The notes under the pieces were generated by a model, which was given only the letters and a program-made list of their open reading frames with translations, ran no database searches and was not told the origin of the DNA. Positions 1 to 64,000 of a DNA stretch of 64,000 nt are shown in pieces. The position numbers were made by a program, and so were the translations under genes. The stretch covers positions 1 to 64,000 of the forward strand of contig JACMLM010000071.1 of NCBI GenBank assembly GCA_014379595.1. The letters run 5' to 3'. Source of the stretch: Anaerolineales bacterium (GTDB lineage: Bacteria > Chloroflexota > Anaerolineae > Anaerolineales > Villigracilaceae). The number at the start of each line of letters is the position of its first letter. Positions within the stretch are counted from its first letter, which is position 1.

Positions 1-112
1 CGTTTGCGATCCAGAATGGGTCTATCGATCTTATCCACGCGTGCAATGCGTGGCTAAGTCCATCCGTTTGCGATCCAGAATGGGTCTATCGATCTTATCC
101 ACGCGTGCAATG
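1..112. repeat. 48-bp direct duplication, 64-bp period, at window edge
   Basis: Bases 1-48 recur unchanged at 65-112, separated by a 16-base spacer. The period is 64, which is not a multiple of three, so on the minus strand the ABC-F reading frame is lost when it enters the second copy. It is either a real tandem duplication or an assembly artefact, because it lies exactly at the edge of the available sequence. Confidence 0.9.
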
Positions 113-1023
113 TGTGCTTCCATGGCATGGATGCGGCTCGCAAATTTATCGTTGAACTGCACCCAAATTTTGTAGCGCTTGATCGCCATTTCCATGCGGG
201 CAATTCCGCGTTTCTGGATTTTATACAACTCTTCCTGACGCGCCAATCGTTCTTCCTTATCAATCACGAATTCAGTATAGTTACCGCCGAATAACGTCAA
301 CTTCCCATCTTCCAACTCTGCGATGTGTGTGACAGCTGCATCCAGCAAATAACGGTCATGCGAGATCAACACAACTGTCCCCTCGTATTCGCGGATCAAT
401 TTTTCAAGGAACATTTTTCCAGGCAGGTCAAGATGATTATCGGGTTCATCCAATAACAAAATATCAGGGCGGATAATCAGCAAGCGTGCCAGCCCAACCA
501 GTTTTTTCTGACCACCGCTCAACACAGACAGAGGCTTGGTCAGTTCACTTTGAGCGAGTCCCAGCCCGAGCAGTAGGTCACGTACGCGCGCAGGATAAGA
601 GTCACCGCCGAGGGAATGATATTCTTCAACGAGTTTATGTTGTAATTCAAGTACTTGTTGAAGTTTACGTTCACTGCCATAAACTTCTGGATCGCCCAAA
701 CTATTTTCCACATGCTCCAACTCTGCATGGACTTCAGCCACACGCGGATTACCTGCAAGCGCGGCTTCATGTGCTGTCAGCGTGAGATCAAGCTCGGGTT
801 GTTGAGACAGGTATCCCGTTGTAATGAGTCGGGCGCGGGTGATGGAACCGCCCAATTCGGGAGAATATTCCCCTTCGATCATTTTGAAAAGCGAAGATTT
901 CCCCGCGCCATTCGCACCAATCAGACCGATCTTCTGTCCGTTTTGGATTTCCCAATTTAGATTTTCAAAGATTCGTTTTGCACCGAGGATAAGGGTGATG
1001 TTTGCAAGTTGAAGTTGTATCAT
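31..1023 (-). CDS. ABC-F family ATPase, truncated (first ABC domain only)
   Basis: Soluble ABC-F protein of the type that acts on the ribosome (Uup/EttA/antibiotic-protection relatives). The 330 residues cover the first nucleotide-binding domain: Walker A GANGAGKS at 36-43, signature LSGGQ at 168-172, and Walker B running into DEPDNHLD at 192-199, where the usual family sequence is DEPTNHLD. The start of the charged interdomain linker follows. Full family members have about 520-650 residues and a second ABC domain. Here the frame ends at a stop created by the 64-bp-period duplication at 1-112; without it the coding frame would continue off the left edge. The gene is therefore a recent frameshift or an assembly artefact. 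It starts at ATG 1023. Family assignment is secure; the specific role is unknown. Confidence 0.85.
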   Translation of the reverse strand: MIQLQLANITLILGAKRIFENLNWEIQNGQKIGLIGANGAGKSSLFKMIEGEYSPELGGSITRARLITTGYLSQQPELDLTLTAHEAALAGNPRVAEVHAELEHVENSLGDPEVYGSERKLQQVLELQHKLVEEYHSLGGDSYPARVRDLLLGLGLAQSELTKPLSVLSGGQKKLVGLARLLIIRPDILLLDEPDNHLDLPGKMFLEKLIREYEGTVVLISHDRYLLDAAVTHIAELEDGKLTLFGGNYTEFVIDKEERLARQEELYKIQKRGIARMEMAIKRYKIWVQFNDKFASRIHAMEAHIARVDKIDRPILDRKRMDLATHCTRG

Positions 1024-1087
1024 TTTATTTTCCGATATTTATATTAATTTTAATTGATGATATTGGGTCACCCATGCGTCATGTTAA

Positions 1088-1117
1088 ATAAAAACGCCGC
1101 AGAGCAACCTGCGGCGT
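1088..1117 (-). terminator. Intrinsic terminator (minus strand)
   Basis: An 8-bp perfect stem (1094-1101 with 1110-1117) is followed on the minus strand by a run of five T (complement of 1090-1094). It lies 22 bases after the stop of the 31-codon ORF and 65 bases before the ABC-F start, so it would end a short transcript begun near 1235. Confidence 0.7.
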
Positions 1118-1139
1118 GAGAAAGTAAACGAAAATGCTT

Positions 1140-1235
1140 TCAGCGTACAGGCGCGATTCGAGGAAGCCCTGCGAAATCAAAGCCGCGTACACCAATAACA
1201 AGGGGGGATTTGCCTGAACTAAAATCGTAAATCAT
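1140..1235 (-). CDS. Possible 31-residue leaderless small protein
   Basis: A short minus-strand ORF whose ATG (1235) is preceded by a perfect TATAAT with 7 bases between, the geometry of a leaderless message. An intrinsic terminator follows the stop. The product would begin MIYDFSSGK, end in GLPRIAPVR, be basic, and contain no membrane segment. I recognise no family. The reading frame stays open upstream to about 1457, but that extension is antisense to the nuclease gene and is not supported. The unit could equally be a small non-coding RNA of about 145 nt. Confidence 0.35.
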   Translation of the reverse strand: MIYDFSSGKSPLVIGVRGFDFAGLPRIAPVR

Positions 1236-1242
1236 AATTGCG

Positions 1243-1250
1243 ATTATAAC
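1243..1250. promoter_or_regulatory. Shared divergent -10 element
   Basis: The sequence ATTATAAC reads as TATAAT on the minus strand (7 bases from ATG 1235) and as TATAAC on the plus strand (6 bases from ATG 1257). Each would give a transcript starting at the start codon. A second plus-strand option is TTGCCT (1210-1215), 17 bp, CATAAT (1233-1238). Confidence 0.45.
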
Positions 1251-1256
1251 TGAAAA

Positions 1257-2084
1257 ATGTGGCAAAATATAGATATGCCCGATCAACTGACTACTCTCAG
1301 CCAATCTTCCTTGCAGGACTATCACGATTGTCCGCGCCGCTTTGAATTGCGCTATCTTCAACGGCTTGCGTACCCTGCCATTGAAACAGAACCAGCGCTT
1401 GAAAACGAGAAGCATCAGCAGGAAGGCGAATATTTTCATCGCCTCGTGCAGCAGCATCTGATCGGTATTCCTGCAGAACAGGTGAATAAATTAGCCAATA
1501 CAGCAAACCTGCAAAGATGGTGGGAGAATTATTTAAATGCAAAAGAACTAAAAGACCTCGGAGGTCTCCATGCGGAAGTTACTCTTTCCGCGCCGCTGGG
1601 CAAATTTCGTCTGGTTGCAAAATATGATCTGATCGCGATTGATCATAATAAAGTTACTATTTACGATTGGAAAACATATCGTAAGCGACCAAAAAATGAA
1701 TGGCTTAACATCCGCTGGCAAACACGTGTCTATCGCGCCTTGCTTGTGCAAGCTGGGGCGCACCTCAATAACGGCAAACCTTTTGAATCCCAGCAGATCG
1801 AAATGATTTATTGGTTTGCAGACTTCCCCACTGAACCTGCACGATTCGTTTACACAGCAGATCAATACAAACGGGATTGGGATGCTCTCATAAAAATTGC
1901 CGATGAAATAACAACCGCATCACTCTTCCCGCTCACTGATGACCTCTCGAAATGCAGTTACTGCCCTTATAGATCCTATTGCAACCGAGGCATTCGCGCA
2001 GGAGATGGCGAGGCTGAATTGGAAACCGAAGCAGAAGAGTTATTTGACATTAATTTTGAACAGATCGGTGAGATTGAGTTTTAA
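1257..2084 (+). CDS. PD-(D/E)XK nuclease with probable Fe-S staple (AddB/Cas4-like)
   Basis: 275-residue protein of the RecB/Cas4/AddB-type nuclease superfamily, expected to cut or resect DNA with a metal ion. The catalytic set is visible in order: His61 (YFHRL), Glu106, Asp124 (KYDLI), Asp137-x-Lys139 (YDWKT) and the QxxxY motif at 155-159. One Cys near the N-terminus (Cys25 in DCPRRF) plus a C-terminal cluster Cys233-x2-Cys236-x5-Cys242 match the arrangement that holds a 4Fe-4S cluster in AddB and Cas4. No helicase, cas gene or AddA partner is adjacent, so it stands alone. The start at 1257 is chosen because a -10 hexamer lies 6 bases upstream and there is no Shine-Dalgarno; ATG 1275 is an alternative. 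Confidence 0.8.
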   Translation: MWQNIDMPDQLTTLSQSSLQDYHDCPRRFELRYLQRLAYPAIETEPALENEKHQQEGEYFHRLVQQHLIGIPAEQVNKLANTANLQRWWENYLNAKELKDLGGLHAEVTLSAPLGKFRLVAKYDLIAIDHNKVTIYDWKTYRKRPKNEWLNIRWQTRVYRALLVQAGAHLNNGKPFESQQIEMIYWFADFPTEPARFVYTADQYKRDWDALIKIADEITTASLFPLTDDLSKCSYCPYRSYCNRGIRAGDGEAELETEAEELFDINFEQIGEIEF

Positions 2085-2100
2085 AATATAAATTATTAAG

Positions 2101-2146
2101 AATACAAAAAGACAGTCACTTTGGAAAGTGACTGTCTTTTTGTATT
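2101..2146. terminator. Bidirectional intrinsic terminator
   Basis: A perfect 20-bp stem (2101-2120 with 2127-2146) around a TTGGAA loop, with A and T runs on the two sides. It separates the convergent nuclease and M23-dockerin genes. Confidence 0.9.
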
Positions 2147-2162
2147 TATTGATTATCAGTTC

Positions 2163-2212
2163 GTAGTAGCGACTTCAGTCGCTTTTGCCCGAACGACTAA
2201 AGTCGTTACTAC
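2163..2212. repeat. REP-like imperfect palindrome
   Basis: Outer arms GTAGTAGCGAC and GTCGTTACTAC enclose two inner palindromes (GCGACTTCAGTCGC and ACGACTAAAGTCGT), so a single strand could fold as a clover or a long hairpin. It lies between a terminator and the end of the M23 gene. No second copy is present in the window. Confidence 0.6.
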
Positions 2213-2233
2213 AGTAATTACGAAATATTTGTA

Positions 2234-4282
2234 TCACCAGGCCAACGCACCAGAGGCGCCATAGTTCTGCGCCAGAATTCCCAGATCAAGGACATTGATC
2301 ACGCCATCATTGTTCAAGTCTGCTGCGGTGGGGATTGTATTGTTGTAATTCATTCCAATCGTGAGCGCGTCAAGTTGATTAATAATACTATTGCCATCAA
2401 TATCGCCAGCGAGCAAACTAACAACTGGCTTTGAACTGGTATTCCCATTGACAAGGGTCACAGGACCTTGAGCACTTAGGAAGCCATCCGCCGTAGCAAC
2501 TGCTGTATACGTTCCTCCAGGAACCGTCATACTAAATGTGCCATCTGGGTTTGAAGTTGTAGTTGCAGCAATTGAATTATCCGGGTTATACAGAGTGATT
2601 GTCACCGGCTTGCTGGCAAGCACTTGTCCGGTTAGTGTAGCCGTTGTTGGCACAACTGTCGGCACTGCGGAGGGTGTAACGAATCCAACAATCGTGACGT
2701 TCGTGGGTATGGACAATATACCTTGAAGCCCGCCTAGCCCATTTGAGACTCGGGCTGTACATTCAATGGCAGTTTGACCAACTTGCAAGCCTTGAACATT
2801 GAATGTAAAGGCAGTTCCGCTTCCCATAGCCCTGTTCCCATTACTGCCTGCAATCGCAATAATAAAGCTGCCATTTTGAGGTCCAAGAATCCCAGAGACT
2901 GGATCCGCGCCAAAGAGTCCAGCAACAGCGATATTGCTTACATCAATCAGAGTGGAATTGTATGTGCATGTAAATTCTGTGCTTGTATATCCATCGACAG
3001 GTATATTATTCAAGCTAACAGTTACCAATCCAAATTGGCCTACATTAAGATTCAAAGGATTGGCAGAAGTTAAGACATAAGGTCCAGTGATTATTGTCGG
3101 TGTTGCAGTGGGTGTACTGGTAAACACAGATGTACTGGTAGCCGTAAAGGTACTTATCGTTGGCACAGGCGTGTTGCTTGCAATAGGCGTATCAGTTATT
3201 ACGGGTGTATTGGTAAATACTGGCGTATCACTGGCAACAGGTGTATTCGTTAATATAGCTGTGGCTGTATCTGTAGGTACAGGAGTACTACTTGGCGTAT
3301 TTGTAAACGCAAGTGTTTCTGTAGCTGTAGGTGTAAATGTATCCGTTATCAAAGGTGTATTGGTGAAAACGGGCGTGTTGGTAAACACAAGTGTGCCTGT
3401 AGCCGTGGGTGTAAATGTATCCGTTATTACAGGTGTATTCGTGAAAACGGGCGTGTTGGTAAACACAAATGTGCCAGTGGGAGTAGTTGTGTTTGTAAAT
3501 ATGGGCGTAATAGTGGAAGTGGACGTGCTGGTAAACACAGGTGTTGCACTTACAAGAGGTGTATTCGTTGAAATGGGTGTACTGGTAAACACAGGTGTTC
3601 CTGTTGGTACAGGAGTGTTCGTAGGTGTTCCGCCTGATATTGGCACATTTAAGATGGGCTGGTTACGGCCCACAGTTTGTCCATTTTTCGTAAAGGTCGT
3701 TACATTTGTTTGAATATTAAAGTTAATTTTCCAGCCTGAAAAAATCGTTTCGATCATTTTGGGACGCATCACAAAATGTAGGTGAGGACCGGGAAATTCA
3801 TTGCCAGAACACACCTTCTGGGTTTTGTTGTCTGCAATGACGCCGAGACGCTGATTACGGCTGACAACGGCGCCGATATTTACCTGAATATTAGCCAGAT
3901 GCCAATATTGTGTGGTCCAGCCGTTCCCATGATCAATGATTAAATGACAGCTGGATTTAGCAGTAATGGTTCCTGCAGCAGCAGCCGTCACCCAGAAATT
4001 CGAAGTGTCTTCACCCATCACCATATTGTTGTGCGGAGCAAAATCTATTGCCCCTCCCATTTGGTAATTATGCGGGCTGGTTTGTGGCCGTCTGATACCA
4101 TTATCAAATCCATCAAATGCCACCCAGGAAAGCCCCTGCTCCCAGGGCCATTGAAACATATCCACTGGCGGAGGTGCCAATAGCGGAAGCGCTTTGACCG
4201 TGCCTGAATCAGGGGCAAATGAAATCAGCAATGCCAAAAGCACAACGATCCGAAACAGGTGATTAGATGTGATAGGTTTCAT
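2234..4282 (-). CDS. Secreted M23 peptidase with cohesin-like and dockerin domains
   Basis: 682-residue exported protein (start ATG 4282; an in-frame TTG seven codons earlier is less likely). In order: a signal peptide; an M23 metallopeptidase domain with candidate zinc ligands in SPHNYQMGGAIDF (His and Asp 9 apart, spacing as in LasA/beta-lytic enzymes rather than HxGxD) and PHLHF; a roughly 190-residue linker of TNTP repeats; a cohesin-like beta domain; a carboxypeptidase-regulatory-like beta domain (GQVLASKPVTITLYNPD); and a type I dockerin with two calcium loops (GDIDGNSIINQLD and ADLNNDGVINVLD). It probably cleaves cell-wall peptides outside the cell and docks to a cohesin. It is the last gene of a three-gene minus-strand group. 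The missing classical HxGxD histidine makes catalytic activity likely but not certain. Confidence 0.8.
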   Translation of the reverse strand: MKPITSNHLFRIVVLLALLISFAPDSGTVKALPLLAPPPVDMFQWPWEQGLSWVAFDGFDNGIRRPQTSPHNYQMGGAIDFAPHNNMVMGEDTSNFWVTAAAAGTITAKSSCHLIIDHGNGWTTQYWHLANIQVNIGAVVSRNQRLGVIADNKTQKVCSGNEFPGPHLHFVMRPKMIETIFSGWKINFNIQTNVTTFTKNGQTVGRNQPILNVPISGGTPTNTPVPTGTPVFTSTPISTNTPLVSATPVFTSTSTSTITPIFTNTTTPTGTFVFTNTPVFTNTPVITDTFTPTATGTLVFTNTPVFTNTPLITDTFTPTATETLAFTNTPSSTPVPTDTATAILTNTPVASDTPVFTNTPVITDTPIASNTPVPTISTFTATSTSVFTSTPTATPTIITGPYVLTSANPLNLNVGQFGLVTVSLNNIPVDGYTSTEFTCTYNSTLIDVSNIAVAGLFGADPVSGILGPQNGSFIIAIAGSNGNRAMGSGTAFTFNVQGLQVGQTAIECTARVSNGLGGLQGILSIPTNVTIVGFVTPSAVPTVVPTTATLTGQVLASKPVTITLYNPDNSIAATTTSNPDGTFSMTVPGGTYTAVATADGFLSAQGPVTLVNGNTSSKPVVSLLAGDIDGNSIINQLDALTIGMNYNNTIPTAADLNNDGVINVLDLGILAQNYGASGALAW
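3333..3488 (-). repeat. Two near-identical 78-bp units in the TNTP linker
   Basis: Units 3333-3410 and 3411-3488 are almost the same over their first 64 bases and encode 26 residues each within the Thr/Pro linker of the M23-dockerin protein. This suggests recent in-frame expansion of the linker. Confidence 0.8.
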
Positions 4283-4346
4283 AATTTTATTCTCATCGAA
4301 CAAAGGAAGGACTTCTCAATCAAGCTGATCTTTAGAAATGAACAAT

Positions 4347-4997
4347 CTACTGCCGTGACAATTTATATACAACAATAACTGTAGTAATTGCTATACCAAT
4401 AAACAGAACCACCAACACAACGATCCACCAGTTAATAGACTGTGACTCATCGATAATAGTCGGGGCAAGCGGTAGTACAGATTCTCCTGAGATGGTGGGT
4501 TGAGACACACCTACTTCGCTATCAATATTTAGCACAACAGCGTTCTTATCAGTGCTTACATTGGTAAGCGGAGCAGCAAACCCAGACGCATCGCGAATGA
4601 CGAGTGCAGCAGTTTCAAGTGAAAGGTTGGTCTGACAACCCTTTAGTGCTGTGAATCGAACTTCGGCCAGCACCCCATTCACAGTTTGTGGTGTAGTGCT
4701 TGCAAACGATGCGTCCACCAAACCAGATGCTTGAGGAACAGCTAAACCATTCATCCCTGGGATGGGGCTCGTGCCATTTACAGGTTCAAGGCAGGCAGGG
4801 TCATATCGGATTTGAGCCGTAAAACCCTGAATCGGCGTAGACGTCATCGCGTTAATTGTGGCAATTACTGTTTCTCCAGTTTTGAAAGATGTAGGGTTGG
4901 CTTGAAGCCAAATCGTCTCTGCAGCTTGAGCATTAACAGTAAAAACGGAAGTTGAAGAAAAGATAATAAAAAGAATAAGTGCAGAAAAAAATCTCAT
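4347..4997 (-). CDS. Membrane-anchored cohesin-like protein
   Basis: 216 residues. Start ATG 4997 is fixed by GGAG five bases upstream; the open frame above it has no ribosome site. A signal peptide is followed by one cohesin-like beta-sandwich (about residues 25-150, with FKTGETVIATI and the FTAQIRYDPACLEPV strand pair), then a short linker, one transmembrane helix (WWIVVLVVLFIGIAITTVIV) and a six-residue basic tail YKLSRQ. This is the topology of a cell-surface anchor whose outer domain could receive a dockerin. The genes on both sides encode dockerin-bearing proteins, so it is the natural anchor for them. Binding specificity cannot be read from sequence. Confidence 0.7.
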   Translation of the reverse strand: MRFFSALILFIIFSSTSVFTVNAQAAETIWLQANPTSFKTGETVIATINAMTSTPIQGFTAQIRYDPACLEPVNGTSPIPGMNGLAVPQASGLVDASFASTTPQTVNGVLAEVRFTALKGCQTNLSLETAALVIRDASGFAAPLTNVSTDKNAVVLNIDSEVGVSQPTISGESVLPLAPTIIDESQSINWWIVVLVVLFIGIAITTVIVVYKLSRQ

Positions 4998-5010
4998 TAA
5001 AACTCCAAGT

Positions 5011-5038
5011 GAGGGTGCATGGAAATCCATGCACCCTC
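5011..5038 (-). promoter_or_regulatory. Intercistronic mRNA hairpin
   Basis: A perfect 13-bp stem with a two-base loop lies between the stop of the dockerin gene (5053) and the ribosome site of the cohesin gene. There is no T run, so it is not a standard terminator. It could be an mRNA processing or stability element, or a partial terminator setting the ratio of the two proteins. Confidence 0.65.
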
Positions 5039-5052
5039 AGAGTAGTTATCGA

Positions 5053-6555
5053 TTACTGCCACGCAAGAGCGCCAAATTCATGATAGTTACTGGCCAGAAT
5101 TTCCATATCAAGAACGTTAATGACGCCGTCATTGTTTAGATCTGCGGCCGTGGGCGTTGAACCGTTGTAATTAATGCCGATGGTGAGTGCATCAAATTGA
5201 TCTATGACATCATTGCCATCAATATCACCTGCAAGCAGGCTGACCGTTTGGGCGGTAATTGTATTTCCGTTGGTAATGATAAAGGAGCCTTGAGCTTTGA
5301 GATTACCTGATGCTGATGCAATCGCTGTGTATGTTCCAGCGGGAACTGAAAGACTGAAGCTCCCATTTACATTTGCTACGACAGACCCAGCGACCGAAGT
5401 ATCAGGGTTATAGAGCGTCACAGTTACTGGTTTATTCGCTAGAACTTGTCCGTTGAAAGTGCCTGTGGTAGGGATAGAAGTAGGGACGAGAGTGGGAGTG
5501 GCGGTGAAAGATGATGTCACGGTCAAGCTTGTAGGATTGGATGGAATGGTTGTGAGAACCAGGTTGCCTGTAGAGACTTGGGCCTGACAATCAACGGCAG
5601 ATTGTCCAGCTTGTAATCCAGTTACTGTAAAGGTAAACGCCGGACCGCTGGTTGTGGCCATACTTCCATTACTGCCGGCAATAGCAACAATAAAGCTCCC
5701 GTTTTGCGGGCCATTGACCACCATTACCGGGTCAGCTCCAAAAAGGCCGGTTGCAACAATATTGCTGACACTCACTACGGCCGGATCGAATGTACAAGTA
5801 AATTCAGCGCTTGCAAATCCGCTTGCTGGAACATTATTTAGATTAACTGTAGCTGTGGAAGTGCCGCCTACAAGAATGCTCGGCGGTGTAAGGACTGTGG
5901 TTACATAAGCAGATGATGGAGTAGCTGTAGGAGTGAATACAAATGTTGGAGTCGATGAAGGTACCAAGGTTGGGGTTGATGTGCTGGTAAACACTGGGGT
6001 GTTGGTAAAGATAGGTGTATTTGTTACAACAGGTGTATCAGTAGCAATAGGGGTATTTGTTGCCACTGGCGTATTAGTAGCGACTGGTGTATTTGTCGCA
6101 ACCGGGGTGTTAGTAAAGATCGGGGTATTTGTTGGGCCAGGAGTAGGTGTTGCAGCCACTTGTCGAATCGTAAGGCTATATGTGCCGCTTCCAGAGAAAG
6201 GCTGCACTTGAATGGAATAATTTCCAGCGGGCTGAGTGCTAGTGAGAACATTTATAGTAGTGGAAATCTCGTTGCCATTGACATCGAATAATGTAAGTTG
6301 AGGAATTAAATCTCCGCTGGTGGTAGTGGCAGTGATGCTAAAAGTATAAGTTTGAGCGAAGGTAAAGGGCCAGTTCTCATATCGAGTGGAATTTACATTA
6401 CCTATATAAATTGCATCCCAATAGGAAAGTCCACGAATGACGACCTGTACTGGCGGAGGCGTGGCTGTTTGGGCATTAGCTTGCGCCCCGGTACTGAAGG
6501 TACCAATACAAAGGGCTAAAAATAGAATGATACGGAGCAGGCTTATCGATCTCAT
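5053..6555 (-). CDS. Secreted protein with pre-peptidase-like, cohesin-like and dockerin domains
   Basis: 500-residue exported protein, start ATG 6555 with AAGGAGA well placed upstream. Domains in order: signal peptide; a beta domain (about 35-130) resembling bacterial pre-peptidase C-terminal domains (ending in GTYSLTIRQ); a TNTP linker (about 133-220); a cohesin-like domain (about 225-345); a carboxypeptidase-regulatory-like domain (about 365-430); and a type I dockerin (GDIDGNDVIDQFD and ADLNNDGVINVLD). No catalytic domain is evident. Its last three domains closely parallel those of the M23 protein two genes downstream, so the two are paralogues with different N-termini. It is the first gene of the group and probably a scaffold or surface-layer component. 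Confidence 0.7.
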   Translation of the reverse strand: MRSISLLRIILFLALCIGTFSTGAQANAQTATPPPVQVVIRGLSYWDAIYIGNVNSTRYENWPFTFAQTYTFSITATTTSGDLIPQLTLFDVNGNEISTTINVLTSTQPAGNYSIQVQPFSGSGTYSLTIRQVAATPTPGPTNTPIFTNTPVATNTPVATNTPVATNTPIATDTPVVTNTPIFTNTPVFTSTSTPTLVPSSTPTFVFTPTATPSSAYVTTVLTPPSILVGGTSTATVNLNNVPASGFASAEFTCTFDPAVVSVSNIVATGLFGADPVMVVNGPQNGSFIVAIAGSNGSMATTSGPAFTFTVTGLQAGQSAVDCQAQVSTGNLVLTTIPSNPTSLTVTSSFTATPTLVPTSIPTTGTFNGQVLANKPVTVTLYNPDTSVAGSVVANVNGSFSLSVPAGTYTAIASASGNLKAQGSFIITNGNTITAQTVSLLAGDIDGNDVIDQFDALTIGINYNGSTPTAADLNNDGVINVLDMEILASNYHEFGALAWQ

Positions 6556-6765
6556 TATGATGTTCTCCTTTAAGTTAAGTAATTAAACTGTGATAAAAAA
6601 TTCCCGTCCCTCATAGGTATGGATATTTACGGCAAAGAAATCTGGGATGCAAACCTAATTCGAAACGAATATTACTATTTCCGTATTATTCTATGACCAT
6701 AATGACATTTCTTTCGTTACAGCAAAGTTACGGCGATATTGCAACATAATTGCTATGAAAAATTC

Positions 6766-6806
6766 AAAAAAAGCTGGCAGTCATTAAAAATGACTGCCAG
6801 CTTTTT
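6766..6806. terminator. Bidirectional intrinsic terminator
   Basis: A long stem (AAAAAGCTGGCAGTCAT paired with its complement) around a TAAA loop, flanked by A and T runs. It lies just beyond the stop of the NAGPA-type gene (6841), so it ends that transcript before the dockerin group's leader. The remaining 6556-6760 bases are AT-rich and hold no other clear feature. Confidence 0.9.
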
Positions 6807-6840
6807 CATTGAAAATCTAAAGATATATTTGCTGCTTATT

Positions 6841-7728
6841 TTAGGGTTCAAGAAAAATCCCAAAATGATTCGCAACGGGCCTCTGCCGCCCGGGGATATA
6901 GCTATCGATCGGCGAATTTAATACGACAGTATTACCATATTCCCCTTCGATCACCATTGCGGATGAACCGCCACCATCGAGGCTCATGGCAAAGAACGCA
7001 TCAAAATCCTTTAAGATTTCCGCCAATTCCTGAAATGTTGCCCCTGTGCTATAAAATGGCTGTCTTCCATCTATAACAACCAGATAGAGCCAACGCCCAT
7101 TTTTACTGATACCAATTGCAGTTCGAGGGTGGATCGCAGTATCGTTCAAATCAGGAACAATATCCCCGCTTAATACCAGCATCCGATCTCCGGAGATGGC
7201 ATTGAATATCTTGCTGGGTTGTCTATTAAAAGTAAGGTCATTCCTACGGCTGATATAAAGCGTTGGTTCAGGTTTAATATTCTGCAAGCCATCTGCATAC
7301 ACTTCGCCTTGTGAAGCTGTGAGTCCATTGGGCGTGACAGGATCATCTACATGAGGATAATAGTCCACCGGGCTGCGCGACCACCAAGGAAAGAAGCCAT
7401 CTCCATTGATTGCAATTTGCACACCATACTCTTCTAAGAATTGAGATGTTGTTCGTGCCTTCAGTACACCATCCTCCACTTCATCAGGCGGTGTGATTAG
7501 AAATTGAGGTTTTGTATGTCTTGTGTCAATTACCAAAACATGCGCAATCATGGAATGAGGGAAGTATTGAACAACACGGCGATAAGTGACACCGTCAAAA
7601 ACCTCCTTTTTGACGGGCACAGGTGCAGGACGGCCCAATGTAAAAATAAAATAAACCCCTGTCAATAAGACAAGAAATCCAAAAATTATCCACAACCAAA
7701 CAGGAAAGCGTTTTTTCATCTTTTTCAT
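6841..7728 (-). CDS. Phosphodiester glycosidase (NAGPA-domain) protein, membrane anchored
   Basis: 295 residues from ATG 7728 (the open frame extends 27 codons further without support). A short basic N-terminus and one transmembrane helix (VWLWIIFGFLVLLTGVYFIF) place the rest outside the cell. The NAGPA/DUF2233 fold is recognised from AINGDGFF, the TAIGISKNGRWLYLVVIDGR strand pair and the family hallmark DGGGSSAM near the C-terminus. Relatives of this family remove exposed sugar phosphodiesters and are common in bacterial envelopes; the substrate here is unknown. It is transcribed divergently from uvrC and ends at a strong terminator. Confidence 0.85.
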   Translation of the reverse strand: MKKMKKRFPVWLWIIFGFLVLLTGVYFIFTLGRPAPVPVKKEVFDGVTYRRVVQYFPHSMIAHVLVIDTRHTKPQFLITPPDEVEDGVLKARTTSQFLEEYGVQIAINGDGFFPWWSRSPVDYYPHVDDPVTPNGLTASQGEVYADGLQNIKPEPTLYISRRNDLTFNRQPSKIFNAISGDRMLVLSGDIVPDLNDTAIHPRTAIGISKNGRWLYLVVIDGRQPFYSTGATFQELAEILKDFDAFFAMSLDGGGSSAMVIEGEYGNTVVLNSPIDSYIPGRQRPVANHFGIFLEP

Positions 7729-7848
7729 ATACTCAATGGTAACCAAAAAAGATGAACAGAAGATAAAAAGAGGCAGACGATTGCCCCTCTCTATCACTAC
7801 GAAATCCATGCTTTATAGAAAAAGTTTATTATTTTACGCAACAAGCGG

Positions 7849-7854
7849 TAGAAT
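7849..7854 (+). promoter_or_regulatory. -10 hexamer of uvrC, near-leaderless geometry
   Basis: TAGAAT ends 8 bases before the uvrC ATG, and no Shine-Dalgarno intervenes. Transcription would start at or within a base or two of the start codon. The -35 region is weak. Confidence 0.4.
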
Positions 7855-7862
7855 TACATCTG

Positions 7863-9734
7863 ATGGAAATCTCTGAAAAACTACAAGGTATTCTTGCCAC
7901 CCTCCCTATAAAGCCAGGCTGTTATATCTATCGTAATACCGAGGGGACGATCATTTACGTTGGCAAAGCTATCAGCTTGAAAAACCGCGTGCGTTCGTAT
8001 TTCCACTCGGATACAAGCCACGATGCAAAGACCCGACGCCTCGTGCGTGAGATCGTGGATATTGAATGGATCGTCGTTGGCTCGGAGCTTGAGGCACTCA
8101 TCCTTGAGATGAACCTCATCAAGAAACATCGTCCCAAATATAATATCCGCCTCAAGGATGACAAACGCTATCCTTATATCAAAGTCCATTGGAACGAACC
8201 GTTTCCAAAAGTAACTGTTACACGGCAAATGGTGGAAGATGGTTCGCGTTATTTTGGTCCATACACTTCTGCATGGGCGGTTTATCAAACTTTGGAAGCG
8301 CTTCGCAGGATCTTCCCATATTTGACGTGTGACCGCGAGATCACTGGATTGGATAAACGCGCGTGTCTTTACTTTGACATCAAGCTGTGCATTGCCCCTT
8401 GTATTGGAGCAGCATCTCAAGAGGGATACCGCCAAATGATCTCCGATTTTATGGATTTCCTTGGTGGACATAGCGAAGACATCGTCACACGCCTTGAAAC
8501 CGAAATGCAAAAAGCATCAGAAGAAATGCGTTTTGAGAAAGCCGCTGCATTACGCGATCAATTAAAAGCTGTTGTATCCATTATCGAAAGACAGAAAATT
8601 GTTTTTGCATCAGACTATCTTGACTCGGATGTGCTAGCCATGGCGCGCTCAGACGGAGAAGCCTGTGTACAAATATTCTTTATTCGCGGCGGTAAATTGA
8701 TCGGGCGTGAATATTTCATTCTTGAAGGTACAGAAGATACAGCAGATAAAGAAGTAATCACAGAATTCGTCAAACAGTTTTATACCGAGGCCGCGAATAT
8801 ACCTGAACAATTATTACTGCCGGAAGAAATAGAAGAAGCAAAGATCATTGGTCAGTGGCTCAGGTCAAAGCGAGGCGGCGAGAAAGTGGAATTATTCGTG
8901 CCGAAGGAAGGTCAGCCGCATGAACTGGTAAAGATGGCTGCCGAAAACGCATCTGAAACTTTACAGGCTTTGCGTACCCAATGGCAGGCAGATGCACATA
9001 AACAGGAACAAGCGCTTGGTGAATTACAATCTGCGTTGAAATTGTCAGCACCGCCTAATCGTATTGAATGCTATGACGTAAGTCATACCCAAGGCGTAGC
9101 AACTGTTGGCGCGATGATCGTGTTTGAACAAGGTGTGCCAGCCAAAGGCCTTTATCGCAAATTCAACATTGACAGCACCAGTATCGGTGCACCGGATGAC
9201 TTTGCTTCGATGGAGGAAATGCTGACGCGTAGATTCCGAAGGTGGAAAGGCTCACAGGAAACTGAATCAGGTCCAGGGTCCAAGCCTGATGCGTCTTTTT
9301 CCTTTCTTCCTGATCTTATTATTATTGACGGAGGTAAAGGTCAATTGAGTCGCGTGGTCAAAGTGCTTGAACAATTTGAACTGTTTGACAAAGTTCCAGT
9401 GGTTGGGCTGGCAAAACAGGAGGAGGAAATTTTCTTCCCGCATAATAGTCAGCCATTATTATTACCCCGTCATTCGCAGGGGCTTTATCTTGTGCAGCGC
9501 ATTCGTGATGAAGCTCATCGGTATGGAATCACAGCTCATCGCGCGAGACGGTCTAAACAGGGGTTGGCTTCTCAACTGGATTCAATCCCAAACATTGGGC
9601 CAGCACGCAGAAAAGCCCTCTTGAAACATTTTGGTTCTATGGATAAGATTAGAGAAGCAAGCATCAACGAGTTGGCTGCGGTAAAAGGCATGAACGAAAA
9701 CGCGGCGGAAAGCATTAAGGCACACCTCGAATGA
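7863..9734 (+). CDS. uvrC: UvrABC excinuclease subunit C
   Basis: 623 residues, the normal UvrC length. It makes the 3' and 5' incisions of nucleotide excision repair after UvrB loading. Visible parts in order: GIY-YIG nuclease (GCY at 19-21, YVG at 32-34, Arg42, Glu82); four cysteines at 156, 168, 176 and 180 with the spacing of the UvrC iron-sulfur cluster; a UVR domain at about 207-242 that binds UvrB; the RNase H-like C-terminal nuclease (IECYDVSHTQG and LIIIDGGKGQL carrying its aspartates); and tandem helix-hairpin-helix motifs at the end. The response-regulator gene overlaps its stop by 4 bases, so the two are cotranscribed. Confidence 0.97.
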   Translation: MEISEKLQGILATLPIKPGCYIYRNTEGTIIYVGKAISLKNRVRSYFHSDTSHDAKTRRLVREIVDIEWIVVGSELEALILEMNLIKKHRPKYNIRLKDDKRYPYIKVHWNEPFPKVTVTRQMVEDGSRYFGPYTSAWAVYQTLEALRRIFPYLTCDREITGLDKRACLYFDIKLCIAPCIGAASQEGYRQMISDFMDFLGGHSEDIVTRLETEMQKASEEMRFEKAAALRDQLKAVVSIIERQKIVFASDYLDSDVLAMARSDGEACVQIFFIRGGKLIGREYFILEGTEDTADKEVITEFVKQFYTEAANIPEQLLLPEEIEEAKIIGQWLRSKRGGEKVELFVPKEGQPHELVKMAAENASETLQALRTQWQADAHKQEQALGELQSALKLSAPPNRIECYDVSHTQGVATVGAMIVFEQGVPAKGLYRKFNIDSTSIGAPDDFASMEEMLTRRFRRWKGSQETESGPGSKPDASFSFLPDLIIIDGGKGQLSRVVKVLEQFELFDKVPVVGLAKQEEEIFFPHNSQPLLLPRHSQGLYLVQRIRDEAHRYGITAHRARRSKQGLASQLDSIPNIGPARRKALLKHFGSMDKIREASINELAAVKGMNENAAESIKAHLE

Positions 9735-10111
9735 AATTAGTCTGGATCGTGGACGACGACGCAGAAATGGGTCATGCAGTCAGTTTGATGCTGAAATTGC
9801 TGGATTGTGAGACCAAGCATTTCAATAGTCCGCGCCTTGCAGCGCAAGCATTATTGGGAGGCGGGCGGCCCGATCTCATGGTGCTTGATATCAACATGCC
9901 AGAAGTAAGCGGACTGGATATGTTGGAATTTCTAAGGCGTCGCAGGGAATGGAAAAACCTGCCTGTCATTATGCTCTCATCCGAGGCAGCAGATGTGATG
10001 GTAGATGATGCCATGAAATTAGGCGCAGATGGCTATGTAATGAAGCCTGTTACAATTGAGGAACTTGAGAAGGTAATGTCTCAAGCCTTTTACAAACATC
10101 TTATGAAGTGA
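9731..10111 (+). CDS. Stand-alone response regulator receiver protein
   Basis: 126-residue single CheY-like domain with no output domain. Acidic pocket Asp8-Asp9-Asp10, phosphoacceptor Asp53 (VLDINMPEVSG), Ser83 and Lys105 (VMKP) are all present, so it should be phosphorylated normally. It begins inside the uvrC stop (ATGA overlap) and is followed by a small membrane protein. No histidine kinase is nearby. The link to uvrC may be only operon convenience. Confidence 0.92.
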   Translation: MKLVWIVDDDAEMGHAVSLMLKLLDCETKHFNSPRLAAQALLGGGRPDLMVLDINMPEVSGLDMLEFLRRRREWKNLPVIMLSSEAADVMVDDAMKLGADGYVMKPVTIEELEKVMSQAFYKHLMK

Positions 10112-10117
10112 GCAGAT

Positions 10118-10264
10118 ATGGCTGGAAAAAGTTCTAAAAACAATAAACAAATAGAAGCGGAGCGTGGCACTGCCCGCAAACAAAGAGCGGCTCAGATCCT
10201 TTTTGCGATCTTCGCGATCATTCTTATCCTTTCGATGGTGCTATCAGCAGTCGCAAGCTACTAG
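10118..10264 (+). CDS. 48-residue single-pass membrane protein
   Basis: Starts at ATG 10118, six bases after the response-regulator stop, with GTGAG just upstream, and ends at TAG 10264. The N-terminal half is hydrophilic and basic (MAGKSSKNNKQIEAERGTAR); the C-terminal half is one hydrophobic helix (ILFAIFAIILILSMVLSAVA). An intrinsic terminator 25 bases downstream makes it the last gene of the uvrC operon. I recognise no family. Coding is supported by operon position, start signal and the clean membrane-protein pattern. Confidence 0.7.
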   Translation: MAGKSSKNNKQIEAERGTARKQRAAQILFAIFAIILILSMVLSAVASY

Positions 10265-10289
10265 GTACATTTCGTTTTGGTATATTCCT

Positions 10290-10320
10290 GCGCGGCATAA
10301 TCTGATGCCGCGCTTTATTT
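10290..10320 (+). terminator. Intrinsic terminator of the uvrC operon
   Basis: A 9-bp GC-rich stem (GCGCGGCAT with ATGCCGCGC) and a six-base loop, followed by TTTATTT. Confidence 0.85.
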
Positions 10321-10350
10321 CGTAAATTTTTATTGATGTTACACCTGCAC

Positions 10351-10415
10351 TTGCGAAAGAAGCAATCTACTATCAATAGGGAGATTGCTTCGGGGAGAAC
10401 ACCCTCGCAATGACA
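10351..10415 (+). repeat. Dispersed inverted repeat, degenerate copy (family 1)
   Basis: Carries the family core GAAGCAATCT, its inverted partner AGATTGCTTCGG and the right end ACCCTCGCAATGACA; the left end is missing. It lies directly before prfA, whose ribosome site GAGGAAA follows the repeat at once. Other copies: 25903-26000, 28558-28650, 63300-63386. Confidence 0.8.
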
Positions 10416-10428
10416 TGAGGAAATAACT

Positions 10429-11505
10429 ATGCTCGATAAATTGCAAGCAATTGAAGAACGGTTTGAACAACTAGGCAGCGAAATGCTCGAAGTAGGCAGC
10501 GACTATCAACGCGCCGCAGAGATCAACAAGGAACGCGTGGACCTGGAACCACTTATAGCAAAGGCACGTGAATATCGTCAGGCAATGAAAAGCCTTGATG
10601 AAGCCAGATCAATGATCATCAATGAAAATGATGCGGAATTGATCGCGATGGCAAAGGCTGATGTGGATGATCTTAGTCCAAAGATCGAGGTCCTCGAAAA
10701 AGAAATCCGAGGCATGCTCATTCCTAAAGACCCGCGCGATGATAGGAATGTCATCTTTGAAATTCGCGCAGGTGCAGGCGGTGACGAAGCCGCCATTTTC
10801 GCCGCAGATCTGTTCCGCATGTATACACGTTATGTGGAAGGCAAACGCTGGAAGCCGGAGATGATGTCTGAGAGCGCGATTGGTATTGGCGGTTTTAAAG
10901 AAGTGATCTTTGAAGTCAAAGGCAAAGGCGCATACTCAAAACTGAAATATGAATCGGGTGTGCATCGTGTGCAACGCGTGCCAGCTACTGAGTCACAAGG
11001 CCGTATTCATACATCCACCGCAACAGTTACCGTGCTCGCAGAAGTGGACGATGTGGAAGTTGATATTCCCGAATCTGATCTTGTGATCGAAGTCTATCGT
11101 TCCTCTGGCGCAGGCGGACAAAACGTGCAGAAGAACTCAACAGCCGTGCGCTTGTATCACAAACCAACAGGCATGATCGTGACTTGTCAGGATGAACGCT
11201 CACAGTTACAAAATAAATTACGTGCCTTGAGTATTCTGCGTGCGCGTTTATATGAAATTGAAGAACAAAAACGCCGTGCAGAGCTTGAAGCAGATCGCCG
11301 TTCGCAAGTGGGTTCGGGTGATCGTTCAGAAAAGATTCGCACCTATAATTATCCGCAAAATCGTGTCACAGATCATCGGATAGGATATTCAAGTTACAAC
11401 CTGCCCGCCGTGATGGATGGGTCAATTGACCAGTTCATTGATGAACTCTCCACACGCGATGAATCAGAAAGACTTGCATCAACAGGCGTGGATGACGACG
11501 AGTAA
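10429..11505 (+). CDS. prfA: Peptide chain release factor 1
   Basis: 358 residues, full length. RF1 reads UAA and UAG and triggers peptide release on the ribosome. The PAT codon-recognition motif is at 185-187 (RVPATESQG), which separates RF1 from RF2, and the catalytic GGQ is at 229-231 (SSGAGGQNVQ). The start ATG has GAGGAAA upstream. An intrinsic terminator follows directly. prmC, the methylase that modifies the GGQ glutamine, is usually the next gene; here two transporter-related genes lie between them. Confidence 0.98.
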   Translation: MLDKLQAIEERFEQLGSEMLEVGSDYQRAAEINKERVDLEPLIAKAREYRQAMKSLDEARSMIINENDAELIAMAKADVDDLSPKIEVLEKEIRGMLIPKDPRDDRNVIFEIRAGAGGDEAAIFAADLFRMYTRYVEGKRWKPEMMSESAIGIGGFKEVIFEVKGKGAYSKLKYESGVHRVQRVPATESQGRIHTSTATVTVLAEVDDVEVDIPESDLVIEVYRSSGAGGQNVQKNSTAVRLYHKPTGMIVTCQDERSQLQNKLRALSILRARLYEIEEQKRRAELEADRRSQVGSGDRSEKIRTYNYPQNRVTDHRIGYSSYNLPAVMDGSIDQFIDELSTRDESERLASTGVDDDE

Positions 11506-11511
11506 TAGATC

Positions 11512-11548
11512 AATGTGGCGGCTGGTGAGTTGCCACATTTTGTTTTTG
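11512..11548 (+). terminator. Intrinsic terminator after prfA
   Basis: AATGTGGC pairs with GCCACATT around a loop, followed by a T-rich tail (TTTGTTTTT). It lies 7 bases after the prfA stop. Because it covers the GTG at 11515, the next gene must start later, at ATG 11560. Confidence 0.75.
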
Positions 11549-11559
11549 AGATACTGCAC

Positions 11560-13707
11560 ATGAAGCGCATCAAAACTCCTCTTCATATTCTTGCAATCCT
11601 ATTTGTCATCTTTACAGCATGGGCGTTACGTTCACGCGCATTGAATAATCTTTCAATAGACTTTGATGAAGATGATTATCTGCGTGCAGGTCAGGAATAC
11701 ACGCATCTCATTCAGACTTCAAATTGGTCTGGCTTTCTGGAAACAAATTATCGCCCCGAACATCCTCCGCTGGCGAAGATCATTATTGGCATAAGCCTTT
11801 TATCTGTGCCAGAAAAACCACTAACCCCCGAGGCAGCCACATCAGCCGGTCCAAACAATTATCTCCCGCGTGACCTTGTACATTCGGCACGCACGGTCAA
11901 TGCCATTTTCGGAACGATAACCGTTGCCATCGTGGCATTGATCAATCCGCTGGCTGGGCTGTTCTTAGCTGCACACACTTTTACGATCAAATATGTTTCG
12001 CAGGTGATGTTGGAAGCTTTCCCAGCTTTGACCAGCTTATTAGTAGTATTGAGCTATCTGCAATGGAAAAAAGGGAAAAGGTCAAAGCTGAACGGCTGGT
12101 TGATTCTCTCTGCTGTTTTTCTTGGATTGACTGCTGCTTCAAAATATTTGTATTGTGTTGTCGGCATCGCAATTCTAATAGATTGGTATCTTGATGCCAA
12201 AGAACAAGATACCCTTAAAACTTCTTTGCGTACAATCATCCTTTGGGGCGTTCTGGCAATTATCGTCTTCTTTGCATTCAATCCATATATATGGACAAAT
12301 CCAATTTTGCGGATCGGAGAATCCATCTTTTATCATGCCGGCTATTCATCAGAAGCTGTAGAAGTTCAGAATGCAGCCTATCCAGTTTGGCAGCCGTTCT
12401 TCTGGTTATTCTTCTCGCCATATTGGTGGCATGAAGGTGTCTTTCCTTTTCCATTCGACGCGTTCATCACGATCCTGGCTTTGTTTGGACTAAAACGATT
12501 ATGGTCAAAAGAGCGACTCTATGTGCTCTGGCTTGGAATTGCAATCGCCTTTTTATTAGTCTGGCCTACAAAATGGCCGCAATACATCATTACGCTTACA
12601 GTGCCGCTCACAATTGCAGCGGCAGAGAGTATGTTTCTTTTAAGAGATAACATTTTTGAATGGTGGAAAAACCGTAAGACGCAAGATAAAGTTCATTACA
12701 GCAAAACAGAAACTCATCGAGTTCTCCCCTGGCTAATTCCTGGCCTGATCGCTTTCGCTGTTCTGACTTTGTTCCCACTCATATTCCAGTTCGCCGTTTC
12801 AATGACAGACTTCAATACTACTTCTATCCGCGATGGATTTAATGGCGGCATCTGGCGCGCCATCTCAGGCGGACTAACAGGTGAAATCCCTGTCACACCT
12901 GCCGATATCGGCACACGTTCTAATCAAGTTAATTTCGTTGGGTTGAGTTTGTATCCAGTAGTTTCCAATTTCATCGCATATCTGAATGGAGGAAGCGTCT
13001 TATTCTTCAACATCATGTGGACAGTGCTCTCCGTCCTGCTCCAATGCGGACTTGGATTGGCCGTCGCACTTCTGCTTTGGCAGCGCGGCGTGAGGCTCGG
13101 AAAATTCTGGCAAACTCTTTTCATTCTGCCTTGGGCGATTCCAGAAATGATCGGTGCAATGATGTGGGTTAACATCTTCCAACCAGATTGGGGCTGGCTA
13201 TATCTGGCAGTAGACAAGTTTGGACCAGACTCTCTCTTCGGCACCTTTACCAATGCATTGGATAAGAGTCCCAGCTTGTGGTTGGTTGGCTTTCTATTGC
13301 CCGCCATGTGGTATGGATTCCCATTCATGATGCTGGCATCCAGTATTGGATTGAAAACGATTCCGAAGGAAGTATTTGATGCCGCTTCAATTGATGGAGC
13401 AAGCATTTGGCAAACTTTTAAATATGTCACATGGCCTCTGCTTCTGCCATTGCTCATTCCTGCCATCATCGTGCGAGGCATCTTTGCTTTTAACCAATTC
13501 TATCTATTTCAAGCCTTTGGTTTCACCGATGCTACATTGGCAACTCTTTCCTATAATGTCTTCAATCCCACAAATGGATTTGGGCGTTATGGAGGTCAAT
13601 TCGCACTCTCAGCCGCGATCAATATTCTTACTATCGTCATTTTAATGATCTTCGTGATTCTTTTCAACCGCTGGAGCAAAGCAGGCGAAGGAGTCACTTA
13701 TGCATAA
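11560..13707 (+). CDS. GT-C glycosyltransferase fused to MalF-type ABC sugar permease
   Basis: 715 residues. The first part (about 1-370) is a multi-pass GT39/PMT-type glycosyltransferase: acidic motif DFDEDDY at 34-40 in the first outer loop, HPPLAK at 68-73, then many membrane helices. A short basic linker (about 370-388) leads into a complete binding-protein-dependent permease (about 389-715) of the MalF type, with the EAA loop EVFDAASIDGASIWQTF at 604-620. The first part would transfer a sugar from a polyprenyl phosphate; the second would import a carbohydrate. The start is ATG 11560, since the preceding frame lies in the prfA terminator. It overlaps the MalG-type gene by 8 bases. No binding protein or ATPase gene is in the window. 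The frame is continuous, so the fusion is not a stop-codon artefact. Confidence 0.8.
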   Translation: MKRIKTPLHILAILFVIFTAWALRSRALNNLSIDFDEDDYLRAGQEYTHLIQTSNWSGFLETNYRPEHPPLAKIIIGISLLSVPEKPLTPEAATSAGPNNYLPRDLVHSARTVNAIFGTITVAIVALINPLAGLFLAAHTFTIKYVSQVMLEAFPALTSLLVVLSYLQWKKGKRSKLNGWLILSAVFLGLTAASKYLYCVVGIAILIDWYLDAKEQDTLKTSLRTIILWGVLAIIVFFAFNPYIWTNPILRIGESIFYHAGYSSEAVEVQNAAYPVWQPFFWLFFSPYWWHEGVFPFPFDAFITILALFGLKRLWSKERLYVLWLGIAIAFLLVWPTKWPQYIITLTVPLTIAAAESMFLLRDNIFEWWKNRKTQDKVHYSKTETHRVLPWLIPGLIAFAVLTLFPLIFQFAVSMTDFNTTSIRDGFNGGIWRAISGGLTGEIPVTPADIGTRSNQVNFVGLSLYPVVSNFIAYLNGGSVLFFNIMWTVLSVLLQCGLGLAVALLLWQRGVRLGKFWQTLFILPWAIPEMIGAMMWVNIFQPDWGWLYLAVDKFGPDSLFGTFTNALDKSPSLWLVGFLLPAMWYGFPFMMLASSIGLKTIPKEVFDAASIDGASIWQTFKYVTWPLLLPLLIPAIIVRGIFAFNQFYLFQAFGFTDATLATLSYNVFNPTNGFGRYGGQFALSAAINILTIVILMIFVILFNRWSKAGEGVTYA

Positions 13708-14545
13708 AATATCCTTCCTGAGACAATTCGTCACACAAATCCTGCTTGCTATTGTTGGTTTCTTTGTCATATTGCCAATCTGGGGCATTATCCGACTTGC
13801 CTTCGATGGTTCTCTTAGAGGTCGACCAACCGAGTTCCGTCTTCTTCCAAAGATCTGGTCATTTGATGCCTTCTTGCAAGTACTTGATAAACCATATCAG
13901 TCTGTAGATTTTATAATATTGCTTAAGAACAGCTTATTAGTTTCTTTCGGTGCTGCATTAATTGCCATCGTACTTGGCATGAGCCTGGCCTACGCTTTTG
14001 CACGCTTCCGATTTCCAGGCCGCCAAATAGGACTAGTCGGATTACTGCTCACTGCTGTCATGCCGCCCGTTGCATTTATGACACCGCTTTATATTCTACT
14101 GAGTCTTATGCAAATTCGCACCACGCTTATGGCATTGGTCATCACATACGCCGCCTTCGCCATGCCGTTCTGTATCTGGAATATGCGTGCTGCATTTCAA
14201 GCGATCTCCAAAGAAATCGAAGAAGCCGCTTTTCTCGATGGCGCAGACGATTTGAAAACTTTTATCTATATCACATTGCCACTGGCACTACCCTCCATTG
14301 CGGTCGCAGGGCTGATCGCTTTCTTAATGGCTTATTCCGAATTCACCCTCGGCTGGCTGTTCGTTGAAAAGGGAGACAATCTCACTCTTGCCATGGCCAT
14401 CTATGCCATTGTTCAATCAGGAAATGCACAACCCTGGAGCTACTTAGGCTCACTCGCGCTCATTATGTCTATTCCCGTTGTTGTTATCTTTATCATCTTT
14501 CAGCGGACTTTGCTTGAACGGTTAATGTTCGGAGACGCCCAATGA
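13700..14545 (+). CDS. MalG-type ABC carbohydrate permease
   Basis: 281 residues with six membrane helices. The EAA loop EIEEAAFLDGADDLKTF contacts the transporter ATPase, which must be encoded elsewhere. It is the natural partner of the permease half of the preceding fusion, whose end it overlaps by 8 bases. Its own stop overlaps the prmC start by 4 bases (ATGA), so transporter and translation genes share one transcript. The substrate is not predictable beyond a sugar or sugar-like solute. Confidence 0.9.
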   Translation: MHKISFLRQFVTQILLAIVGFFVILPIWGIIRLAFDGSLRGRPTEFRLLPKIWSFDAFLQVLDKPYQSVDFIILLKNSLLVSFGAALIAIVLGMSLAYAFARFRFPGRQIGLVGLLLTAVMPPVAFMTPLYILLSLMQIRTTLMALVITYAAFAMPFCIWNMRAAFQAISKEIEEAAFLDGADDLKTFIYITLPLALPSIAVAGLIAFLMAYSEFTLGWLFVEKGDNLTLAMAIYAIVQSGNAQPWSYLGSLALIMSIPVVVIFIIFQRTLLERLMFGDAQ

Positions 14546-15444
14546 AAGCAGAAGAATTGCTTTCAAAATTAAAACCTAAATTTAAAGAAGATTCGACTGA
14601 ACGCGACGCGCAGATCATTCTCGCCCATATACTTGGACGTCCACGTACATGGCTGCTCGCCCACTTAGACACGCATCTTTCTCCGCCGCAAATTGCCGCA
14701 ACACAACAAGCATTCGACGAATACCAAAGAGGGACTCCCCTCCCATATATCATCGGCCATTGGGAATTCTTCAGCCTTGATTTCGACATTACAAAAGATG
14801 TCCTCATCCCGCGCCCTGAAACAGAATTGCTCGTAGAAAAAGCAATTGCATGGCTAAAGGCTTCGCCAGAACGCAGAACTATCGCAGACATTGGCACAGG
14901 CTCAGGAGCAATTGCAATTTCCATTGCTGTGAACATTCCAGATGCGCACATACTCGCAACTGATATCTCTCCCGCCGCACTTGAAGTAGCAAGAAGAAAT
15001 GCGAACAAACTTAACGTCCAAAAACAAATAGAGTTTATCGAATGTGATTTATTTCCGACTCAATCACAAATCGTAAATCAGGTCTCGATACGCCGCAAAG
15101 ACCAAGAACGCGACTACTCGACCACCGATGGCAAATCAAAAATTGATCTTATCTGTGCCAACCTACCCTACATACCTACTAAAACGTTACATCAACTCCC
15201 TATCTATGAGATTGAACCCACTCTCGCTCTCGATGGCGGCATAGATGGTCTTGATCTCTATCGCCGTCTGTTCAAACTTATACCTGACTTCATTGCACCA
15301 GATGGAATGATATTACTTGAAATCGAATCTACACTTGGCGCACAAACTCTCAGCCTCGCGCGAGATTCATTTCCGCAAGCAGCTATTCATTTGCATCAAG
15401 ATCTCACAGGCCGTGATCGTTTGCTTGAAATTATTTTTCAATGA
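14542..15444 (+). CDS. prmC: Release factor glutamine N5-methyltransferase with in-frame insertion
   Basis: 300 residues. It methylates the GGQ glutamine of release factors using S-adenosylmethionine. Seen are the N-terminal helical domain, LIPRPETE at 88-95, the SAM motif ADIGTGSGAIAI at 115-126 and the substrate motif NLPY at 207-210, where the family norm is NPPY. Between the GxGxG half and NLPY lie about 25 extra residues (about 175-199). They are encoded in part by 15081-15126, which matches a dispersed repeat also seen at 30740-30783. The insertion keeps the frame and falls in a loop, so the enzyme may still work. Overlaps both neighbours by 4 bases. Confidence 0.93.
   Translation: MKAEELLSKLKPKFKEDSTERDAQIILAHILGRPRTWLLAHLDTHLSPPQIAATQQAFDEYQRGTPLPYIIGHWEFFSLDFDITKDVLIPRPETELLVEKAIAWLKASPERRTIADIGTGSGAIAISIAVNIPDAHILATDISPAALEVARRNANKLNVQKQIEFIECDLFPTQSQIVNQVSIRRKDQERDYSTTDGKSKIDLICANLPYIPTKTLHQLPIYEIEPTLALDGGIDGLDLYRRLFKLIPDFIAPDGMILLEIESTLGAQTLSLARDSFPQAAIHLHQDLTGRDRLLEIIFQ
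15081..15126 (+). repeat. Dispersed repeat (family 2) inside prmC
   Basis: Begins GGTCTCGATA and ends ACTACTCGACCACC. The reverse complement of 30740-30783 has the same ends (GGTCTCGATA and ACTACTCCACCACC) and a similar length (46 against 44 bp). It is read through in frame by prmC. Confidence 0.7.
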
Positions 15445-16058
15445 AAACAGAAATTATTCCCGCAAATGAAATTCAATCTGCGTTTGAAATTTTACAAAGC
15501 GGCGGCATTGTCGCCTTTCCCACTGATACTGTTTATGGGCTTGGCGCGCTTGTATTTGATAATGCCGCCATCGAAAGCATATACAAAGCAAAAGATCGTC
15601 CCATTGAAAAAGCAATTCCTATTTTAATTGCTGATATAGATGACCTTAACCTAGTAGCAGACGAAGTCCCAAACATGGCGCGAATCTTCGCATCCCGCTT
15701 CTGGCCTGGGCCTCTGACCTGCATCGTCCCCAAAAAACAGACTCTACCTTTAGCGGTTTCTGCCACATCCACTGTTGCAGTCCGCATACCAGATCATAAA
15801 AATGCAATCGCTCTCTTGCGTGCAGCTGGCCCAATGGCTGTCACTTCAGCAAATATATCAGGGCAGTCAAGTCCATCTACAGCTCAGGAAGTATTTGACC
15901 AACTCAGCACACGTATTCCATTAATTTTAGATGGAGGAAAGACAAAAGGTGGAATTCCTTCTACAATAGTGGACTGCACGGGTGAAAAGCCATTAATATT
16001 GAGAGAAGGGCCAATCTCGCTGGATGAATTGCTTGCAGCCTTGAGTAATGGCTCCTAA
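15441..16058 (+). CDS. tsaC: L-threonylcarbamoyladenylate synthase (TsaC/Sua5/YwlC)
   Basis: 205 residues, TsaC-length without the extra Sua5 domain. It makes threonylcarbamoyl-AMP from threonine, bicarbonate and ATP, the first step of the t6A37 modification of ANN-decoding tRNAs. Family motifs: GGIVAFPTDTVYGLG near residue 20, KAKDRPIEKAIPILI, and GPMAVTSANISGQ. The second-step enzyme, TsaD, is encoded by the convergent gene just downstream, so both halves of the pathway face each other here. Its start overlaps the prmC stop by 4 bases. Confidence 0.95.
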   Translation: MKTEIIPANEIQSAFEILQSGGIVAFPTDTVYGLGALVFDNAAIESIYKAKDRPIEKAIPILIADIDDLNLVADEVPNMARIFASRFWPGPLTCIVPKKQTLPLAVSATSTVAVRIPDHKNAIALLRAAGPMAVTSANISGQSSPSTAQEVFDQLSTRIPLILDGGKTKGGIPSTIVDCTGEKPLILREGPISLDELLAALSNGS

Positions 16059-16134
16059 ATTCTCATCTCGTTTTTAAGTTTTGTTCAGGCTACGTTTAAC
16101 TGGCTGACTATAATAAGAATTACATTCTCCTAAG

Positions 16135-16172
16135 AAAACCGCCGATGACTTGGGCAAAGTCATCGGCGGTTT
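16135..16172. terminator. Bidirectional intrinsic terminator
   Basis: A 15-bp stem (AACCGCCGATGACTT with its complement) around GGGC, between the convergent tsaC and tsaD genes. A/T tracts lie on both sides. Confidence 0.85.
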
Positions 16173-16204
16173 GGTATTTAAAGCTCTTTTTATGTGATGA
16201 ACGT

Positions 16205-17233
16205 TCAAAGAAGCGGCCAGGTTGGCATCACATCAATATCTAATTGGGATACGTGCCCAAGCGCATAACGATGATAACCTGCAGATGCGATCATGGCTGC
16301 ATTATCAGTACACAAAGACAAGGGAGGAATGTGAACAGGAAATTCTGTTTGCGATTTAAATATCTGTCGCAAGGGCCGATTCGCGGATACTCCCCCTGCA
16401 ACGAGAATTTCCTTTGCACCCAATTCACGTGCGGCATTCATTGTTTTCTTGAACAAAACATCTATCACAGCCTGCTGAAAAGAAGCAGCCAAATCTTGAA
16501 CAGGTAAATTCTTGCTCTTCTTTTGCAATTCACGTACTTCATATAAAACTGAGGTTTTTAATCCGCTGAACGAGAAATCCCATGTGCCCTCGAGCCAGGC
16601 ACGCGGAAATTTAAATCGATTCGGGTCACCCTCCTCGGCCGCTTTTTGGATGGCGGGTCCGCCTGGGTAGCCAAGCTCCAACAGGCGAGCCACTTTATCG
16701 AAGGCCTCACCAGCTGCATCGTCTAGTGTTGACCCGAGCCGTTTATATGTCAAATGATCGGTCATGAGATTCAGTTCGGTATGTCCGCCTGAAACAAGCA
16801 AAGCCATCAAAGGAAACTGCGGCTCGGGAGGAACCATCTCGCCCGCATCATAAACCCAGGCCGAATAAAGATGACCTTCAAGATGATTAACGCCGATGAG
16901 TGGTAAACCTGACCCGAGGGAAAGTCCTTTGGCCATATTCATTCCAACAACAAGTGACCCAGCCAAACCTGGACCTTGCGTAACAGCGAGCGCATCAATA
17001 TCTTTGAGCGTAAGATGTGCTTGTGCAAGTGCCTGTTCCACAACGGGTGTGATGCTCAACACATGCTGACGTGAAGCCACCTCAGGAAACACGCCGCCAT
17101 AACGTGCATGGATTTCCATTTGGGAGGCAACAACAGACGAAAGAAGGGCACGTCCATTTTCGATGATAGCACAGGCGGTTTCATCACAGGATGTTTCAAC
17201 AGCAAGAATACGGGCAGGTTTTAAATTGGTCAT
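16205..17233 (-). CDS. tsaD: tRNA N6-threonylcarbamoyltransferase TsaD
   Basis: 342 residues of the Kae1/TsaD ASKHA family. It transfers the threonylcarbamoyl group to A37 of tRNA, with TsaB and TsaE as usual partners, which are not in this window. Metal-binding His117 and His121 are in NHLEGHLYSAW; LMALLVSGGHTEL and the C-terminal CTDNAAMIASAG motif complete the active site. The start is ATG 17233, overlapping the preceding stop by one base (TAATG); the TTG five codons upstream is not needed. Last gene of a long minus-strand operon, ending at the terminator at 16135-16172. Confidence 0.97.
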   Translation of the reverse strand: MTNLKPARILAVETSCDETACAIIENGRALLSSVVASQMEIHARYGGVFPEVASRQHVLSITPVVEQALAQAHLTLKDIDALAVTQGPGLAGSLVVGMNMAKGLSLGSGLPLIGVNHLEGHLYSAWVYDAGEMVPPEPQFPLMALLVSGGHTELNLMTDHLTYKRLGSTLDDAAGEAFDKVARLLELGYPGGPAIQKAAEEGDPNRFKFPRAWLEGTWDFSFSGLKTSVLYEVRELQKKSKNLPVQDLAASFQQAVIDVLFKKTMNAARELGAKEILVAGGVSANRPLRQIFKSQTEFPVHIPPLSLCTDNAAMIASAGYHRYALGHVSQLDIDVMPTWPLL

Positions 17234-18486
17234 TATTTCTTTTTCCAATTCTTCATTGGCAAAACAAAATCATATGGATACTCTGCGAGTGTCTCCATCT
17301 TTCCATCAGGGCGGACCCAGAGTGTATCTTCAATGCGGAAGCCCATGCCTTTTTCAGGATAATACAATCCAGGCTCGGAGGTAATGACAACGCCAGGTGC
17401 GAGACGTTGATCATCGCCTGCGGTGAGTCCACTGAATGGGCGTTCGTGAATATTTAATCCCACGCCATGGCCAAGGCTGTGAACATAGCCTTCCACGGGA
17501 GCTGAAGTATGAAGCGGAGACTGATGTCCTTTAGATTCAAAATATTCGCAGGTCATGATGTTGTAATTAGCAAAAGGCGTATTTAGATCAAAATTATCGT
17601 TCAGGGTATCGAAGATTTCTTTAACTTGATCATAAAGTTCCTGTGCTTCGGGTGTGGCATATCCCAAACTCCACGTGCGTGTGAAATCATAATAATAACC
17701 GCCGCCCGCTTCGGCAGGATAAATATCGAACACAATGGTCTGGCCCAATTTCATCAAGTCAGTCGGGGTTCCCGCAGAGTGAGGTACCCCTGCATCACGC
17801 CCAATTGCAAAGATAAAACCTGACGGCAACTCTGCACCATGCTCCGCCACCCACAAGCGGATCTTTGAATGCACGTCGCCTACAGTAAGCGGTGAGCCAT
17901 CTTCATTCAAGAGGACTTCGTCATCACGCACATTACAGGATGTAAGATAATCTCTAACTTTGGCCACTACCGAAGTGGTGACCTTTCCCATTTTACGGAT
18001 GCGAGTAATTTCGTTTTCATCTTTTGTTTCCATAGCCCGCATGAAAATTGAATCTTCTCGTGCTTCCCCTACAAACTCAATATTGGGCAGCATTTTTTGG
18101 ACATTCATCAGCATCCCAAACACAGCGCTCAGATCATAAGTGCCATACACGCCAACGCGTCCAGATGTCACATTTGCATCTTTTAGCATCAACTCAGCGC
18201 GCATGGCGGCAGCCAATTGAGAATCGCCATTTGCCTGTTTATAAAGAGATACCGCATCATAATTACTATACGAGATTAATTTCAAACCACTCTTTGCTGC
18301 CTCATCACGTTCCATATCGCCATGAAATAAAATAGCCGCCTCTCCCCGCTTCTTAATTAATGTTGCGTGGCTTACATGTCCGCCGCCTGTTAAATAAGTC
18401 ATCGGCGGATTATGTTCTGCATTTCCAAAAACCATGAGTGCATCCAGATTTCTGGCTTGCATAAGGGCATCAAAATCTGATTTCAT
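17233..18486 (-). CDS. M24 family Xaa-Pro peptidase
   Basis: 417-residue cytoplasmic metallopeptidase with a creatinase-like N-terminal domain and a pita-bread catalytic domain. Metal ligands are readable: the Asp pair in VFDIYPAEAGGGYYYDFTRTW, His in LGHGVGLNIHE, and the two Glu in ITSEPGLYYP and GFRIEDTLWV. It should release the N-terminal residue before proline or cleave X-Pro dipeptides. Its start overlaps the previous stop by 4 bases and its stop overlaps the tsaD start by one, so it is translationally coupled on both sides. Confidence 0.92.
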   Translation of the reverse strand: MKSDFDALMQARNLDALMVFGNAEHNPPMTYLTGGGHVSHATLIKKRGEAAILFHGDMERDEAAKSGLKLISYSNYDAVSLYKQANGDSQLAAAMRAELMLKDANVTSGRVGVYGTYDLSAVFGMLMNVQKMLPNIEFVGEAREDSIFMRAMETKDENEITRIRKMGKVTTSVVAKVRDYLTSCNVRDDEVLLNEDGSPLTVGDVHSKIRLWVAEHGAELPSGFIFAIGRDAGVPHSAGTPTDLMKLGQTIVFDIYPAEAGGGYYYDFTRTWSLGYATPEAQELYDQVKEIFDTLNDNFDLNTPFANYNIMTCEYFESKGHQSPLHTSAPVEGYVHSLGHGVGLNIHERPFSGLTAGDDQRLAPGVVITSEPGLYYPEKGMGFRIEDTLWVRPDGKMETLAEYPYDFVLPMKNWKKK

Positions 18487-19073
18487 ATTTTCTCCTGAGG
18501 ATTTAAGTTTATAAATTCACTAGCAATATCTTCATTTTCAAAAATCAACTTCAAGGATTTCTTTTGCTCGCCAAATCTAAAGGAAAGCCCGATCACATCT
18601 TCTGAATCATTGAATACACTAAAAATTGTCAGCGGGCGTTTTAAGAGAAGTTGACCATATACAGGCGCAAAAACAAATTTCAATACAAATTCTACCAGCG
18701 TCCCACCGATCAACCCTATAATCAAGCCAGCAGCCCCACCAAGTACAAATGGAAGTGAAAGAGTTTGGGATGAAGTTCCTGCAGGAGAAATTATGGACAC
18801 AATCACGAAAACCACAGCTCCGATCATAAAGCCAACAACAAAAAACGGAACGAGAGTCACTTTTGTAATGCTTCGTTCTTTTTTAGCGCAATCATTACAC
18901 AGCGGTACAACCACATCCATCATCACAGTACTCGAACGTTTTTGCACACCCATGTTCAGACCTATCTTCATCATCGTTTCCTGTTGCCTTCCGCAACGAA
19001 CACATCGCGCTGAAAATTTCAACTCAGGCGGATTCTTTTTATCTTTGATATTAATCAAAACTTCAGTAGTCAT
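18483..19073 (-). CDS. Zinc-ribbon, two-helix membrane protein, unknown function
   Basis: 196 residues. Near the N-terminus CVRCGRQQ and, about 35 residues later, CNDC form a four-cysteine zinc-ribbon pattern. Two membrane helices follow (VTLVPFFVVGFMIGAVVFVI and PFVLGGAAGLIIGLIGGTLV) and then a cytoplasmic tail of about 70 residues. I cannot name a family. It overlaps the selA stop by one base and the M24 start by 4 bases, so expression is tied to both. Confidence 0.75.
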   Translation of the reverse strand: MTTEVLINIKDKKNPPELKFSARCVRCGRQQETMMKIGLNMGVQKRSSTVMMDVVVPLCNDCAKKERSITKVTLVPFFVVGFMIGAVVFVIVSIISPAGTSSQTLSLPFVLGGAAGLIIGLIGGTLVEFVLKFVFAPVYGQLLLKRPLTIFSVFNDSEDVIGLSFRFGEQKKSLKLIFENEDIASEFINLNPQEKI

Positions 19074-20431
19074 TAGGTTTTTAGCGCATTTTTCAATCCA
19101 ACTAAAAGCGCACCTTCCTGTTCAGGCAATACAGTGCGCGGATCGAACAGGACTCTATCATTTTCGGTGCGCGCAATGATAGGCGGATTTTGATTGCGTA
19201 GTTTTTTCAAAAATTTATCAGGCGATTTAACTTCCAATGATAACAACCATGTTTTGATGGATTCACCTGGCAGGCTGCCACCACCCACCGTGGATTCACC
19301 TTCCACTACCTGACCTTGACCTAACTCTTCAATCCACGCTTCGGCTCGACCTTTGACCTGTTTCAACGTAAAAGACATCATACGCCAGATGGGAATTTCA
19401 CGCTCCGCGTTATCTTTGAGGTAATGTAAAAGTGTGGCGGTGAGTCCTGCAAGGCAGGTTTTATCCGCACGGACTGCGCGCGCAAGTGGATGCTTCCTTA
19501 TTTTATCGATCAGTTCTTTCTTTCCTACAATAATCCCTGCCTGTGGGCCGCCAAGTAATTTATCTCCCGAAAAGCAGACTACATCCACACCTGCAGAGAT
19601 TGACTCTTGAATGGTTGGTTCATGGATAAGACCGAATTTGGCTGTATCAAGAAATGTACCGGAGCCAAGATCGTCTACAACAAATATGCCTGCTTTGTGA
19701 GCAAGTTCGACAATATCTTTTAACTCTGGTTCTTCTGTAAACCCAATGACTTTAAAATTCGATGGATGCACACGCATAATAAGCGCAGCTGGATCTTCGG
19801 TAGCGGATTGGTAATCTGATAAGCGGACTTTGTTAGTTGTACCTACTTCCACAAGTTTTGCACCCGACTGCTTCATTACATCTGGAATGCGGAAACCGCC
19901 GCCGATCTCCACTAATTGCGAGCGCGAAATAATAACGCGCTTCTTATTTGCCAATGCAGATAAGACAAGCAAAACGGCCGAAGCATTGTTATTGACAATG
20001 ATCGCGGCCTCTGCGCCCGTAAGTTTTTGCAAAATGGATTCAGCATGAATAAGACGTGAGCCGCGTACGCCTTTTTCAAGATCATACTCAAGATTGGAAT
20101 ATCCGCGTGAGACTGCATCTATAGCGCGGATGGTATCTGCACTCAACGGAGCACGGCCCAGATTTGTATGTAGGATTACACCCGAAGCATTGATGACTGG
20201 GATGAGAGTCGGCTTTGTCCATGCGGATAATGCGGATTCTGTTTGGGCGAGAATTAAATCAATTGATGGCAGAGCAGGTTCAGGGTCCATTTTGAATCGG
20301 GCGCGGATTTCATCCAATGTTGAACGGATGGCATTCAACGTCAATGGCCTGCCGTTGCGGGCAATTAATTCCGCGGCAATTTGTGTTTGTAATATTTGTT
20401 CAACAGAGGGAAGGTTACGAAGAGTCGTCAT
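19073..20431 (-). CDS. selA: L-seryl-tRNA(Sec) selenium transferase
   Basis: 452 residues, full family length. It converts Ser-tRNA(Sec) to Sec-tRNA(Sec) with selenophosphate using pyridoxal phosphate. The typical N-terminus LPSVEQIL, the LHTNLGRAPLS motif and the PLP lysine Lys291 in CFSGDKLLGGPQAG are present. Its presence implies that the organism inserts selenocysteine, but no selB, selC or selD lies in this window. It overlaps the membrane-protein gene before it by 17 bases and the next by one. Confidence 0.95.
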   Translation of the reverse strand: MTTLRNLPSVEQILQTQIAAELIARNGRPLTLNAIRSTLDEIRARFKMDPEPALPSIDLILAQTESALSAWTKPTLIPVINASGVILHTNLGRAPLSADTIRAIDAVSRGYSNLEYDLEKGVRGSRLIHAESILQKLTGAEAAIIVNNNASAVLLVLSALANKKRVIISRSQLVEIGGGFRIPDVMKQSGAKLVEVGTTNKVRLSDYQSATEDPAALIMRVHPSNFKVIGFTEEPELKDIVELAHKAGIFVVDDLGSGTFLDTAKFGLIHEPTIQESISAGVDVVCFSGDKLLGGPQAGIIVGKKELIDKIRKHPLARAVRADKTCLAGLTATLLHYLKDNAEREIPIWRMMSFTLKQVKGRAEAWIEELGQGQVVEGESTVGGGSLPGESIKTWLLSLEVKSPDKFLKKLRNQNPPIIARTENDRVLFDPRTVLPEQEGALLVGLKNALKT

Positions 20432-20834
20432 CTGAAATCATATGTGGTCGTCGATTTGCTTTTTCACGTAAACGAATAAAATATTCAGTAGCGATCAATC
20501 CGCCCGCAAGACCAAGGATAACGTAAAGCGTAACAAGGCGGCCAAGTTGAAGCCAGGCCAGTGTGGCGCCATAGACACCAACCCATACTGCCTGCCGCAC
20601 AATGACATGTGATTCTGCGGGAGGCTCAGCTGGAAAACGACGATGGAAGAAATATACAACGGGCAATGCGCTCCCTGTGAGCGCCATGATCCCAAATACG
20701 AAAAATCCCCAGCGCGCCCACACATAAGGAAGTGCAAAGTAAATTACTGCGGTCAACCCGCCCCAGCCTACAAATATAAGAGTTAAAATAGATGAGATGT
20801 AATTTCGAAAGCTAATTTTGTTCTGCGAGTCCAT
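20415..20834 (-). CDS. Four-helix membrane protein, unknown function
   Basis: 139 residues with four hydrophobic segments in two hairpins, a short loop FHRRFPAEPPAES and a charged tail ending DDDSS. I recognise no family. A perfect TATAAT lies 7 bases before ATG 20834, so besides readthrough from the VWA gene 36 bases upstream it can start its own, leaderless transcript covering selA, the zinc-ribbon gene, the M24 gene and tsaD. A 10-bp inverted repeat brackets this -10 and the start codon. Confidence 0.75.
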   Translation of the reverse strand: MDSQNKISFRNYISSILTLIFVGWGGLTAVIYFALPYVWARWGFFVFGIMALTGSALPVVYFFHRRFPAEPPAESHVIVRQAVWVGVYGATLAWLQLGRLVTLYVILGLAGGLIATEYFIRLREKANRRPHMISDDDSS

Positions 20835-20857
20835 TCAGAGAATTATACTCGCAGAAC
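20820..20857 (-). promoter_or_regulatory. Inverted repeat bracketing a -10 and start codon
   Basis: GTTCTGCGAG (20820-20829) and CTCGCAGAAC (20848-20857) are perfect inverted copies 18 bp apart. The minus-strand TATAAT (20842-20847) and ATG 20834 fall in the gap. It could be a dimeric operator, or in readthrough RNA a hairpin hiding the start codon. Confidence 0.6.
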
Positions 20858-20870
20858 AAATCTACTTTTG

Positions 20871-21911
20871 CTATGGGATGGGATGCCAGATGATCGAAAG
20901 CACCATTGCGAGTGTAACCAAAAGTGCGCCGAGCACTACGAACATGACACTGATCTCAGTCGTTTCGGTAACTGTCATCACTTGTGTAGGAAGGTTTCGA
21001 AACACATCCTGTAATTCGTTTGCACTTGCAGCCAGGTGATAAGAACCGCCTGTCATGTCTGCCACCTGCTTAAGCGTCTCTTCATCGATCTCTCTGCGAG
21101 GTCCGCCTCCTCCACCGCCGCCAAAAAATTGACCTGCGAATGGATCAGTCTGAACACCAAAGCCACAATTCGGAATCGAATTGTTGTTATCTGTTCCAAA
21201 TCCAATGGTATACACTCTCACTCCACGATCTACTGATAGTTGTGCAGCAAGGAGAGGATGTGTTCCCGTAGTACTCACTCCATCAGTAAGCACAACAATA
21301 ATCGCCGGTGCAAATTGACCTTCCGGCAAAGGCACGGTTTCCATTCCAGAATATGGACTCGTAATGCTATCGTCTATTTCAGAGATCGCATCCAAAGACA
21401 TCAGAATGCCTTCCCCAATCGCTGTGCGGCGTGCAGTGGTCAGGTTTGTAATGGCATCTTTCAATAATCCCTGATCTCTTGTAGGAGGTTGAACAACAAC
21501 GGCAAAACCAGCAAAGGCAACAACGCCGATCTGTGTGTTGCCATCCTGGTCTTCAACAAATTGTAGTGCAGCAGCCTTAGCGGCTTCAAGGCGGCTAGGC
21601 AAAATATCAGTTGAGCACATACTTCTTGAAACATCAATGGCAAGAATAATGGTCGCATTTGAAGAGGGAACAACAATAGTTGAAACGGGGCGGCTGACCG
21701 CCATGATCAAACTGGACATTGCCAGCAAAAATAAAGCAAAGGGAATATGTCTCCGCCATTGCGATTGTTTGCCAAGCGCAGTTCGCACCAGTGACAAGCT
21801 TGAGTAACGCACAGCAAAAGGTTTACGGCGGCGTAATATCCAAATATATGCGATGATCAATATGGGAATCAATCCCAACAAGTAAAGGAATCCAGGCCAG
21901 AGCAACTCCAT
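20871..21911 (-). CDS. BatA/BatB-like VWA-domain membrane protein
   Basis: 346 residues: two N-terminal helices, the conserved FAVRYSSLSLVR cytoplasmic stretch, a von Willebrand A domain and a C-terminal helix. The metal-ion site is intact: DVSRSM (DxSxS), the threonine in TTARRTAIGEG, and LTDGVS. A glycine-rich insert (GGGGGGGPRRE) and two cysteines lie late in the domain. It is a paralogue of the next upstream gene. MoxR-DUF58-VWA sets act as AAA+ chaperone systems for envelope or metalloprotein assembly; the client here is unknown. Confidence 0.9.
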   Translation of the reverse strand: MELLWPGFLYLLGLIPILIIAYIWILRRRKPFAVRYSSLSLVRTALGKQSQWRRHIPFALFLLAMSSLIMAVSRPVSTIVVPSSNATIILAIDVSRSMCSTDILPSRLEAAKAAALQFVEDQDGNTQIGVVAFAGFAVVVQPPTRDQGLLKDAITNLTTARRTAIGEGILMSLDAISEIDDSITSPYSGMETVPLPEGQFAPAIIVVLTDGVSTTGTHPLLAAQLSVDRGVRVYTIGFGTDNNNSIPNCGFGVQTDPFAGQFFGGGGGGGPRREIDEETLKQVADMTGGSYHLAASANELQDVFRNLPTQVMTVTETTEISVMFVVLGALLVTLAMVLSIIWHPIP

Positions 21912-21932
21912 AACAACCTCTCTTATACCGTC

Positions 21933-22943
21933 TCACGGCACATGGCTAAACCAAAGTAGCGATAACATACCGCCGACCAAAAGGATTAGAATGCTAAGCC
22001 CTGCAAAAACAGCAGTGACTTCTGTTTCTTCTTGATTGATCCTAAATTGCGGCTCAATATTTTCATAAATTGTCTGCAGGTCTTCTTCTGTTTCAGCATT
22101 GAAATAAAGTCCATCGGTGATCGCTGCAATTTCCTGCAAAGTGGCTTCATCCACTTTTGTGTGGACAGTGAACCCGTTGACTTCAAGAATCGTTCCTTCC
22201 ACACTGCCAACTGCAATGGTGTGAATGGGCACACCTCTATCTGCAGCAAACTGCGCCGCGGCCAGAGGATCAGGGTCCATATTATTTTCACCATCGGTCA
22301 GCAAAACGATCACAGCAGAATTATCCGCGCTGAGGGGAACAACAGGTGCTAAGGGGATTTGCGAGCCTTCAGATTCGTCAAAACCGACAATAGGTTCCTG
22401 CCCGGTGACATTTGCAATCGTATTCAATGAAACAATGATGCCATTTGCAAGCGACGTGCCGCGCTGCGGCTGCAACCTGTCAATCGATGCAAGAATGGCC
22501 GTTTGATCATTCGTTGGCAGCTGTACAGAAAAACCGCTGTCACTGAATGCAACAATGCCAACTCGAACTGTTGTCGGCTGGCGTGCCACAAAATCTTTTG
22601 CGACCACCTTAGCGGCTTCCATACGCGTTGGTTCAAAATCATCCGCAGACATACTGCCAGAGACATCAAACGCAAGAATAACAATCCCTTCCACCTTGGG
22701 CAAGCCGATCACCATTTGCGGACGGCCCAATGCAAGAAACAATACAATCAAACCAGCAAGGAAAAGAAGCGCAGGGATATGGCGGCGTGAACCAACTCCG
22801 CGTCCATTTGCCTGTTGCACCAATCCAAGGCTCCCATAACGCACAGCATACTGCTTCCGCCGTTGCTGCATGCGCCGATACAGCAAAATAAAAAGCGGAA
22901 CTGTTAGTAACGACCAAAGCAAAGAGGGCCAAATAAATGACAT
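21933..22943 (-). CDS. BatA/BatB-like VWA-domain membrane protein
   Basis: 336 residues from ATG 22943, 13 bases after the DUF58 gene. Topology as in its neighbour: two N-terminal helices joined by a basic loop (YAVRYGSLGLV), a VWA domain with DVSGSM and LTDGENN, and a C-terminal helix. Similarity to the following gene runs the whole length, so they arose by tandem duplication and may form a heterodimer. This copy lacks the glycine-rich insert. The 15-codon upstream extension overlaps the DUF58 gene and is rejected. Confidence 0.9.
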   Translation of the reverse strand: MSFIWPSLLWSLLTVPLFILLYRRMQQRRKQYAVRYGSLGLVQQANGRGVGSRRHIPALLFLAGLIVLFLALGRPQMVIGLPKVEGIVILAFDVSGSMSADDFEPTRMEAAKVVAKDFVARQPTTVRVGIVAFSDSGFSVQLPTNDQTAILASIDRLQPQRGTSLANGIIVSLNTIANVTGQEPIVGFDESEGSQIPLAPVVPLSADNSAVIVLLTDGENNMDPDPLAAAQFAADRGVPIHTIAVGSVEGTILEVNGFTVHTKVDEATLQEIAAITDGLYFNAETEEDLQTIYENIEPQFRINQEETEVTAVFAGLSILILLVGGMLSLLWFSHVP

Positions 22944-22956
22944 GGATAACTCGTGA

Positions 22957-23856
22957 TTATCTTTTACGCTGACGACGGATCGCAGCAAAGCGTATGATCG
23001 CGCGGATCAGATCTTCTTCGGTGGAAAGCGGCAGCACATCTACACCTGCACGTTTGAAAGTCTGAGCCAGCGTGGCTTCACGCTGATCCGCTGCTTCTCG
23101 AAAACGCTGGCGGAATTTTTTATCGTGCGTATCTACATACAACTGTTCGCCCGTCTCCGCATCTTCCATCACAATCGGCCCGATATCAGGCAGATCCATT
23201 TCGCGCGGGTCCCATAAACGGATCGCAACCACTTCATGACGTTGACTCAATAAATTAAGTGATTTCTCCCAACCCGGCGCACTGATGAAATCAGATATGA
23301 CAAAAATAAGCGAACGTTTCTTGATCGCGTTGAGTCCGCTATTGAATAGAGGAGCAAGGTCAGTAGCTGGCGTTTTGGATAGATATGGCTGCTTCAACAG
23401 ATCATTGATCAAACGCAGAACTTGATTACGCCCGCCTCGCGCTGGAACTGTATGCTGAACCCTACTCCCATACATCATCGCGCCGACACGATTCCCGTGA
23501 CGAGTTAATAACCTTGCAAGCGTAGCAACGAAATCAATGAGTACTGTGCGCTTTTGATTATCCACTCGACCAAAATCCACGGAGGGACTCAGGTCAAGCA
23601 GGAACCAGGCAATGACTTCGCGGTCTTCCACATACTTGCGAACGTACGGCGTATTCATGCGAGCACTGACGTTCCAATCTATATAACGAATATCATCCTC
23701 AGGTTGATATTCGCGCAGGTCAGCAAAATCCACACCGGAGCCGTAAAAGAGACTGCGATAGTCGCCTTGAAGATAGCCATCCAACTTGCGGATGACCTTC
23801 CAGTCCAGCCTATGTAGAATACGCTCAGGAGTTGGCGCGGACGTTGAAATGTTCAT
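22957..23856 (-). CDS. DUF58 domain protein
   Basis: 299-residue cytoplasmic protein with the DUF58 signature FADLREYQPEDDIRYIDWNVSA followed by a VWA-like fold (LLDLSPSVDFG, LIFVISDFIS). DUF58 proteins almost always pair with MoxR ATPases and VWA proteins, as here. The start overlaps the MoxR coding end by 32 bases. It ends in the basic tail RRQRKR. Confidence 0.92.
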   Translation of the reverse strand: MNISTSAPTPERILHRLDWKVIRKLDGYLQGDYRSLFYGSGVDFADLREYQPEDDIRYIDWNVSARMNTPYVRKYVEDREVIAWFLLDLSPSVDFGRVDNQKRTVLIDFVATLARLLTRHGNRVGAMMYGSRVQHTVPARGGRNQVLRLINDLLKQPYLSKTPATDLAPLFNSGLNAIKKRSLIFVISDFISAPGWEKSLNLLSQRHEVVAIRLWDPREMDLPDIGPIVMEDAETGEQLYVDTHDKKFRQRFREAADQREATLAQTFKRAGVDVLPLSTEEDLIRAIIRFAAIRRQRKR

Positions 23857-24835
23857 TCAATGGCACCACTGGAATTGGAATGCGATCAAGGATTTTGGTG
23901 AGCAACTCATCGCTCGTTATATTATCTGAGAGAGCTTCATATGAAAGCACAAGCCTATGACGAATCACATCCAAGGCCATATCGAGAATATCCTGTGGAA
24001 GAACATACCCTCGTCCACGGACAAATGCCAACGCTCGTGCCGTGAGGATCAAATTGATCGAAGCACGCGGGCTTGCGCCAAACATAATATAACGGTCAAG
24101 GCCAGCTTCGCCCACATCTTTTGGCTTGCGCGTTGCGCTGACAATTTTTACAGCATATTCCATTAGTGAGGGATCAACGTATACCTGATCCACTTTTTTC
24201 TGCAACTCGACAAGCTGATCAGTGGTCAATACTTTATTTACCTCAGTCAATGCGCTCGTCATACGCTCAACGATGACAAATTCCTCTGTTGAAGTTGGGT
24301 AACCCACCAACACCTTAAGCATGAAACGATCTACCTGTGCTTCTGGCAGTGCATATGTCCCTTCCGTTTCAATCGGATTCTGAGTGGCTAATACAAGAAA
24401 TGGATTCGGCACTTTATGAGTCTCGCGCCCGATGGTCACTTGTTTTTCCTGCATTACTTCAAGCAACGCGCTTTGCACTTTAGCAGGTGCGCGGTTAATT
24501 TCATCTGCAAGTAATAAATTGGTAAACACGGGGCCAAGGGAAGTATTAAACTCGCCTGTCTTTTGGTTATAGATACGTGTCCCTATCAGATCGGCTGGAA
24601 CAAGATCGGGCGTAAATTGGATGCGTTTAAATTCGCCGCCGATCACATCTGCTACTGTCTTGATCGCCATTGTCTTTGCAAGACCCGGCACACCTTCCAC
24701 AAGAACATGTCCGCGCGCAAGCAGAGCCACGATCAGCCGCTCCAATAAATGATCCTGACCTACGATAACTTTTTTCACTTCGTACAACATACGTTCCATT
24801 GGCAGCTTGCTTTCCGAATTTATGTTTTGATCCAT
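23825..24835 (-). CDS. MoxR-family AAA+ ATPase
   Basis: 336 residues. Walker A GVPGLAKT at 48-55, Walker B LLLADEINRA with Asp111-Glu112, sensor ATQNPIETEGTYALPEAQVDRF, and a C-terminal lid. MoxR proteins remodel or mature partner complexes together with VWA proteins; the DUF58 gene and two VWA genes follow at once. ATG 24835 has AAGGAGAT upstream. It sits 16 bases behind the HtrA-like protease gene, suggesting an envelope-quality role for the whole set. Confidence 0.95.
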   Translation of the reverse strand: MDQNINSESKLPMERMLYEVKKVIVGQDHLLERLIVALLARGHVLVEGVPGLAKTMAIKTVADVIGGEFKRIQFTPDLVPADLIGTRIYNQKTGEFNTSLGPVFTNLLLADEINRAPAKVQSALLEVMQEKQVTIGRETHKVPNPFLVLATQNPIETEGTYALPEAQVDRFMLKVLVGYPTSTEEFVIVERMTSALTEVNKVLTTDQLVELQKKVDQVYVDPSLMEYAVKIVSATRKPKDVGEAGLDRYIMFGASPRASINLILTARALAFVRGRGYVLPQDILDMALDVIRHRLVLSYEALSDNITSDELLTKILDRIPIPVVPLNEHFNVRANS

Positions 24836-24851
24836 TGATTATCTCCTTTAA

Positions 24852-25691
24852 TTAATACGGCGGCGAACCCATCCCGCCGACTGCAGTCATGATCGGCACA
24901 GCGAAACCGATACCGACAAAAAAATTATCCTCAGTGGGGTTGACAATACCCGTAACGATACCGATCACATGCCCATTGCGATTCAATAACGGCCCGCCTG
25001 AATTACCAGGGTTGATGGCTGCATCCACCTGGATCATGCCTGCAATCTCAATATTTGTACCTGTAAGTTGGAAAACGCGGTCAAAGCCAGAAATAATTCC
25101 CGAACTCATGGAGCCATATAAACCAAACGGATTCCCCACAACAAAAGCCTCATCACCCACACGCATCGCATTCGGATTTCCCAACACAGCAGGGATCAAA
25201 GTCAGCGGCGTATCAAGTGCCTGTAACACAGCAATATCAATTTCAGGTTGTTCAAGAACGATGATCGCTTCTGATTCAGTGCCATCTGCAAATGTGACCT
25301 TGATATCAGTGGCGCCTTGAACGACATGCAGACTGGTAAGGATGTTTCCAAAATTATCAACGACCACGCCGCTTCCCAAGCCGAAATCTGATTCAGCGTT
25401 CTCATGCTTTTCCTCTATCTGAATCAAAACCAATGACGGTTCTATCACCTGATACACCTGCGCTGAAAAAGCGGACGGAGGCGTGGCAGAAGCCATTGCG
25501 CTGGCAATGGAATCATTTACGTCGTTGACAGTTAATTGATCTGGTTTAACAAAGAGGAGGTTGTAAAGAAGGAAGGCAAGCAGTGCGGCTAAAACACCTG
25601 AACCAAATGGCAACGCACGTCGCAGGCGCGTAATCACTCCCCTTAAGCGCCCTTGCCATATTTCAGATTGTGATACCGATGGTTCGTTCAT
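24852..25691 (-). CDS. Membrane-anchored HtrA/DegP-like serine protease without PDZ domain
   Basis: 279 residues from ATG 25691, which has AAGGA six bases upstream; an ATG two codons earlier is poorly spaced. A basic cytoplasmic stretch and one helix (SGVLAALLAFLLYNLLFV) anchor a trypsin-fold domain with catalytic His122 (TSLHVVQGA), Asp152 (EIDIAVLQA) and Ser231 (NPGNSGGPL). The domain ends without the PDZ repeats of typical DegP/DegS, so regulation must differ. First gene of the ten-gene minus-strand run. Confidence 0.9.
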   Translation of the reverse strand: MNEPSVSQSEIWQGRLRGVITRLRRALPFGSGVLAALLAFLLYNLLFVKPDQLTVNDVNDSIASAMASATPPSAFSAQVYQVIEPSLVLIQIEEKHENAESDFGLGSGVVVDNFGNILTSLHVVQGATDIKVTFADGTESEAIIVLEQPEIDIAVLQALDTPLTLIPAVLGNPNAMRVGDEAFVVGNPFGLYGSMSSGIISGFDRVFQLTGTNIEIAGMIQVDAAINPGNSGGPLLNRNGHVIGIVTGIVNPTEDNFFVGIGFAVPIMTAVGGMGSPPY

Positions 25692-25742
25692 GCGCATTCC
25701 TTATGTACAAGAAAGAGGAGAAGCGTACACGACTGCTGCGAT

Positions 25743-25771
25743 TAGTTACTCAAATTGCTATGGGAATTCAA
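25743..25771 (-). promoter_or_regulatory. Probable promoter of the HtrA-MoxR operon
   Basis: On the minus strand TTGAAT (25766-25771), a 17-bp spacer and TAACTA (25743-25748). A start near 25736 would leave a leader of about 45 nt with a ribosome site before ATG 25691. Confidence 0.4.
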
Positions 25772-25902
25772 ACTTTAAAAATAACTATAAAACTGGTATC
25801 TTAGTTAGAGATGAGAATAATCTCCCATTTCTTACAAACACGGTAAACGTTAACCAATTTTCTACCAAAACCACACAATCCATGTATACTTTCAAGAGCA
25901 AA

Positions 25903-26000
25903 TGTCATTGCGAGGAGGGCATTTGTTCTTTCCGACGAAGCAATCTCCTACTCATATTGGGGTTGCTTCGGGCAAGAACAAGAACGCCCTCGCAACGACA
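25903..26000 (+). repeat. Dispersed inverted repeat (family 1)
   Basis: Full copy: TGTCATTGCGAGGAG at the left, GACGAAGCAATCTCC and its inverted partner in the middle, and GCCCTCGCAACGACA at the right end. It lies 16 bases before the nitroreductase start, in the same orientation as the copies before prfA and gcvPA. Confidence 0.85.
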
Positions 26001-26015
26001 TCCGATGGAGATAAC

Positions 26016-26528
26016 ATGAACGTATCTGATGCAATTCGATTAAAACGCGCAGTGAGAAAATTTCAAGATAAGCCTCTGCCCGATGAGGTGATATACAGCA
26101 TCCTTAACTCGGGCCGCAGGTCACAATCTTCGAAGAATGATCAGGCATGGCGCTTCATAGCAATACGAGACAAGGAAATATTAAAGGCATTATCTCTATG
26201 CGGGCAATGGGCGGCGCATATCGCAGGCGCCGCTTTATGTGTTGCCATTTTGACTCCTGATCCCGAAAGTAAATTCCAGATCATGTTCGATGCAGGTCAG
26301 GCCGCAGCATTTATGCAGCTCGCCGCATGGGAGATGGGAGTCGGTTCCTGCCCAGCTTCACTGTATGAATTTGATAAAACGCGCGCGATCCTGGGATATC
26401 CTGCTGAATGGCATTTGCGAATTGCGCTTTCATTTGGATATGCGTTGGATAAAGAAAAAATATCCGCCCCTCCTAAAAAAGGCGGGCGGATATCATTAGG
26501 TGAAATCGTCCATTTGGATAAATGGTAA
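26016..26528 (+). CDS. Nitroreductase-family flavoprotein
   Basis: 170-residue FMN-dependent oxidoreductase of the nitroreductase fold: MNVSDAIRLKRAVRKFQDKP at the N-terminus with the FMN-phosphate-binding arginines, SQSSKNDQAWRFI, and the AAAFMQLAAWEMGVGSC helix. The start is ATG 26016 with GATGGAG upstream; the open frame above it is only the repeat element at 25903-26000 and is not protein. Substrate unknown. The last 25 codons contain the terminator of the convergent gene (see 26455-26493). Confidence 0.9.
   Translation: MNVSDAIRLKRAVRKFQDKPLPDEVIYSILNSGRRSQSSKNDQAWRFIAIRDKEILKALSLCGQWAAHIAGAALCVAILTPDPESKFQIMFDAGQAAAFMQLAAWEMGVGSCPASLYEFDKTRAILGYPAEWHLRIALSFGYALDKEKISAPPKKGGRISLGEIVHLDKW
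26455..26493 (-). terminator. Minus-strand terminator inside the nitroreductase coding region
   Basis: On the minus strand ATATCCGCC (complement of 26485-26493) pairs with GGCGGATAT (26460-26468) and is followed at once by TTTTTT. It lies 50 bases after the stop of the convergent membrane-protein gene and is read on the plus strand as nitroreductase codons. Confidence 0.8.
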
Positions 26529-26542
26529 TCTTTATAAGCGTT

Positions 26543-27376
26543 TTATTTTGAGGCGCGTGCTGGCAGTAACAAGTAAATACCCATTGCAAATAAAATAATC
26601 GGAGCGGCGACCATAATATATCCAAATGGACTTGGTGGTTGAACGCTGGCAGATTCAAGAATCAGTGTGAGAATACCGGCGATTCCAAATGTGCATAGTC
26701 CAACAGCAGGAATTCTGACCTGCCTCCAGTATGGGGAAATGGTAATGATCCAGGACGCTATCCCAAGCCCAATCATTGGAGATGCGAAGAGACGGGCGGT
26801 GAGACTGGTCAAATTGCCAGCAGCTTCAAACCAAAGCCAGTCCGCATTTTCTCCAAGTATAAAAAATATTACTCCCAGAAGAATAAACAATATGCTTACA
26901 GCGCGGAAGGCTGTATTTCCGATTGAATCAATATTTAATTTTGTATCGCCACGCAGGAAAGGATGATAAGTGCTGACGGGTTCTCCTAAAGTCTCTCCGC
27001 GTATAACAGCAATGAACAAGATGATCAATAAAATACCGCCGCCGCCAAAATAATTCCACGTGGTTGGGGATGCGATATCAAAGTTGGAAAAATGGATGAA
27101 GCCTGCTGCAAGCTGCAAGACGCGATATGCAATGATCATGATCATAGGCAGGCGTGCGGCTGAATAACGATTGAACCATACAGAAAGCAACGCCAGCGGC
27201 ACAGAGACCAAGGTGCTGCATCCAAGCAGGCGCGCTGTGACAGGCGTCATAGACCAGGGCCACATGGATGTGAGAGCAGATGGATCGATTAAGAGACGCA
27301 AGCCAAATACGATCTGCATTAAGCCACTTATTACAAGGACGATCTTTACCCAGCTAGGTAGTGTGCGATCTGTCAT
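26543..27376 (-). CDS. Eight-helix membrane protein built from two related halves
   Basis: 277 residues, start ATG 27376 behind AGGAGA. About eight hydrophobic segments. The halves look homologous: VTARLLGCSTLVSVPLALLS in the first and LTARLFASPMIGLGIASWI in the second sit at equivalent places, each followed by a basic loop with RLP or RIP and a further helix. This points to duplication of a four-helix unit. I cannot assign a function. Confidence 0.75.
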   Translation of the reverse strand: MTDRTLPSWVKIVLVISGLMQIVFGLRLLIDPSALTSMWPWSMTPVTARLLGCSTLVSVPLALLSVWFNRYSAARLPMIMIIAYRVLQLAAGFIHFSNFDIASPTTWNYFGGGGILLIILFIAVIRGETLGEPVSTYHPFLRGDTKLNIDSIGNTAFRAVSILFILLGVIFFILGENADWLWFEAAGNLTSLTARLFASPMIGLGIASWIITISPYWRQVRIPAVGLCTFGIAGILTLILESASVQPPSPFGYIMVAAPIILFAMGIYLLLPARASK

Positions 27377-27409
27377 TTTATTTCTCCTATTTATAATAAT
27401 GAGGATGCA

Positions 27410-28054
27410 TTACAAAATTTCTTCGGCGCGTTTGGCTATGGAATTTAAATGGTCTTTGATAGATTCAAGAAAGGGTTCGTCAATTTCCTGATCACGCGTG
27501 ACATGAATCGGTTTGCCAAACACCATGGCAAGTTTTGCACGCGGCAACGGAACAAGATGCTGATCCCAGCGCGGAATGCGAAAGGATGGGCGTGCTGCAA
27601 ACCCAACTGCCATCAAAGGGCGGCCTGTCATCTTGCCGAGCCAGAATGTACCGGGGCGGACTTCGCCCACAGGGCCATGTGGACCGTCTACTGCAACTAC
27701 TACATCTCCATCCTTTGATAACCCGCGGATCATGGCTTTGAGTGCCGAGCTTGGGTTTCCTATTCCATCTGTTGGAAGCTGAATCGGAATTAACCCAGCT
27801 CCTTCGAGCCAGCCGCTCATGGAAGTGCCAATGATGCCAGGCGGCACAAAGGATTGTGTGGGACGCTGTGTGACACTGGGATGAAAAGCTAATGCCATTA
27901 AATTAAACTGATGCCACGTATACCAGATCGTCGCTTCCTTGGGCAAATTTTCTAGCCCTTCACATTTGACCTGACCCGTCTTTATCACATGCCTGCCATA
28001 AGATGAAATAACTTTGCCCCAATCATAAGCGGCACGTTCGATCAAATTTATCAT
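27410..28054 (-). CDS. DUF374 lysophospholipid acyltransferase-like protein
   Basis: 214 residues. DUF374 proteins belong to the lysophospholipid acyltransferase superfamily and act at the membrane on lipids. Seen are the WYTWHQFNLMAL segment (place of the catalytic HxxxxD region), the hallmark VVVAVDGPHGPVGEVRPG, and KLAMVFGKPIHV near the end. The start overlaps the stop of the preceding gene by 4 bases (ATGA). The acyl acceptor is unknown. Confidence 0.85.
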   Translation of the reverse strand: MINLIERAAYDWGKVISSYGRHVIKTGQVKCEGLENLPKEATIWYTWHQFNLMALAFHPSVTQRPTQSFVPPGIIGTSMSGWLEGAGLIPIQLPTDGIGNPSSALKAMIRGLSKDGDVVVAVDGPHGPVGEVRPGTFWLGKMTGRPLMAVGFAARPSFRIPRWDQHLVPLPRAKLAMVFGKPIHVTRDQEIDEPFLESIKDHLNSIAKRAEEIL

Positions 28055-28467
28055 GCTTTCTTTGGCAGCAAATTCATTCCAAACGCAATTGCCGCAGCGA
28101 GCAGACTCAGCGGCCAGTGGAAGAGATTCTCTTCAATCTCCAATTGCATCCCAAAGTGAGTATTTGTAAATGTTCCAAGAATAGCCAGCCCTAAATAAAA
28201 AATAGTAAATACCCGTAAAAAATTAAGTGCGCCCGATGGCTTCCAAAAGGCGAAGTAGGTGCCTATCAAACCAGTGACCAAATGAATGACCCCGTGCATT
28301 GGATCCAACTTCATGAGCGGAGGTAAGCTATCGGGATCTGCGTCGAAGCCGCGCATACTATATATGACAAGAATGATGATGCCTTGCAAAACAAAGAGTG
28401 ACATTACCTTGCAGTACAACACCGCCCAATCCTGCTGACTTGATGGGAGTTTGAAAATATTGTTCAA
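28051..28467 (-). CDS. DUF4383-like four-helix membrane protein
   Basis: 138 residues with four membrane helices. It starts at TTG 28467, chosen because a strong GGAGGTG lies about six bases upstream and no ATG is better placed. MHGVIHLVTGLIGTYFAF in the second helix resembles the His-containing helix of DUF4383 proteins. Function unknown. Translationally coupled to the DUF374 acyltransferase that follows. Confidence 0.7.
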   Translation of the reverse strand: MNNIFKLPSSQQDWAVLYCKVMSLFVLQGIIILVIYSMRGFDADPDSLPPLMKLDPMHGVIHLVTGLIGTYFAFWKPSGALNFLRVFTIFYLGLAILGTFTNTHFGMQLEIEENLFHWPLSLLAAAIAFGMNLLPKKA

Positions 28468-28557
28468 TCTACACCTCCAAAAAAGAATTTATGTACATAA
28501 CACTACGATTATCAATTCGTTGTGTAGATGCTTTGATAGAAGTTCTCAGAATACATA

Positions 28558-28650
28558 TGTCGTTGCGAGGAGGGTGCTTTCCCCGACGAAGCAATCCCCT
28601 ATTTACGAGGAGACTGCTTCGCCAAAAAACAAGAGCGGCTCGCAGCGACA
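28558..28650 (+). repeat. Dispersed inverted repeat (family 1)
   Basis: Full copy, slightly diverged: TGTCGTTGCGAGGAGG at the left, GACGAAGCAATCCCC and GGAGACTGCTTCG within, CTCGCAGCGACA at the right. The gap 28468-28808 holds this repeat and one doubtful short ORF. Confidence 0.85.
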
Positions 28651-28700
28651 TTATTAAGTATAATTAGCCCACCATCAGCCAAATTGATTACATGAATTGA

Positions 28701-28802
28701 ATGAGCGACTCCATGATTGACTACGATGCGCGATTGAAGCTAGTGAAAAGTGATGATAAAGGTATGCTGAAAGCCAAGACTTGCAATGAAAAGAAAGATT
28801 AA
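28701..28802 (+). CDS. Doubtful 33-residue ORF
   Basis: Starts at ATG 28701 and ends six bases before the next gene. The product would be hydrophilic (MSDSMIDYDARLKLVKSDDK at its start) with no recognisable motif and no clear ribosome site. It might be a leader peptide coupled to the next gene, or chance. Confidence 0.2.
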   Translation: MSDSMIDYDARLKLVKSDDKGMLKAKTCNEKKD

Positions 28803-28808
28803 TCAAAA

Positions 28809-29396
28809 ATGGATTGGAATACTATCTTCACAGCAGTAATAACATCAATTCTCAGTTCCAGCCTTATCACAGCCGGCATCATCTATCTTGTCAAAAAAAG
28901 TCTGGATCGCATGATTGATCTTCGTTATGAAAAAATCCTGGAAGAGACAAAATTACAAATGCAGGAAGTTTCTCGCCGTAAATCAGCTTTATATGATCAA
29001 CAGGCAAAAATCTTTCAAGAGTGTATTTCACATATCCATCGCCTGCGTCGAATTGCTCACTCCATTCAAGGCTTATCTTCACAAGAAATAAGAGGGGCAA
29101 AGCGGAAAGAGTTCGACAAGATTCTTACAGAATTCAGGCAAAATCACAAAGAGTTTGAGGAATTTATTTCAGAAAACCGAGTATTGCTTAAGATCAAATA
29201 TGCAGAGACCCAACACGATCTAAGAAGTGTTCTAACCAGTATTGAGGGATACCGAATGTTAATCGGCCAAACACAAAATCAAGAAGAATCAGATCAAATG
29301 ATCGATTCACTTAAAGCCAGTTTGTTTCGCCTGGACGAACAATATTTTAGGCTTCTGGAAGATGCTCAAACATTTCTTGGAACAAGTGATGATTAG
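28809..29396 (+). CDS. Single-pass membrane protein with coiled coil, unknown
   Basis: 195 residues: one N-terminal helix (FTAVITSILSSSLITAGIIYLV) followed by about 165 residues rich in Lys, Glu, Arg and Gln with heptad-like spacing. It is predicted to be anchored with a helical domain in the cytoplasm. No catalytic motif is seen and I do not recognise a family. Its base use matches the neighbours. Confidence 0.65.
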   Translation: MDWNTIFTAVITSILSSSLITAGIIYLVKKSLDRMIDLRYEKILEETKLQMQEVSRRKSALYDQQAKIFQECISHIHRLRRIAHSIQGLSSQEIRGAKRKEFDKILTEFRQNHKEFEEFISENRVLLKIKYAETQHDLRSVLTSIEGYRMLIGQTQNQEESDQMIDSLKASLFRLDEQYFRLLEDAQTFLGTSDD

Positions 29397-29454
29397 AAAC
29401 AAACTCACACTCTCATATGGAAGATTGCCACAGAATAATATAGTTCATGTTTAG

Positions 29455-29483
29455 TTGTGCAGTACGGGGAAATGTTGTATAGT
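29455..29483 (+). promoter_or_regulatory. Dodecin promoter
   Basis: TTGTGC (29455-29460), exactly 17 bp, TATAGT (29478-29483). A start near 29490 leaves a leader of about 30 nt ending in AAGGAGAT before ATG 29520. Confidence 0.65.
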
Positions 29484-29519
29484 GTCTAAATCAACACTTA
29501 TGACACAAGGAGATAAACC

Positions 29520-29735
29520 ATGGCAGACAGCGTCTACAAAGTTATCGAGTTAGTTGGCACAAGCACAGAATCGTGGGAGAAAGCCGCGACCGTTGCAGTG
29601 GAACGCGCCGCACAATCCCTGCGCGAATTACGCATCGCCGAAATCGTCCAACTGGATATGGTCATAGACGACGGCAAGGTCACGGCTTATCGCGCCAAGA
29701 TCAAGGTCTCGTTCAAATACGAGAGCGGCGGATAA
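29520..29735 (+). CDS. Dodecin (flavin-binding storage protein)
   Basis: 71 residues, the usual dodecin size. Dodecins form hollow dodecamers that bind pairs of flavins and buffer free flavin. The fold is recognised from VYKVIELVGTSTESWEKAA, the helix with RAAQSLRELRIAEIVQLD, and the strands KVTAYRAKIKVSFKYE. It has its own promoter and an AAGGAGATAAACC ribosome site, so it is probably well expressed as a single-gene unit, closed by the inverted repeat at 29746-29853. Confidence 0.93.
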   Translation: MADSVYKVIELVGTSTESWEKAATVAVERAAQSLRELRIAEIVQLDMVIDDGKVTAYRAKIKVSFKYESGG

Positions 29736-29745
29736 GCTAAAACCC

Positions 29746-29853
29746 ATCTCAAAAATGTCTCCCTGAGCGGAGCGAAGGGTCTCTCCTCCCGAAAGTACGA
29801 GACTCTTCGGTCGCGGAGAACGCTCCCTCAGAGCGACATGATATTTTTGAGAT
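29746..29853. repeat. Intergenic inverted repeat (family 3)
   Basis: Left end ATCTCAAAAATGTC and right end GACATGATATTTTTGAGAT are inverted partners. The inside holds CTGAGCGGAGCGAAGGGTCTC and related arms. The RNA would fold as a long hairpin ending in a T-rich stretch and may end dodecin transcription. Confidence 0.7.
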
Positions 29854-29921
29854 AACTTGTAAATGAAGTCAGGGGAAAATAAAATCATCCAATTTACATA
29901 AATTCTTTACGGCGCATACGG

Positions 29922-29927
29922 TAAAAT
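29922..29927 (+). promoter_or_regulatory. -10 hexamer, leaderless geometry
   Basis: TAAAAT ends 7 bases before ATG 29935 of the MOSC gene; there is no ribosome site between them. Confidence 0.4.
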
Positions 29928-29934
29928 TGCGCCC

Positions 29935-30735
29935 ATGTCTATTACTTTGTCCTCCCTCATTTACTACCCTATCAAAGCCTGCCGCGGATTTGACATCACT
30001 GAATCGCATGTCGAACGCAGGGGGCTGCTCAACGACCGCCGCATGATGATCGTCACACCTGAAGGCGAGCAAGTCACACAACGTGACCATGCAAAATTGG
30101 CATGGGTGATTCCGACAATAAAAAATGATTCACTCACCCTCTCCGCGCCGAATTTTGATTCGATCCAATTTGGGATTCAAAAAACAGGCACGCCCACGCC
30201 TGTCAATATTTGGAAAAACAAAGGCGTGAATGCAATTGACCAGGGCGACGAGTCCGCGCAGTGGCTTTCAGATTGGCTCGGCGTTTCTGTTCGGCTTGTG
30301 CATGTTGCAGATGGAGTTCAACGCAAATTGAATCCAGAATATGCAATCAATGAAGATGACCACACTGGATTCGCAGACGGCTATCCAATTTTGATCGCCT
30401 CTGAAGAATCGCTTCACGACTTAAACTCGAGGCTTGATGCTCATCTCCCAATGAATCGATTCCGCCCGAACATTGTTGTCAGAGATTGTCACCCCTTCGA
30501 AGAAGATACATGGAAGCGCATCCGCATCGGTGATGTGGAAATGGCAGTGGTCAAGCCATGTGATCGCTGTGTTGTGACAACGATCGATAAAGAAACGCTT
30601 GAACAAGGTAAAGAACCTTTGAAAACTTTAAACACCTTCCGCAAGCAACCTGGTGGCGTGATGTTTGGCATGAACATCATTCCGCTGAATGAAGGTCATA
30701 TAAAAGTTGGGATGAACGTGGAGATTTTAGAATAA
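29935..30735 (+). CDS. MOSC-domain molybdenum-cofactor protein (mARC/YcbX-like)
   Basis: 266 residues: an N-terminal MOSC_N beta-barrel domain (LIYYPIKACRGF, GLLNDRRMMIVTPEG) and a MOSC domain with Cys209 in VKPCDRCVVTTID, the residue that ligates molybdenum in mARC proteins, plus GGVMFGMNIIP. Relatives reduce N-hydroxylated compounds with electrons from a flavin or cytochrome partner. No 2Fe-2S ferredoxin domain is fused here, unlike YcbX, so a separate electron donor is needed. Single-gene unit with a probable leaderless start. Confidence 0.88.
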   Translation: MSITLSSLIYYPIKACRGFDITESHVERRGLLNDRRMMIVTPEGEQVTQRDHAKLAWVIPTIKNDSLTLSAPNFDSIQFGIQKTGTPTPVNIWKNKGVNAIDQGDESAQWLSDWLGVSVRLVHVADGVQRKLNPEYAINEDDHTGFADGYPILIASEESLHDLNSRLDAHLPMNRFRPNIVVRDCHPFEEDTWKRIRIGDVEMAVVKPCDRCVVTTIDKETLEQGKEPLKTLNTFRKQPGGVMFGMNIIPLNEGHIKVGMNVEILE

Positions 30736-30739
30736 TATC

Positions 30740-30783
30740 GGTGGTGGAGTAGTCCGAAGCGTAGCTGAGGATATATCGAGACC
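30740..30783 (+). repeat. Dispersed repeat (family 2)
   Basis: GGTGGTGGAGTAGTCC at one end and ATATATCGAGACC at the other, matching in inverted orientation the insert in prmC at 15081-15126. Confidence 0.7.
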
Positions 30784-30826
30784 ACATGTTTTCAAGTAAT
30801 TTATAGTTGCATATAACTCTTTGGTC

Positions 30827-30935
30827 TCGACCCCCTCCGCCTGCTTCGCAGGCACCTCCCCCAAATCCGAAATTAAAAATATTTATGTTTATCCTAATTG
30901 CTCTTTCGGATTTGGGGAGGCTGGGTGGGGGTCGA
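30827..30935. repeat. Long imperfect palindrome between convergent genes
   Basis: TCGACCCCCTCC and CTCCCCCAAATCCGA on the left mirror TCGGATTTGGGGAGG and GTGGGGGTCGA on the right, around an AT-rich centre with a small hairpin in the left arm. It would act as a strong terminator or barrier between the MOSC gene and the FemAB genes. Confidence 0.75.
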
Positions 30936-30937
30936 AA

Positions 30938-32065
30938 TTAAATATCTAAACCTTGCTTCGTTTTCGATTTCCCTCTTGACCGCATCACATCCAACACACG
31001 TGGCATTACTTCGGTATATAACTTATACCAAAGTTTATTCGGCGCGAAATCATACGCGCCCAACGTGCGCAGGACTTCGCCGCCAAAACCTTCCTTGAAG
31101 CGATACACGCCCCACATCGAATCGCTTTCATCAAACACATCAGGCGCGCCCCACAGATCATATGTTTCGCATCCGTTGGACTTCGCACGCTTGATAGCTT
31201 CCCATTGCAAAAGATAAGTCGGCATCTTTTCGCGATAAAAATTGCGCGACATGCCATACACATAATATGCGTGCCCCGCGAATATGAATAAAAATATCGC
31301 AGCGATAGGTTCACCATCCACTTCAGCGATCAATGGTATAGCTGACGGTTGATTATCCGCTGCTGACTGCATAAACAATTTCCACACGGTCATGTAATAA
31401 TCTTCATTGCGAATCACAAATCCATCACGCACAGACGTTTCGGCGTACATCCTATATAACATCGGCAATTCACCCAGAGTGCCTACGCGCACCGTAACGC
31501 CCTTCTTCTCTGCAAGACGAACGTTATAACGCGTCTTCGGTTTCATGCTTGCCAACAACTCTTCTTCGGATAAACTCAGCTCAATGACCACTGTATTTTG
31601 AAATTGGATTTGATCTGAAGAATCGACCCACCCTCTTCGAGTCAATTCGGACCTGATAGCCTGCCCCACATCATCAGGCACATCTTCTACGCTGTGAGGG
31701 ACTCCACTTCCCAACACCACATCAGGATCTAGTTTCAAAAATATTGCACCTTGTTTTTTAGCAAAAGATTGCAAGTCATTCAGCACACGATTTCGTAATG
31801 CTTCATCGTTCCAATCTAACAGCGGACCCTTCGGCGCATAAAGAATGGATAACCGCGCGGCGAATCCCTTACTGAGAATTTGTTTCTTCAATATCATCGC
31901 CGCGGCAACGATTTCATTTTGCGAATCTTTCCAAACAAATGGCAAGCCACTCCATCCATTCTTTGCTTTGACCTGTGACCACTCCCAGGTTTGCAAAAAA
32001 TGCGGCTCAGGCAATTGAGAGATGATCTCATTCCATTCTTTAGGAACACCAGTAAATGCTTGCAT
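30938..32065 (-). CDS. FemAB-type aminoacyltransferase
   Basis: 375 residues with two GNAT folds: the first begins FLQTWEWSQVKAKNGWSG; the second carries SMKPKTRYNVRLAEKKGVTV and ends CETYDLWGAPD followed by YRFKEGFGGE. FemAB proteins add amino acids from aminoacyl-tRNA to the peptidoglycan stem peptide; related proteins occur in exopolysaccharide clusters with uncertain acceptors. Three bases separate it from a paralogue upstream, and both close a surface-polysaccharide operon. A cell-wall cross-bridge role would also supply acceptors for the sortase domain encoded at 49-50 kb, but that is inference. Confidence 0.85.
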   Translation of the reverse strand: MQAFTGVPKEWNEIISQLPEPHFLQTWEWSQVKAKNGWSGLPFVWKDSQNEIVAAAMILKKQILSKGFAARLSILYAPKGPLLDWNDEALRNRVLNDLQSFAKKQGAIFLKLDPDVVLGSGVPHSVEDVPDDVGQAIRSELTRRGWVDSSDQIQFQNTVVIELSLSEEELLASMKPKTRYNVRLAEKKGVTVRVGTLGELPMLYRMYAETSVRDGFVIRNEDYYMTVWKLFMQSAADNQPSAIPLIAEVDGEPIAAIFLFIFAGHAYYVYGMSRNFYREKMPTYLLQWEAIKRAKSNGCETYDLWGAPDVFDESDSMWGVYRFKEGFGGEVLRTLGAYDFAPNKLWYKLYTEVMPRVLDVMRSRGKSKTKQGLDI

Positions 32066-32068
32066 TAT

Positions 32069-33076
32069 TTAAGAAACCTCACGTCCCGCCATGCGCCAGA
32101 GATAAAGTTTATACAACAATGGCATATATATTTTATCCATAGCCTGTGCTGCTCGCTTAACTTCGCCGCCGAATCCACGTTTGAAGCGATAGACTCCCCA
32201 CAAGCCATCGTGATGTGTTTCAAAGTTTGCTTCAAGAGTTTCTTCATTTTCATCGGGTACACCCCACAGATCATATTCTTCACATCCACGTGCCTTCGCC
32301 CAGCGGATAGCTTCCCATTGCAATAGATAGGTTGGCATGCGGTTACGTTCTTCATCATTAGACGCGCCATACACATACCAGGCACGCGTTCCTTTTGCGA
32401 AGACCATCAACGCAGCAAGAGGTTTACCTTCATATTCCGCAACTAACAATTCACATGTCCCTTTTGGATGGAATAATTCATAAGCGCGTTGATAATATTC
32501 TTTTGAATGCACGCCGAAATTATCGCGCCCACCTGTTACAGTCATCATTTCATGGAAGGCAGAGATATCGTCCCATACGCGGACGGTCACACCTTTTTTT
32601 TCAGCGAGTCGAATGTTGTAACGACATTTTGGTTTCATTCTTGCTAATATTTGTTCTTCATCTTCTTTGATGGAAATTACGATGGTGCGGGGAGGTTGGA
32701 TATTATGTGGTGAAACCGACCATTGACAGTTGACCGTTGACGATGCTTGTTCTTCCCATGTATCTGGTTCGACTTTCAAAAAAACTGCGCGATTTTGTTT
32801 GCAAATAAAATCAACTTCACCCCAAAACTGATCACTGTTCACTGATAACTGTTCTCTGTTCTCACTAAACACTGCCTTTGGCATATAGCCGAGAGTCAAA
32901 CCTAAAGGTAGGCGGCGGAAGAGGATTTGAGCGCCAGTTTCATTGTCAAGAATGAGACGGACGGGTTTCCATCCAAATGATGATTTTAATTCACCCCACT
33001 CGCCCATCTGAAGTAAATGTGCATTGGGATGAGATTCTAGAAAACGATTCCAATAAGTGAGATTAACTTCGGGCAT
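32069..33076 (-). CDS. FemAB-type aminoacyltransferase, tandem paralogue
   Basis: 335 residues, clearly related to the next gene: LLQMGEWGELKSSFGWKP, ARMKPKCRYNIRLAEKKGVTV and CEEYDLWGVPDENEE match its equivalents. It is about 40 residues shorter. Two FemAB proteins in tandem typically add successive residues of one bridge, as FemA and FemB do in staphylococci. Only 3 bases separate it from the dehydratase gene before it and from the paralogue after it. Confidence 0.85.
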   Translation of the reverse strand: MPEVNLTYWNRFLESHPNAHLLQMGEWGELKSSFGWKPVRLILDNETGAQILFRRLPLGLTLGYMPKAVFSENREQLSVNSDQFWGEVDFICKQNRAVFLKVEPDTWEEQASSTVNCQWSVSPHNIQPPRTIVISIKEDEEQILARMKPKCRYNIRLAEKKGVTVRVWDDISAFHEMMTVTGGRDNFGVHSKEYYQRAYELFHPKGTCELLVAEYEGKPLAALMVFAKGTRAWYVYGASNDEERNRMPTYLLQWEAIRWAKARGCEEYDLWGVPDENEETLEANFETHHDGLWGVYRFKRGFGGEVKRAAQAMDKIYMPLLYKLYLWRMAGREVS

Positions 33077-33079
33077 TGG

Positions 33080-34978
33080 TTAGTGGTCTAATGTGGAAAG
33101 TTGAAGATCTGAATGTTGCGCCTCACTGATGGCGGAACCTGGGATGAGACTGTCAATAAATTTGTTGAGGGCAGCGCGGTCTGTGCTGAGAACAGACAAC
33201 TGCTCAATGGCTTGAGGGAGATTCGAGATTAAGACCGAGACGTCCTGATCGAGGCGGAAAATGTCAGGGTGCAGTGTTTGTATGAGTGGCGTGCCTTCGT
33301 CCCAAAGTTCCTCTGCAAGTTTTTCGCCAGGGCGAATACCTGTGAAAGTGATGTTGATATCTTTGTTGGGTTCGAGGCCAGAAAGTTTAATCAGGTCCTC
33401 GGCGAGGTCAACGATACGAACAGGCTGACCCATGTTGAGCACAAAAACTTCGCCGCCGTTTTGCATAGATGATGCCTGTAGAACAAGATAAACGGCTTCG
33501 GGAATGGTCATGAAAAAACGAACCATATCGGGATGTGTAATGGTGATGGGTCCGCCGTTTGCAATTTGATTTTTGAAAATAGGAATGATGCTCCCGCGTG
33601 AACCTAGCACATTGCCAAAGCGGACAACGGTAAAAGCGCGGTTATGTTGACGCGCGGCATCAAGGACTACCATCTCAGCCAGGCGTTTGGTGGCGCCATA
33701 AATGCTCGAAGGGCGCACGGCTTTGTCAGTGGAGATAAGCACAAACCGTTCGATGTTGTGATCAATCGCGGCCTGCACAAGATTGCGTGTGCCGATCACA
33801 TTATTAGTGATGGCTTCAACAGGATTCGCTTCCATTAATGGAACATGTTTGTGCGCGGCAGCATGGAAAACAATCTGCGGCTGATGTATTTTGAAAACTG
33901 AATCGAGACGCTGCGCGTTACGAACATCGGCAATGATGGGGATAATTTTTAGCAATGGATAATTGCTTTGCAGTTCAAGCAGAATTTCAAAAATGGAATT
34001 TTCACCGTGACCAAGCAAAATAAGTTCAGCAGGATTGCGGCGTGATATCTGACGGCTGAGTTCACTTCCAATGGAACCACCTGCACCTGTCACGAGCACG
34101 CGTTTGCCTTCAATTACATGACCGACTTTTTCATCATTAACACGTACAGGTTCGCGACGTAGTAAATCGGTAATATCCACTTCGCGTAAACGATTGACGC
34201 TGACTTTTCCACCGATCAATTCGTAAATGCCCGGCATGGTGCGAGAGGGAATTCCCTTTTGCCTACATGCGTCGTTGACAATGCGAATGATTTTCCCTGG
34301 CGCAGATGGAATGGCGATGATGACTTCATCTACGTGTTGGGTTTCAAGAATGTTTGAAAGTTGGTTAACTTTACCGATAACAGAAACGCCATAAATTTGA
34401 TGATTCTGTTTGGCAGGATCGTCATCAAGAAAACCAATTGGAATGAGATTTAACTGTGATGATTTTTGCAATTCACGTGCCACCAATGCACCTGCATCCC
34501 CTGCACCAATGATGAGTATACGTTTGGCTTCGCGCATTGCATCGCGTGGCCGCTCCGCGTTGGATTGTTCCGCAAGGATACGCAAAGCGAAGCGTGAACC
34601 ACCAATGAGCACAAGCGAGAGCAACCAGTCAATACCTAGGGCAGAACGCGGCATACCGGGCTGAACCCAGCCAATGAAATTGAACAATAGCATTATGCCT
34701 GAAGTCAAAACGGATGCTGTGGTTACCGCCACTGTAATGAGGCGTAGTTCACTTGTACTGGCATAGATCCATAGGCGGCGATATAAGCCAAAAAAATAAT
34801 AAACGGGGATTTTTACAATCAATGCCACAGCACACATGATCAACGCAGCCGGAAAATAAAACGGGAGTTGACTCACATTTAAACGCAATGCAAAACTACC
34901 CAACACCGAAACGATGATCAGAGCAATGTCACCTATTAGAACAAAGCGATTACGAATGTGAGGACGGGAGGATGTCAT
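33080..34978 (-). CDS. Membrane CapD/WbpM-type nucleotide-sugar 4,6-dehydratase
   Basis: 632 residues: four N-terminal helices, a first Rossmann domain (RILIIGAGDAGALVAREL) and a second, catalytic one with VLVTGAGGSIGSELSRQI. The catalytic region is STDKAVRPSSIYGATKRLAE, which aligns with the WbpM/PglF family where the active-site Tyr is replaced. Relatives turn UDP-GlcNAc into a 4-keto-6-deoxy sugar, the first step to bacillosamine- or QuiNAc-type residues for surface glycans. It sits within the polysaccharide operon, consistent with making its initiating or modified sugar. Confidence 0.9.
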   Translation of the reverse strand: MTSSRPHIRNRFVLIGDIALIIVSVLGSFALRLNVSQLPFYFPAALIMCAVALIVKIPVYYFFGLYRRLWIYASTSELRLITVAVTTASVLTSGIMLLFNFIGWVQPGMPRSALGIDWLLSLVLIGGSRFALRILAEQSNAERPRDAMREAKRILIIGAGDAGALVARELQKSSQLNLIPIGFLDDDPAKQNHQIYGVSVIGKVNQLSNILETQHVDEVIIAIPSAPGKIIRIVNDACRQKGIPSRTMPGIYELIGGKVSVNRLREVDITDLLRREPVRVNDEKVGHVIEGKRVLVTGAGGSIGSELSRQISRRNPAELILLGHGENSIFEILLELQSNYPLLKIIPIIADVRNAQRLDSVFKIHQPQIVFHAAAHKHVPLMEANPVEAITNNVIGTRNLVQAAIDHNIERFVLISTDKAVRPSSIYGATKRLAEMVVLDAARQHNRAFTVVRFGNVLGSRGSIIPIFKNQIANGGPITITHPDMVRFFMTIPEAVYLVLQASSMQNGGEVFVLNMGQPVRIVDLAEDLIKLSGLEPNKDINITFTGIRPGEKLAEELWDEGTPLIQTLHPDIFRLDQDVSVLISNLPQAIEQLSVLSTDRAALNKFIDSLIPGSAISEAQHSDLQLSTLDH

Positions 34979-35042
34979 AAGAGACTAGAGAGTAGTGATT
35001 GGTGATTGGTAAATATGTTTAGGTGTGTACTTGTATACGTTT

Positions 35043-35963
35043 TTACTGTCTCATTACTTCTACTGCTTCTTTCAAGCCTTCTGCCAAAGTGACCTTCGGG
35101 TCAAAGCCCATCATATTCATTGCTTTTTTCGGTGTCCCAATCGAACGATAAATGTCACCTATGCGCGGATCAGCATGGATATGCTTGGGAGCATTTGGAA
35201 AGATTTCATAAAGAATATCGAGCAAGTCAAGCAACCGTGTTTCAATGCCTGTACAAACATTGAAAATTTGTCCAGGTGCGGCAGGGTGCTGCGAAGCGAG
35301 TAAATTCGCCTGCACTACATCGCGCACGTTGACCAGGTCACGCGTCTGGCCGCCATCGCCATATATAGTGATTGGCTTTTTATCCAGCAGCCTGCGGATA
35401 AAAATTGGCACGGCGGCGGCATACATAGAATCGGGTCGTTGGCGAGGTCCATAGACATTAAAATATCGAAGCGCAACAACTTCCAAATTGAAGGAGCGTG
35501 TGTAAAGTTCTGCATATATTTCGTCCACACGTTTTGAAACAGCGTATGGAGATAACTGGCTAAGCGGAGTATTTTCTACAAGAGGCATGGCATTCGAGTC
35601 ACCATAAACTGCTGCGCTGGATGCAATGACCACTCGTTTAACATGTGCTTTTCTCGCGGCTTCAAGCAGGATGGATGTGCCTGTAATATTGATATCAAAA
35701 CATTCCTGCGGCTTTTCCATTGATTCAGAAACTGATACAAATGCTGCCTCGTGGAAAATAATATCCACGCCTTTTACTGCTTGATTTACTTCATCTTCAT
35801 CACGCAAGTCGCCTTCGATGATTTCAACATCCAAGCCTTCTAAGTTCTCACGCTTACCTGATGAAAAGTTATCGAGCACGCAAACATTCGCGCTTTGATC
35901 TAATAAAGTGCGTACGATGTGAGAGCCAATAAAACCTGCACCACCAGTTATAAGATATTTCAT
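35043..35963 (-). CDS. NAD-dependent epimerase/dehydratase (UDP-sugar 4-epimerase type)
   Basis: 306-residue extended short-chain dehydrogenase. It has the NAD-binding motif MKYLITGGAGFIGSHIV, catalytic Tyr/Lys in SPYAVSKRVDE, and the downstream LRYFNVYGPRQRP and TRDLVNVRDVV motifs typical of UDP-glucose/galactose-type epimerases. It probably interconverts UDP-hexoses for the glycan made by the neighbours. The stop of the sugar transferase gene abuts its start. Confidence 0.9.
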   Translation of the reverse strand: MKYLITGGAGFIGSHIVRTLLDQSANVCVLDNFSSGKRENLEGLDVEIIEGDLRDEDEVNQAVKGVDIIFHEAAFVSVSESMEKPQECFDINITGTSILLEAARKAHVKRVVIASSAAVYGDSNAMPLVENTPLSQLSPYAVSKRVDEIYAELYTRSFNLEVVALRYFNVYGPRQRPDSMYAAAVPIFIRRLLDKKPITIYGDGGQTRDLVNVRDVVQANLLASQHPAAPGQIFNVCTGIETRLLDLLDILYEIFPNAPKHIHADPRIGDIYRSIGTPKKAMNMMGFDPKVTLAEGLKEAVEVMRQ

Positions 35964-37415
35964 CTATCTGCCCGTCCTTCGTAACACTGTACCAATCGTA
36001 CGCAAGACAATATTGAAGTCCATGCTAAACGTTCTATGCTTGATATAGTAGAGATCATATTCAAGTTTAACCGAAGTTTCTTTTATACTGGCAACATAAC
36101 CATAATTAATCTGCGCCCAGCCCGTCAAACCGGGTTTCACCAACAAACGTGCGCGATAAAATGGAATCTGCTTTTGGAGTTCTGCTACAAGTGAAGGCCG
36201 TTCAGCACGGGGACCAACGAGGCTCATCTCCCCGGTCACTACGCTCAAAAATTGTGGCATCTCATCCAGACGTGTGCGCCGCAAAAAATTCCCCACTCTT
36301 GTGATACGCGGATCATTCTCAGCTGCAAATTTGGCTTCCCCGTCTGGTTCGGCATCTTGTTTCATGGAACGGAATTTATAAATCCTAAATAAGCGCCCGC
36401 CTTTGCCTAATCTTTCTTGTGAATAAAGGATTGGAAAACCGCTTTCCAAGGTAATGGCCGTTGCAGTAAATGGAAAAATTACTATAAATATGATGGTTCC
36501 AAGTAACCCACCGACTATATCCATAAGACGTTTGAATAACTCGTACATACCACTAACGCGCACCTGATCCACAAACGAGCGAATGATCCAATCTGATTCC
36601 AAGTGATCCACTGGAACGCGCTGGGTCAGTTCTTCATATACAATGGGCATACGTGTCACTTCTACACCCAACTCTTGCGTATCTAAAATAGTTTGAAAGG
36701 TTTCACCTTTAATTTCACCATTGATCGCAACAATAATATCTGAAATGCGATAGTCCTCGATAATGTTCAGAAGGCGTTCATTATCCCCCAACACACCAAA
36801 GCCATGATATGACTTACCTTGTTTACGTATATCGTCATCAATAAAACCAATTAATTGAAACGGCGGAGGACTAAGTTTACGATAAATATCTGCAAGCGAA
36901 TGACCCGCCTTACCTGCACCAATAATAAGCACACGGCGCATTAACCCTGATGAAGTGTAGATTCTAATATAGACGGCGCGCCAGCCCAAAGTTAAGATTG
37001 AAGCGAGAACTAGAAATGCTCCTACGCCAATACGCGGTAAACTGCTTGGATCTTGATTGAACGTGAAAACCAGGGAATATCCAAGCAACCCAACAATAGG
37101 AGCGACTGCAATGCCACGGAACGTTTTTCGCCAACTCGCGGCGGAGTGCGGGTCGTAAGATTCCACCATTAATAAAAGCCAAACAAGCGGAAGCAAATAA
37201 AACCAAAATGGTATTTCGGGTCCGTTTAACTGAAGTTCACGTGCAGCGCGTGCAGGGGTTTGTCCACTCTGGATCAAAACATATAAAGAGTATTGGTACC
37301 AAAAATAGATTGCGCCACCCATAGCGCTTACTGATGCAATAAAATCGCCCACCAATAAAATAGAGCGTTGCTCACTTGGTCTTAATCGTAATGAAGGTCG
37401 GTAAATATCAGTCAT
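35964..37415 (-). CDS. Polyprenyl-phosphate hexose-1-phosphate transferase (WcaJ/EpsE type)
   Basis: 483 residues: five N-terminal membrane helices, a CoA-binding-like Rossmann domain (RVLIIGAGKAGHSLADIY), another membrane segment, then the bacterial sugar transferase domain with FRIYKFRSMKQDAE, TRLDEMPQF, MSLVGPRAERP and KPGLTGWAQINYGY. It starts a glycan by moving a sugar phosphate onto undecaprenyl phosphate. It overlaps the glycosyltransferase gene before it by 8 bases. No polymerase or flippase gene lies next to it, so those must be elsewhere. Confidence 0.93.
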   Translation of the reverse strand: MTDIYRPSLRLRPSEQRSILLVGDFIASVSAMGGAIYFWYQYSLYVLIQSGQTPARAARELQLNGPEIPFWFYLLPLVWLLLMVESYDPHSAASWRKTFRGIAVAPIVGLLGYSLVFTFNQDPSSLPRIGVGAFLVLASILTLGWRAVYIRIYTSSGLMRRVLIIGAGKAGHSLADIYRKLSPPPFQLIGFIDDDIRKQGKSYHGFGVLGDNERLLNIIEDYRISDIIVAINGEIKGETFQTILDTQELGVEVTRMPIVYEELTQRVPVDHLESDWIIRSFVDQVRVSGMYELFKRLMDIVGGLLGTIIFIVIFPFTATAITLESGFPILYSQERLGKGGRLFRIYKFRSMKQDAEPDGEAKFAAENDPRITRVGNFLRRTRLDEMPQFLSVVTGEMSLVGPRAERPSLVAELQKQIPFYRARLLVKPGLTGWAQINYGYVASIKETSVKLEYDLYYIKHRTFSMDFNIVLRTIGTVLRRTGR

Positions 37416-38418
37416 TTTTTATAAACAAATTTGAAATGCCACTCCATAAGAATCCCATGCCCCAGGATATGTGCATGGTCGTGATCGCAAGCGGCAGGCC
37501 AAAAATAAGAAACCAGTTACGTTTTTCAATTGCCAACTTTAAACCTGCCAACCCCAGCACAGAAAAATAAAAGAATAATTGGGCCGCGAGTAAATAACGT
37601 GCAAACGCGGCAAGTAAGGATAACACAATCAGAATAATCAGGATTAAGACAAATACAGGAGGCAAAGCCTGCCGCCAGCGTAATGTATGAGGATATCGTT
37701 TAAGCATTTGAAATTTCCAAAAACCATAGCGCCAGTATTGATTTGCTAGTTTCCCCAATGTGGCTCGTGAAAAATAAACCGAGCGAATAGATGGGTCAAT
37801 CCAAACAATTCCACCCGATTCGCGCACGCGCGTATTGAATTCGTAATCTTCATTTGCTAATAATGTTTCATCGAATGCGCCGATCTTATCGATCAGCGTG
37901 CGGCGAAACGAGCCAAAGGGAACAGTATCTACTGCGCCCGCTTTTGCATTGAGACGATACATCGCATCACCCACACCCAATGGATGCGCTGCAGCAAACG
38001 AAATTGATTTTGCGATCTGAGTATCTGCGCCTGCACGAATTTCCCAGACACCGCCCACATTGTCACCTTTACCAGATTCGTGCGCTGCAACACACCGCTC
38101 CACATATTCAGAGATGGGCATCGAATGTGCATCCAAGCGAACAATGATCTCGCCTCTGGACTCACGAATAGCCTGATTCAGCGCCGAGGGAATTGTCCGC
38201 ACTGGATTCTCAACCACCTTAACTGACAAATCCTGATGTTCCTTCTGAAATTCAGCAATCACATCCAGTGTGCGGTCAGTAGACATACCGTCTGAAATGA
38301 TTAATTCCATTTCTGTGCGCGGATAAGTCTGCTTCAGAATGGAATCAAGCAAATGACGAATCGTGGATTCTTCGTTATAACAAGGGACGATAATTGAAAC
38401 AAAAGGTGAAATAGCCAT
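37408..38418 (-). CDS. Family 2 glycosyltransferase with membrane tail
   Basis: 336 residues. The GT-A domain opens FVSIIVPCYNEESTIRHLLDS and carries LIISDGMSTDRT and the metal motif RLDAHSMP; ANEDYEFNTRVRE follows as the acceptor-side acidic motif. Three C-terminal helices hold it to the inner face of the membrane. It resembles succinoglycan-type elongating transferases. First gene of the six-gene polysaccharide operon; no Shine-Dalgarno is evident before ATG 38418. Confidence 0.9.
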   Translation of the reverse strand: MAISPFVSIIVPCYNEESTIRHLLDSILKQTYPRTEMELIISDGMSTDRTLDVIAEFQKEHQDLSVKVVENPVRTIPSALNQAIRESRGEIIVRLDAHSMPISEYVERCVAAHESGKGDNVGGVWEIRAGADTQIAKSISFAAAHPLGVGDAMYRLNAKAGAVDTVPFGSFRRTLIDKIGAFDETLLANEDYEFNTRVRESGGIVWIDPSIRSVYFSRATLGKLANQYWRYGFWKFQMLKRYPHTLRWRQALPPVFVLILIILIVLSLLAAFARYLLAAQLFFYFSVLGLAGLKLAIEKRNWFLIFGLPLAITTMHISWGMGFLWSGISNLFIKND

Positions 38419-38580
38419 AATTTTGGTCTAGGCAACGCATCGCCGCCTAAAAAACGGCGGCGACGGACACTTGTAACAGCAGATTTCATACCAGAGACAG
38501 TATCACAAAGATTGTCTCTTTCTCTAGCTTACTGCGGACGCTTATTCTACCATTAGCATACACAAGGACGTAGAAGAAGT

Positions 38581-38964
38581 TTATAGAAGCAATGCAACGG
38601 CTTCGATCTCGACCAATCCGCCTTTGGGCAAGCCAGCGACTGCAACAGTACTGCGTGCAGGGGGATTTTCGCCAAAGAATTCTGAATAAATAGCATTCAT
38701 CTTTGCGAAATCATTCATATCTTTAAGAAATACTGTTGTCTTAACCACTTGATCAATACTGGAGCCAGCTGCTTCAAGTACATTACGTAAATTATTAAGC
38801 ACCTGACGGGTCTGCTCTTCGACACCGCCTTCGATGAATTCTCCAGTTGCAGGGTCAATGCCAATCTGCCCAGCTGTGTAAACAATTGACTCTGTCTGAA
38901 TAGCCTGTGAATATGGGCCAATTGCCTTTGGTGCTTTATCTGTTTGTACAATTTTCTTTTTCAT
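38581..38964 (-). CDS. RidA-family enamine/imine deaminase
   Basis: 127 residues from ATG 38964 with GAGG upstream; a longer frame above has no start signal. RidA trimers hydrolyse reactive 2-aminoacrylate and related imines. Signature features: KAPKAIGPYSQAI, VYTAGQIGIDPATGE, and the catalytic Arg in NPPARSTVAVAGLP followed by GGLVEIEAVALL. It stands alone between a surface phosphoesterase and the polysaccharide operon. The gap 38419-38580 holds one GC-rich hairpin (about 38437-38460) without a T run. Confidence 0.93.
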   Translation of the reverse strand: MKKKIVQTDKAPKAIGPYSQAIQTESIVYTAGQIGIDPATGEFIEGGVEEQTRQVLNNLRNVLEAAGSSIDQVVKTTVFLKDMNDFAKMNAIYSEFFGENPPARSTVAVAGLPKGGLVEIEAVALLL

Positions 38965-39106
38965 GAGGACCTCATATGAATTTATATTACAAATCGTACT
39001 ATTAAAGTAATGAAACATATTCATTTTAATATAGAAATAGGATATTAAAATGGTAATTTTATCTCGACTATATTCAAGATGTCAGACTCGAACAAATGAG
39101 TATACA

Positions 39107-39137
39107 AAAGAGCTGTGAGAAGATCTCACAGCTCTTT
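39107..39137. terminator. Intrinsic terminator of the double phosphoesterase gene
   Basis: A 14-bp stem AAAGAGCTGTGAGA with its complement around three bases, ending in TTTT on the minus strand, 17 bases after the stop at 39154. Confidence 0.85.
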
Positions 39138-39153
39138 CCAGTTAAATTTGAGG

Positions 39154-42100
39154 TCAGGGACCAGTAATGGTAATCGTGAAGGGTATAGACCAAGCACTCC
39201 AATTTCCAGCTGCATCTTTCGCACGGACATGCCAATAGTATGTTCCAACTTTCATGGCAGGTGGTTTGCGAAAGGTGCTTCGTGTAATTATAGTGTATGA
39301 AGGGCTAGAGAAATCCGAGTCATTATCATATTGAAGTTGATAAGAAACTGCTGTTAACACACTATTCCATTTGAAAGTGGGGTAACGGGTAGACGCATTG
39401 TTAGCAGGGGAATTTAATACTGGGGCCGATGGTCCGGTATTGTCAATTGTAAAAGAACGCGAAGAACTCCACTTGCCAAATTGATTACTGGCATTGTAAG
39501 CGCGTACACGCCAATAGTATTGCCCATCCCCAAAGGGAGATGTAGGTGTATACAACAATTGATTAAACTTTTTAGTGTCCACAATGTTGGTAAAGGCGCT
39601 ATCCCTGGCAAAAATGATCTCATAGGATTTCCCGCCAGTGACACCGCTCCACGAGAACGTTGGGACAGTATTGGTGGTTACCCAATTGGATTGAGGGGAA
39701 CGCAAAATAGGAGCAGAAAGGTTTATCGTATTTGCAGGTGTATAAGTGACAGTCGGTACAGATGTATTTGTCGGTGTTCTTGTGGCTGTATGAGTAGGTG
39801 TCCGCGTTGGCGTAGTTGTAAAAGTAAGAGTAGCAGTTCGGGTTGCCGTGAACGTTGGGATATTGGTTGGAGTAGATGTTATTGTACGTGTTGGAGTTCT
39901 TGTTGCTGTATAGGTGGGTGTATGCGTTGGCGTGTTTGTAAAAGTGGCAGTAGGTGTCCGCGTGGCTGTTGGGGTTCCAGTCGGTGTACGTGTTGGTGTA
40001 TTTGTAGAAGTTGCGGTAGGTGTAGAGGTCCTTGTAGCTGTAGCCGTTGATGTCCGAGTTGCAGTATTGGTGAACGTTGGTGTAAACGTGGCAGTAACTG
40101 TTCTTGTAGGTGTAGTGGTAGGCGTTCGCGTCAAAGTCGGCGTACTTGTTCGTGTGGCTGTCAATATTCCCGTACTGGTAGGTGTTCTAGTTGGAGTAGA
40201 AGTAACTATTGAACCTATAGTTGTAAAGTTCCAGGTATTGCCAGTAGTTACAGTATTGCCATCATCCACAGTTACATACCATTCATATTCAGTATTATTG
40301 TTCAAACCGGGCCAGGCTATGCTGGTAGTGGAATCTGATGGCACATTATTATTCGTACCGATAACTTGATATGCAACACCGCTCTGCATATCATAGCTCA
40401 GTGTAAACTGGCTGTTTGCATCTGTTTGAAAGTCACCGGTTCCCCCGTTACGAGTGGGCGAGAAGGTTTGAACCTGGATCGTGTCATTCTCTGGTGAAAA
40501 TGTCATTATCCTCAACCATCCATCTCCACCATTTATATAATCCTGATAATCAGACAGCAGGGTGTTGACAACATTTCCATTTACAGCTGTATCCTGGCGC
40601 CGCCCTTCCCCATTAGGGTTAACATGCCCCCCTAGCATCAGGAAAAGATTGGAGTGATCGCTTAAGGCATTATAGATGGCCTGCCCTTGAGCGCTCCAAC
40701 TGCCAGGATTCCCGCTATTTATCATGTAATGAGTGGTGGCTATGGCACGCCTATTACTATATGTAGTTAACAGACCATCAGCCCAATCAAGAACAGCCTG
40801 CTCCGGAGTAGTATCATATTCAAAGTGGATGATGATGAATTCCATCCCGCCGGCGCTGAACAATTCATAATTGTTGTCGTTATCAGTTCCATAATGTCCA
40901 CCATAGTAATCGCGCCCCGTGAAGCGGGATATACCAAAAAACTGGTTATAGAGGCTGGTTGATGCAGTATTTCCACCGCCGTCGGGTGATTGGTCATGGT
41001 TACCCACACCCAAGCCATAAGGAATTCCATCAGCAAGCAATGTTGTAAGAGGGTCTTCAATTAAACCATATGCATCGTCAGCTAATTGCCATTCCAATAA
41101 GTTGGGATTCCCGTTTTTGGTATCGCCGTTTTGTACAATGTCACCCAGACCCGTGACAAAGACAATATTTCTGGAATCTTTGTTATTAACAATCCATTGA
41201 GTTTGGGCGCTGAAATTGGCGTAATTATTTGGGTTATCAGTATAATGTTGGGTATCTGGCATGGCGATGATGGTAAAGTCTTCGCCGTCAGTAACCGGCC
41301 GCCCATAAAAAGTCACCGCCAAATCATCCCCCTCAGGGTCAGATACATTTACCTGAAGATTGGGAGAAGTTGAAACGCCCGTCCCGCTATCAACAGGTTG
41401 AACAAGTGTTGGTTGATTCGGAGGTTGATTAATGGGGCCAGTTGCATAAGTTACTTCAAGGAAGGGCCTATTCGTAACGGTTGAATGTTCACTGGAAAAT
41501 AGGATCACACCATCATTTGCTGACGGAATAAAGATCCAACCCAGGTTTGAACTGGGGTTGTTCGCCCATCGCTGCAGGCTGGCTGTCACATTGACTGTAT
41601 ATTGCGTGTTCAATGCAGAAGCAGGAGCGCTATTTATAAAATTAGCATACTCATCCGCTTGGACGCCTGCTTCGCCGCCAAAAGTATTCCAGGTAATATT
41701 CTCCTGCCAACTTACCAAACTCTCATATATATTGGCTGAATTACCTTCAGAATTTGCTACGCTATTAACTCTATACTTTAGATTGGCAGAAACAATTGTT
41801 GAGCCAATAGGAATCTGCCCGCTGGAAGAACCAAAGATATTCTCAAATCGGATCATCGCAACTTCATCATCGCTCTGCCCCGAAGTGACCTCGCCATCCC
41901 ATTCAAGTCCAGTATTTGTACTGAACTCGGAGCTTGCTTGAGGCTGTCGAATAAAAGTATCAACAGTACTGTTGTATCCTGAGACACCATTCTGAAATGT
42001 CACAGTCGTTTGCGGAGCATCGGTTAGTGTATATGAGTCAATAACCACACCTGTACGAGTGATAAATTGAAAAGTAATTTCTGTTTCACTTGCATCAACA

Positions 42101-42906
42101 AGCATGGCACCATAATCACTGTTATACCGCACCTGGCTACCGGATATGGGTGTGCCAAATGAATATAAAGATCTTCCCCCTAAGCCATTTACAAAATATG
42201 GAATCCCATTTTGGAAAATACGTTCATATGTGTGATCATGACCCGCAAGCACCGCATCCGCACCCCAGGCTGCAAACGGCCACTGCAACGTGGTATTCGA
42301 ACCATGTTCACCGGAAGAGTATGGCGCATGGTGCAGGTACACTATGTTCCATATAGAAGTTGATGCTGCAAGCTGATTCTGTAACCAAATCCCTTGAGTG
42401 GATGTGCCGGTAATTCCATCAGGCTCCCGACTGTCACTATCCACAACAAAGAAATGTATCGGCCCCCTCACGAAATCATAGTAACGCTCATTGCCCGGTA
42501 GTGTGAAGTAATTCAGGTGAGGCTGTGCATTGGTAGTGTCCCAATCATGATTGCCTAACGCTGGGAAGAACTGATTCGTTGACGCGCCCGCCCCGTATGA
42601 ACCCGTATACGGATAAATATAATCATGATAATACTGACCAATATTTTGATCTATTGTTGATGCACTCCCCGTCTCATAGTTATTATCACCCAGAGTAATA
42701 ATAAATTCAGGAGCCCAACTTTTTACAAGATTTGCAACATCAAGTTCAGGCTGGCCTGCGGTGCCAAAGTCGCCAATGACCGCAAAGTGTATTGGGGCAG
42801 TAGATTGGAATAAGACATGTGCTGTATTTGGAACAACATTAAATATCCCCCCAAATAAAGTGATAATAAGAACAAAGTTTATGCTAGAGAATTTATTATT
42901 AAACAT
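39154..42906 (-). CDS. Secreted protein with two calcineurin-like phosphoesterase domains
   Basis: 1250 residues with a signal peptide. Domain 1 (about 38-300) is an acid-phosphatase-like metallophosphoesterase: GDFG 45-48, GDNNY 73-77, GNHD 118-121, GHDH 222-225. A DNRLRE-like beta domain follows (about 310-490), then a short Ig-like segment. A second phosphoesterase (about 555-820) has [28 protein letters not shown] and [11 protein letters not shown], where the usual final GHxH reads GHVN. Next come a beta domain, a TPTRT linker of about 130 residues and two fibronectin-like domains (each with [10 protein letters not shown] or [10 protein letters not shown]). It probably works outside the cell in phosphate or nucleotide scavenging; the second site may be altered. 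No membrane anchor or dockerin is seen. No ribosome site precedes ATG 42906. Confidence 0.85.
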
Positions 42907-43202
42907 GGCACAATCAAGCGAAATCAGAATTAATCACGGTGTGTATGTTGCTCAATGACTGGCGCGTTTGTTCTTGAATACAGTTTACATTGACAATCAA
43001 CTTATCTAAAAAATGATGGGGTAAATCTGGCCTGTTAATAGTGTTAATAATAATCCATTAGGAACTGCAAAATTATTTCTATAATGAAGCCCATTTATTA
43101 TAATACAGAAACGGTTTTACACCGAAGCGCTGAAGATTCATAATTGAGTTAAGAGTTTGGTTATATTTATTGAATGCGCATCTCCCCCCACATCATCCCG
43201 CG
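42907..43202. other. Gene-free stretch of 296 bases
   Basis: AT-rich spacer between two minus-strand genes. It holds a TATAAT on the minus strand near 43098 without a good -35, and no clear hairpin, repeat or RNA gene. Confidence 0.5.
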
Positions 43203-46200
43203 TTACACTCTTCTCACCGCCAACATTGTCAAGTCGTCTCCAAGCGGAACGGATTCAATAAATTCATTCAGGCGATGTTCAACAATGATAAGAACTTCAT
43301 CGGCAGTATCAGTTTTCATAGCTCGCAATGCATCCATCAAACGCGAATCACCAAACAACTCTCCATCAGGCGAGAAGGCTTCGGTGAGGCCGTCGGTATA
43401 AAGTAATAACGTATCACCTATTGCAAATGAAACTGTACGTTCCTTCATACTAGGTTGTTCCATCACGCCTAATGCAACGGCTGTACGCGTGAGTTTTTCG
43501 ATCTCGCCATTTTCCTTCACCCAAAACGGCGGATTATGTCCTGCGTTTACAAAAGTAAAGTCACCATTCGCCGTATCCAACACACCATAAACCGCTGTCA
43601 CGAACATACCTGACAATGTATCAGGCAATAACTGATCATTCACGCGGCGCAATACTTCAGCGGGAGAATCCATCTCGATCACAGCTGCCCGCACCAAGGT
43701 CCGCGTGAGCGCCATGAATAAAGCAGCGGGCATGCCTTTGTCAGCAACGTCTGCAATAAAGAGTCCAATTTTTCCATTTGGCAATTCGATCACATCATAA
43801 AAATCCCCACCCACCTGACGTGCAGTCCGCCAACGCGCCGCCATTTGCCATGCAGGATGTGTAGGCAATGATTGGGGAATAAACGTCTGCTGGATCTGGC
43901 GCGCCAATTGCACTTCGGTCTCAAGGCGTTCGCGCACAACCATCTCCTGCTGCAAAAGATCATTCTGTATCGCGAGTGCGGCCTGCTGTGCGATCCCATT
44001 GATAATTTCTATGCGGCGCGAACGGAAACGGCGCCCATTCTCTGCTTCTTCTATCAACATGACTCCGAACATATCATTCTTAATACATAAGGGGACAGCA
44101 ATAAGCAAACGAGCGGCATTCACTGCATCCGCTTCTTCCCTACCCTCAGGCTTGATTCCCAACCACGACATTGGCTCAGCCTTTAGTTCGATCGGATGTG
44201 TGACCATATGATTTTGTTCGCGTGCAAAATCAAGCAACGGGAAATCGCCCCGCATAAATTCTTTTTCAGTCATGGACGATTCTTCGTCTTCCGAATAACC
44301 ATACGCATGCGCGTGCGACGCTGTAAAAGATTCACGCTCTGCATCCCAGCGATATAAAGCTACACGGTTTACACCCACAAGAATTGGCAGAATACGCGTA
44401 ATGGAACCGAGGATCTCGTCCAGGTCGCCAAGGCTCACTACTGCTTGCGCAACTTGTAATAACGCCGCCGATGCATAGGCCTGTTCTTGTGCCGAATCAT
44501 ATAAGCGCGCATTCTCAATTGCAACGGAGGCATAACTCGCGAAAGTTGTTATTACCGCCTGCGCTTCACGTCCATAACGACCTGATGTGTGATGAGAGAG
44601 AGTCAATACACCGAGTGAACGATCTCCCACACGCAATGGCGCGGCAATGGCTGAATAACTATTTTCATAATCAGCGGCCAAACCAATGGGCCACATGGGT
44701 TCATCAGCGCGGCGGATAATGGGTGCATCAGACATTAACGCTTCAGCCATGGCATAGATCGAGTCAGGGTTGGATATACATACACTCTCAAGCTGATTTG
44801 CATCAGTGCCATGCACAGCAGAAAGACAAAGTTCATCATCTTCCAACAACCAAACCGCCGAAATATCAATCGGCAAGTTGCGATCCAATTCAGAGAGGAT
44901 GGTTTCCAGCACTTCATCCACGCCAACATTATCAGAGATCAAACCAGCCACTTCGCGCAAGCTATCTGATACTTGTCGGCGCCATTGTTCGGAGTGATAT
45001 AGGGCCGCATTGCGAATGGCTGCGGCCATCGTATCTGCTACTGCTTCGAACATCATTTTGTCATCTTCTGTGAAGGCATTTAATTTATCAGATTGGATAT
45101 CTAATAATCCGACAACATCTTCATTGAAGATCAATGGGACACATAGTTCTGATTGAGTATTCTTGGGCGGCAATGGGGATGGAATATACCGTTTATCTTT
45201 GGAGACATCATTTGCTAGAACCGTAACTCCATTACGCGCCACCCAGGGCATTATTCCATCCGCATCATCTAATGGAATGGCGAAACCTTCCAGTTTTTTA
45301 CTCCGTTTTCCACTCCCAGCTTCATAATTGATCAAACGACGGTTGGGATGCACAGTGAATAGTGAAACATGTGGATATCCAAATTTTTCATGGATCAATG
45401 CCGCCGCATCATGCATGATCTCTGAAAGGTCAAGCGTAGATGTGACACTTTTACTAACTTCCGAAACAAGCGTGAGCTGATCAGCCCGCCTGCGGAGACT
45501 GCCATATAAACGCGCACCTTCAACCGCACGCGAGATATTATCTGCAAGTGCATGAAGGATCAATAAGTCGTTTGGATGAAAGGCGTGAGGCTGGTTGCTT
45601 TGTACATCCAAAACACCAAGTATGCGGTCTTCCAACTTTAAAGGGATGACAACTTCTGATATTGTTTCAGGAAGACTGTCAATAAAACGGTAACGGGAGT
45701 CGGCATGAACATCGTCACAAACGATCTGTTGCCCGTGAAGAGCAGCCTCGCCAATTAATCCCTGACCTATTTCCACTTCCAATGCAATGGCGGCTTTCTT
45801 CTTTCCCTTACGCGGGGCAACAGCACTAGATCGAAAACGCAGCGCCTTGGAATTTGGTTTCAACGTAAAGATGGCTACATAATAATAATTAAAAGTCTTT
45901 TGGATAAGTTCAGTAACTCGTGTGGCAAGTTCATCTACATTCAGAACATTTGCGATCTGCGTACTCACCTCACGCACAAGATTAAGTTGACTGAGACGAA
46001 ACTGTTCAACCTCTGCACGATGCGCGGCGAACAAACTCATTGCCACGATCTGCGAGATGCCTTGAAGCAGGTTCAATTCTTCAGCAGAAAACACTGGTCC
46101 CTTGGGGCGGGTAATTTGAAGTGCTCCCAGCGTAATCCCCACATCTTCGAGCGGAATCGAGGCAAAGGTTAAGTGTGAAGCGGTTTTTTTCTTCCCAATC

Positions 46201-46478
46201 ACTTTTTGTGTGGTGAGCTTGCCTGCTTTAATCGCGAGGCGCATTCCGCCTTTTGGAGGTTGTTGAGGAAATACATGTTGGTTATCCCAATCTGGCAGGC
46301 GAAAGACTTCCTCATTCAACCAAACGTCCACTGCCCCATCAATGAGGTTGCTGGTCATGGATACAATGCGATCACGTTGCGCACTTATGGAATCTTCGTT
46401 GCGAAGTTGTTCTCCTAGGCTGGCAAGCTGACCCCAGTCCCAGGATTGTTGATGCTTCACGTGTGATGTGGTATTCAT
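43203..46478 (-). CDS. Multi-GAF PP2C (SpoIIE/RsbU-type) phosphatase
   Basis: 1091-residue cytoplasmic protein: about five GAF sensor domains in series (for example the cores VVIPLKLEDRILGVLDVQS and LCVPLIFNEDVVGLLDIQS), a coiled connector (ETEVQLARQIQQTFIPQ) and a C-terminal PP2C/SpoIIE domain with QVGGDFYDVIELPNG, IADVADKGMPAALFM, NAGHNPPFW, YTDGLTEAF and GDDLTMLAVRRV, which carry the metal-binding aspartates. It should dephosphorylate the anti-sigma antagonist when its GAF domains sense a ligand. It lies 5 bases after the anti-sigma kinase gene and one further gene from the STAS protein, forming a complete partner-switching set. Confidence 0.92.
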   Translation of the reverse strand: MNTTSHVKHQQSWDWGQLASLGEQLRNEDSISAQRDRIVSMTSNLIDGAVDVWLNEEVFRLPDWDNQHVFPQQPPKGGMRLAIKAGKLTTQKVIGKKKTASHLTFASIPLEDVGITLGALQITRPKGPVFSAEELNLLQGISQIVAMSLFAAHRAEVEQFRLSQLNLVREVSTQIANVLNVDELATRVTELIQKTFNYYYVAIFTLKPNSKALRFRSSAVAPRKGKKKAAIALEVEIGQGLIGEAALHGQQIVCDDVHADSRYRFIDSLPETISEVVIPLKLEDRILGVLDVQSNQPHAFHPNDLLILHALADNISRAVEGARLYGSLRRRADQLTLVSEVSKSVTSTLDLSEIMHDAAALIHEKFGYPHVSLFTVHPNRRLINYEAGSGKRSKKLEGFAIPLDDADGIMPWVARNGVTVLANDVSKDKRYIPSPLPPKNTQSELCVPLIFNEDVVGLLDIQSDKLNAFTEDDKMMFEAVADTMAAAIRNAALYHSEQWRRQVSDSLREVAGLISDNVGVDEVLETILSELDRNLPIDISAVWLLEDDELCLSAVHGTDANQLESVCISNPDSIYAMAEALMSDAPIIRRADEPMWPIGLAADYENSYSAIAAPLRVGDRSLGVLTLSHHTSGRYGREAQAVITTFASYASVAIENARLYDSAQEQAYASAALLQVAQAVVSLGDLDEILGSITRILPILVGVNRVALYRWDAERESFTASHAHAYGYSEDEESSMTEKEFMRGDFPLLDFAREQNHMVTHPIELKAEPMSWLGIKPEGREEADAVNAARLLIAVPLCIKNDMFGVMLIEEAENGRRFRSRRIEIINGIAQQAALAIQNDLLQQEMVVRERLETEVQLARQIQQTFIPQSLPTHPAWQMAARWRTARQVGGDFYDVIELPNGKIGLFIADVADKGMPAALFMALTRTLVRAAVIEMDSPAEVLRRVNDQLLPDTLSGMFVTAVYGVLDTANGDFTFVNAGHNPPFWVKENGEIEKLTRTAVALGVMEQPSMKERTVSFAIGDTLLLYTDGLTEAFSPDGELFGDSRLMDALRAMKTDTADEVLIIVEHRLNEFIESVPLGDDLTMLAVRRV

Positions 46479-46483
46479 GCGGT

Positions 46484-46894
46484 TTATCCCCTCCGCTTGA
46501 TCATTGTAAGTAGGTTGCCTGTTTTTGAGTTTGACTCATAACGAACTTCGTCCATAAGTTTCCGCATCAGGTACACACCCAATCCCCCAATTTGACGATC
46601 AGATAAATCTGCTTTTATATTAGGTTGTTTAACCTTGGATGGATCGAAAGGTTTGCCTGTATCACGCATGGTAATGACCATCGTATCACCTTGCATGTCA
46701 CACGTGATATCCAGGGTTGCATTTGAGATGCCTTCATATGCATGTTCAATAATATTGGAAGCGGCTTCGTCTGCAGCAAGCTGCAGAGAATAGATCGCTT
46801 TTTCAGTAAAGCTATTCTCACGTGCAACTTGTGCTACAAGATCTCGGATCTCGTCTAAAAATTCAAACCTGGCAGGAAATGTCGTTTTGGGCAT
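46484..46894 (-). CDS. RsbW-type anti-sigma/serine kinase (HATPase_c)
   Basis: 136 residues of the GHKL ATPase fold. N box LAADEAASNIIEHAYEG, G1 box MRDTGKPFDPSK and G2 box GGLGVYLMRKLMDEV are intact, so it should bind ATP and phosphorylate the STAS protein encoded upstream. In other bacteria such proteins hold a sigma factor or another target; no sigma factor gene is in this operon. Confidence 0.92.
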   Translation of the reverse strand: MPKTTFPARFEFLDEIRDLVAQVARENSFTEKAIYSLQLAADEAASNIIEHAYEGISNATLDITCDMQGDTMVITMRDTGKPFDPSKVKQPNIKADLSDRQIGGLGVYLMRKLMDEVRYESNSKTGNLLTMIKRRG

Positions 46895-46906
46895 GGATAA
46901 AAATTA

Positions 46907-46943
46907 AATGCCGCCTCGATCATTGGGATGAGGAAGCGGCATT
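46907..46943 (-). terminator. Intercistronic terminator-like hairpin
   Basis: AATGCCGC and GCGGCATT pair around a 21-base loop, with an AT-rich, T-containing tail on the minus strand just before the kinase gene. It lies between the STAS and kinase genes, so it may let only part of the transcripts continue. Confidence 0.6.
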
Positions 46944-46970
46944 GGGTTGATAGTAATGCTTACTGTTCGT

Positions 46971-47306
46971 TTAAAAACTACCGACTGCTTCGAGAGGATC
47001 ATCAAAGGTTTTAAAGAGTTCAGTGAAGCCTGCTAATTCAAGCGCTTCCCGAATACGTACGGGCACACTAACGAGCACCAATTCACCTCGATTATAACGT
47101 TTACAATTTCTTTGGGTAGCCAATAAGGCTCTAAAGCCCGCACTGGACATATATTCAAGTTCGCTCATATCAACTGCAAGTTTAAAACGGCCATCATTAT
47201 TTGCTTTTTCAAGCGCCTTGGAAAAATCAGGGGCAGTGGCGCTATCCACGCGGCCTTTCACCTTGAACAGGTCGCAATGTTTGAATTCCTGAGTCGTAAT
47301 TTCCAT
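46971..47306 (-). CDS. STAS-domain anti-sigma factor antagonist (RsbV/SpoIIAA-like)
   Basis: 111 residues. The phosphorylation loop reads LEYMSSAGFRALL, with Ser54 in the position of the regulatory serine of SpoIIAA. Strand FKLAVDMSEL and the C-terminal helix match the fold. It would bind the RsbW-type kinase when dephosphorylated by the GAF-SpoIIE phosphatase. GGAGGAG precedes ATG 47306. First gene of the minus-strand partner-switching operon. Confidence 0.93.
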   Translation of the reverse strand: MEITTQEFKHCDLFKVKGRVDSATAPDFSKALEKANNDGRFKLAVDMSELEYMSSAGFRALLATQRNCKRYNRGELVLVSVPVRIREALELAGFTELFKTFDDPLEAVGSF

Positions 47307-47351
47307 ATAACTCCTCCGTCAGCAAGATAGATTCTTTACTTGAATGGCAAA

Positions 47352-47360
47352 ATTATATCA
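47352..47360 (-). promoter_or_regulatory. Extended -10 promoter of the STAS operon
   Basis: On the minus strand TGATATAAT, a perfect -10 with the TG extension that can replace a -35. A start near 47345 gives a leader of about 39 nt with a strong ribosome site. Confidence 0.5.
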
Positions 47361-47430
47361 CGTTCTCACAAGCATCTTTCGCGCGGAAATAATAAATCGT
47401 TTACAATAAGAGCACAAGAAGGAGTAACGC

Positions 47431-47874
47431 ATGATGGGCGAACCAGTTTTTGTAATGTTGGTAGAAGATAACGCTGATCACGCCGAATTGGTGATCAGGA
47501 CAATGGAAGATCATCGCATTGCAAATAAAATCCAGCACTTTGCAGATGGTCAAACTGCTTTGGATTACCTGCTTCGGCGCGGTGAATATGAAAAGCCTGA
47601 ATCCAGTCCCCGCCCGCACATGATCCTGCTCGATTTACGGTTACCACGCGTTGATGGGCTGGAAGTTCTTCGCCAGATAAAAGAAGAGGAAGAACTGAAA
47701 AATATTCCTGTCATCATTCTAACCACATCAGAAGCAGAAAAAGATGTTGCACGTGCCTATAATAATCATGTCAACAGCTATCTTGTAAAGCCAGTGGGGT
47801 TTGAAGAATTCAGCAAACTTATGAACGATCTTGGGTTTTATTGGCTGGGTTGGAATACACATCCACACGTATAG
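47431..47874 (+). CDS. Rcp1-like response regulator
   Basis: 147-residue single receiver domain. Phosphoacceptor Asp68 (MILLDLRLP), the acidic pair in VEDNAD, Thr/Ser in ILTTSEA and Lys in YLVKPVG are present. The long loop before Asp68 and the C-terminal FYWLGWNTHP are typical of receivers that partner phytochrome-type or other cytoplasmic histidine kinases. AAGGAG precedes the start. It is divergent from the partner-switching operon and 22 bases before the HD-GYP gene. Confidence 0.92.
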   Translation: MMGEPVFVMLVEDNADHAELVIRTMEDHRIANKIQHFADGQTALDYLLRRGEYEKPESSPRPHMILLDLRLPRVDGLEVLRQIKEEEELKNIPVIILTTSEAEKDVARAYNNHVNSYLVKPVGFEEFSKLMNDLGFYWLGWNTHPHV

Positions 47875-47896
47875 TAAGCCCGCCGAAAGTTAAAAA

Positions 47897-49276
47897 ATGC
47901 TGGATGAACTAATCAATATTCTATTAATTGAAGATGAAGATCCCCACGCTGAACTGATCCAGCGTGCTTTTGAAGATCAGGGATCTCTGGTTCGCATCCA
48001 TCGTGTACGCTCGCTAACCGAAGCGCGCGCCCATATCCTCTCCCAGCAGCCAGCCCTCATCATTGCGGATTGGCGATTGCCCGATGGCGAAAGCATGGAA
48101 TTGCTTCCCAATCATCAAGACCCGCTAGCTACTCCCATCATTCTTATGACAAGCTATGGCAACGAGCGCATCGCTGTTGAAGCGCTCAAATCTGGTGCGT
48201 TAGATTATGTAGTCAAGTCACCCGAATCCATGCTTGATATGCCTCACCTCGCAGAGCGTGCCATTGAGCAATGGGCTGCGCGTGCAGAACATGTCAACAT
48301 GCAAAAGGCTTTGCTTGAAAGTGAAGCACAGTTCCGCCTGCTTGCTGAAAACGCAAGTGATATGATTTCTCGTTTAACAATTGACGGGCACATGCTGTAT
48401 GTCTCCCCTGCCTGCGAAACCATTCTTGGATATACACCCGAAGAACTTATTGGCACGATCAGCTTTGACCTCATTCACGAGGAAGATCGAGGTTTTGTCA
48501 AAAACTTGTTTAAGGGGAATCGATACGACACGACGTATACGCTCACTTATCGAGCATTACACAAAAAAGGACACTATGTGTGGCTGGAGTCATCATCGCG
48601 TGCCATACTGGACCGTAAAGCTGATTCCATTATCGAGATACAGACAGCATCCCGCGACATTACCGAACGAAAAAAAGCCGAAAAAGCCCTGCAAGATGCA
48701 CATGACCATCTTCAAGAAGCTTATCAAAGAACCATCGAAGGCTGGGTACGCGCACTCGATCTACGTGACCGTGAAACAGAAGGCCACACGCAGCGCGTGA
48801 CGGAGTTAACAGTTAAAGTAGCAGCTACACTAGGATTCTCTGATGAAGAACTTACGCATATTCGCCGTGGCGCATTGTTACATGATATGGGGAAAATGGC
48901 TATTCCAGATGATATTCTGCAAAAGCCAGGCCCCCTAAACGAAGTAGAATGGGAAAAGATGCGCCTGCATCCCGTTTACGTTTATGAGATGCTCTCACCG
49001 ATTTCATACCTGCATGCCGCACTGGATATTCCATATTGTCATCACGAACGCTGGGATGGAAGTGGATATCCTCGTGGTCTAAAGGGTGAAGAGATACCAC
49101 TTATAGCCAGACTTTTCGCCATTATAGATGTATGGGATGCGCTTTGCAGTGATCGCCCCTATAGAAAACAACTTCCCAAAGCAGATGTAATTAAATATCT
49201 GCGTGAAAAATCTGGTGAATTATTTGATCCCAAATTGGTTGATGTTTTTCTTGCTGTTGTAGAAGCAGAGCAATAG
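47897..49276 (+). CDS. Response regulator with PAS and HD-GYP domains
   Basis: 459 residues: receiver domain with Asp58 (IIADWRLPDG), a PAS domain at about 144-256 (FRLLAENASDMI, YVSPACETILGYTPEEL, ASRDITERKKAE), a short coil, and an HD-GYP domain at about 280-455 with HD at 329-330 (LLHDMGKMAIP), HHE at 382-384 and GSGYP at 388-392. HD-GYP proteins hydrolyse cyclic di-GMP, so this one links a phosphorelay and a PAS signal to second-messenger turnover. It likely shares a transcript with the Rcp1-like receiver. Confidence 0.94.
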   Translation: MLDELINILLIEDEDPHAELIQRAFEDQGSLVRIHRVRSLTEARAHILSQQPALIIADWRLPDGESMELLPNHQDPLATPIILMTSYGNERIAVEALKSGALDYVVKSPESMLDMPHLAERAIEQWAARAEHVNMQKALLESEAQFRLLAENASDMISRLTIDGHMLYVSPACETILGYTPEELIGTISFDLIHEEDRGFVKNLFKGNRYDTTYTLTYRALHKKGHYVWLESSSRAILDRKADSIIEIQTASRDITERKKAEKALQDAHDHLQEAYQRTIEGWVRALDLRDRETEGHTQRVTELTVKVAATLGFSDEELTHIRRGALLHDMGKMAIPDDILQKPGPLNEVEWEKMRLHPVYVYEMLSPISYLHAALDIPYCHHERWDGSGYPRGLKGEEIPLIARLFAIIDVWDALCSDRPYRKQLPKADVIKYLREKSGELFDPKLVDVFLAVVEAEQ

Positions 49277-49307
49277 TTTTTTAAATTCATTCCTTGGTGA
49301 TTAAATC

Positions 49308-49343
49308 AAAAATGCGGCGCACTTCACAGTGCGCCGCATTTTT
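49308..49343. terminator. Bidirectional intrinsic terminator
   Basis: A 16-bp stem AAAAATGCGGCGCACT with its complement around TCAC, between the convergent HD-GYP and giant adhesin genes. Confidence 0.9.
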
Positions 49344-49351
49344 ATAAAAAA

Positions 49352-52300
49352 CTAGCGTCCGTTTCTATTAATATTGTCGAGTGTATCTTTCTGGGTGTTC
49401 AAGAGAACGGCACGCACCGCGATACGACTGGCATATGTATTTGTCGCTTCGTTATATGTCTTACATGTGATCAAGGTCAGCCAGGAATCATCCTCGTGCT
49501 TAAGAACCGAAGTATTGTACGGACTAACTGTACGATTTTCACGCACCTCATAAGTATAGAGAGATCCATAAGCATGAACAAGAATCTTGTCACCCCACTT
49601 GAGCTTGCCAAGCCCAATGAATGGACCGGGTGTTCCATCAGCTAAATAGACATGCCCAGTAAGAGCGCTGTTGCCTTCCCAGCCCGGGAATGCTGTTCCA
49701 TTTAACCATCCAGCTTGATCCACCAGCCAGGACACATCCCAATCATCATCCACTAAAGGTACACCGACAATCGGCATATTCACTCCAAGACTTGGAATTT
49801 CCAACCAAACATCTGTAGCTGCATACATCTTGTCTGCCGGCTGGGCTGGAAGTGTCGTGATCACATCCGGCGCAAAACCAGTAAATGGCAGGAGATCAGG
49901 CAAGTTCGCATTACCGTTTGGTGGGATGGGAGGATTAATCGTGACACTGGCTAAAACCTGATAAATATTGACAGGGTCACCCGGGTCATAAGCACGCTCT
50001 GTGGACGTGACATTATGAACAGACATCTGAACGGGCACAGGAGGAGCGCCTGCAGGATCAATAGGCAAAGAGGTCCAGGCTACTGATGCTGTATTCACCA
50101 AAGTTGGTTGGGTACCATTGAAAGTGGCAAAGAATGTAATAGTAGCTGTCTGGCCAACCGGGAAAACATCCCATACAAATACAAGCTCGTTACCACCGGG
50201 CAAAGCACATGGGTCAGGCGGTGTAGTTGGCGCAAGGCCAGCATATGTTATAGGTGTACACGCATTGTAAGTTAAGCCAGCTGGTAATATGTCAGTAACT
50301 ACTACATCAAAAGCATCTATGCTAGTGAGCGTGGTGTGATCAATAAATAATGTAAATTGGATAGGTGTACCAACTGTCACTACTGTTGGCGTCGCTGATT
50401 TATCAATATCTAAATCAGGTTCAACAATCGTTACGTTTGGTGCACTCGTTGTGAATGAACCACCTGTCCAAGCCCAAGTAACACTATTGTTTAATGTGTC
50501 CCCATCTTGATTCTCAATCACATCAAGAACGATCGCATTATATTGAATCACCAAAGTGGAGCCTGCTGGTTGCGCAGGAATATTCCCAACATTGAACACG
50601 ATCTGACGACCTGGATTTGCTGGGTTGGCTGGTGAGTCGCCGGGGTCTGTAACTGATGAGACAGTGGGCGGACAAACTGCGGGCATAATATTTACCCCAG
50701 CCAAGGTAGCGGAGACACAATCTACAAAAGCCAGACCCTTATCCATTCGATCTGTGATGGTTACATTGTTAAGTGCTATGCCAGCAGGCAGGTTTATTCT
50801 GACTTCATAGGTCACCCATTCACCGATTGCCATATCATTACCAGAAGTGAATGCCTGATCAGTACCAACGATGGTCTTGGTGAGTCCATTCGATGAAACA
50901 AAACCAAAATCTACAGTTGGATTCGCAGTTGTACCGTTACCATTGTTAACCGTATTATTTGCTGCAGCACCAACATTTCCCGGCGTGAGTGTCACTGCAT
51001 TGCTAGATGTTTGACCAAGACCTGTTCCAACACCATTATCGTTATTATTTGTATTCGTATTTGGACCTGCCGTATCAGCCGCATCGGCTGTATCTATAGC
51101 ACTGGCAAATCCAACGGGCGGGGTCACTCTTACAATGTAGTCGCCTTGCGGCAATCCACTAAACTGATAAGTAGCAGCTGCACCTGTTACTACTCCCCCC
51201 GCCGCATCGTCGGTGGTTCCAAGGATTCCATCTGGTCCAACATTGATCTCTGTTGTGCCATTGCCAGCAAATAGCTGCACAGTTGCACCGGCAAGAGCTG
51301 TGTCGCCTGCATCATACGTTCCATTATTATTTACATCTACAAAAATCTGGTTACTCAACACATTACGATAGAAACCAAAGTCAACTGTCATGTTGGCGCG
51401 ATCATCTATTGTGCCTTGACCGGTTGCAGACAAATCTGTTTCTCCTGTCGGCTCTGTTACTCCAGGTCCAAGAGTGACCGCGGCAGATGCTACATAATTC
51501 ACTGCTGTTCCAGTGATCGTTGAACGGCCATTATCGTCACTGTCTGTATCATTATCGGGGTCATTTGCAGTACTGTCAGCTATTACTCCCGCACCACTGA
51601 TCGTCGTCTGGCTGCTCCAATATCCAGCAAGCGGATCGCTGGCGACATTGTCACCAGCTCCGATATTACGGAAGTTATCTTGAGGAATCAACACTACATA
51701 TTCGCCAGCTGCCAAGCTGTCGAAGCGATAATATCCACTTGCATCTGTCGTGGCAAACCCAAGGAAAGTATCTGTTGCGTCGTACACGCCGGGGGTGCCG
51801 CCATTATCCTGATACAGCTCAACTCGCACAGCTGGAATCCCAACTTCAGTTCCATTGATCGTTGCGCTGTTATCTGTGTCGTACCATACATGGTTGCCGA
51901 GGCTGTAATTCAAACCTATAAAGCCAAAGTCAACACTCGGGTTGGCAGTGGAACCTGTCAGGTTATCTACTGTATTGGATGTTTGTGCCAGGCCGGGGGT
52001 AAGAGTGACGGCGTTCGATGAAATCACACCAGTACCCGTTCCCAAACCATTGTCATTGTCGTCTGTATTGTTGGTTGGGTTAGTTGTATCAACCGCCGCA
52101 AATGTATCTACGGTGCTAGTTGTACCAGCAGGTGCAGTAGCGCGCACAATGTAATTACCTTGTACAAGGCCGGGGAAGTTATAAAGACCGCCGCCTGCAG
52201 TTGTGGTAGAACCAAGTAGAAGTGCGCCGTTGCCAGACCAAAGCTCAACAGTCACGTTGTCGATGCCTACTTCGGCGCCATTGAATGATCCGTTTTGATC

Positions 52301-55300
52301 AGCATCATTCCAGACCAGATTCCCAAGGCTCATGGTATAGAAACCAAAGTCCACGGTCATATTAGCACGTCCATCAGGTTGATTGCCCTGACCAATCGCC
52401 GCCTCAAGATCGGCTTCACCTGTAGGTTCAGTATTTCCGCTAGGGCCAAGTGTTACCACTGAGGAAATCACTGCGTTGTTCAAAAGTCCGGCAGTTTGCA
52501 GCATACCGTTATCGTCTGAATCGGTGTCGCTATTGGATGCTGCTGCCGCTGCTTCAAATAGCGCGCCAGCAGCCGTGCGGCTCGTGCCAGAGGACCAGTA
52601 ACCTGCTAGTGTTTCACCTGCACCAAACTCAGTGGCGGCAATTGATACAACATAGTCACCGGGATAGAGATCATCGAAGAGATAGTAGCCACCGTTAGAG
52701 GTCGTATCCGTCGCCAAGATGACAGCCAAATTACTGGCTGAATATAAATTAACGGTGACGCCATTAATGCCAACTTCCGCACCGTTGATCGTACTGCTGT
52801 TATCTGTATCGAACCAAACGCGATTACCTAATGAATATTTTTGTGTAAAGCCGAAGTCAGCTGTGAAGTTGACATTGGCATCGGCAAGAGACCCAGTGTA
52901 ATTCGATTGTCCTTCACCCACTATTTCGGTGCCCGGCGTCAGAGTGTAATTGGTGCTGCGGATTCCATTTGTAGCAGGAGCGGCATCATCAATACCATTC
53001 TCGTCCGCATTCTCGTCGGACGTTTCATTCGCCCCATTGCCAACTGATGAGTAATAGGATTCAAGTGGATCACCGGCCTGAAACTGACTGGCCGGGATTA
53101 AGACATAGTATGTACCGGGATAGAGTTGATCGAATTGGTAGTAGCCAGTTGCATCGGTAGTTGTATTGGTAACGAAAGTACCCGTTGATGTATACAACTC
53201 CAGCGTGACATTCGCAACGCCACTTTCCGTGCCGTCTAGAATGCCATTATTGGAAATGCCGCCACCAGCTCCATCATCAAACCAAACACGGTTACCAATG
53301 GCAACCTGACCAATGAAACCGAAGTCGACAGTGGGGTTGCGGGTTGTGCCTGTTGCTTGAGTGACAATGTTGTTATTCAATGCACCAAGCGAGCCAGGAG
53401 TCATTGTAGTAGTTCCCGAAGAAACTGCTCCAGTGTTGAGACCGATACCGTTATCGTTATTATCAGCATTCGTATCTGGAGATGCATTATCGGCAGCATT
53501 AAAGGTATCAATCGTGCTGGCGGTTCCTGTACCAGAAGTTGTTCTAACAATATATTGGCCTTGCGGTAAACCAGCAAAGAGATAGTTACCGGTGCCGTTG
53601 GTGAGCATGCCACCTGCAGCGTCATCAGCAGTGCCAAGAATACCATCCGAGCCAACATTGATCTCAGTCGTTCCGTTAGCAGCATACAACCTGACTGTCC
53701 TACCAGCAATAGGAGTATCTGGAGCACCATCATAATTGCCGTTACTGTTATTATCCAGATATACCAAGTTGCCGATCTCGACGCGATAGAAGCCGAAGTC
53801 GACTGTCATGTTCGCTTGTCCGTCAGGTTGTCCCTGCCCACCGCTTAGGTCTGTTTCGCCAATTGGTTCAGATGTGATCGTAGGTCCAAGTGCTACAACA
53901 GATGAAAGCACTCTTCCAGTCGTGAGTGTGCCATTGTCGTCAGAGTCAATATCAGTATCAGCAAGCGCGGCTGTTCCCTCGCTGATCACACCAGTACCAT
54001 TGATCGTAGTGCCTGATGACCAATAACTTACAAGAGCGCCAGCACCAGTAAAGTTACTGGTTGGAAGGCTCACAATATAGCTACCTGCAGGAAGGTTGTT
54101 GAAGCGATAATATCCACCACCTGCCGTTAACATACCGCCAGGAGCATCGTCGGCAGTATTAAGAATGCCGTCCGGGCCAACATTGATCTCTGTAACGCCA
54201 TCAGATGCAAAGAGTTGAACCCTCACTCCATTTACACCAACTTCGGCACCATTGATAGCACTATTGTTATCCGTGTCGAACCAGACACGGTTGCCAAGCG
54301 AGAAGACTGGGATGAAACCAAAGTCAATCGTAAGATTGCTGTTGTCATCAGTTTCTTCCCAACGCCCGCGTGATAGTGGCCCATCCCAACCTGTAGCGTT
54401 AAAGGCCATGTTGGCAGGTGATCCAGGATCGGCTTGCCCGCTGAGTTCTGTTTCCCCTGTTGGTTCATTGTCATGTACTAAAGTAATTGTGCTGCTAAGA
54501 ATGCCAGTTGTTGCCGGTGTGCCAACGTTGATACCATTATCATCGCGGTCTGTATTCGGTGTATTTGGATTCCCAGCAACGCCAACATTTTCTGTACCTG
54601 TAGGAATACTGCTATTAAAACCTACTAAGGGGCCAACTGCGATAAAGTTGCTAGCGGGGATCAGAACCACATAAGAACCTTCTGCTAGGTTATCAAATAG
54701 ATAATATCCGCCAGCATCGGTAACATCAAAACCGATCGACGCACCGTCAGGAACGCCATCAGTATTTGCATCGCGGTAAAGCTCAACGCGAACATTGGCA
54801 ATTGGAAGCTCGCCAGCATCCATAATGCCATTGTTATAGGTTCCGCCACCATTTCCATCATCCAGAAAGACGCGGTTGCCGAGACTCATTGGAATGAAGA
54901 AGCCAAAGTCAATTGTGAGGTCACTATTATTATCGGCTTCGCCAAAGCGCCCGCGTGAAAGTGGGCCGTCACCAGCTGTCGGATTAAAACCTGGCGCCAC
55001 GCTCGTATCTGTGCTGATAGTTCCAGCAGCATCGTCATTTGTTGGCGCACCAACAGTGGCCGCTGTCAAATTGATACGAGTTGAGATAATGCCATGTGGC
55101 GAAGCTACAGGATCAGCGCGTAACAACCGGTCGACGCCGTTATCAAGTTGATTCGTATTATTAGTAGCATTGTCTACACTGCCAGTGCTGCTGTTGTACC
55201 CATCTAATAAGCCGCCTGATGCGAAATTGGTGCGATCAACGCCGACAATATAATTATTGACTGGCAAGTTATCGAAGAGATAGTAGCCGTTGGCATCAGT

Positions 55301-58300
55301 CAGATCATATGCGATCCAATCGTCGCTACGGTCACCAATGATACCCAAGTCATCTGGTTGGTTATCTGTATTAGCATCAAGATACAAACTAACTCTTACG
55401 CCGGTGGGAACAGGAGGTTCACCAACATCGAGCACCCCATCATTATCGGTATCGATCCACAAACGATTGCCCAAACTGCGCGGCGGACGCACAAAGCCAA
55501 AATCGATTGTCAGGTTGCTATCGCCATCTTGCTGTCCATAATTGCCAACATTTTGTGGACCATATGTACCACTGTTGTTAATATCGGTTTCATTTGCAGT
55601 GGTGAGTGGTTCGCCATTGTAGGACATCGCAATTTGTGAACTGGTGATACCGGTTGTAGCCGGCGTGCCGCTATCGATGCCGTTATCGTCGGTATCCTCA
55701 AAATCATCGGCTGGGGCTGTAGTTTGGTTCGCATCTGTGCTGCTGATGAAGTTTTGTAATGGCTGGCCTGCTGTAAAGTTTGAAGCAGGGATATGTACAT
55801 AATAGTTTGTACCCGGCTGCAGGCGGTCGAATAGATAATAGCCGGTTGCATCGGTTGTGGTGAATCCCATCAAGGTATCGGATATGACTTGTAAGCCCGG
55901 TGTCCCGTTCGTATCACGCCAGAGTTCTACACGAACACCGTTAACGCCCACTTCGGTACCATCTTGCAAGCCATTGTTGTAGCCTGCGCGAAAAGGTGTT
56001 GTGCCAGCACCTTCGTCGATCCATACTCGGTTGCCCAAACTCATAGGTGGAATGAAACCAAAGTCAATCGTTAGGTTACTAGTAGCATCGGTCTCGCCAA
56101 AGCGCCCACGCGATAGAGGGCCATCCCAACCAGTGGGGTTATAGCCCTGGTTGGCGGGAGAACCCGGATCGGCCTCGCCGCTCAGATAGGTTTCGCCGGT
56201 TGATTCAGGGACTCCACGCGTGAGCACAACCACAGTGCTAAAAACGCCGTTTGTCTCAGGGAAATTGGTATTGATCCCATTATCATCGTTATCAATATCT
56301 GCTGTTGCTGTGCCGCCATTAACACCGGTGGTCTCTGTGCCGGTTGGCTGGCTGCTGTACCATCCAGCGAGTGGTTGCCCAGTGGCAAAATTGCTGGCCG
56401 CAATTTCTACAAAATAAGGTCCAGGGTCGAGATTATCGAATAAGTAAAAACCGTTGACATCAGTGATGTCGGTACGAATCATTTCAGCCGCTTCCGGTAT
56501 ACCGTTGGCATTGCCGTCACGATACAAACGAACAGTAGCCCCAGCGACCTGCGGTTCCGTTACCTGACGAATCCCATCATTGCGCTCAGTGTAATTAAAG
56601 ACACCCGGAGAAGTCTGCCCATTGTCTTTCCAGACATGGTTGCCAATACTGAATGGAATATCTGTCCCGCCAAAGAAACCAAAATCAATGGTAAGGTCGC
56701 TATTCGTGTCACGTTCTCCATTGACCCCGCGCCTTTGCCCGGCCAAGCCATCGCGATCATTTGCCGAAAGGTCAAATTCCGCTGCGGGTTCGACAGTTGG
56801 TTGCAATTCGAAGCTTGCACTAAAGACTTCCAACCCTGGAGTTATGGGGTCTCTTCCGTTATCGTTATTATCACCGTTGGTTGACGGCGGATTTGTATAT
56901 GTGGCAACCGCAGGAGTGCCCGTACTACTTCGCAAACTTTCAAGCGATTGTCCAACACCAAAATTAGCAGCAGGAATTCCAATAATATAGCGGTTGTTGT
57001 TCATCACTGCTGAATCATAGGGGATATTACTAAACAAGTAATAACCACCACTATCAGTAGTAGTTGTACTGATTGCGGCACCATCGGTAATACCATCGTT
57101 ATTGACATCTCGATAAAGATTGACCGTCACCCCTGCAATGCCTGGTGTGGTGTCGTCCGGTGCATTGATCGTGCCATTATTATCCGCATCACGCCAAACA
57201 CGATTGCCCACGCTCATCCGTTCAGGAACTGTGATACCAACTTTGCGCGGTTCGGAGGCAAGCAAATCCTGCACAGTAATACCAACACCTGGGTCTGAGT
57301 CATAGGAACCAACATGCGAGAATGAGTTCCATGCAATTTCATGCGAAAGGGCATCGTTGGGATCAAAACCGGCCGGGAGGGCATCCAGCGGAATATACAT
57401 GGGCACGCCAAAACGCACCTCAGACGAGGTAGATGCAGGTTGAATGAACGAGCCTGCATTCAAGCGAATGCGATAGGAAAGAGCATCAGCTGACCACGTT
57501 GTCGTCCATGTATCATTACAACTTCCCGGTATAGTATCACCTATAGGCTGGTTAAATACTTCAGGCCGACAGGGGTTAGTCGTATTGTTATATTCAATTG
57601 TAAAGCTTGCACTGGTTAATCCAGTCCCACTGATAAACTGCACAGGGCCACGCATCACCGGACGAAATTCCGACTGACGTGGTGATCCAGCAAGCGTGCC
57701 ACCGGAACCTGTATCACCCACATAAGGTAATATGTCGTAGAGCACGTAACTCAACATGGGCACATTTCCATCGTTGAAGATACGCACGTTGTATTCGAAA
57801 TCGTCCATTGTGGTACTAGCGGGTGGAGGCACAAGCTGCCCCGGGCTTAATGCACCTTCAGGGTAAGCCTGTGAAATACACGGAAAACGTGTAAATGGAT
57901 TGGTTCCGCCCCCGGGTACACCGACAATGCCTCCGTTGGGGCATGTAGCATCGGGCAGGAACGTAGTTGCATCAACAACCTGGATATTGGCAGCATCTGT
58001 GCTTCGAATCCATTTTTCACCGCGCAATGCAGCTGAACGTTCTACTATATATGAATCAGGAATCTGACATGCCGGGTCAGTGGCATCGCCATCACTATCT
58101 GCGTCGCCATTTGCATTATCCTGCACGGTCGTGCCGTTTTCGCATATGGCATCCACTGAATCAGTAACTGTATGCAAATTATTGATATATGAACCAGGGG
58201 CCTGGCCGCGCGGTACACGAGCAAAGAATTCAACGGTTAAGAAGTGGCTTCCTAGTGCAAGTGGGTTAACCGTAAGTGCCGGGCTGGGGGCATTCCAAGC

Positions 58301-60202
58301 CCACGTGAGTACCTGACCAGCTTGTGTAAAAGTAGGCTGTTGCCCAGCAAGCAGGGCAGTACCATCCAACCGCGCAGTACCATTACGTACAAAGATTAAA
58401 TCAGTTGGAAGCGTATCGCGAATCGTTGGGTTGATCAGAGCTACTGAAGAGCGTTCTGTGATTTCTACGGTGATCGTATATCGCAGAGTATCACCGGGCA
58501 GTAAATTGCTATCTGCTGTGAAAGTAGTGATATTCGGGTCACTTAGATCATCCCAACTGCTGCCCGGCGTTTCAGCTTTGGAGGTAAGCAAGCTGACGAA
58601 ACTGCCCTGCACCGTCATCGGTTCTATGTTACATGGATCTGTAACTGGGTTGCCAGAACTATTGCGACGGGTGCTCTGGACACAATTGTTATAGGTAGTT
58701 CCAGCAACTGCTGCTGGCATCACTGCGCCGGAGGGAGGGTCTGCGGTGGTTGCAGTAGCACGTGGAGTCACTCGAATTTCGGGGCTGGCTGTAAATGACC
58801 ATGTATAAGGCAAGCCAGCTTGAGTGTAGTTATACGGTGCCACTCCATCGGGGTCATATTCAAAGCGCCAACGTACATTGGTAACGTTGGCTGCTGGCGC
58901 AGGGTAAGTAACTGGGGTATCGGCAATCGTTGTAAAACTAACAGCCGCACCTAAAGCGGTATAACTGCTGCCATTATTCGTAGAGTATTCGACAAAAGCG
59001 CGTATATGAGGAAACAGTACATATGACCACTGGCCGCTGGTAATACTGGTTACCTGCAACTGAGCTGGGATATTATCGATCAGTACCAACTCATTGGGTG
59101 GAAAGTTTGTATTATTGGTATTAAGATTTAGGATAAAACGACCCGTGGCATTAATTCCAATTGGATCACCGATATCATCTTTGGTATAGGTCGGCACTTC
59201 GCTAATCGGGTCAAGGGGATGACTCATGCTTCCGCTCCCGCTGGTGCACGGGGATATACAAGTGCCAGTGGACGGCGTGTAGTCCGCATCGAAGTCAACA
59301 GTATTGGTGACGTTATTATCAAGATCGGGATCATTGTCAAAACCAACTGCAAAGGGCGGATCGTTATAACGAATGGTCACAAAGCGCATCACACAGCTCG
59401 GCGGATAAACAGTTCCGGCCACGGTCCATGTGACTGTGCCTAATGAGAATGTGCCGCCGTTGCTGGCAGAGACAAAAGTCGCTCCGTTTGGCAGGGTATC
59501 GGTGATGCTGATGTTACTTAGAGGCACATTGCCTTGCCCGGGCGGAGGAGTTGTTGGGCAAAGCTGAATTTGATAGGTGACGTCGGTATTAACCGTCGGG
59601 TTGATAACCGGGCTTGATAAAGATTTTGTCAGGCCCCAGCTTGGAGTGACAGTGCCGATCGTGATGGGAGGCGCACTAGCAGGGGTTGCGGCTGTCCAAG
59701 AGGTTGGCCCAGGAGGGTCGATCCGCCCATTAACTATATTATTAATAATGGCAGGCAGCGGGCGCAAGTCATAATCTACCTGAACAGCAATGACTGCATC
59801 ATACTGTGAACCATCGAGCAGGTTATTATCATCTTTTGTGATGGTAATGGTACGCGTGCCTGCATTGTAGCTAATACTAAAACCAGCGGGCACAGAAGAA
59901 GTTGGCGGGGGTTGGTAGATCAAGCCGGCTTGTAGTACATCTGTGATCTCCATCTGACCGCAGGCGGTGGTTAAACTACTGCATTCAAAACGAATACGAT
60001 AACGGATCACATCCCCCGCCTGAGCGGTGATAGCCCCCCCTTCGATTGATTTCGTCAAGATCAGTTGCGGCGCTCCGGCTTGGGCCTGCGCAGCCGGCAC
60101 GCGCGCTTGTGCCAATAGTGTTACGAGCAATAAAATAAAAATGAACAGCCGAAGCACCGTAGGCGCCTGACTGCTTTTAAAATTGCGAAGAATAACCTGC
60201 AT
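49352..60202 (-). CDS. Giant surface protein: DUF11, 12 SdrD-B-like repeats, LPFTG and fused sortase
   Basis: 3616 residues from ATG 60202 (GGAG eight bases upstream; an 18-codon extension is rejected). In order: signal peptide (VLRLFIFILLLVTLLAQARV, then AQAQA); about 950 residues of DUF11-type beta domains; 12 SdrD-B-like repeats, each opening like SLGNRVWFDTDNNG and closing VDFGF (about residues 995-3100); two DUF11 domains (NGLTKTIVGTD and LDIDKSATPTVV); the sorting motif LPFTG at 3438-3442; and a sortase domain with catalytic His3517 (LTGHVYLADG), Cys3580 (LITCKTYNEAT) and Arg3593 (ASRIAVRAV). Normal LPXTG proteins end in a helix and basic tail; here a sortase takes that place. The Asp-rich repeats should bind calcium and form a stiff stalk for adhesion or a surface layer. 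The frame is open throughout. A terminator-like hairpin lies in the leader. Confidence 0.9.
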   Translation of the reverse strand: MQVILRNFKSSQAPTVLRLFIFILLLVTLLAQARVPAAQAQAGAPQLILTKSIEGGAITAQAGDVIRYRIRFECSSLTTACGQMEITDVLQAGLIYQPPPTSSVPAGFSISYNAGTRTITITKDDNNLLDGSQYDAVIAVQVDYDLRPLPAIINNIVNGRIDPPGPTSWTAATPASAPPITIGTVTPSWGLTKSLSSPVINPTVNTDVTYQIQLCPTTPPPGQGNVPLSNISITDTLPNGATFVSASNGGTFSLGTVTWTVAGTVYPPSCVMRFVTIRYNDPPFAVGFDNDPDLDNNVTNTVDFDADYTPSTGTCISPCTSGSGSMSHPLDPISEVPTYTKDDIGDPIGINATGRFILNLNTNNTNFPPNELVLIDNIPAQLQVTSITSGQWSYVLFPHIRAFVEYSTNNGSSYTALGAAVSFTTIADTPVTYPAPAANVTNVRWRFEYDPDGVAPYNYTQAGLPYTWSFTASPEIRVTPRATATTADPPSGAVMPAAVAGTTYNNCVQSTRRNSSGNPVTDPCNIEPMTVQGSFVSLLTSKAETPGSSWDDLSDPNITTFTADSNLLPGDTLRYTITVEITERSSVALINPTIRDTLPTDLIFVRNGTARLDGTALLAGQQPTFTQAGQVLTWAWNAPSPALTVNPLALGSHFLTVEFFARVPRGQAPGSYINNLHTVTDSVDAICENGTTVQDNANGDADSDGDATDPACQIPDSYIVERSAALRGEKWIRSTDAANIQVVDATTFLPDATCPNGGIVGVPGGGTNPFTRFPCISQAYPEGALSPGQLVPPPASTTMDDFEYNVRIFNDGNVPMLSYVLYDILPYVGDTGSGGTLAGSPRQSEFRPVMRGPVQFISGTGLTSASFTIEYNNTTNPCRPEVFNQPIGDTIPGSCNDTWTTTWSADALSYRIRLNAGSFIQPASTSSEVRFGVPMYIPLDALPAGFDPNDALSHEIAWNSFSHVGSYDSDPGVGITVQDLLASEPRKVGITVPERMSVGNRVWRDADNNGTINAPDDTTPGIAGVTVNLYRDVNNDGITDGAAISTTTTDSGGYYLFSNIPYDSAVMNNNRYIIGIPAANFGVGQSLESLRSSTGTPAVATYTNPPSTNGDNNDNGRDPITPGLEVFSASFELQPTVEPAAEFDLSANDRDGLAGQRRGVNGERDTNSDLTIDFGFFGGTDIPFSIGNHVWKDNGQTSPGVFNYTERNDGIRQVTEPQVAGATVRLYRDGNANGIPEAAEMIRTDITDVNGFYLFDNLDPGPYFVEIAASNFATGQPLAGWYSSQPTGTETTGVNGGTATADIDNDDNGINTNFPETNGVFSTVVVLTRGVPESTGETYLSGEADPGSPANQGYNPTGWDGPLSRGRFGETDATSNLTIDFGFIPPMSLGNRVWIDEGAGTTPFRAGYNNGLQDGTEVGVNGVRVELWRDTNGTPGLQVISDTLMGFTTTDATGYYLFDRLQPGTNYYVHIPASNFTAGQPLQNFISSTDANQTTAPADDFEDTDDNGIDSGTPATTGITSSQIAMSYNGEPLTTANETDINNSGTYGPQNVGNYGQQDGDSNLTIDFGFVRPPRSLGNRLWIDTDNDGVLDVGEPPVPTGVRVSLYLDANTDNQPDDLGIIGDRSDDWIAYDLTDANGYYLFDNLPVNNYIVGVDRTNFASGGLLDGYNSSTGSVDNATNNTNQLDNGVDRLLRADPVASPHGIISTRINLTAATVGAPTNDDAAGTISTDTSVAPGFNPTAGDGPLSRGRFGEADNNSDLTIDFGFFIPMSLGNRVFLDDGNGGGTYNNGIMDAGELPIANVRVELYRDANTDGVPDGASIGFDVTDAGGYYLFDNLAEGSYVVLIPASNFIAVGPLVGFNSSIPTGTENVGVAGNPNTPNTDRDDNGINVGTPATTGILSSTITLVHDNEPTGETELSGQADPGSPANMAFNATGWDGPLSRGRWEETDDNSNLTIDFGFIPVFSLGNRVWFDTDNNSAINGAEVGVNGVRVQLFASDGVTEINVGPDGILNTADDAPGGMLTAGGGYYRFNNLPAGSYIVSLPTSNFTGAGALVSYWSSGTTINGTGVISEGTAALADTDIDSDDNGTLTTGRVLSSVVALGPTITSEPIGETDLSGGQGQPDGQANMTVDFGFYRVEIGNLVYLDNNSNGNYDGAPDTPIAGRTVRLYAANGTTEINVGSDGILGTADDAAGGMLTNGTGNYLFAGLPQGQYIVRTTSGTGTASTIDTFNAADNASPDTNADNNDNGIGLNTGAVSSGTTTMTPGSLGALNNNIVTQATGTTRNPTVDFGFIGQVAIGNRVWFDDGAGGGISNNGILDGTESGVANVTLELYTSTGTFVTNTTTDATGYYQFDQLYPGTYYVLIPASQFQAGDPLESYYSSVGNGANETSDENADENGIDDAAPATNGIRSTNYTLTPGTEIVGEGQSNYTGSLADANVNFTADFGFTQKYSLGNRVWFDTDNSSTINGAEVGINGVTVNLYSASNLAVILATDTTSNGGYYLFDDLYPGDYVVSIAATEFGAGETLAGYWSSGTSRTAAGALFEAAAAASNSDTDSDDNGMLQTAGLLNNAVISSVVTLGPSGNTEPTGEADLEAAIGQGNQPDGRANMTVDFGFYTMSLGNLVWNDADQNGSFNGAEVGIDNVTVELWSGNGALLLGSTTTAGGGLYNFPGLVQGNYIVRATAPAGTTSTVDTFAAVDTTNPTNNTDDNDNGLGTGTGVISSNAVTLTPGLAQTSNTVDNLTGSTANPSVDFGFIGLNYSLGNHVWYDTDNSATINGTEVGIPAVRVELYQDNGGTPGVYDATDTFLGFATTDASGYYRFDSLAAGEYVVLIPQDNFRNIGAGDNVASDPLAGYWSSQTTISGAGVIADSTANDPDNDTDSDDNGRSTITGTAVNYVASAAVTLGPGVTEPTGETDLSATGQGTIDDRANMTVDFGFYRNVLSNQIFVDVNNNGTYDAGDTALAGATVQLFAGNGTTEINVGPDGILGTTDDAAGGVVTGAAATYQFSGLPQGDYIVRVTPPVGFASAIDTADAADTAGPNTNTNNNDNGVGTGLGQTSSNAVTLTPGNVGAAANNTVNNGNGTTANPTVDFGFVSSNGLTKTIVGTDQAFTSGNDMAIGEWVTYEVRINLPAGIALNNVTITDRMDKGLAFVDCVSATLAGVNIMPAVCPPTVSSVTDPGDSPANPANPGRQIVFNVGNIPAQPAGSTLVIQYNAIVLDVIENQDGDTLNNSVTWAWTGGSFTTSAPNVTIVEPDLDIDKSATPTVVTVGTPIQFTLFIDHTTLTSIDAFDVVVTDILPAGLTYNACTPITYAGLAPTTPPDPCALPGGNELVFVWDVFPVGQTATITFFATFNGTQPTLVNTASVAWTSLPIDPAGAPPVPVQMSVHNVTSTERAYDPGDPVNIYQVLASVTINPPIPPNGNANLPDLLPFTGFAPDVITTLPAQPADKMYAATDVWLEIPSLGVNMPIVGVPLVDDDWDVSWLVDQAGWLNGTAFPGWEGNSALTGHVYLADGTPGPFIGLGKLKWGDKILVHAYGSLYTYEVRENRTVSPYNTSVLKHEDDSWLTLITCKTYNEATNTYASRIAVRAVLLNTQKDTLDNINRNGR
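49877..49891 (-). other. LPFTG sorting motif codons
   Basis: The minus-strand codons read Leu-Pro-Phe-Thr-Gly, within a proline-rich stretch between the last DUF11 domain and the sortase domain of the giant protein. Confidence 0.85.
50890..57225 (-). repeat. 12 tandem SdrD-B-like coding repeats
   Basis: Each unit of about 110-240 residues starts with a (S/I)GN(R/L/H)(V/L)(W/F/Y) motif and ends with DFGF. Units differ at DNA level, so this is an old array, but two subtypes recur: one containing STGTENVG- or YSS-type loops, and one with a GILGTADDA-type loop. Confidence 0.85.
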
Positions 60203-60240
60203 TATGTACTCCAGTGAGTATGGCTGATAAAAAAAGACAA

Positions 60241-60284
60241 AATAAAAAAACAGCAAACCTAACGATTTGTTATTGGTTTCGCTG
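60241..60284 (-). terminator. Leader terminator of the giant surface-protein gene
   Basis: On the minus strand CAGCGAAACC (complement of 60275-60284) pairs, with one bulge, with GGTTTGCTG (complement of 60251-60259), followed by TTTTTTT. It lies 40-80 bases upstream of ATG 60202. No minus-strand gene lies upstream in the remaining 3.7 kb, so its likely role is attenuation in the leader. Confidence 0.6.
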
Positions 60285-60463
60285 CCTGCTTAAACTTGTA
60301 CCTAAAAAGAAAATAAGATAAAAAGTCAAATCCCCGCTGATTGCAACCACCAGGGAAGTTAAGTGCTGTATTAATGATTTTATAGCTAAAAGGTCATGGA
60401 TACAATAGACAATCTTGGCATATTTGTTAGGTATTAACTTAAGTGCAAACAAAATCCATTAAG

Positions 60464-60492
60464 TTGACACTCCCCCTTACATCGTGTATCCT
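60464..60492 (+). promoter_or_regulatory. SRP RNA promoter
   Basis: Consensus TTGACA (60464-60469), 17 bp, TATCCT (60487-60492). The predicted start is close to 60500, where the RNA stem begins. Confidence 0.8.
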
Positions 60493-60499
60493 TGTTAAC

Positions 60500-60605
60500 G
60501 TCCGGGCAGGCCCGGCGCGGCGAAGCCTTTCGAAACCCGCCAGGATCGAAAGATAGCAACGGTAAGGAAGAGTCTTCGGGTGCCGCCGGTAGCCTGCCCG
60601 GGCAT
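60500..60605 (+). ncRNA. ffs: Small bacterial signal recognition particle RNA (4.5S)
   Basis: About 105 nt. The ends CCGGGCAGGC (60502-60511) and GCCTGCCCGG (60592-60601) pair perfectly. The apical part holds the Ffh-binding signature CCAGG...AGCAACGGTAAGG around a GAAA tetraloop (CCAGGATCGAAAGATAGCAA), and GGGTGCCGCCGG completes the hairpin. With Ffh and FtsY it targets membrane proteins to the translocon. It is preceded by a near-consensus promoter and is short, without an Alu domain. An overlapping ORF from 60580 is rejected for this reason. Confidence 0.88.
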
Positions 60606-60648
60606 TCTTGTTTATATGATGCCCGTGACGGGTACATTGCACACTAGG

Positions 60649-60654
60649 TATAAT
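60649..60654 (+). promoter_or_regulatory. Perfect -10, leaderless geometry
   Basis: TATAAT ends six bases before ATG 60661. A TGACGG lies 17 bp upstream as a poor -35. No ribosome site is present. Confidence 0.5.
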
Positions 60655-60660
60655 CTCCCC

Positions 60661-61020
60661 ATGCAATCATCCACCTGGATAAAAATAAGCATTGCCGCAT
60701 TCATCGGCATCATACTTGGCCTTATCTATGGCTGGGTGATTCAACCCATTGAGTATACAGATGTAACCCCAAACATCCTGCGCGCAGACTATCGCGCTGA
60801 CTATGTGCTCATGGTCGCCGAAGCTCATCAAAGCGAACATGATTCTGAATTATCTGCGCGTCGCCTTGCGATCCTAGGGAGTGAATCTCCCGCACAGATC
60901 GTTGCCTCTACATTAGAGTACGCTACGAAGAATGGCTTCTCTCAAAATGAGATCATCATTCTGCAAAGTTTGCTAACCGCCATGCAGACATATCAACCGC
61001 AGGGGAACAACGCTCCATGA
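60661..61020 (+). CDS. Short membrane-anchored protein, paralogue of next gene
   Basis: 119 residues: one N-terminal helix (ISIAAFIGIILGLIYGWVI) then an outer helical domain. The stretch TPNILRADYRADYVLMVAEA, followed by SARRLAILG, recurs in the next gene as NPSILRADFKDQYRVVIAAS and ARARLELLG, so the two are tandem paralogues. Start at ATG 60661 fits the -10 at 60649-60654. Its stop overlaps the next start (ATGA). I do not know the family's function. Confidence 0.75.
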   Translation: MQSSTWIKISIAAFIGIILGLIYGWVIQPIEYTDVTPNILRADYRADYVLMVAEAHQSEHDSELSARRLAILGSESPAQIVASTLEYATKNGFSQNEIIILQSLLTAMQTYQPQGNNAP

Positions 61021-61904
61021 GACTCGGCCTTCGTAATCCCCTTCTTCATATAATACTTGCGCTTCTTACTGGACTTGGACTTGGTCTGGCATACTCCTGG
61101 CTCATCTCCCCTGTTACCTATGTAGATGCAAACCCATCGATCCTGCGTGCTGATTTCAAGGATCAATATCGAGTTGTCATTGCTGCATCCTATGCATCAT
61201 CGCATGATCTTGCACGTGCACGCGCACGCCTTGAACTGCTCGGCGATACGGATCAAATTGGCGAACTCAGTGCACAAGCTCAACGCATGGTGGCGGCAGG
61301 TGAATCTTTTGAAAGTGTTCAACCACTTGCACAACTTGCCACCGATCTGCAGCAAGGGTTTGTAAGTGTGTTACCTACCAGCACTCCATTTACAAATATC
61401 ATTAACACCGCGATCATTGATACGCCTATAGAAGAAACATTGCCCACTGAAACACAAGTAACAATAGAAGAGACAACACCTTTACCAACAGCCGCCTTTG
61501 AACAAACTGTTCTTGCTCCCATACAAGAAACAGCTACCGCACGCCCCACCTTCACTGCTATTCCAGCGCCCGGCACACCGTTCACACTGGTCGGGCAGGA
61601 TACAGTCTGTGAGCCTGGTCTACAAGCAGGGTTATTGCAATTCATTCTTATGGACTCGCGCCGCAAAGAGAAACCAGGTATTGAGATCATCGTCACGTGG
61701 AGTCAGGGTGAGGATCACTTCTTCACCGGATTCAAGCCCGAGCTTGGGAACGGATACGCAGACTTTGTCATGCAGACGGATGTCATTTATAGTGTCCGTG
61801 TTGTAGAAGGCGGAGCATTTGTTCCCAGTGTCACCGCTCCTACTTGTACAGACCCAAATGGCGTTGATTATACTGGCGGGTTATTACTTACTTTTCAACA
61901 GTAA
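61017..61904 (+). CDS. Membrane-anchored protein with Thr/Pro linker and outer beta domain
   Basis: 295 residues: an N-terminal helix (IILALLTGLGLGLAYSWLI), the helical domain shared with the preceding protein, a Thr/Pro/Glu linker (about 115-185), and a C-terminal beta domain with two cysteines (DTVCEPG and APTCTDPNG) that could bond outside the cell. The C-terminal domain contains VTWSQGEDHFFTGFKPE. Function unknown; possibly an envelope sensor with its shorter paralogue as partner. The weak palindrome ACCTGACAGGT follows its stop. Confidence 0.75.
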   Translation: MRLGLRNPLLHIILALLTGLGLGLAYSWLISPVTYVDANPSILRADFKDQYRVVIAASYASSHDLARARARLELLGDTDQIGELSAQAQRMVAAGESFESVQPLAQLATDLQQGFVSVLPTSTPFTNIINTAIIDTPIEETLPTETQVTIEETTPLPTAAFEQTVLAPIQETATARPTFTAIPAPGTPFTLVGQDTVCEPGLQAGLLQFILMDSRRKEKPGIEIIVTWSQGEDHFFTGFKPELGNGYADFVMQTDVIYSVRVVEGGAFVPSVTAPTCTDPNGVDYTGGLLLTFQQ

Positions 61905-61995
61905 AAGACCTGACAGGTTTGAAATTACTGTACATATTCTGCAACTATTCGCCTATTCATTCGTTATATCTTTCATCTAAACCAAGGAGTAATGA

Positions 61996-62502
61996 ATGAA
62001 CACATATCCAAACCAAAAACCTGGCCTGGTGACTGCCATCGCCGTAATGACACTCACTAGCGGCATTATCAATCTCTTCTGGGGCTTTATAGCATCTGCT
62101 ACTGTATTAAGTACCCTTGTAGGTATCGTTTGTTTGCCAATAACGATTCTGCCAACCATTCTCGGCATCTTCGAGATCATATACGCAGCTAAACTCTTAA
62201 GTGCACAGCCACAGCCCGTTCGACCTTCACAGTCCATCGCAGTCTTTCAAATCCTTATGTTCTTAGTTGGAAATATCTTCTCCCTGATCGTTGGTATTTT
62301 GAGCTTGATCTTTTACAACGACCTAACAGTGAAAGATTACTTTGCCAAACTCAATGGAGTGCAGGTTTATACACCAGTAGTAGTCGCGCCATCTGCACCA
62401 GTACCTATGCCTGAGTTAATTCCTGAACCGTCCGAACCTATTGTTCCGGAAGTAGAAGAACCTGTCAAACCGAAGCGCACTCGTAAAATTGCTGGTAAGT
62501 AA
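61996..62502 (+). CDS. Four-helix membrane protein with Pro/Glu-rich tail
   Basis: 168 residues, start behind AAGGAGT. Four hydrophobic segments in the first 110 residues, then NDLTVKDYFAKLNG and a tail rich in Pro, Glu and Val that ends KPKRTRKIAGK. The tail lies on the cytoplasmic side if the first helix enters normally. No function can be assigned. A perfect terminator abuts its stop. Confidence 0.75.
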   Translation: MNTYPNQKPGLVTAIAVMTLTSGIINLFWGFIASATVLSTLVGIVCLPITILPTILGIFEIIYAAKLLSAQPQPVRPSQSIAVFQILMFLVGNIFSLIVGILSLIFYNDLTVKDYFAKLNGVQVYTPVVVAPSAPVPMPELIPEPSEPIVPEVEEPVKPKRTRKIAGK

Positions 62503-62541
62503 AAAAATATTAGACGCCTTCTCAGGCGTCTAATATTTTTT
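62501..62541. terminator. Bidirectional intrinsic terminator
   Basis: A stem of AAAAAATATTAGACGCCT with its complement around TCTC, ending in six T. It begins at the stop of the preceding gene. Confidence 0.92.
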
Positions 62542-62579
62542 AAGATTGTTGCAAGCGACAAATTAGGACGTTCTACCCC

Positions 62580-62608
62580 TTGACTCTCACTCCCCTCACC
62601 CATAAAAT
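62580..62608 (+). promoter_or_regulatory. Promoter of the glycine-riboswitch/gcv operon
   Basis: TTGACT (62580-62585), 17 bp, TAAAAT (62603-62608), giving a start near 62615, just before the first aptamer. Confidence 0.65.
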
Positions 62609-62621
62609 GGAAATACAAATT

Positions 62622-62852
62622 AACGGATGATAGGGAAGAGACTTGGTTTTGTCAGCAGTTGAACTGCTGACAAACATACAAGCGCCGAAGGTGCAAATCT
62701 GGCAACAGGCGAAACCAGATGAAACTATCAGGCAAAAGGACCCTGTATCTGCATTAACTCTGGAAAGTCTCAATTCATAATGAGACACCGACGGTGTAAG
62801 TCTGTTTCATCTATTAGTGATGAACTGATAATCTCTCAGGTTCCATTACAGA
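62622..62852 (+). promoter_or_regulatory. Tandem glycine riboswitch
   Basis: Two aptamers. The first (about 62625-62743) has AGCGCCGAAGGTGCAAATCT and ATCAGGCAAAAGGACC; the second (about 62755-62852) has ACTCTGGAAAGTCT, CACCGACGGTGTAAGTCTG and ATCTCTCAGGTTCCATTACA. These are the conserved cores of glycine aptamers. It stands before gcvH and, by family knowledge, turns glycine cleavage on when glycine is high. The terminator at 62851-62886 is the expression platform. Confidence 0.93.
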
Positions 62853-62886
62853 GGACGCAAGGTTATATAACCTTGCGTCCTCTTTT
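62851..62886 (+). terminator. Riboswitch terminator (expression platform)
   Basis: GAGGACGCAAGGTTA pairs with its complement (62868-62882) and is followed by TTTT. The 5' arm starts right at the end of aptamer 2, so ligand binding can compete with it. Confidence 0.85.
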
Positions 62887-62919
62887 GATTCGCCGAACCT
62901 CATTACAGGAGAAAATAAA

Positions 62920-63297
62920 ATGAATACCCCATCCAACCTCATGTATGCAAAGTCCGACGAATGGTTCGACCCATCCAACGGTGCAGTTGGTATCACTGAC
63001 TACGCTCAAAATCAACTCTCTGATATCGTCTTCGTTGAGATCCTTGTAGATGAAGGAGAGGAAGTCACAGCAGGCAAACCCATAGCTTCTGTTGAATCTG
63101 TAAAAGCATCTGCAGAAATTTATGCACCTGCTTCAGGGAAAGTTGGAGCAATTAATAAGGGTATCATTGAAAAGCCTGAAATTCTTAACTCTGATCCTTT
63201 TGGTGACGGTTGGATGATCAAGATCGAAGGCGGCGCACAGGGTGATTTAATGGACTCCGCCGCATACGAAAAACATTGTGAAGAAAGAGCACATTAG
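62920..63297 (+). CDS. gcvH: Glycine cleavage system H protein
   Basis: 125 residues, standard length. It carries the lipoyl arm that shuttles the aminomethyl group among P, T and L proteins. The lipoylated Lys62 is in SVESVKASAEIYAP. Upstream ACAGGAG marks the start. It is controlled by the tandem glycine riboswitch and followed, after a dispersed repeat, by gcvPA; gcvT is not directly adjacent. Confidence 0.97.
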   Translation: MNTPSNLMYAKSDEWFDPSNGAVGITDYAQNQLSDIVFVEILVDEGEEVTAGKPIASVESVKASAEIYAPASGKVGAINKGIIEKPEILNSDPFGDGWMIKIEGGAQGDLMDSAAYEKHCEERAH

Positions 63298-63299
63298 CA

Positions 63300-63386
63300 T
63301 GTCATTGCGAGGAGGATGCTCTTCCCGACGAAGCAATCTCCAACACATTGTAGGAGATTGCTTCGGGCTAACGCCCTCGCAATGAC
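63300..63386 (+). repeat. Dispersed inverted repeat (family 1) between gcvH and gcvPA
   Basis: Complete copy with TGTCATTGCGAGGAGG and CCCTCGCAATGAC ends and the central GACGAAGCAATCTCC and GGAGATTGCTTCGG arms. It begins 3 bases after the gcvH stop and ends 12 bases before the gcvPA ATG, whose ribosome site GAGGAAA follows it directly. Confidence 0.9.
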
Positions 63387-63398
63387 GAGGAAATTAAA

Positions 63399-64000
63399 AT
63401 GACCTTTATCCCTATATCCCCAAATGAACGGGATGCGATGCTTAAAACGGTTGGCGTCAAATCATTAGATGACCTGTTCGACGCCATCCCAAAGAAACAT
63501 CGCTTTCCAAAATTAGATCTTCCTCCAGCGTTAACTGAAATGGAAGCAGCAGCGCATCTCAGTGAAATGGCGCAGACAAATGAGAACGTACGCGAGCATA
63601 TGATTTCATTTCTCGGCGCTGGTGCATACAACCATTATGTCCCATCAGTGGTAGATCATATGTTACGCCGTGGCGAATTCTATACTGCTTACACGCCCTA
63701 TCAACCAGAAATTTCACAAGGTACATTGCAGGCGATCTTTGAGTATCAATCGCTGATGACCAACCTAACTGGCATGGAAGTCTCGAATGCATCACATTAT
63801 GATGGTGCGACTGCCACAGCTGAAGCAGTGAGTCTTGCGTATGCTCAATTCCGCGGTAAACGCAAAAAGATCGTTATTTCTCCCACTGTCCACCCGCAAT
63901 ATCGTGAAGTCATTCAAACGTATTCACAAGGTATGGGCTTGGAAAAAGTCGGGGATGATGAATCAGCCAACGCCGAAGCTGGACCCGAAGCGTTGATGTC
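63399..64000 (+). CDS. gcvPA: Glycine dehydrogenase (decarboxylating) subunit 1, partial
   Basis: The first 200 codons; the gene runs off the right edge (full size is about 450 residues). It begins MTFIPISPNERDAML and includes FLGAGAYNHYVPSVVDHM, FYTAYTPYQPEISQG and NASHYDGATATAEA, which are diagnostic of the N-terminal half of split P protein. With GcvPB it forms the PLP enzyme that decarboxylates glycine and loads the H-protein lipoyl arm. Start ATG 63399 with GAGGAAA upstream. Confidence 0.95.
   Translation, partial: MTFIPISPNERDAMLKTVGVKSLDDLFDAIPKKHRFPKLDLPPALTEMEAAAHLSEMAQTNENVREHMISFLGAGAYNHYVPSVVDHMLRRGEFYTAYTPYQPEISQGTLQAIFEYQSLMTNLTGMEVSNASHYDGATATAEAVSLAYAQFRGKRKKIVISPTVHPQYREVIQTYSQGMGLEKVGDDESANAEAGPEALM

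Follow-up and report, generated by a model that had tools for sequence, protein, structure and literature searches.

A GT39-like glycosyltransferase fused to a MalF-type ABC permease and its association with alpha-glucan uptake genes in Chloroflexota

Sequence comparison and structure modelling identify in an Anaerolineales bacterium a conserved single polypeptide that combines a complete GT39/PMT-type GT-C glycosyltransferase (GT) with a MalF-type ABC permease and that is co-encoded with a MalG partner, here called MalG2. The gene was found in a stretch of 64,000 nucleotides (contig JACMLM010000071.1, assembly GCA_014379595.1), which we refer to as the window. Both component families were already known, and it is the combination of a GT39-like with a MalF-type protein that is a new architecture; no published account of such a fusion was found among the matches listed in open-licence PMC. 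The genes around the fusion and its relatives place it in a putative uptake system for alpha-glucans (starch sugars) that further comprises MalK, a binding protein, the permeases MalF1/MalG1, a lipoprotein amylase and a second amylase. We regard the architecture, together with membership in the alpha-glucan uptake system, as almost certain.

The reading frame is open, without internal stop, from either of two possible starts through position 13707 (Table 1), in agreement with the preliminary description of a single frame running from a GT-C domain of the PMT/GT39 type into a MalF-type permease. The upstream start, GTG 11515, would give a protein of 730 residues, and alignment with homologues favors ATG 11560. 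The fusion and MalG2 are inserted between a prfA-like and a prmC-like gene. Because the starts of MalG2 and of the prmC-like gene overlap the stops of the genes preceding them, the fusion, MalG2 and the prmC-like gene appear to be translationally coupled. A model of the whole chain built from 46 sequences had a pLDDT of 90 and a pTM of 0.86, the latter value suggesting a defined packing of the GT and permease halves. Foldseek searches with this model returned two sets of relatives on one chain, MalF/SugA permeases and Pmt4/ArnT glycosyltransferases.

Table 1. Positions of the fusion gene, its parts and adjoining genes in the window, and of the extra free GT genes in other loci
Feature	Position	Strand	Remarks
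prfA-like gene, directly upstream of the fusion	10429..11505	+	name by eye; host slot
GT39-like glycosyltransferase/MalF-type ABC permease fusion	11560..13707	+	715 aa
GT half, residues 1-376	11560..12687	+	GT-C fold, ~10 membrane helices by reading of the model
DFDEDDY motif of first extracytoplasmic loop, residues 34-40	11659..11679	+	
EHPPLAK motif, residues 67-73 (HPPLAK 68-73)	11758..11778	+	matches HPPFAK of yeast Pmt4 in alignment
Invariant Arg111	11890..11892	+	aligned with the Arg preceding the GTLTV stretch of Pmt4
Linker, residues 361-388	12640..12723	+	short, Lys/Arg-rich, cytoplasmic by inference
MalF-type permease half, residues 388-715	12721..13704	+	BPD_transp_1 at residues 498-703
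EAA loop region, residues 602-631	13363..13452	+	ATPase-coupling site; loop intact
MalG-type partner permease (MalG2)	13700..14545	+	281 aa; start overlaps fusion stop by 8 bases
prmC/hemK-like gene, directly downstream of MalG2	14542..15444	+	name by eye; start overlaps MalG2 stop by 4 bases
Extra free GT genes	L078:7969-9072, L079:218-1312, L085:8787-9923, L091:8814-9986, L094:6704-7876		

The GT half was also modelled alone (376 residues), with a pLDDT of 95. Residues 2-369 of this model matched Chaetomium Pmt4 (9i5l) with a Z score of 27.5 over 342 aligned residues at an rmsd of 3.6, and further matches were yeast Pmt2 (Z 27.3), yeast Pmt4 (Z 26.3) and ArnT (5f15, Z 25.4). In the structural ranking PMTs thus stood above ArnT and OST, and the model portrays the GT half as a complete GT-C membrane glycosyltransferase that is closest to the GT39 protein O-mannosyltransferases. 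At the sequence level the relationship is more distant. A single-sequence Pfam search with the GT half from the window gave no family at E 0.01, and the whole frame scored 20.7 bits against PMT_2, below the cut-off of 26.1. A profile of the GT half matched yeast Pmt4 at E 1.8e-5, via the HPPxAK motif and the helices following it. Among 31 aligned GT members PMT_2 was detected in eight and PMT in five at E 0.01 or better, and a distant fusion (L258) passed the cut-offs for both halves with 32.8 bits for PMT_2 (cut-off 26.1) and 69.4 bits for BPD_transp_1 (cut-off 26.4). By sequence the GT half is a divergent GT39/PMT member. The genome from which the window derives has 29 other PMT_2 matches besides the fusion.

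Both GT motifs that had been read from the sequence at the outset, DFDEDDY and HPPLAK, are present and conserved. Residues D34, D36, E37, D38, D39 and Y40 are invariant in all 46 aligned fusions, and D34, D36, E37 and Y40 also in all 31 GT halves, which include eight free GT genes. The same holds for E67, H68, P69, K73 and R111 (46/46 fusions and 31/31 GT halves), with slight variation at positions 70-72 of the EHPPLAK motif. D36-E37 are the likely catalytic pair, by equivalence to the Asp-Glu of PMTs.

The permease half scored 58.3 bits against BPD_transp_1 (cut-off 26.4), matched MalF among PDB sequences at an E value of ca. 5e-18 and resembled MalF/SugA in structure. Its score against the MalF equivalog PRK10999 (NCBIfam) was 73.6 bits, under the cut-off of 392, which makes it MalF-like and not MalF itself. 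The EAA loop region contains a D612-G613-A614 stretch that is invariant in 46/46 fusions. The initial assignment of a MalF-type permease with its EAA loop, followed by the MalG partner as the next gene, is borne out. MalG2 of the window and the MalG proteins of other fusion loci form one clade (100/100). A mapping onto the sugar site of E. coli MalF was dropped and no inference is drawn from it, since the operon's own MalF1 is divergent there as well. Synthesis of a separate permease by internal initiation is ruled out in the window, where the linker is devoid of in-frame ATG, GTG and TTG codons. Among 64 fusion linkers, 44 lack ATG and 19 lack all three codons; the linkers of other members often contain start codons, from which an internal permease start may occur.

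Related fusions are widespread. A search with the whole fusion in 101 genomes (its own and relatives) at a threshold of E 1e-30 gave matches in 38, of which 30, including its own, were near full length in one frame. The other eight matches were truncated at contig ends (G003, G010, G013), spread over two frames (G017), located at a contig edge (G067) or partial and directed to other proteins (G069, G072, G097). Loci were additionally collected with the GT half using one genome per species. The best 80 of at least 94 confirmed loci were taken, and all 80 belong to Chloroflexota by title. A GT ORF was called in 76 of these 80 loci, the exceptions being L122, L136, L139 and L141, and in 66 it was fused to a permease, with a shortened half in some cases (e.g. 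L132, L146, L148). Relatives with 37-77% identity to the window protein occur in many assemblies. The recurrence in other Anaerolineae about which the preliminary description had asked is therefore wide and extends to records titled Chloroflexaceae (L147), Chloroflexia and Oscillochloris (L148, shorter frame), while fusion L258 in genome G731 also lies outside the class of the window. Class-wide, the GT was matched in 86 of 396 genomes at E 1e-5 or better, with many of the weaker hits probably representing other GT39 proteins, and in a sample of the phylum 29 of 400 genomes had a match at E 1e-20.

No genuine split into separate GT and permease genes emerged from the candidates inspected. Two of them (L092, L138) look like broken frames, three (L113, L130, L133) are broken, partial or at contig edges, and five (L134, L137, L142, L143, L144) are GT genes without permease. 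A MalF2-type permease ORF without GT was seen only in L056, at a contig edge where a GT tail remains, and in the broken frame of L138, against 91 ORFs with GT in the same scan (some genomes counted twice), and most of these loci were collected by the GT half, a procedure by which free MalF2 is more easily missed. No free MalF2 appeared in the 101 genomes searched with the whole fusion either. Purifying selection on both halves is indicated by three close pairs, which gave dN/dS values of 0.10-0.11 (GT half) and 0.06-0.12 (permease half). Two additional pairs were close to saturation.

Related GT genes without permease fusion were found in family f82 (same phylum, another class) and in genomes G072, G362, G366, G375 and G488. 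A propeller of the two-component-regulator type (Reg_prop) follows the GT part in five of six unfused proteins scanned (L245, L251, L254, L257 and L057, not L058). Except for L257 and L058, the unfused genes are part of MalF-MalG operons that also encode a binding protein, amylases or GH57; in L245, L251, L254 and L057, which come from other families of the phylum, a maltose-type ABC operon thus includes a GT39-like protein joined to a propeller. Since the MalG proteins of the unfused-GT operons form their own clade (100/99), apart from the MalG2 clade, these operons appear to be a second form of GT-MalF/MalG association and not simply an ancestor, and the idea that they are direct orthologues of MalF2/MalG2 is unsupported. 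Five fusion loci have an extra free GT gene directly upstream of the fusion (Table 1), and these genes form one clade (100/100). Their motif is DSDE, DNDE or DADE in the four that were aligned (L094 left out), and the arrangement recalls the hetero-dimers of eukaryotic PMTs. In L137, L142, L143 and L144 a free GT of the same GT family ends an apparent pentose-phosphate operon, which was read by eye for L144 and has equal gene lengths in the other three. The L144 record is titled Thermoflexus, yet its GT groups closely with those of L137, L142 and L143, so the record name may be wrong.

The gene neighborhood was surveyed within 6 kb of 64 fused ORFs (the window and 63 loci). Alpha-glucan genes (amylase, binding protein, MalF1/MalG1 or GH57) were present near 31 of them, and 25 lie beside prfA or prmC as in the window. 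None lies beside both. Neither context was found for eight, six of which have less than 3 kb of flank on one side. The order of the full operon is MalK, ROK regulator, binding protein, MalF1, MalG1, lipoprotein amylase, fusion, MalG2 and second amylase. The genome of the window carries MalK, the binding protein (SBP), MalF1, MalG1 and two directly adjacent amylases on another contig (C35), without a fusion. The MalK protein of C35 contains ABC_tran and OB_MalK domains and its binding protein an SBP_bac_8 domain; we infer that these two proteins pair with the fusion. The preliminary description had noted that no binding protein and no ATPase are present. That is correct at the locus, because the module of GT-MalF2 and MalG2 sits apart from the C35 operon, and does not apply to the system, whose partner operon is located on another contig or, in many relatives, around the fusion. 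A recruitment of the transporter for glycan assembly, which had also been suggested, finds no support, the neighbors being alpha-glucan degradation genes.

On a tree of the 64 fusions the context label changes seven times, and at least six of the changes are forced by starred branches (quick method). The two-gene module therefore seems to have moved repeatedly between the same two places. Across L069-L148 and the window this amounts to at least six switches of GT-MalF2 and MalG2 between the alpha-glucan operon and the prfA-prmC slot. Recombination with relatives is one idea for the reuse of this slot. In L044, L085, L088 and L117, prfA is separated from the fusion, or from its GT copy, by a gene of 314-319 codons that was considered as a lipid-sugar synthase and was rejected, as by eye it reads as an agmatinase/arginase relative and not as GT2.

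The binding protein accompanies the fusion in most genomes. Orthologues were assigned at a threshold of E 1e-60 and counted by hand over the 101 genomes, uncorrected for kinship. They were found in 38 genomes, namely in 31 of 35 with the fusion vs 7 of 66 others, and four of these seven show only 41-50% identity. In G004 and G011 its apparent absence falls at contig ends, and G014 is only 71% complete, so that among the fusion genomes only the loss in G027 looks real. In this genome (99% complete) the ROK-SBP-MalF1-MalG1-amylase1 segment is absent from the place of the operon on a 625-kb contig, and no SBP match was obtained at E 1e-60. MalK persists in G027 alongside the second amylase, and the fusion and MalG2 are retained at prfA, a pattern that would be expected if the fused permease relies on MalK. 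Three genomes (G015, G033, G052) contain the whole operon without any match to the fusion.

Elsewhere the window contains a gene for a 3634-residue repeat protein (49352-60256, minus strand) with a C-terminal sortase domain (PF04203, 90.6 bits, cut-off 26.6), which makes it a giant surface protein that carries its own sortase. Two adjoining FemAB-like genes (30938-33076, minus strand; one recognized by PF02388, the other by eye) are next to apparent polysaccharide genes. A SelA gene (PF03841, 449 bits) is located at 19073-20431 on the minus strand, and ARAGORN found no tRNA of any kind in the window, hence no tRNA-Sec. A bacterial small SRP RNA (60504-60602, 70 bits) and a glycine riboswitch aptamer (62750-62861, 45.8 bits) are on the plus strand.

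A permease half must pair with a MalG and an ATPase. GT-MalF2 and MalG2 would assemble with the MalK of the alpha-glucan operon into an ABC importer, and we consider such a MalK-powered importer probable. GT-C enzymes work on the outer face of the membrane with polyprenyl-phosphate sugars, as established for PMT and ArnT. The active site of the GT half would thus face outward, next to the dock of the substrate-binding lipoprotein, and would take a sugar off its polyprenyl-phosphate carrier and attach it to an acceptor at the outer face. The likeliest acceptor would be another protein of the alpha-glucan system, secreted or lipid-anchored, either the binding protein or an amylase. On this analysis the fusion may be a transporter-tethered O-glycosyltransferase with a protein acceptor in the uptake system, a tentative proposal that is nevertheless the best single guess because of two precedents. 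The closest one for a PMT-like enzyme that accompanies secreted proteins of glucan degradation is the GT39 gene Cbes_1864 in the glucan degradation locus of Caldicellulosiruptor bescii, upon whose deletion protein glycosylation was no longer detected (PMC6151902). The other is that many glycolipoproteins of S. coelicolor are ABC substrate-binding proteins (PMC6593405).

Several results count against a protein acceptor in the alpha-glucan system. A longer glycosylation linker on the binding protein of fusion genomes was not seen in five sequences read by eye: the Ser/Thr/Pro linker is short in G008 and long in the window's genome, which have the fusion, and short in G033 and G052 and long in G015, which do not. 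The protein-acceptor reading is weakened because the length of this linker shows no relation to the fusion in these five and because the operon also exists without the fusion. Furthermore, 25 of the 64 fusions are at prfA/prmC and G027 keeps the fusion without the binding protein. Lipids and polysaccharides are also substrates of GT-C folds, and the window protein itself stays below the PMT_2 cut-off.

The repeated departure of the module from the operon and its location at prfA/prmC in 25 of 64 cases would also fit a general surface glycosylation enzyme, for which fusion only fixes stoichiometry, membrane location or regulation without functional coupling, and PMT-type enzymes often have multiple targets (PMC6593405). 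We consider this rather unlikely, because the module stays fused and accompanies the alpha-glucan binding protein (31/35 genomes), and because the 29 other PMT_2 proteins could cover general work. Chemical coupling, in which the GT half moves sugar between a lipid carrier and an oligosaccharide entering or leaving the permease, would make transport dependent on lipid-linked sugar. This coupling of lipid-carrier sugar transfer to sugar passage, proposed at the outset, is possible; the retained covalent link and the scarcity of free MalF2 in both searches speak for it. We nevertheless judge it unlikely, since the active site of a GT-C enzyme and the pore of an ABC transporter are distinct cavities and the unfused GT-propeller proteins in similar operons indicate that the GT need not join the channel. 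Moreover, PMT/GT39 relatives of known activity take protein acceptors, as PMC6151902 illustrates, and a protein acceptor is favored over the coupling because of this precedent. No description of a sugar uptake mode tied to a lipid carrier was found among the matches listed in open-licence PMC. A variant in which a GT at the importer mouth uses lipid-linked sugar to modify the binding protein or the incoming oligosaccharide during the transport cycle seems still less likely.

Dead-enzyme scaffolds exist, and the weak Pfam PMT scores of the window half could be taken to mean that the GT half has lost catalysis and serves as a membrane scaffold in place of the extra N-terminal helices of MalF. 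The invariance of D34, D36, E37, E67, H68, P69, K73 and R111, the dN/dS of ca. 0.1 and the score of relative L258 above the PMT_2 cut-off make this improbable. A frameshift, chimera or misassembly joining two genes can be dismissed, as fusions recur in 66 of the best 80 loci from many separate assemblies, so that relatives do not carry separate genes only, the linker is clean, selection extends across both halves and the broken frames of L092 and L138 show the reverse.

Compared with known systems, the entire GT half shares the GT-C fold and the D-x-D-E and HPPxxK motifs with GT39 PMTs (eukaryotic Pmt1/2/4, bacterial Pmt, Cbes_1864). It differs from them in having only 376 residues, in lacking the MIR domain that is a feature of eukaryotic PMTs, and in running into an ABC permease. 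ArnT (GT83), which acts on lipid A, and other GT-C enzymes using polyprenyl-phosphate sugars have the same fold, but ArnT scored ca. 2 Z units below the best PMT and was absent from the PDB sequence matches of the GT half. With MalFGK2 and SugABC (CUT1) the system has in common a MalF-like half with EAA loop, a MalG partner, and MalK and a binding protein in the genome, whereas here the first permease subunit bears a whole glycosyltransferase. Known ABC permease fusions (permease-binding protein, permease-ATPase) likewise link a permease to a partner domain. They join parts of the transporter itself, while the partner in the GT-permease fusion is an enzyme of another pathway. Like the fusion, Cbes_1864 is located near glucan-degradation genes (PMC6151902).

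The architecture is a reason against labelling these proteins plainly as ABC transporter permease. It also offers a testable protein, with the question whether an importer glycosylates the binding protein or amylase that belongs to it. ABC importers and glycosyltransferases that use lipid-linked sugars are regarded as distinct machines. Their covalent union, found widely in one phylum, with the permease half fused wherever it was seen intact and with a tie to the uptake of starch sugars, suggests a physical link between sugar import and glycosylation of the cell surface in these bacteria.
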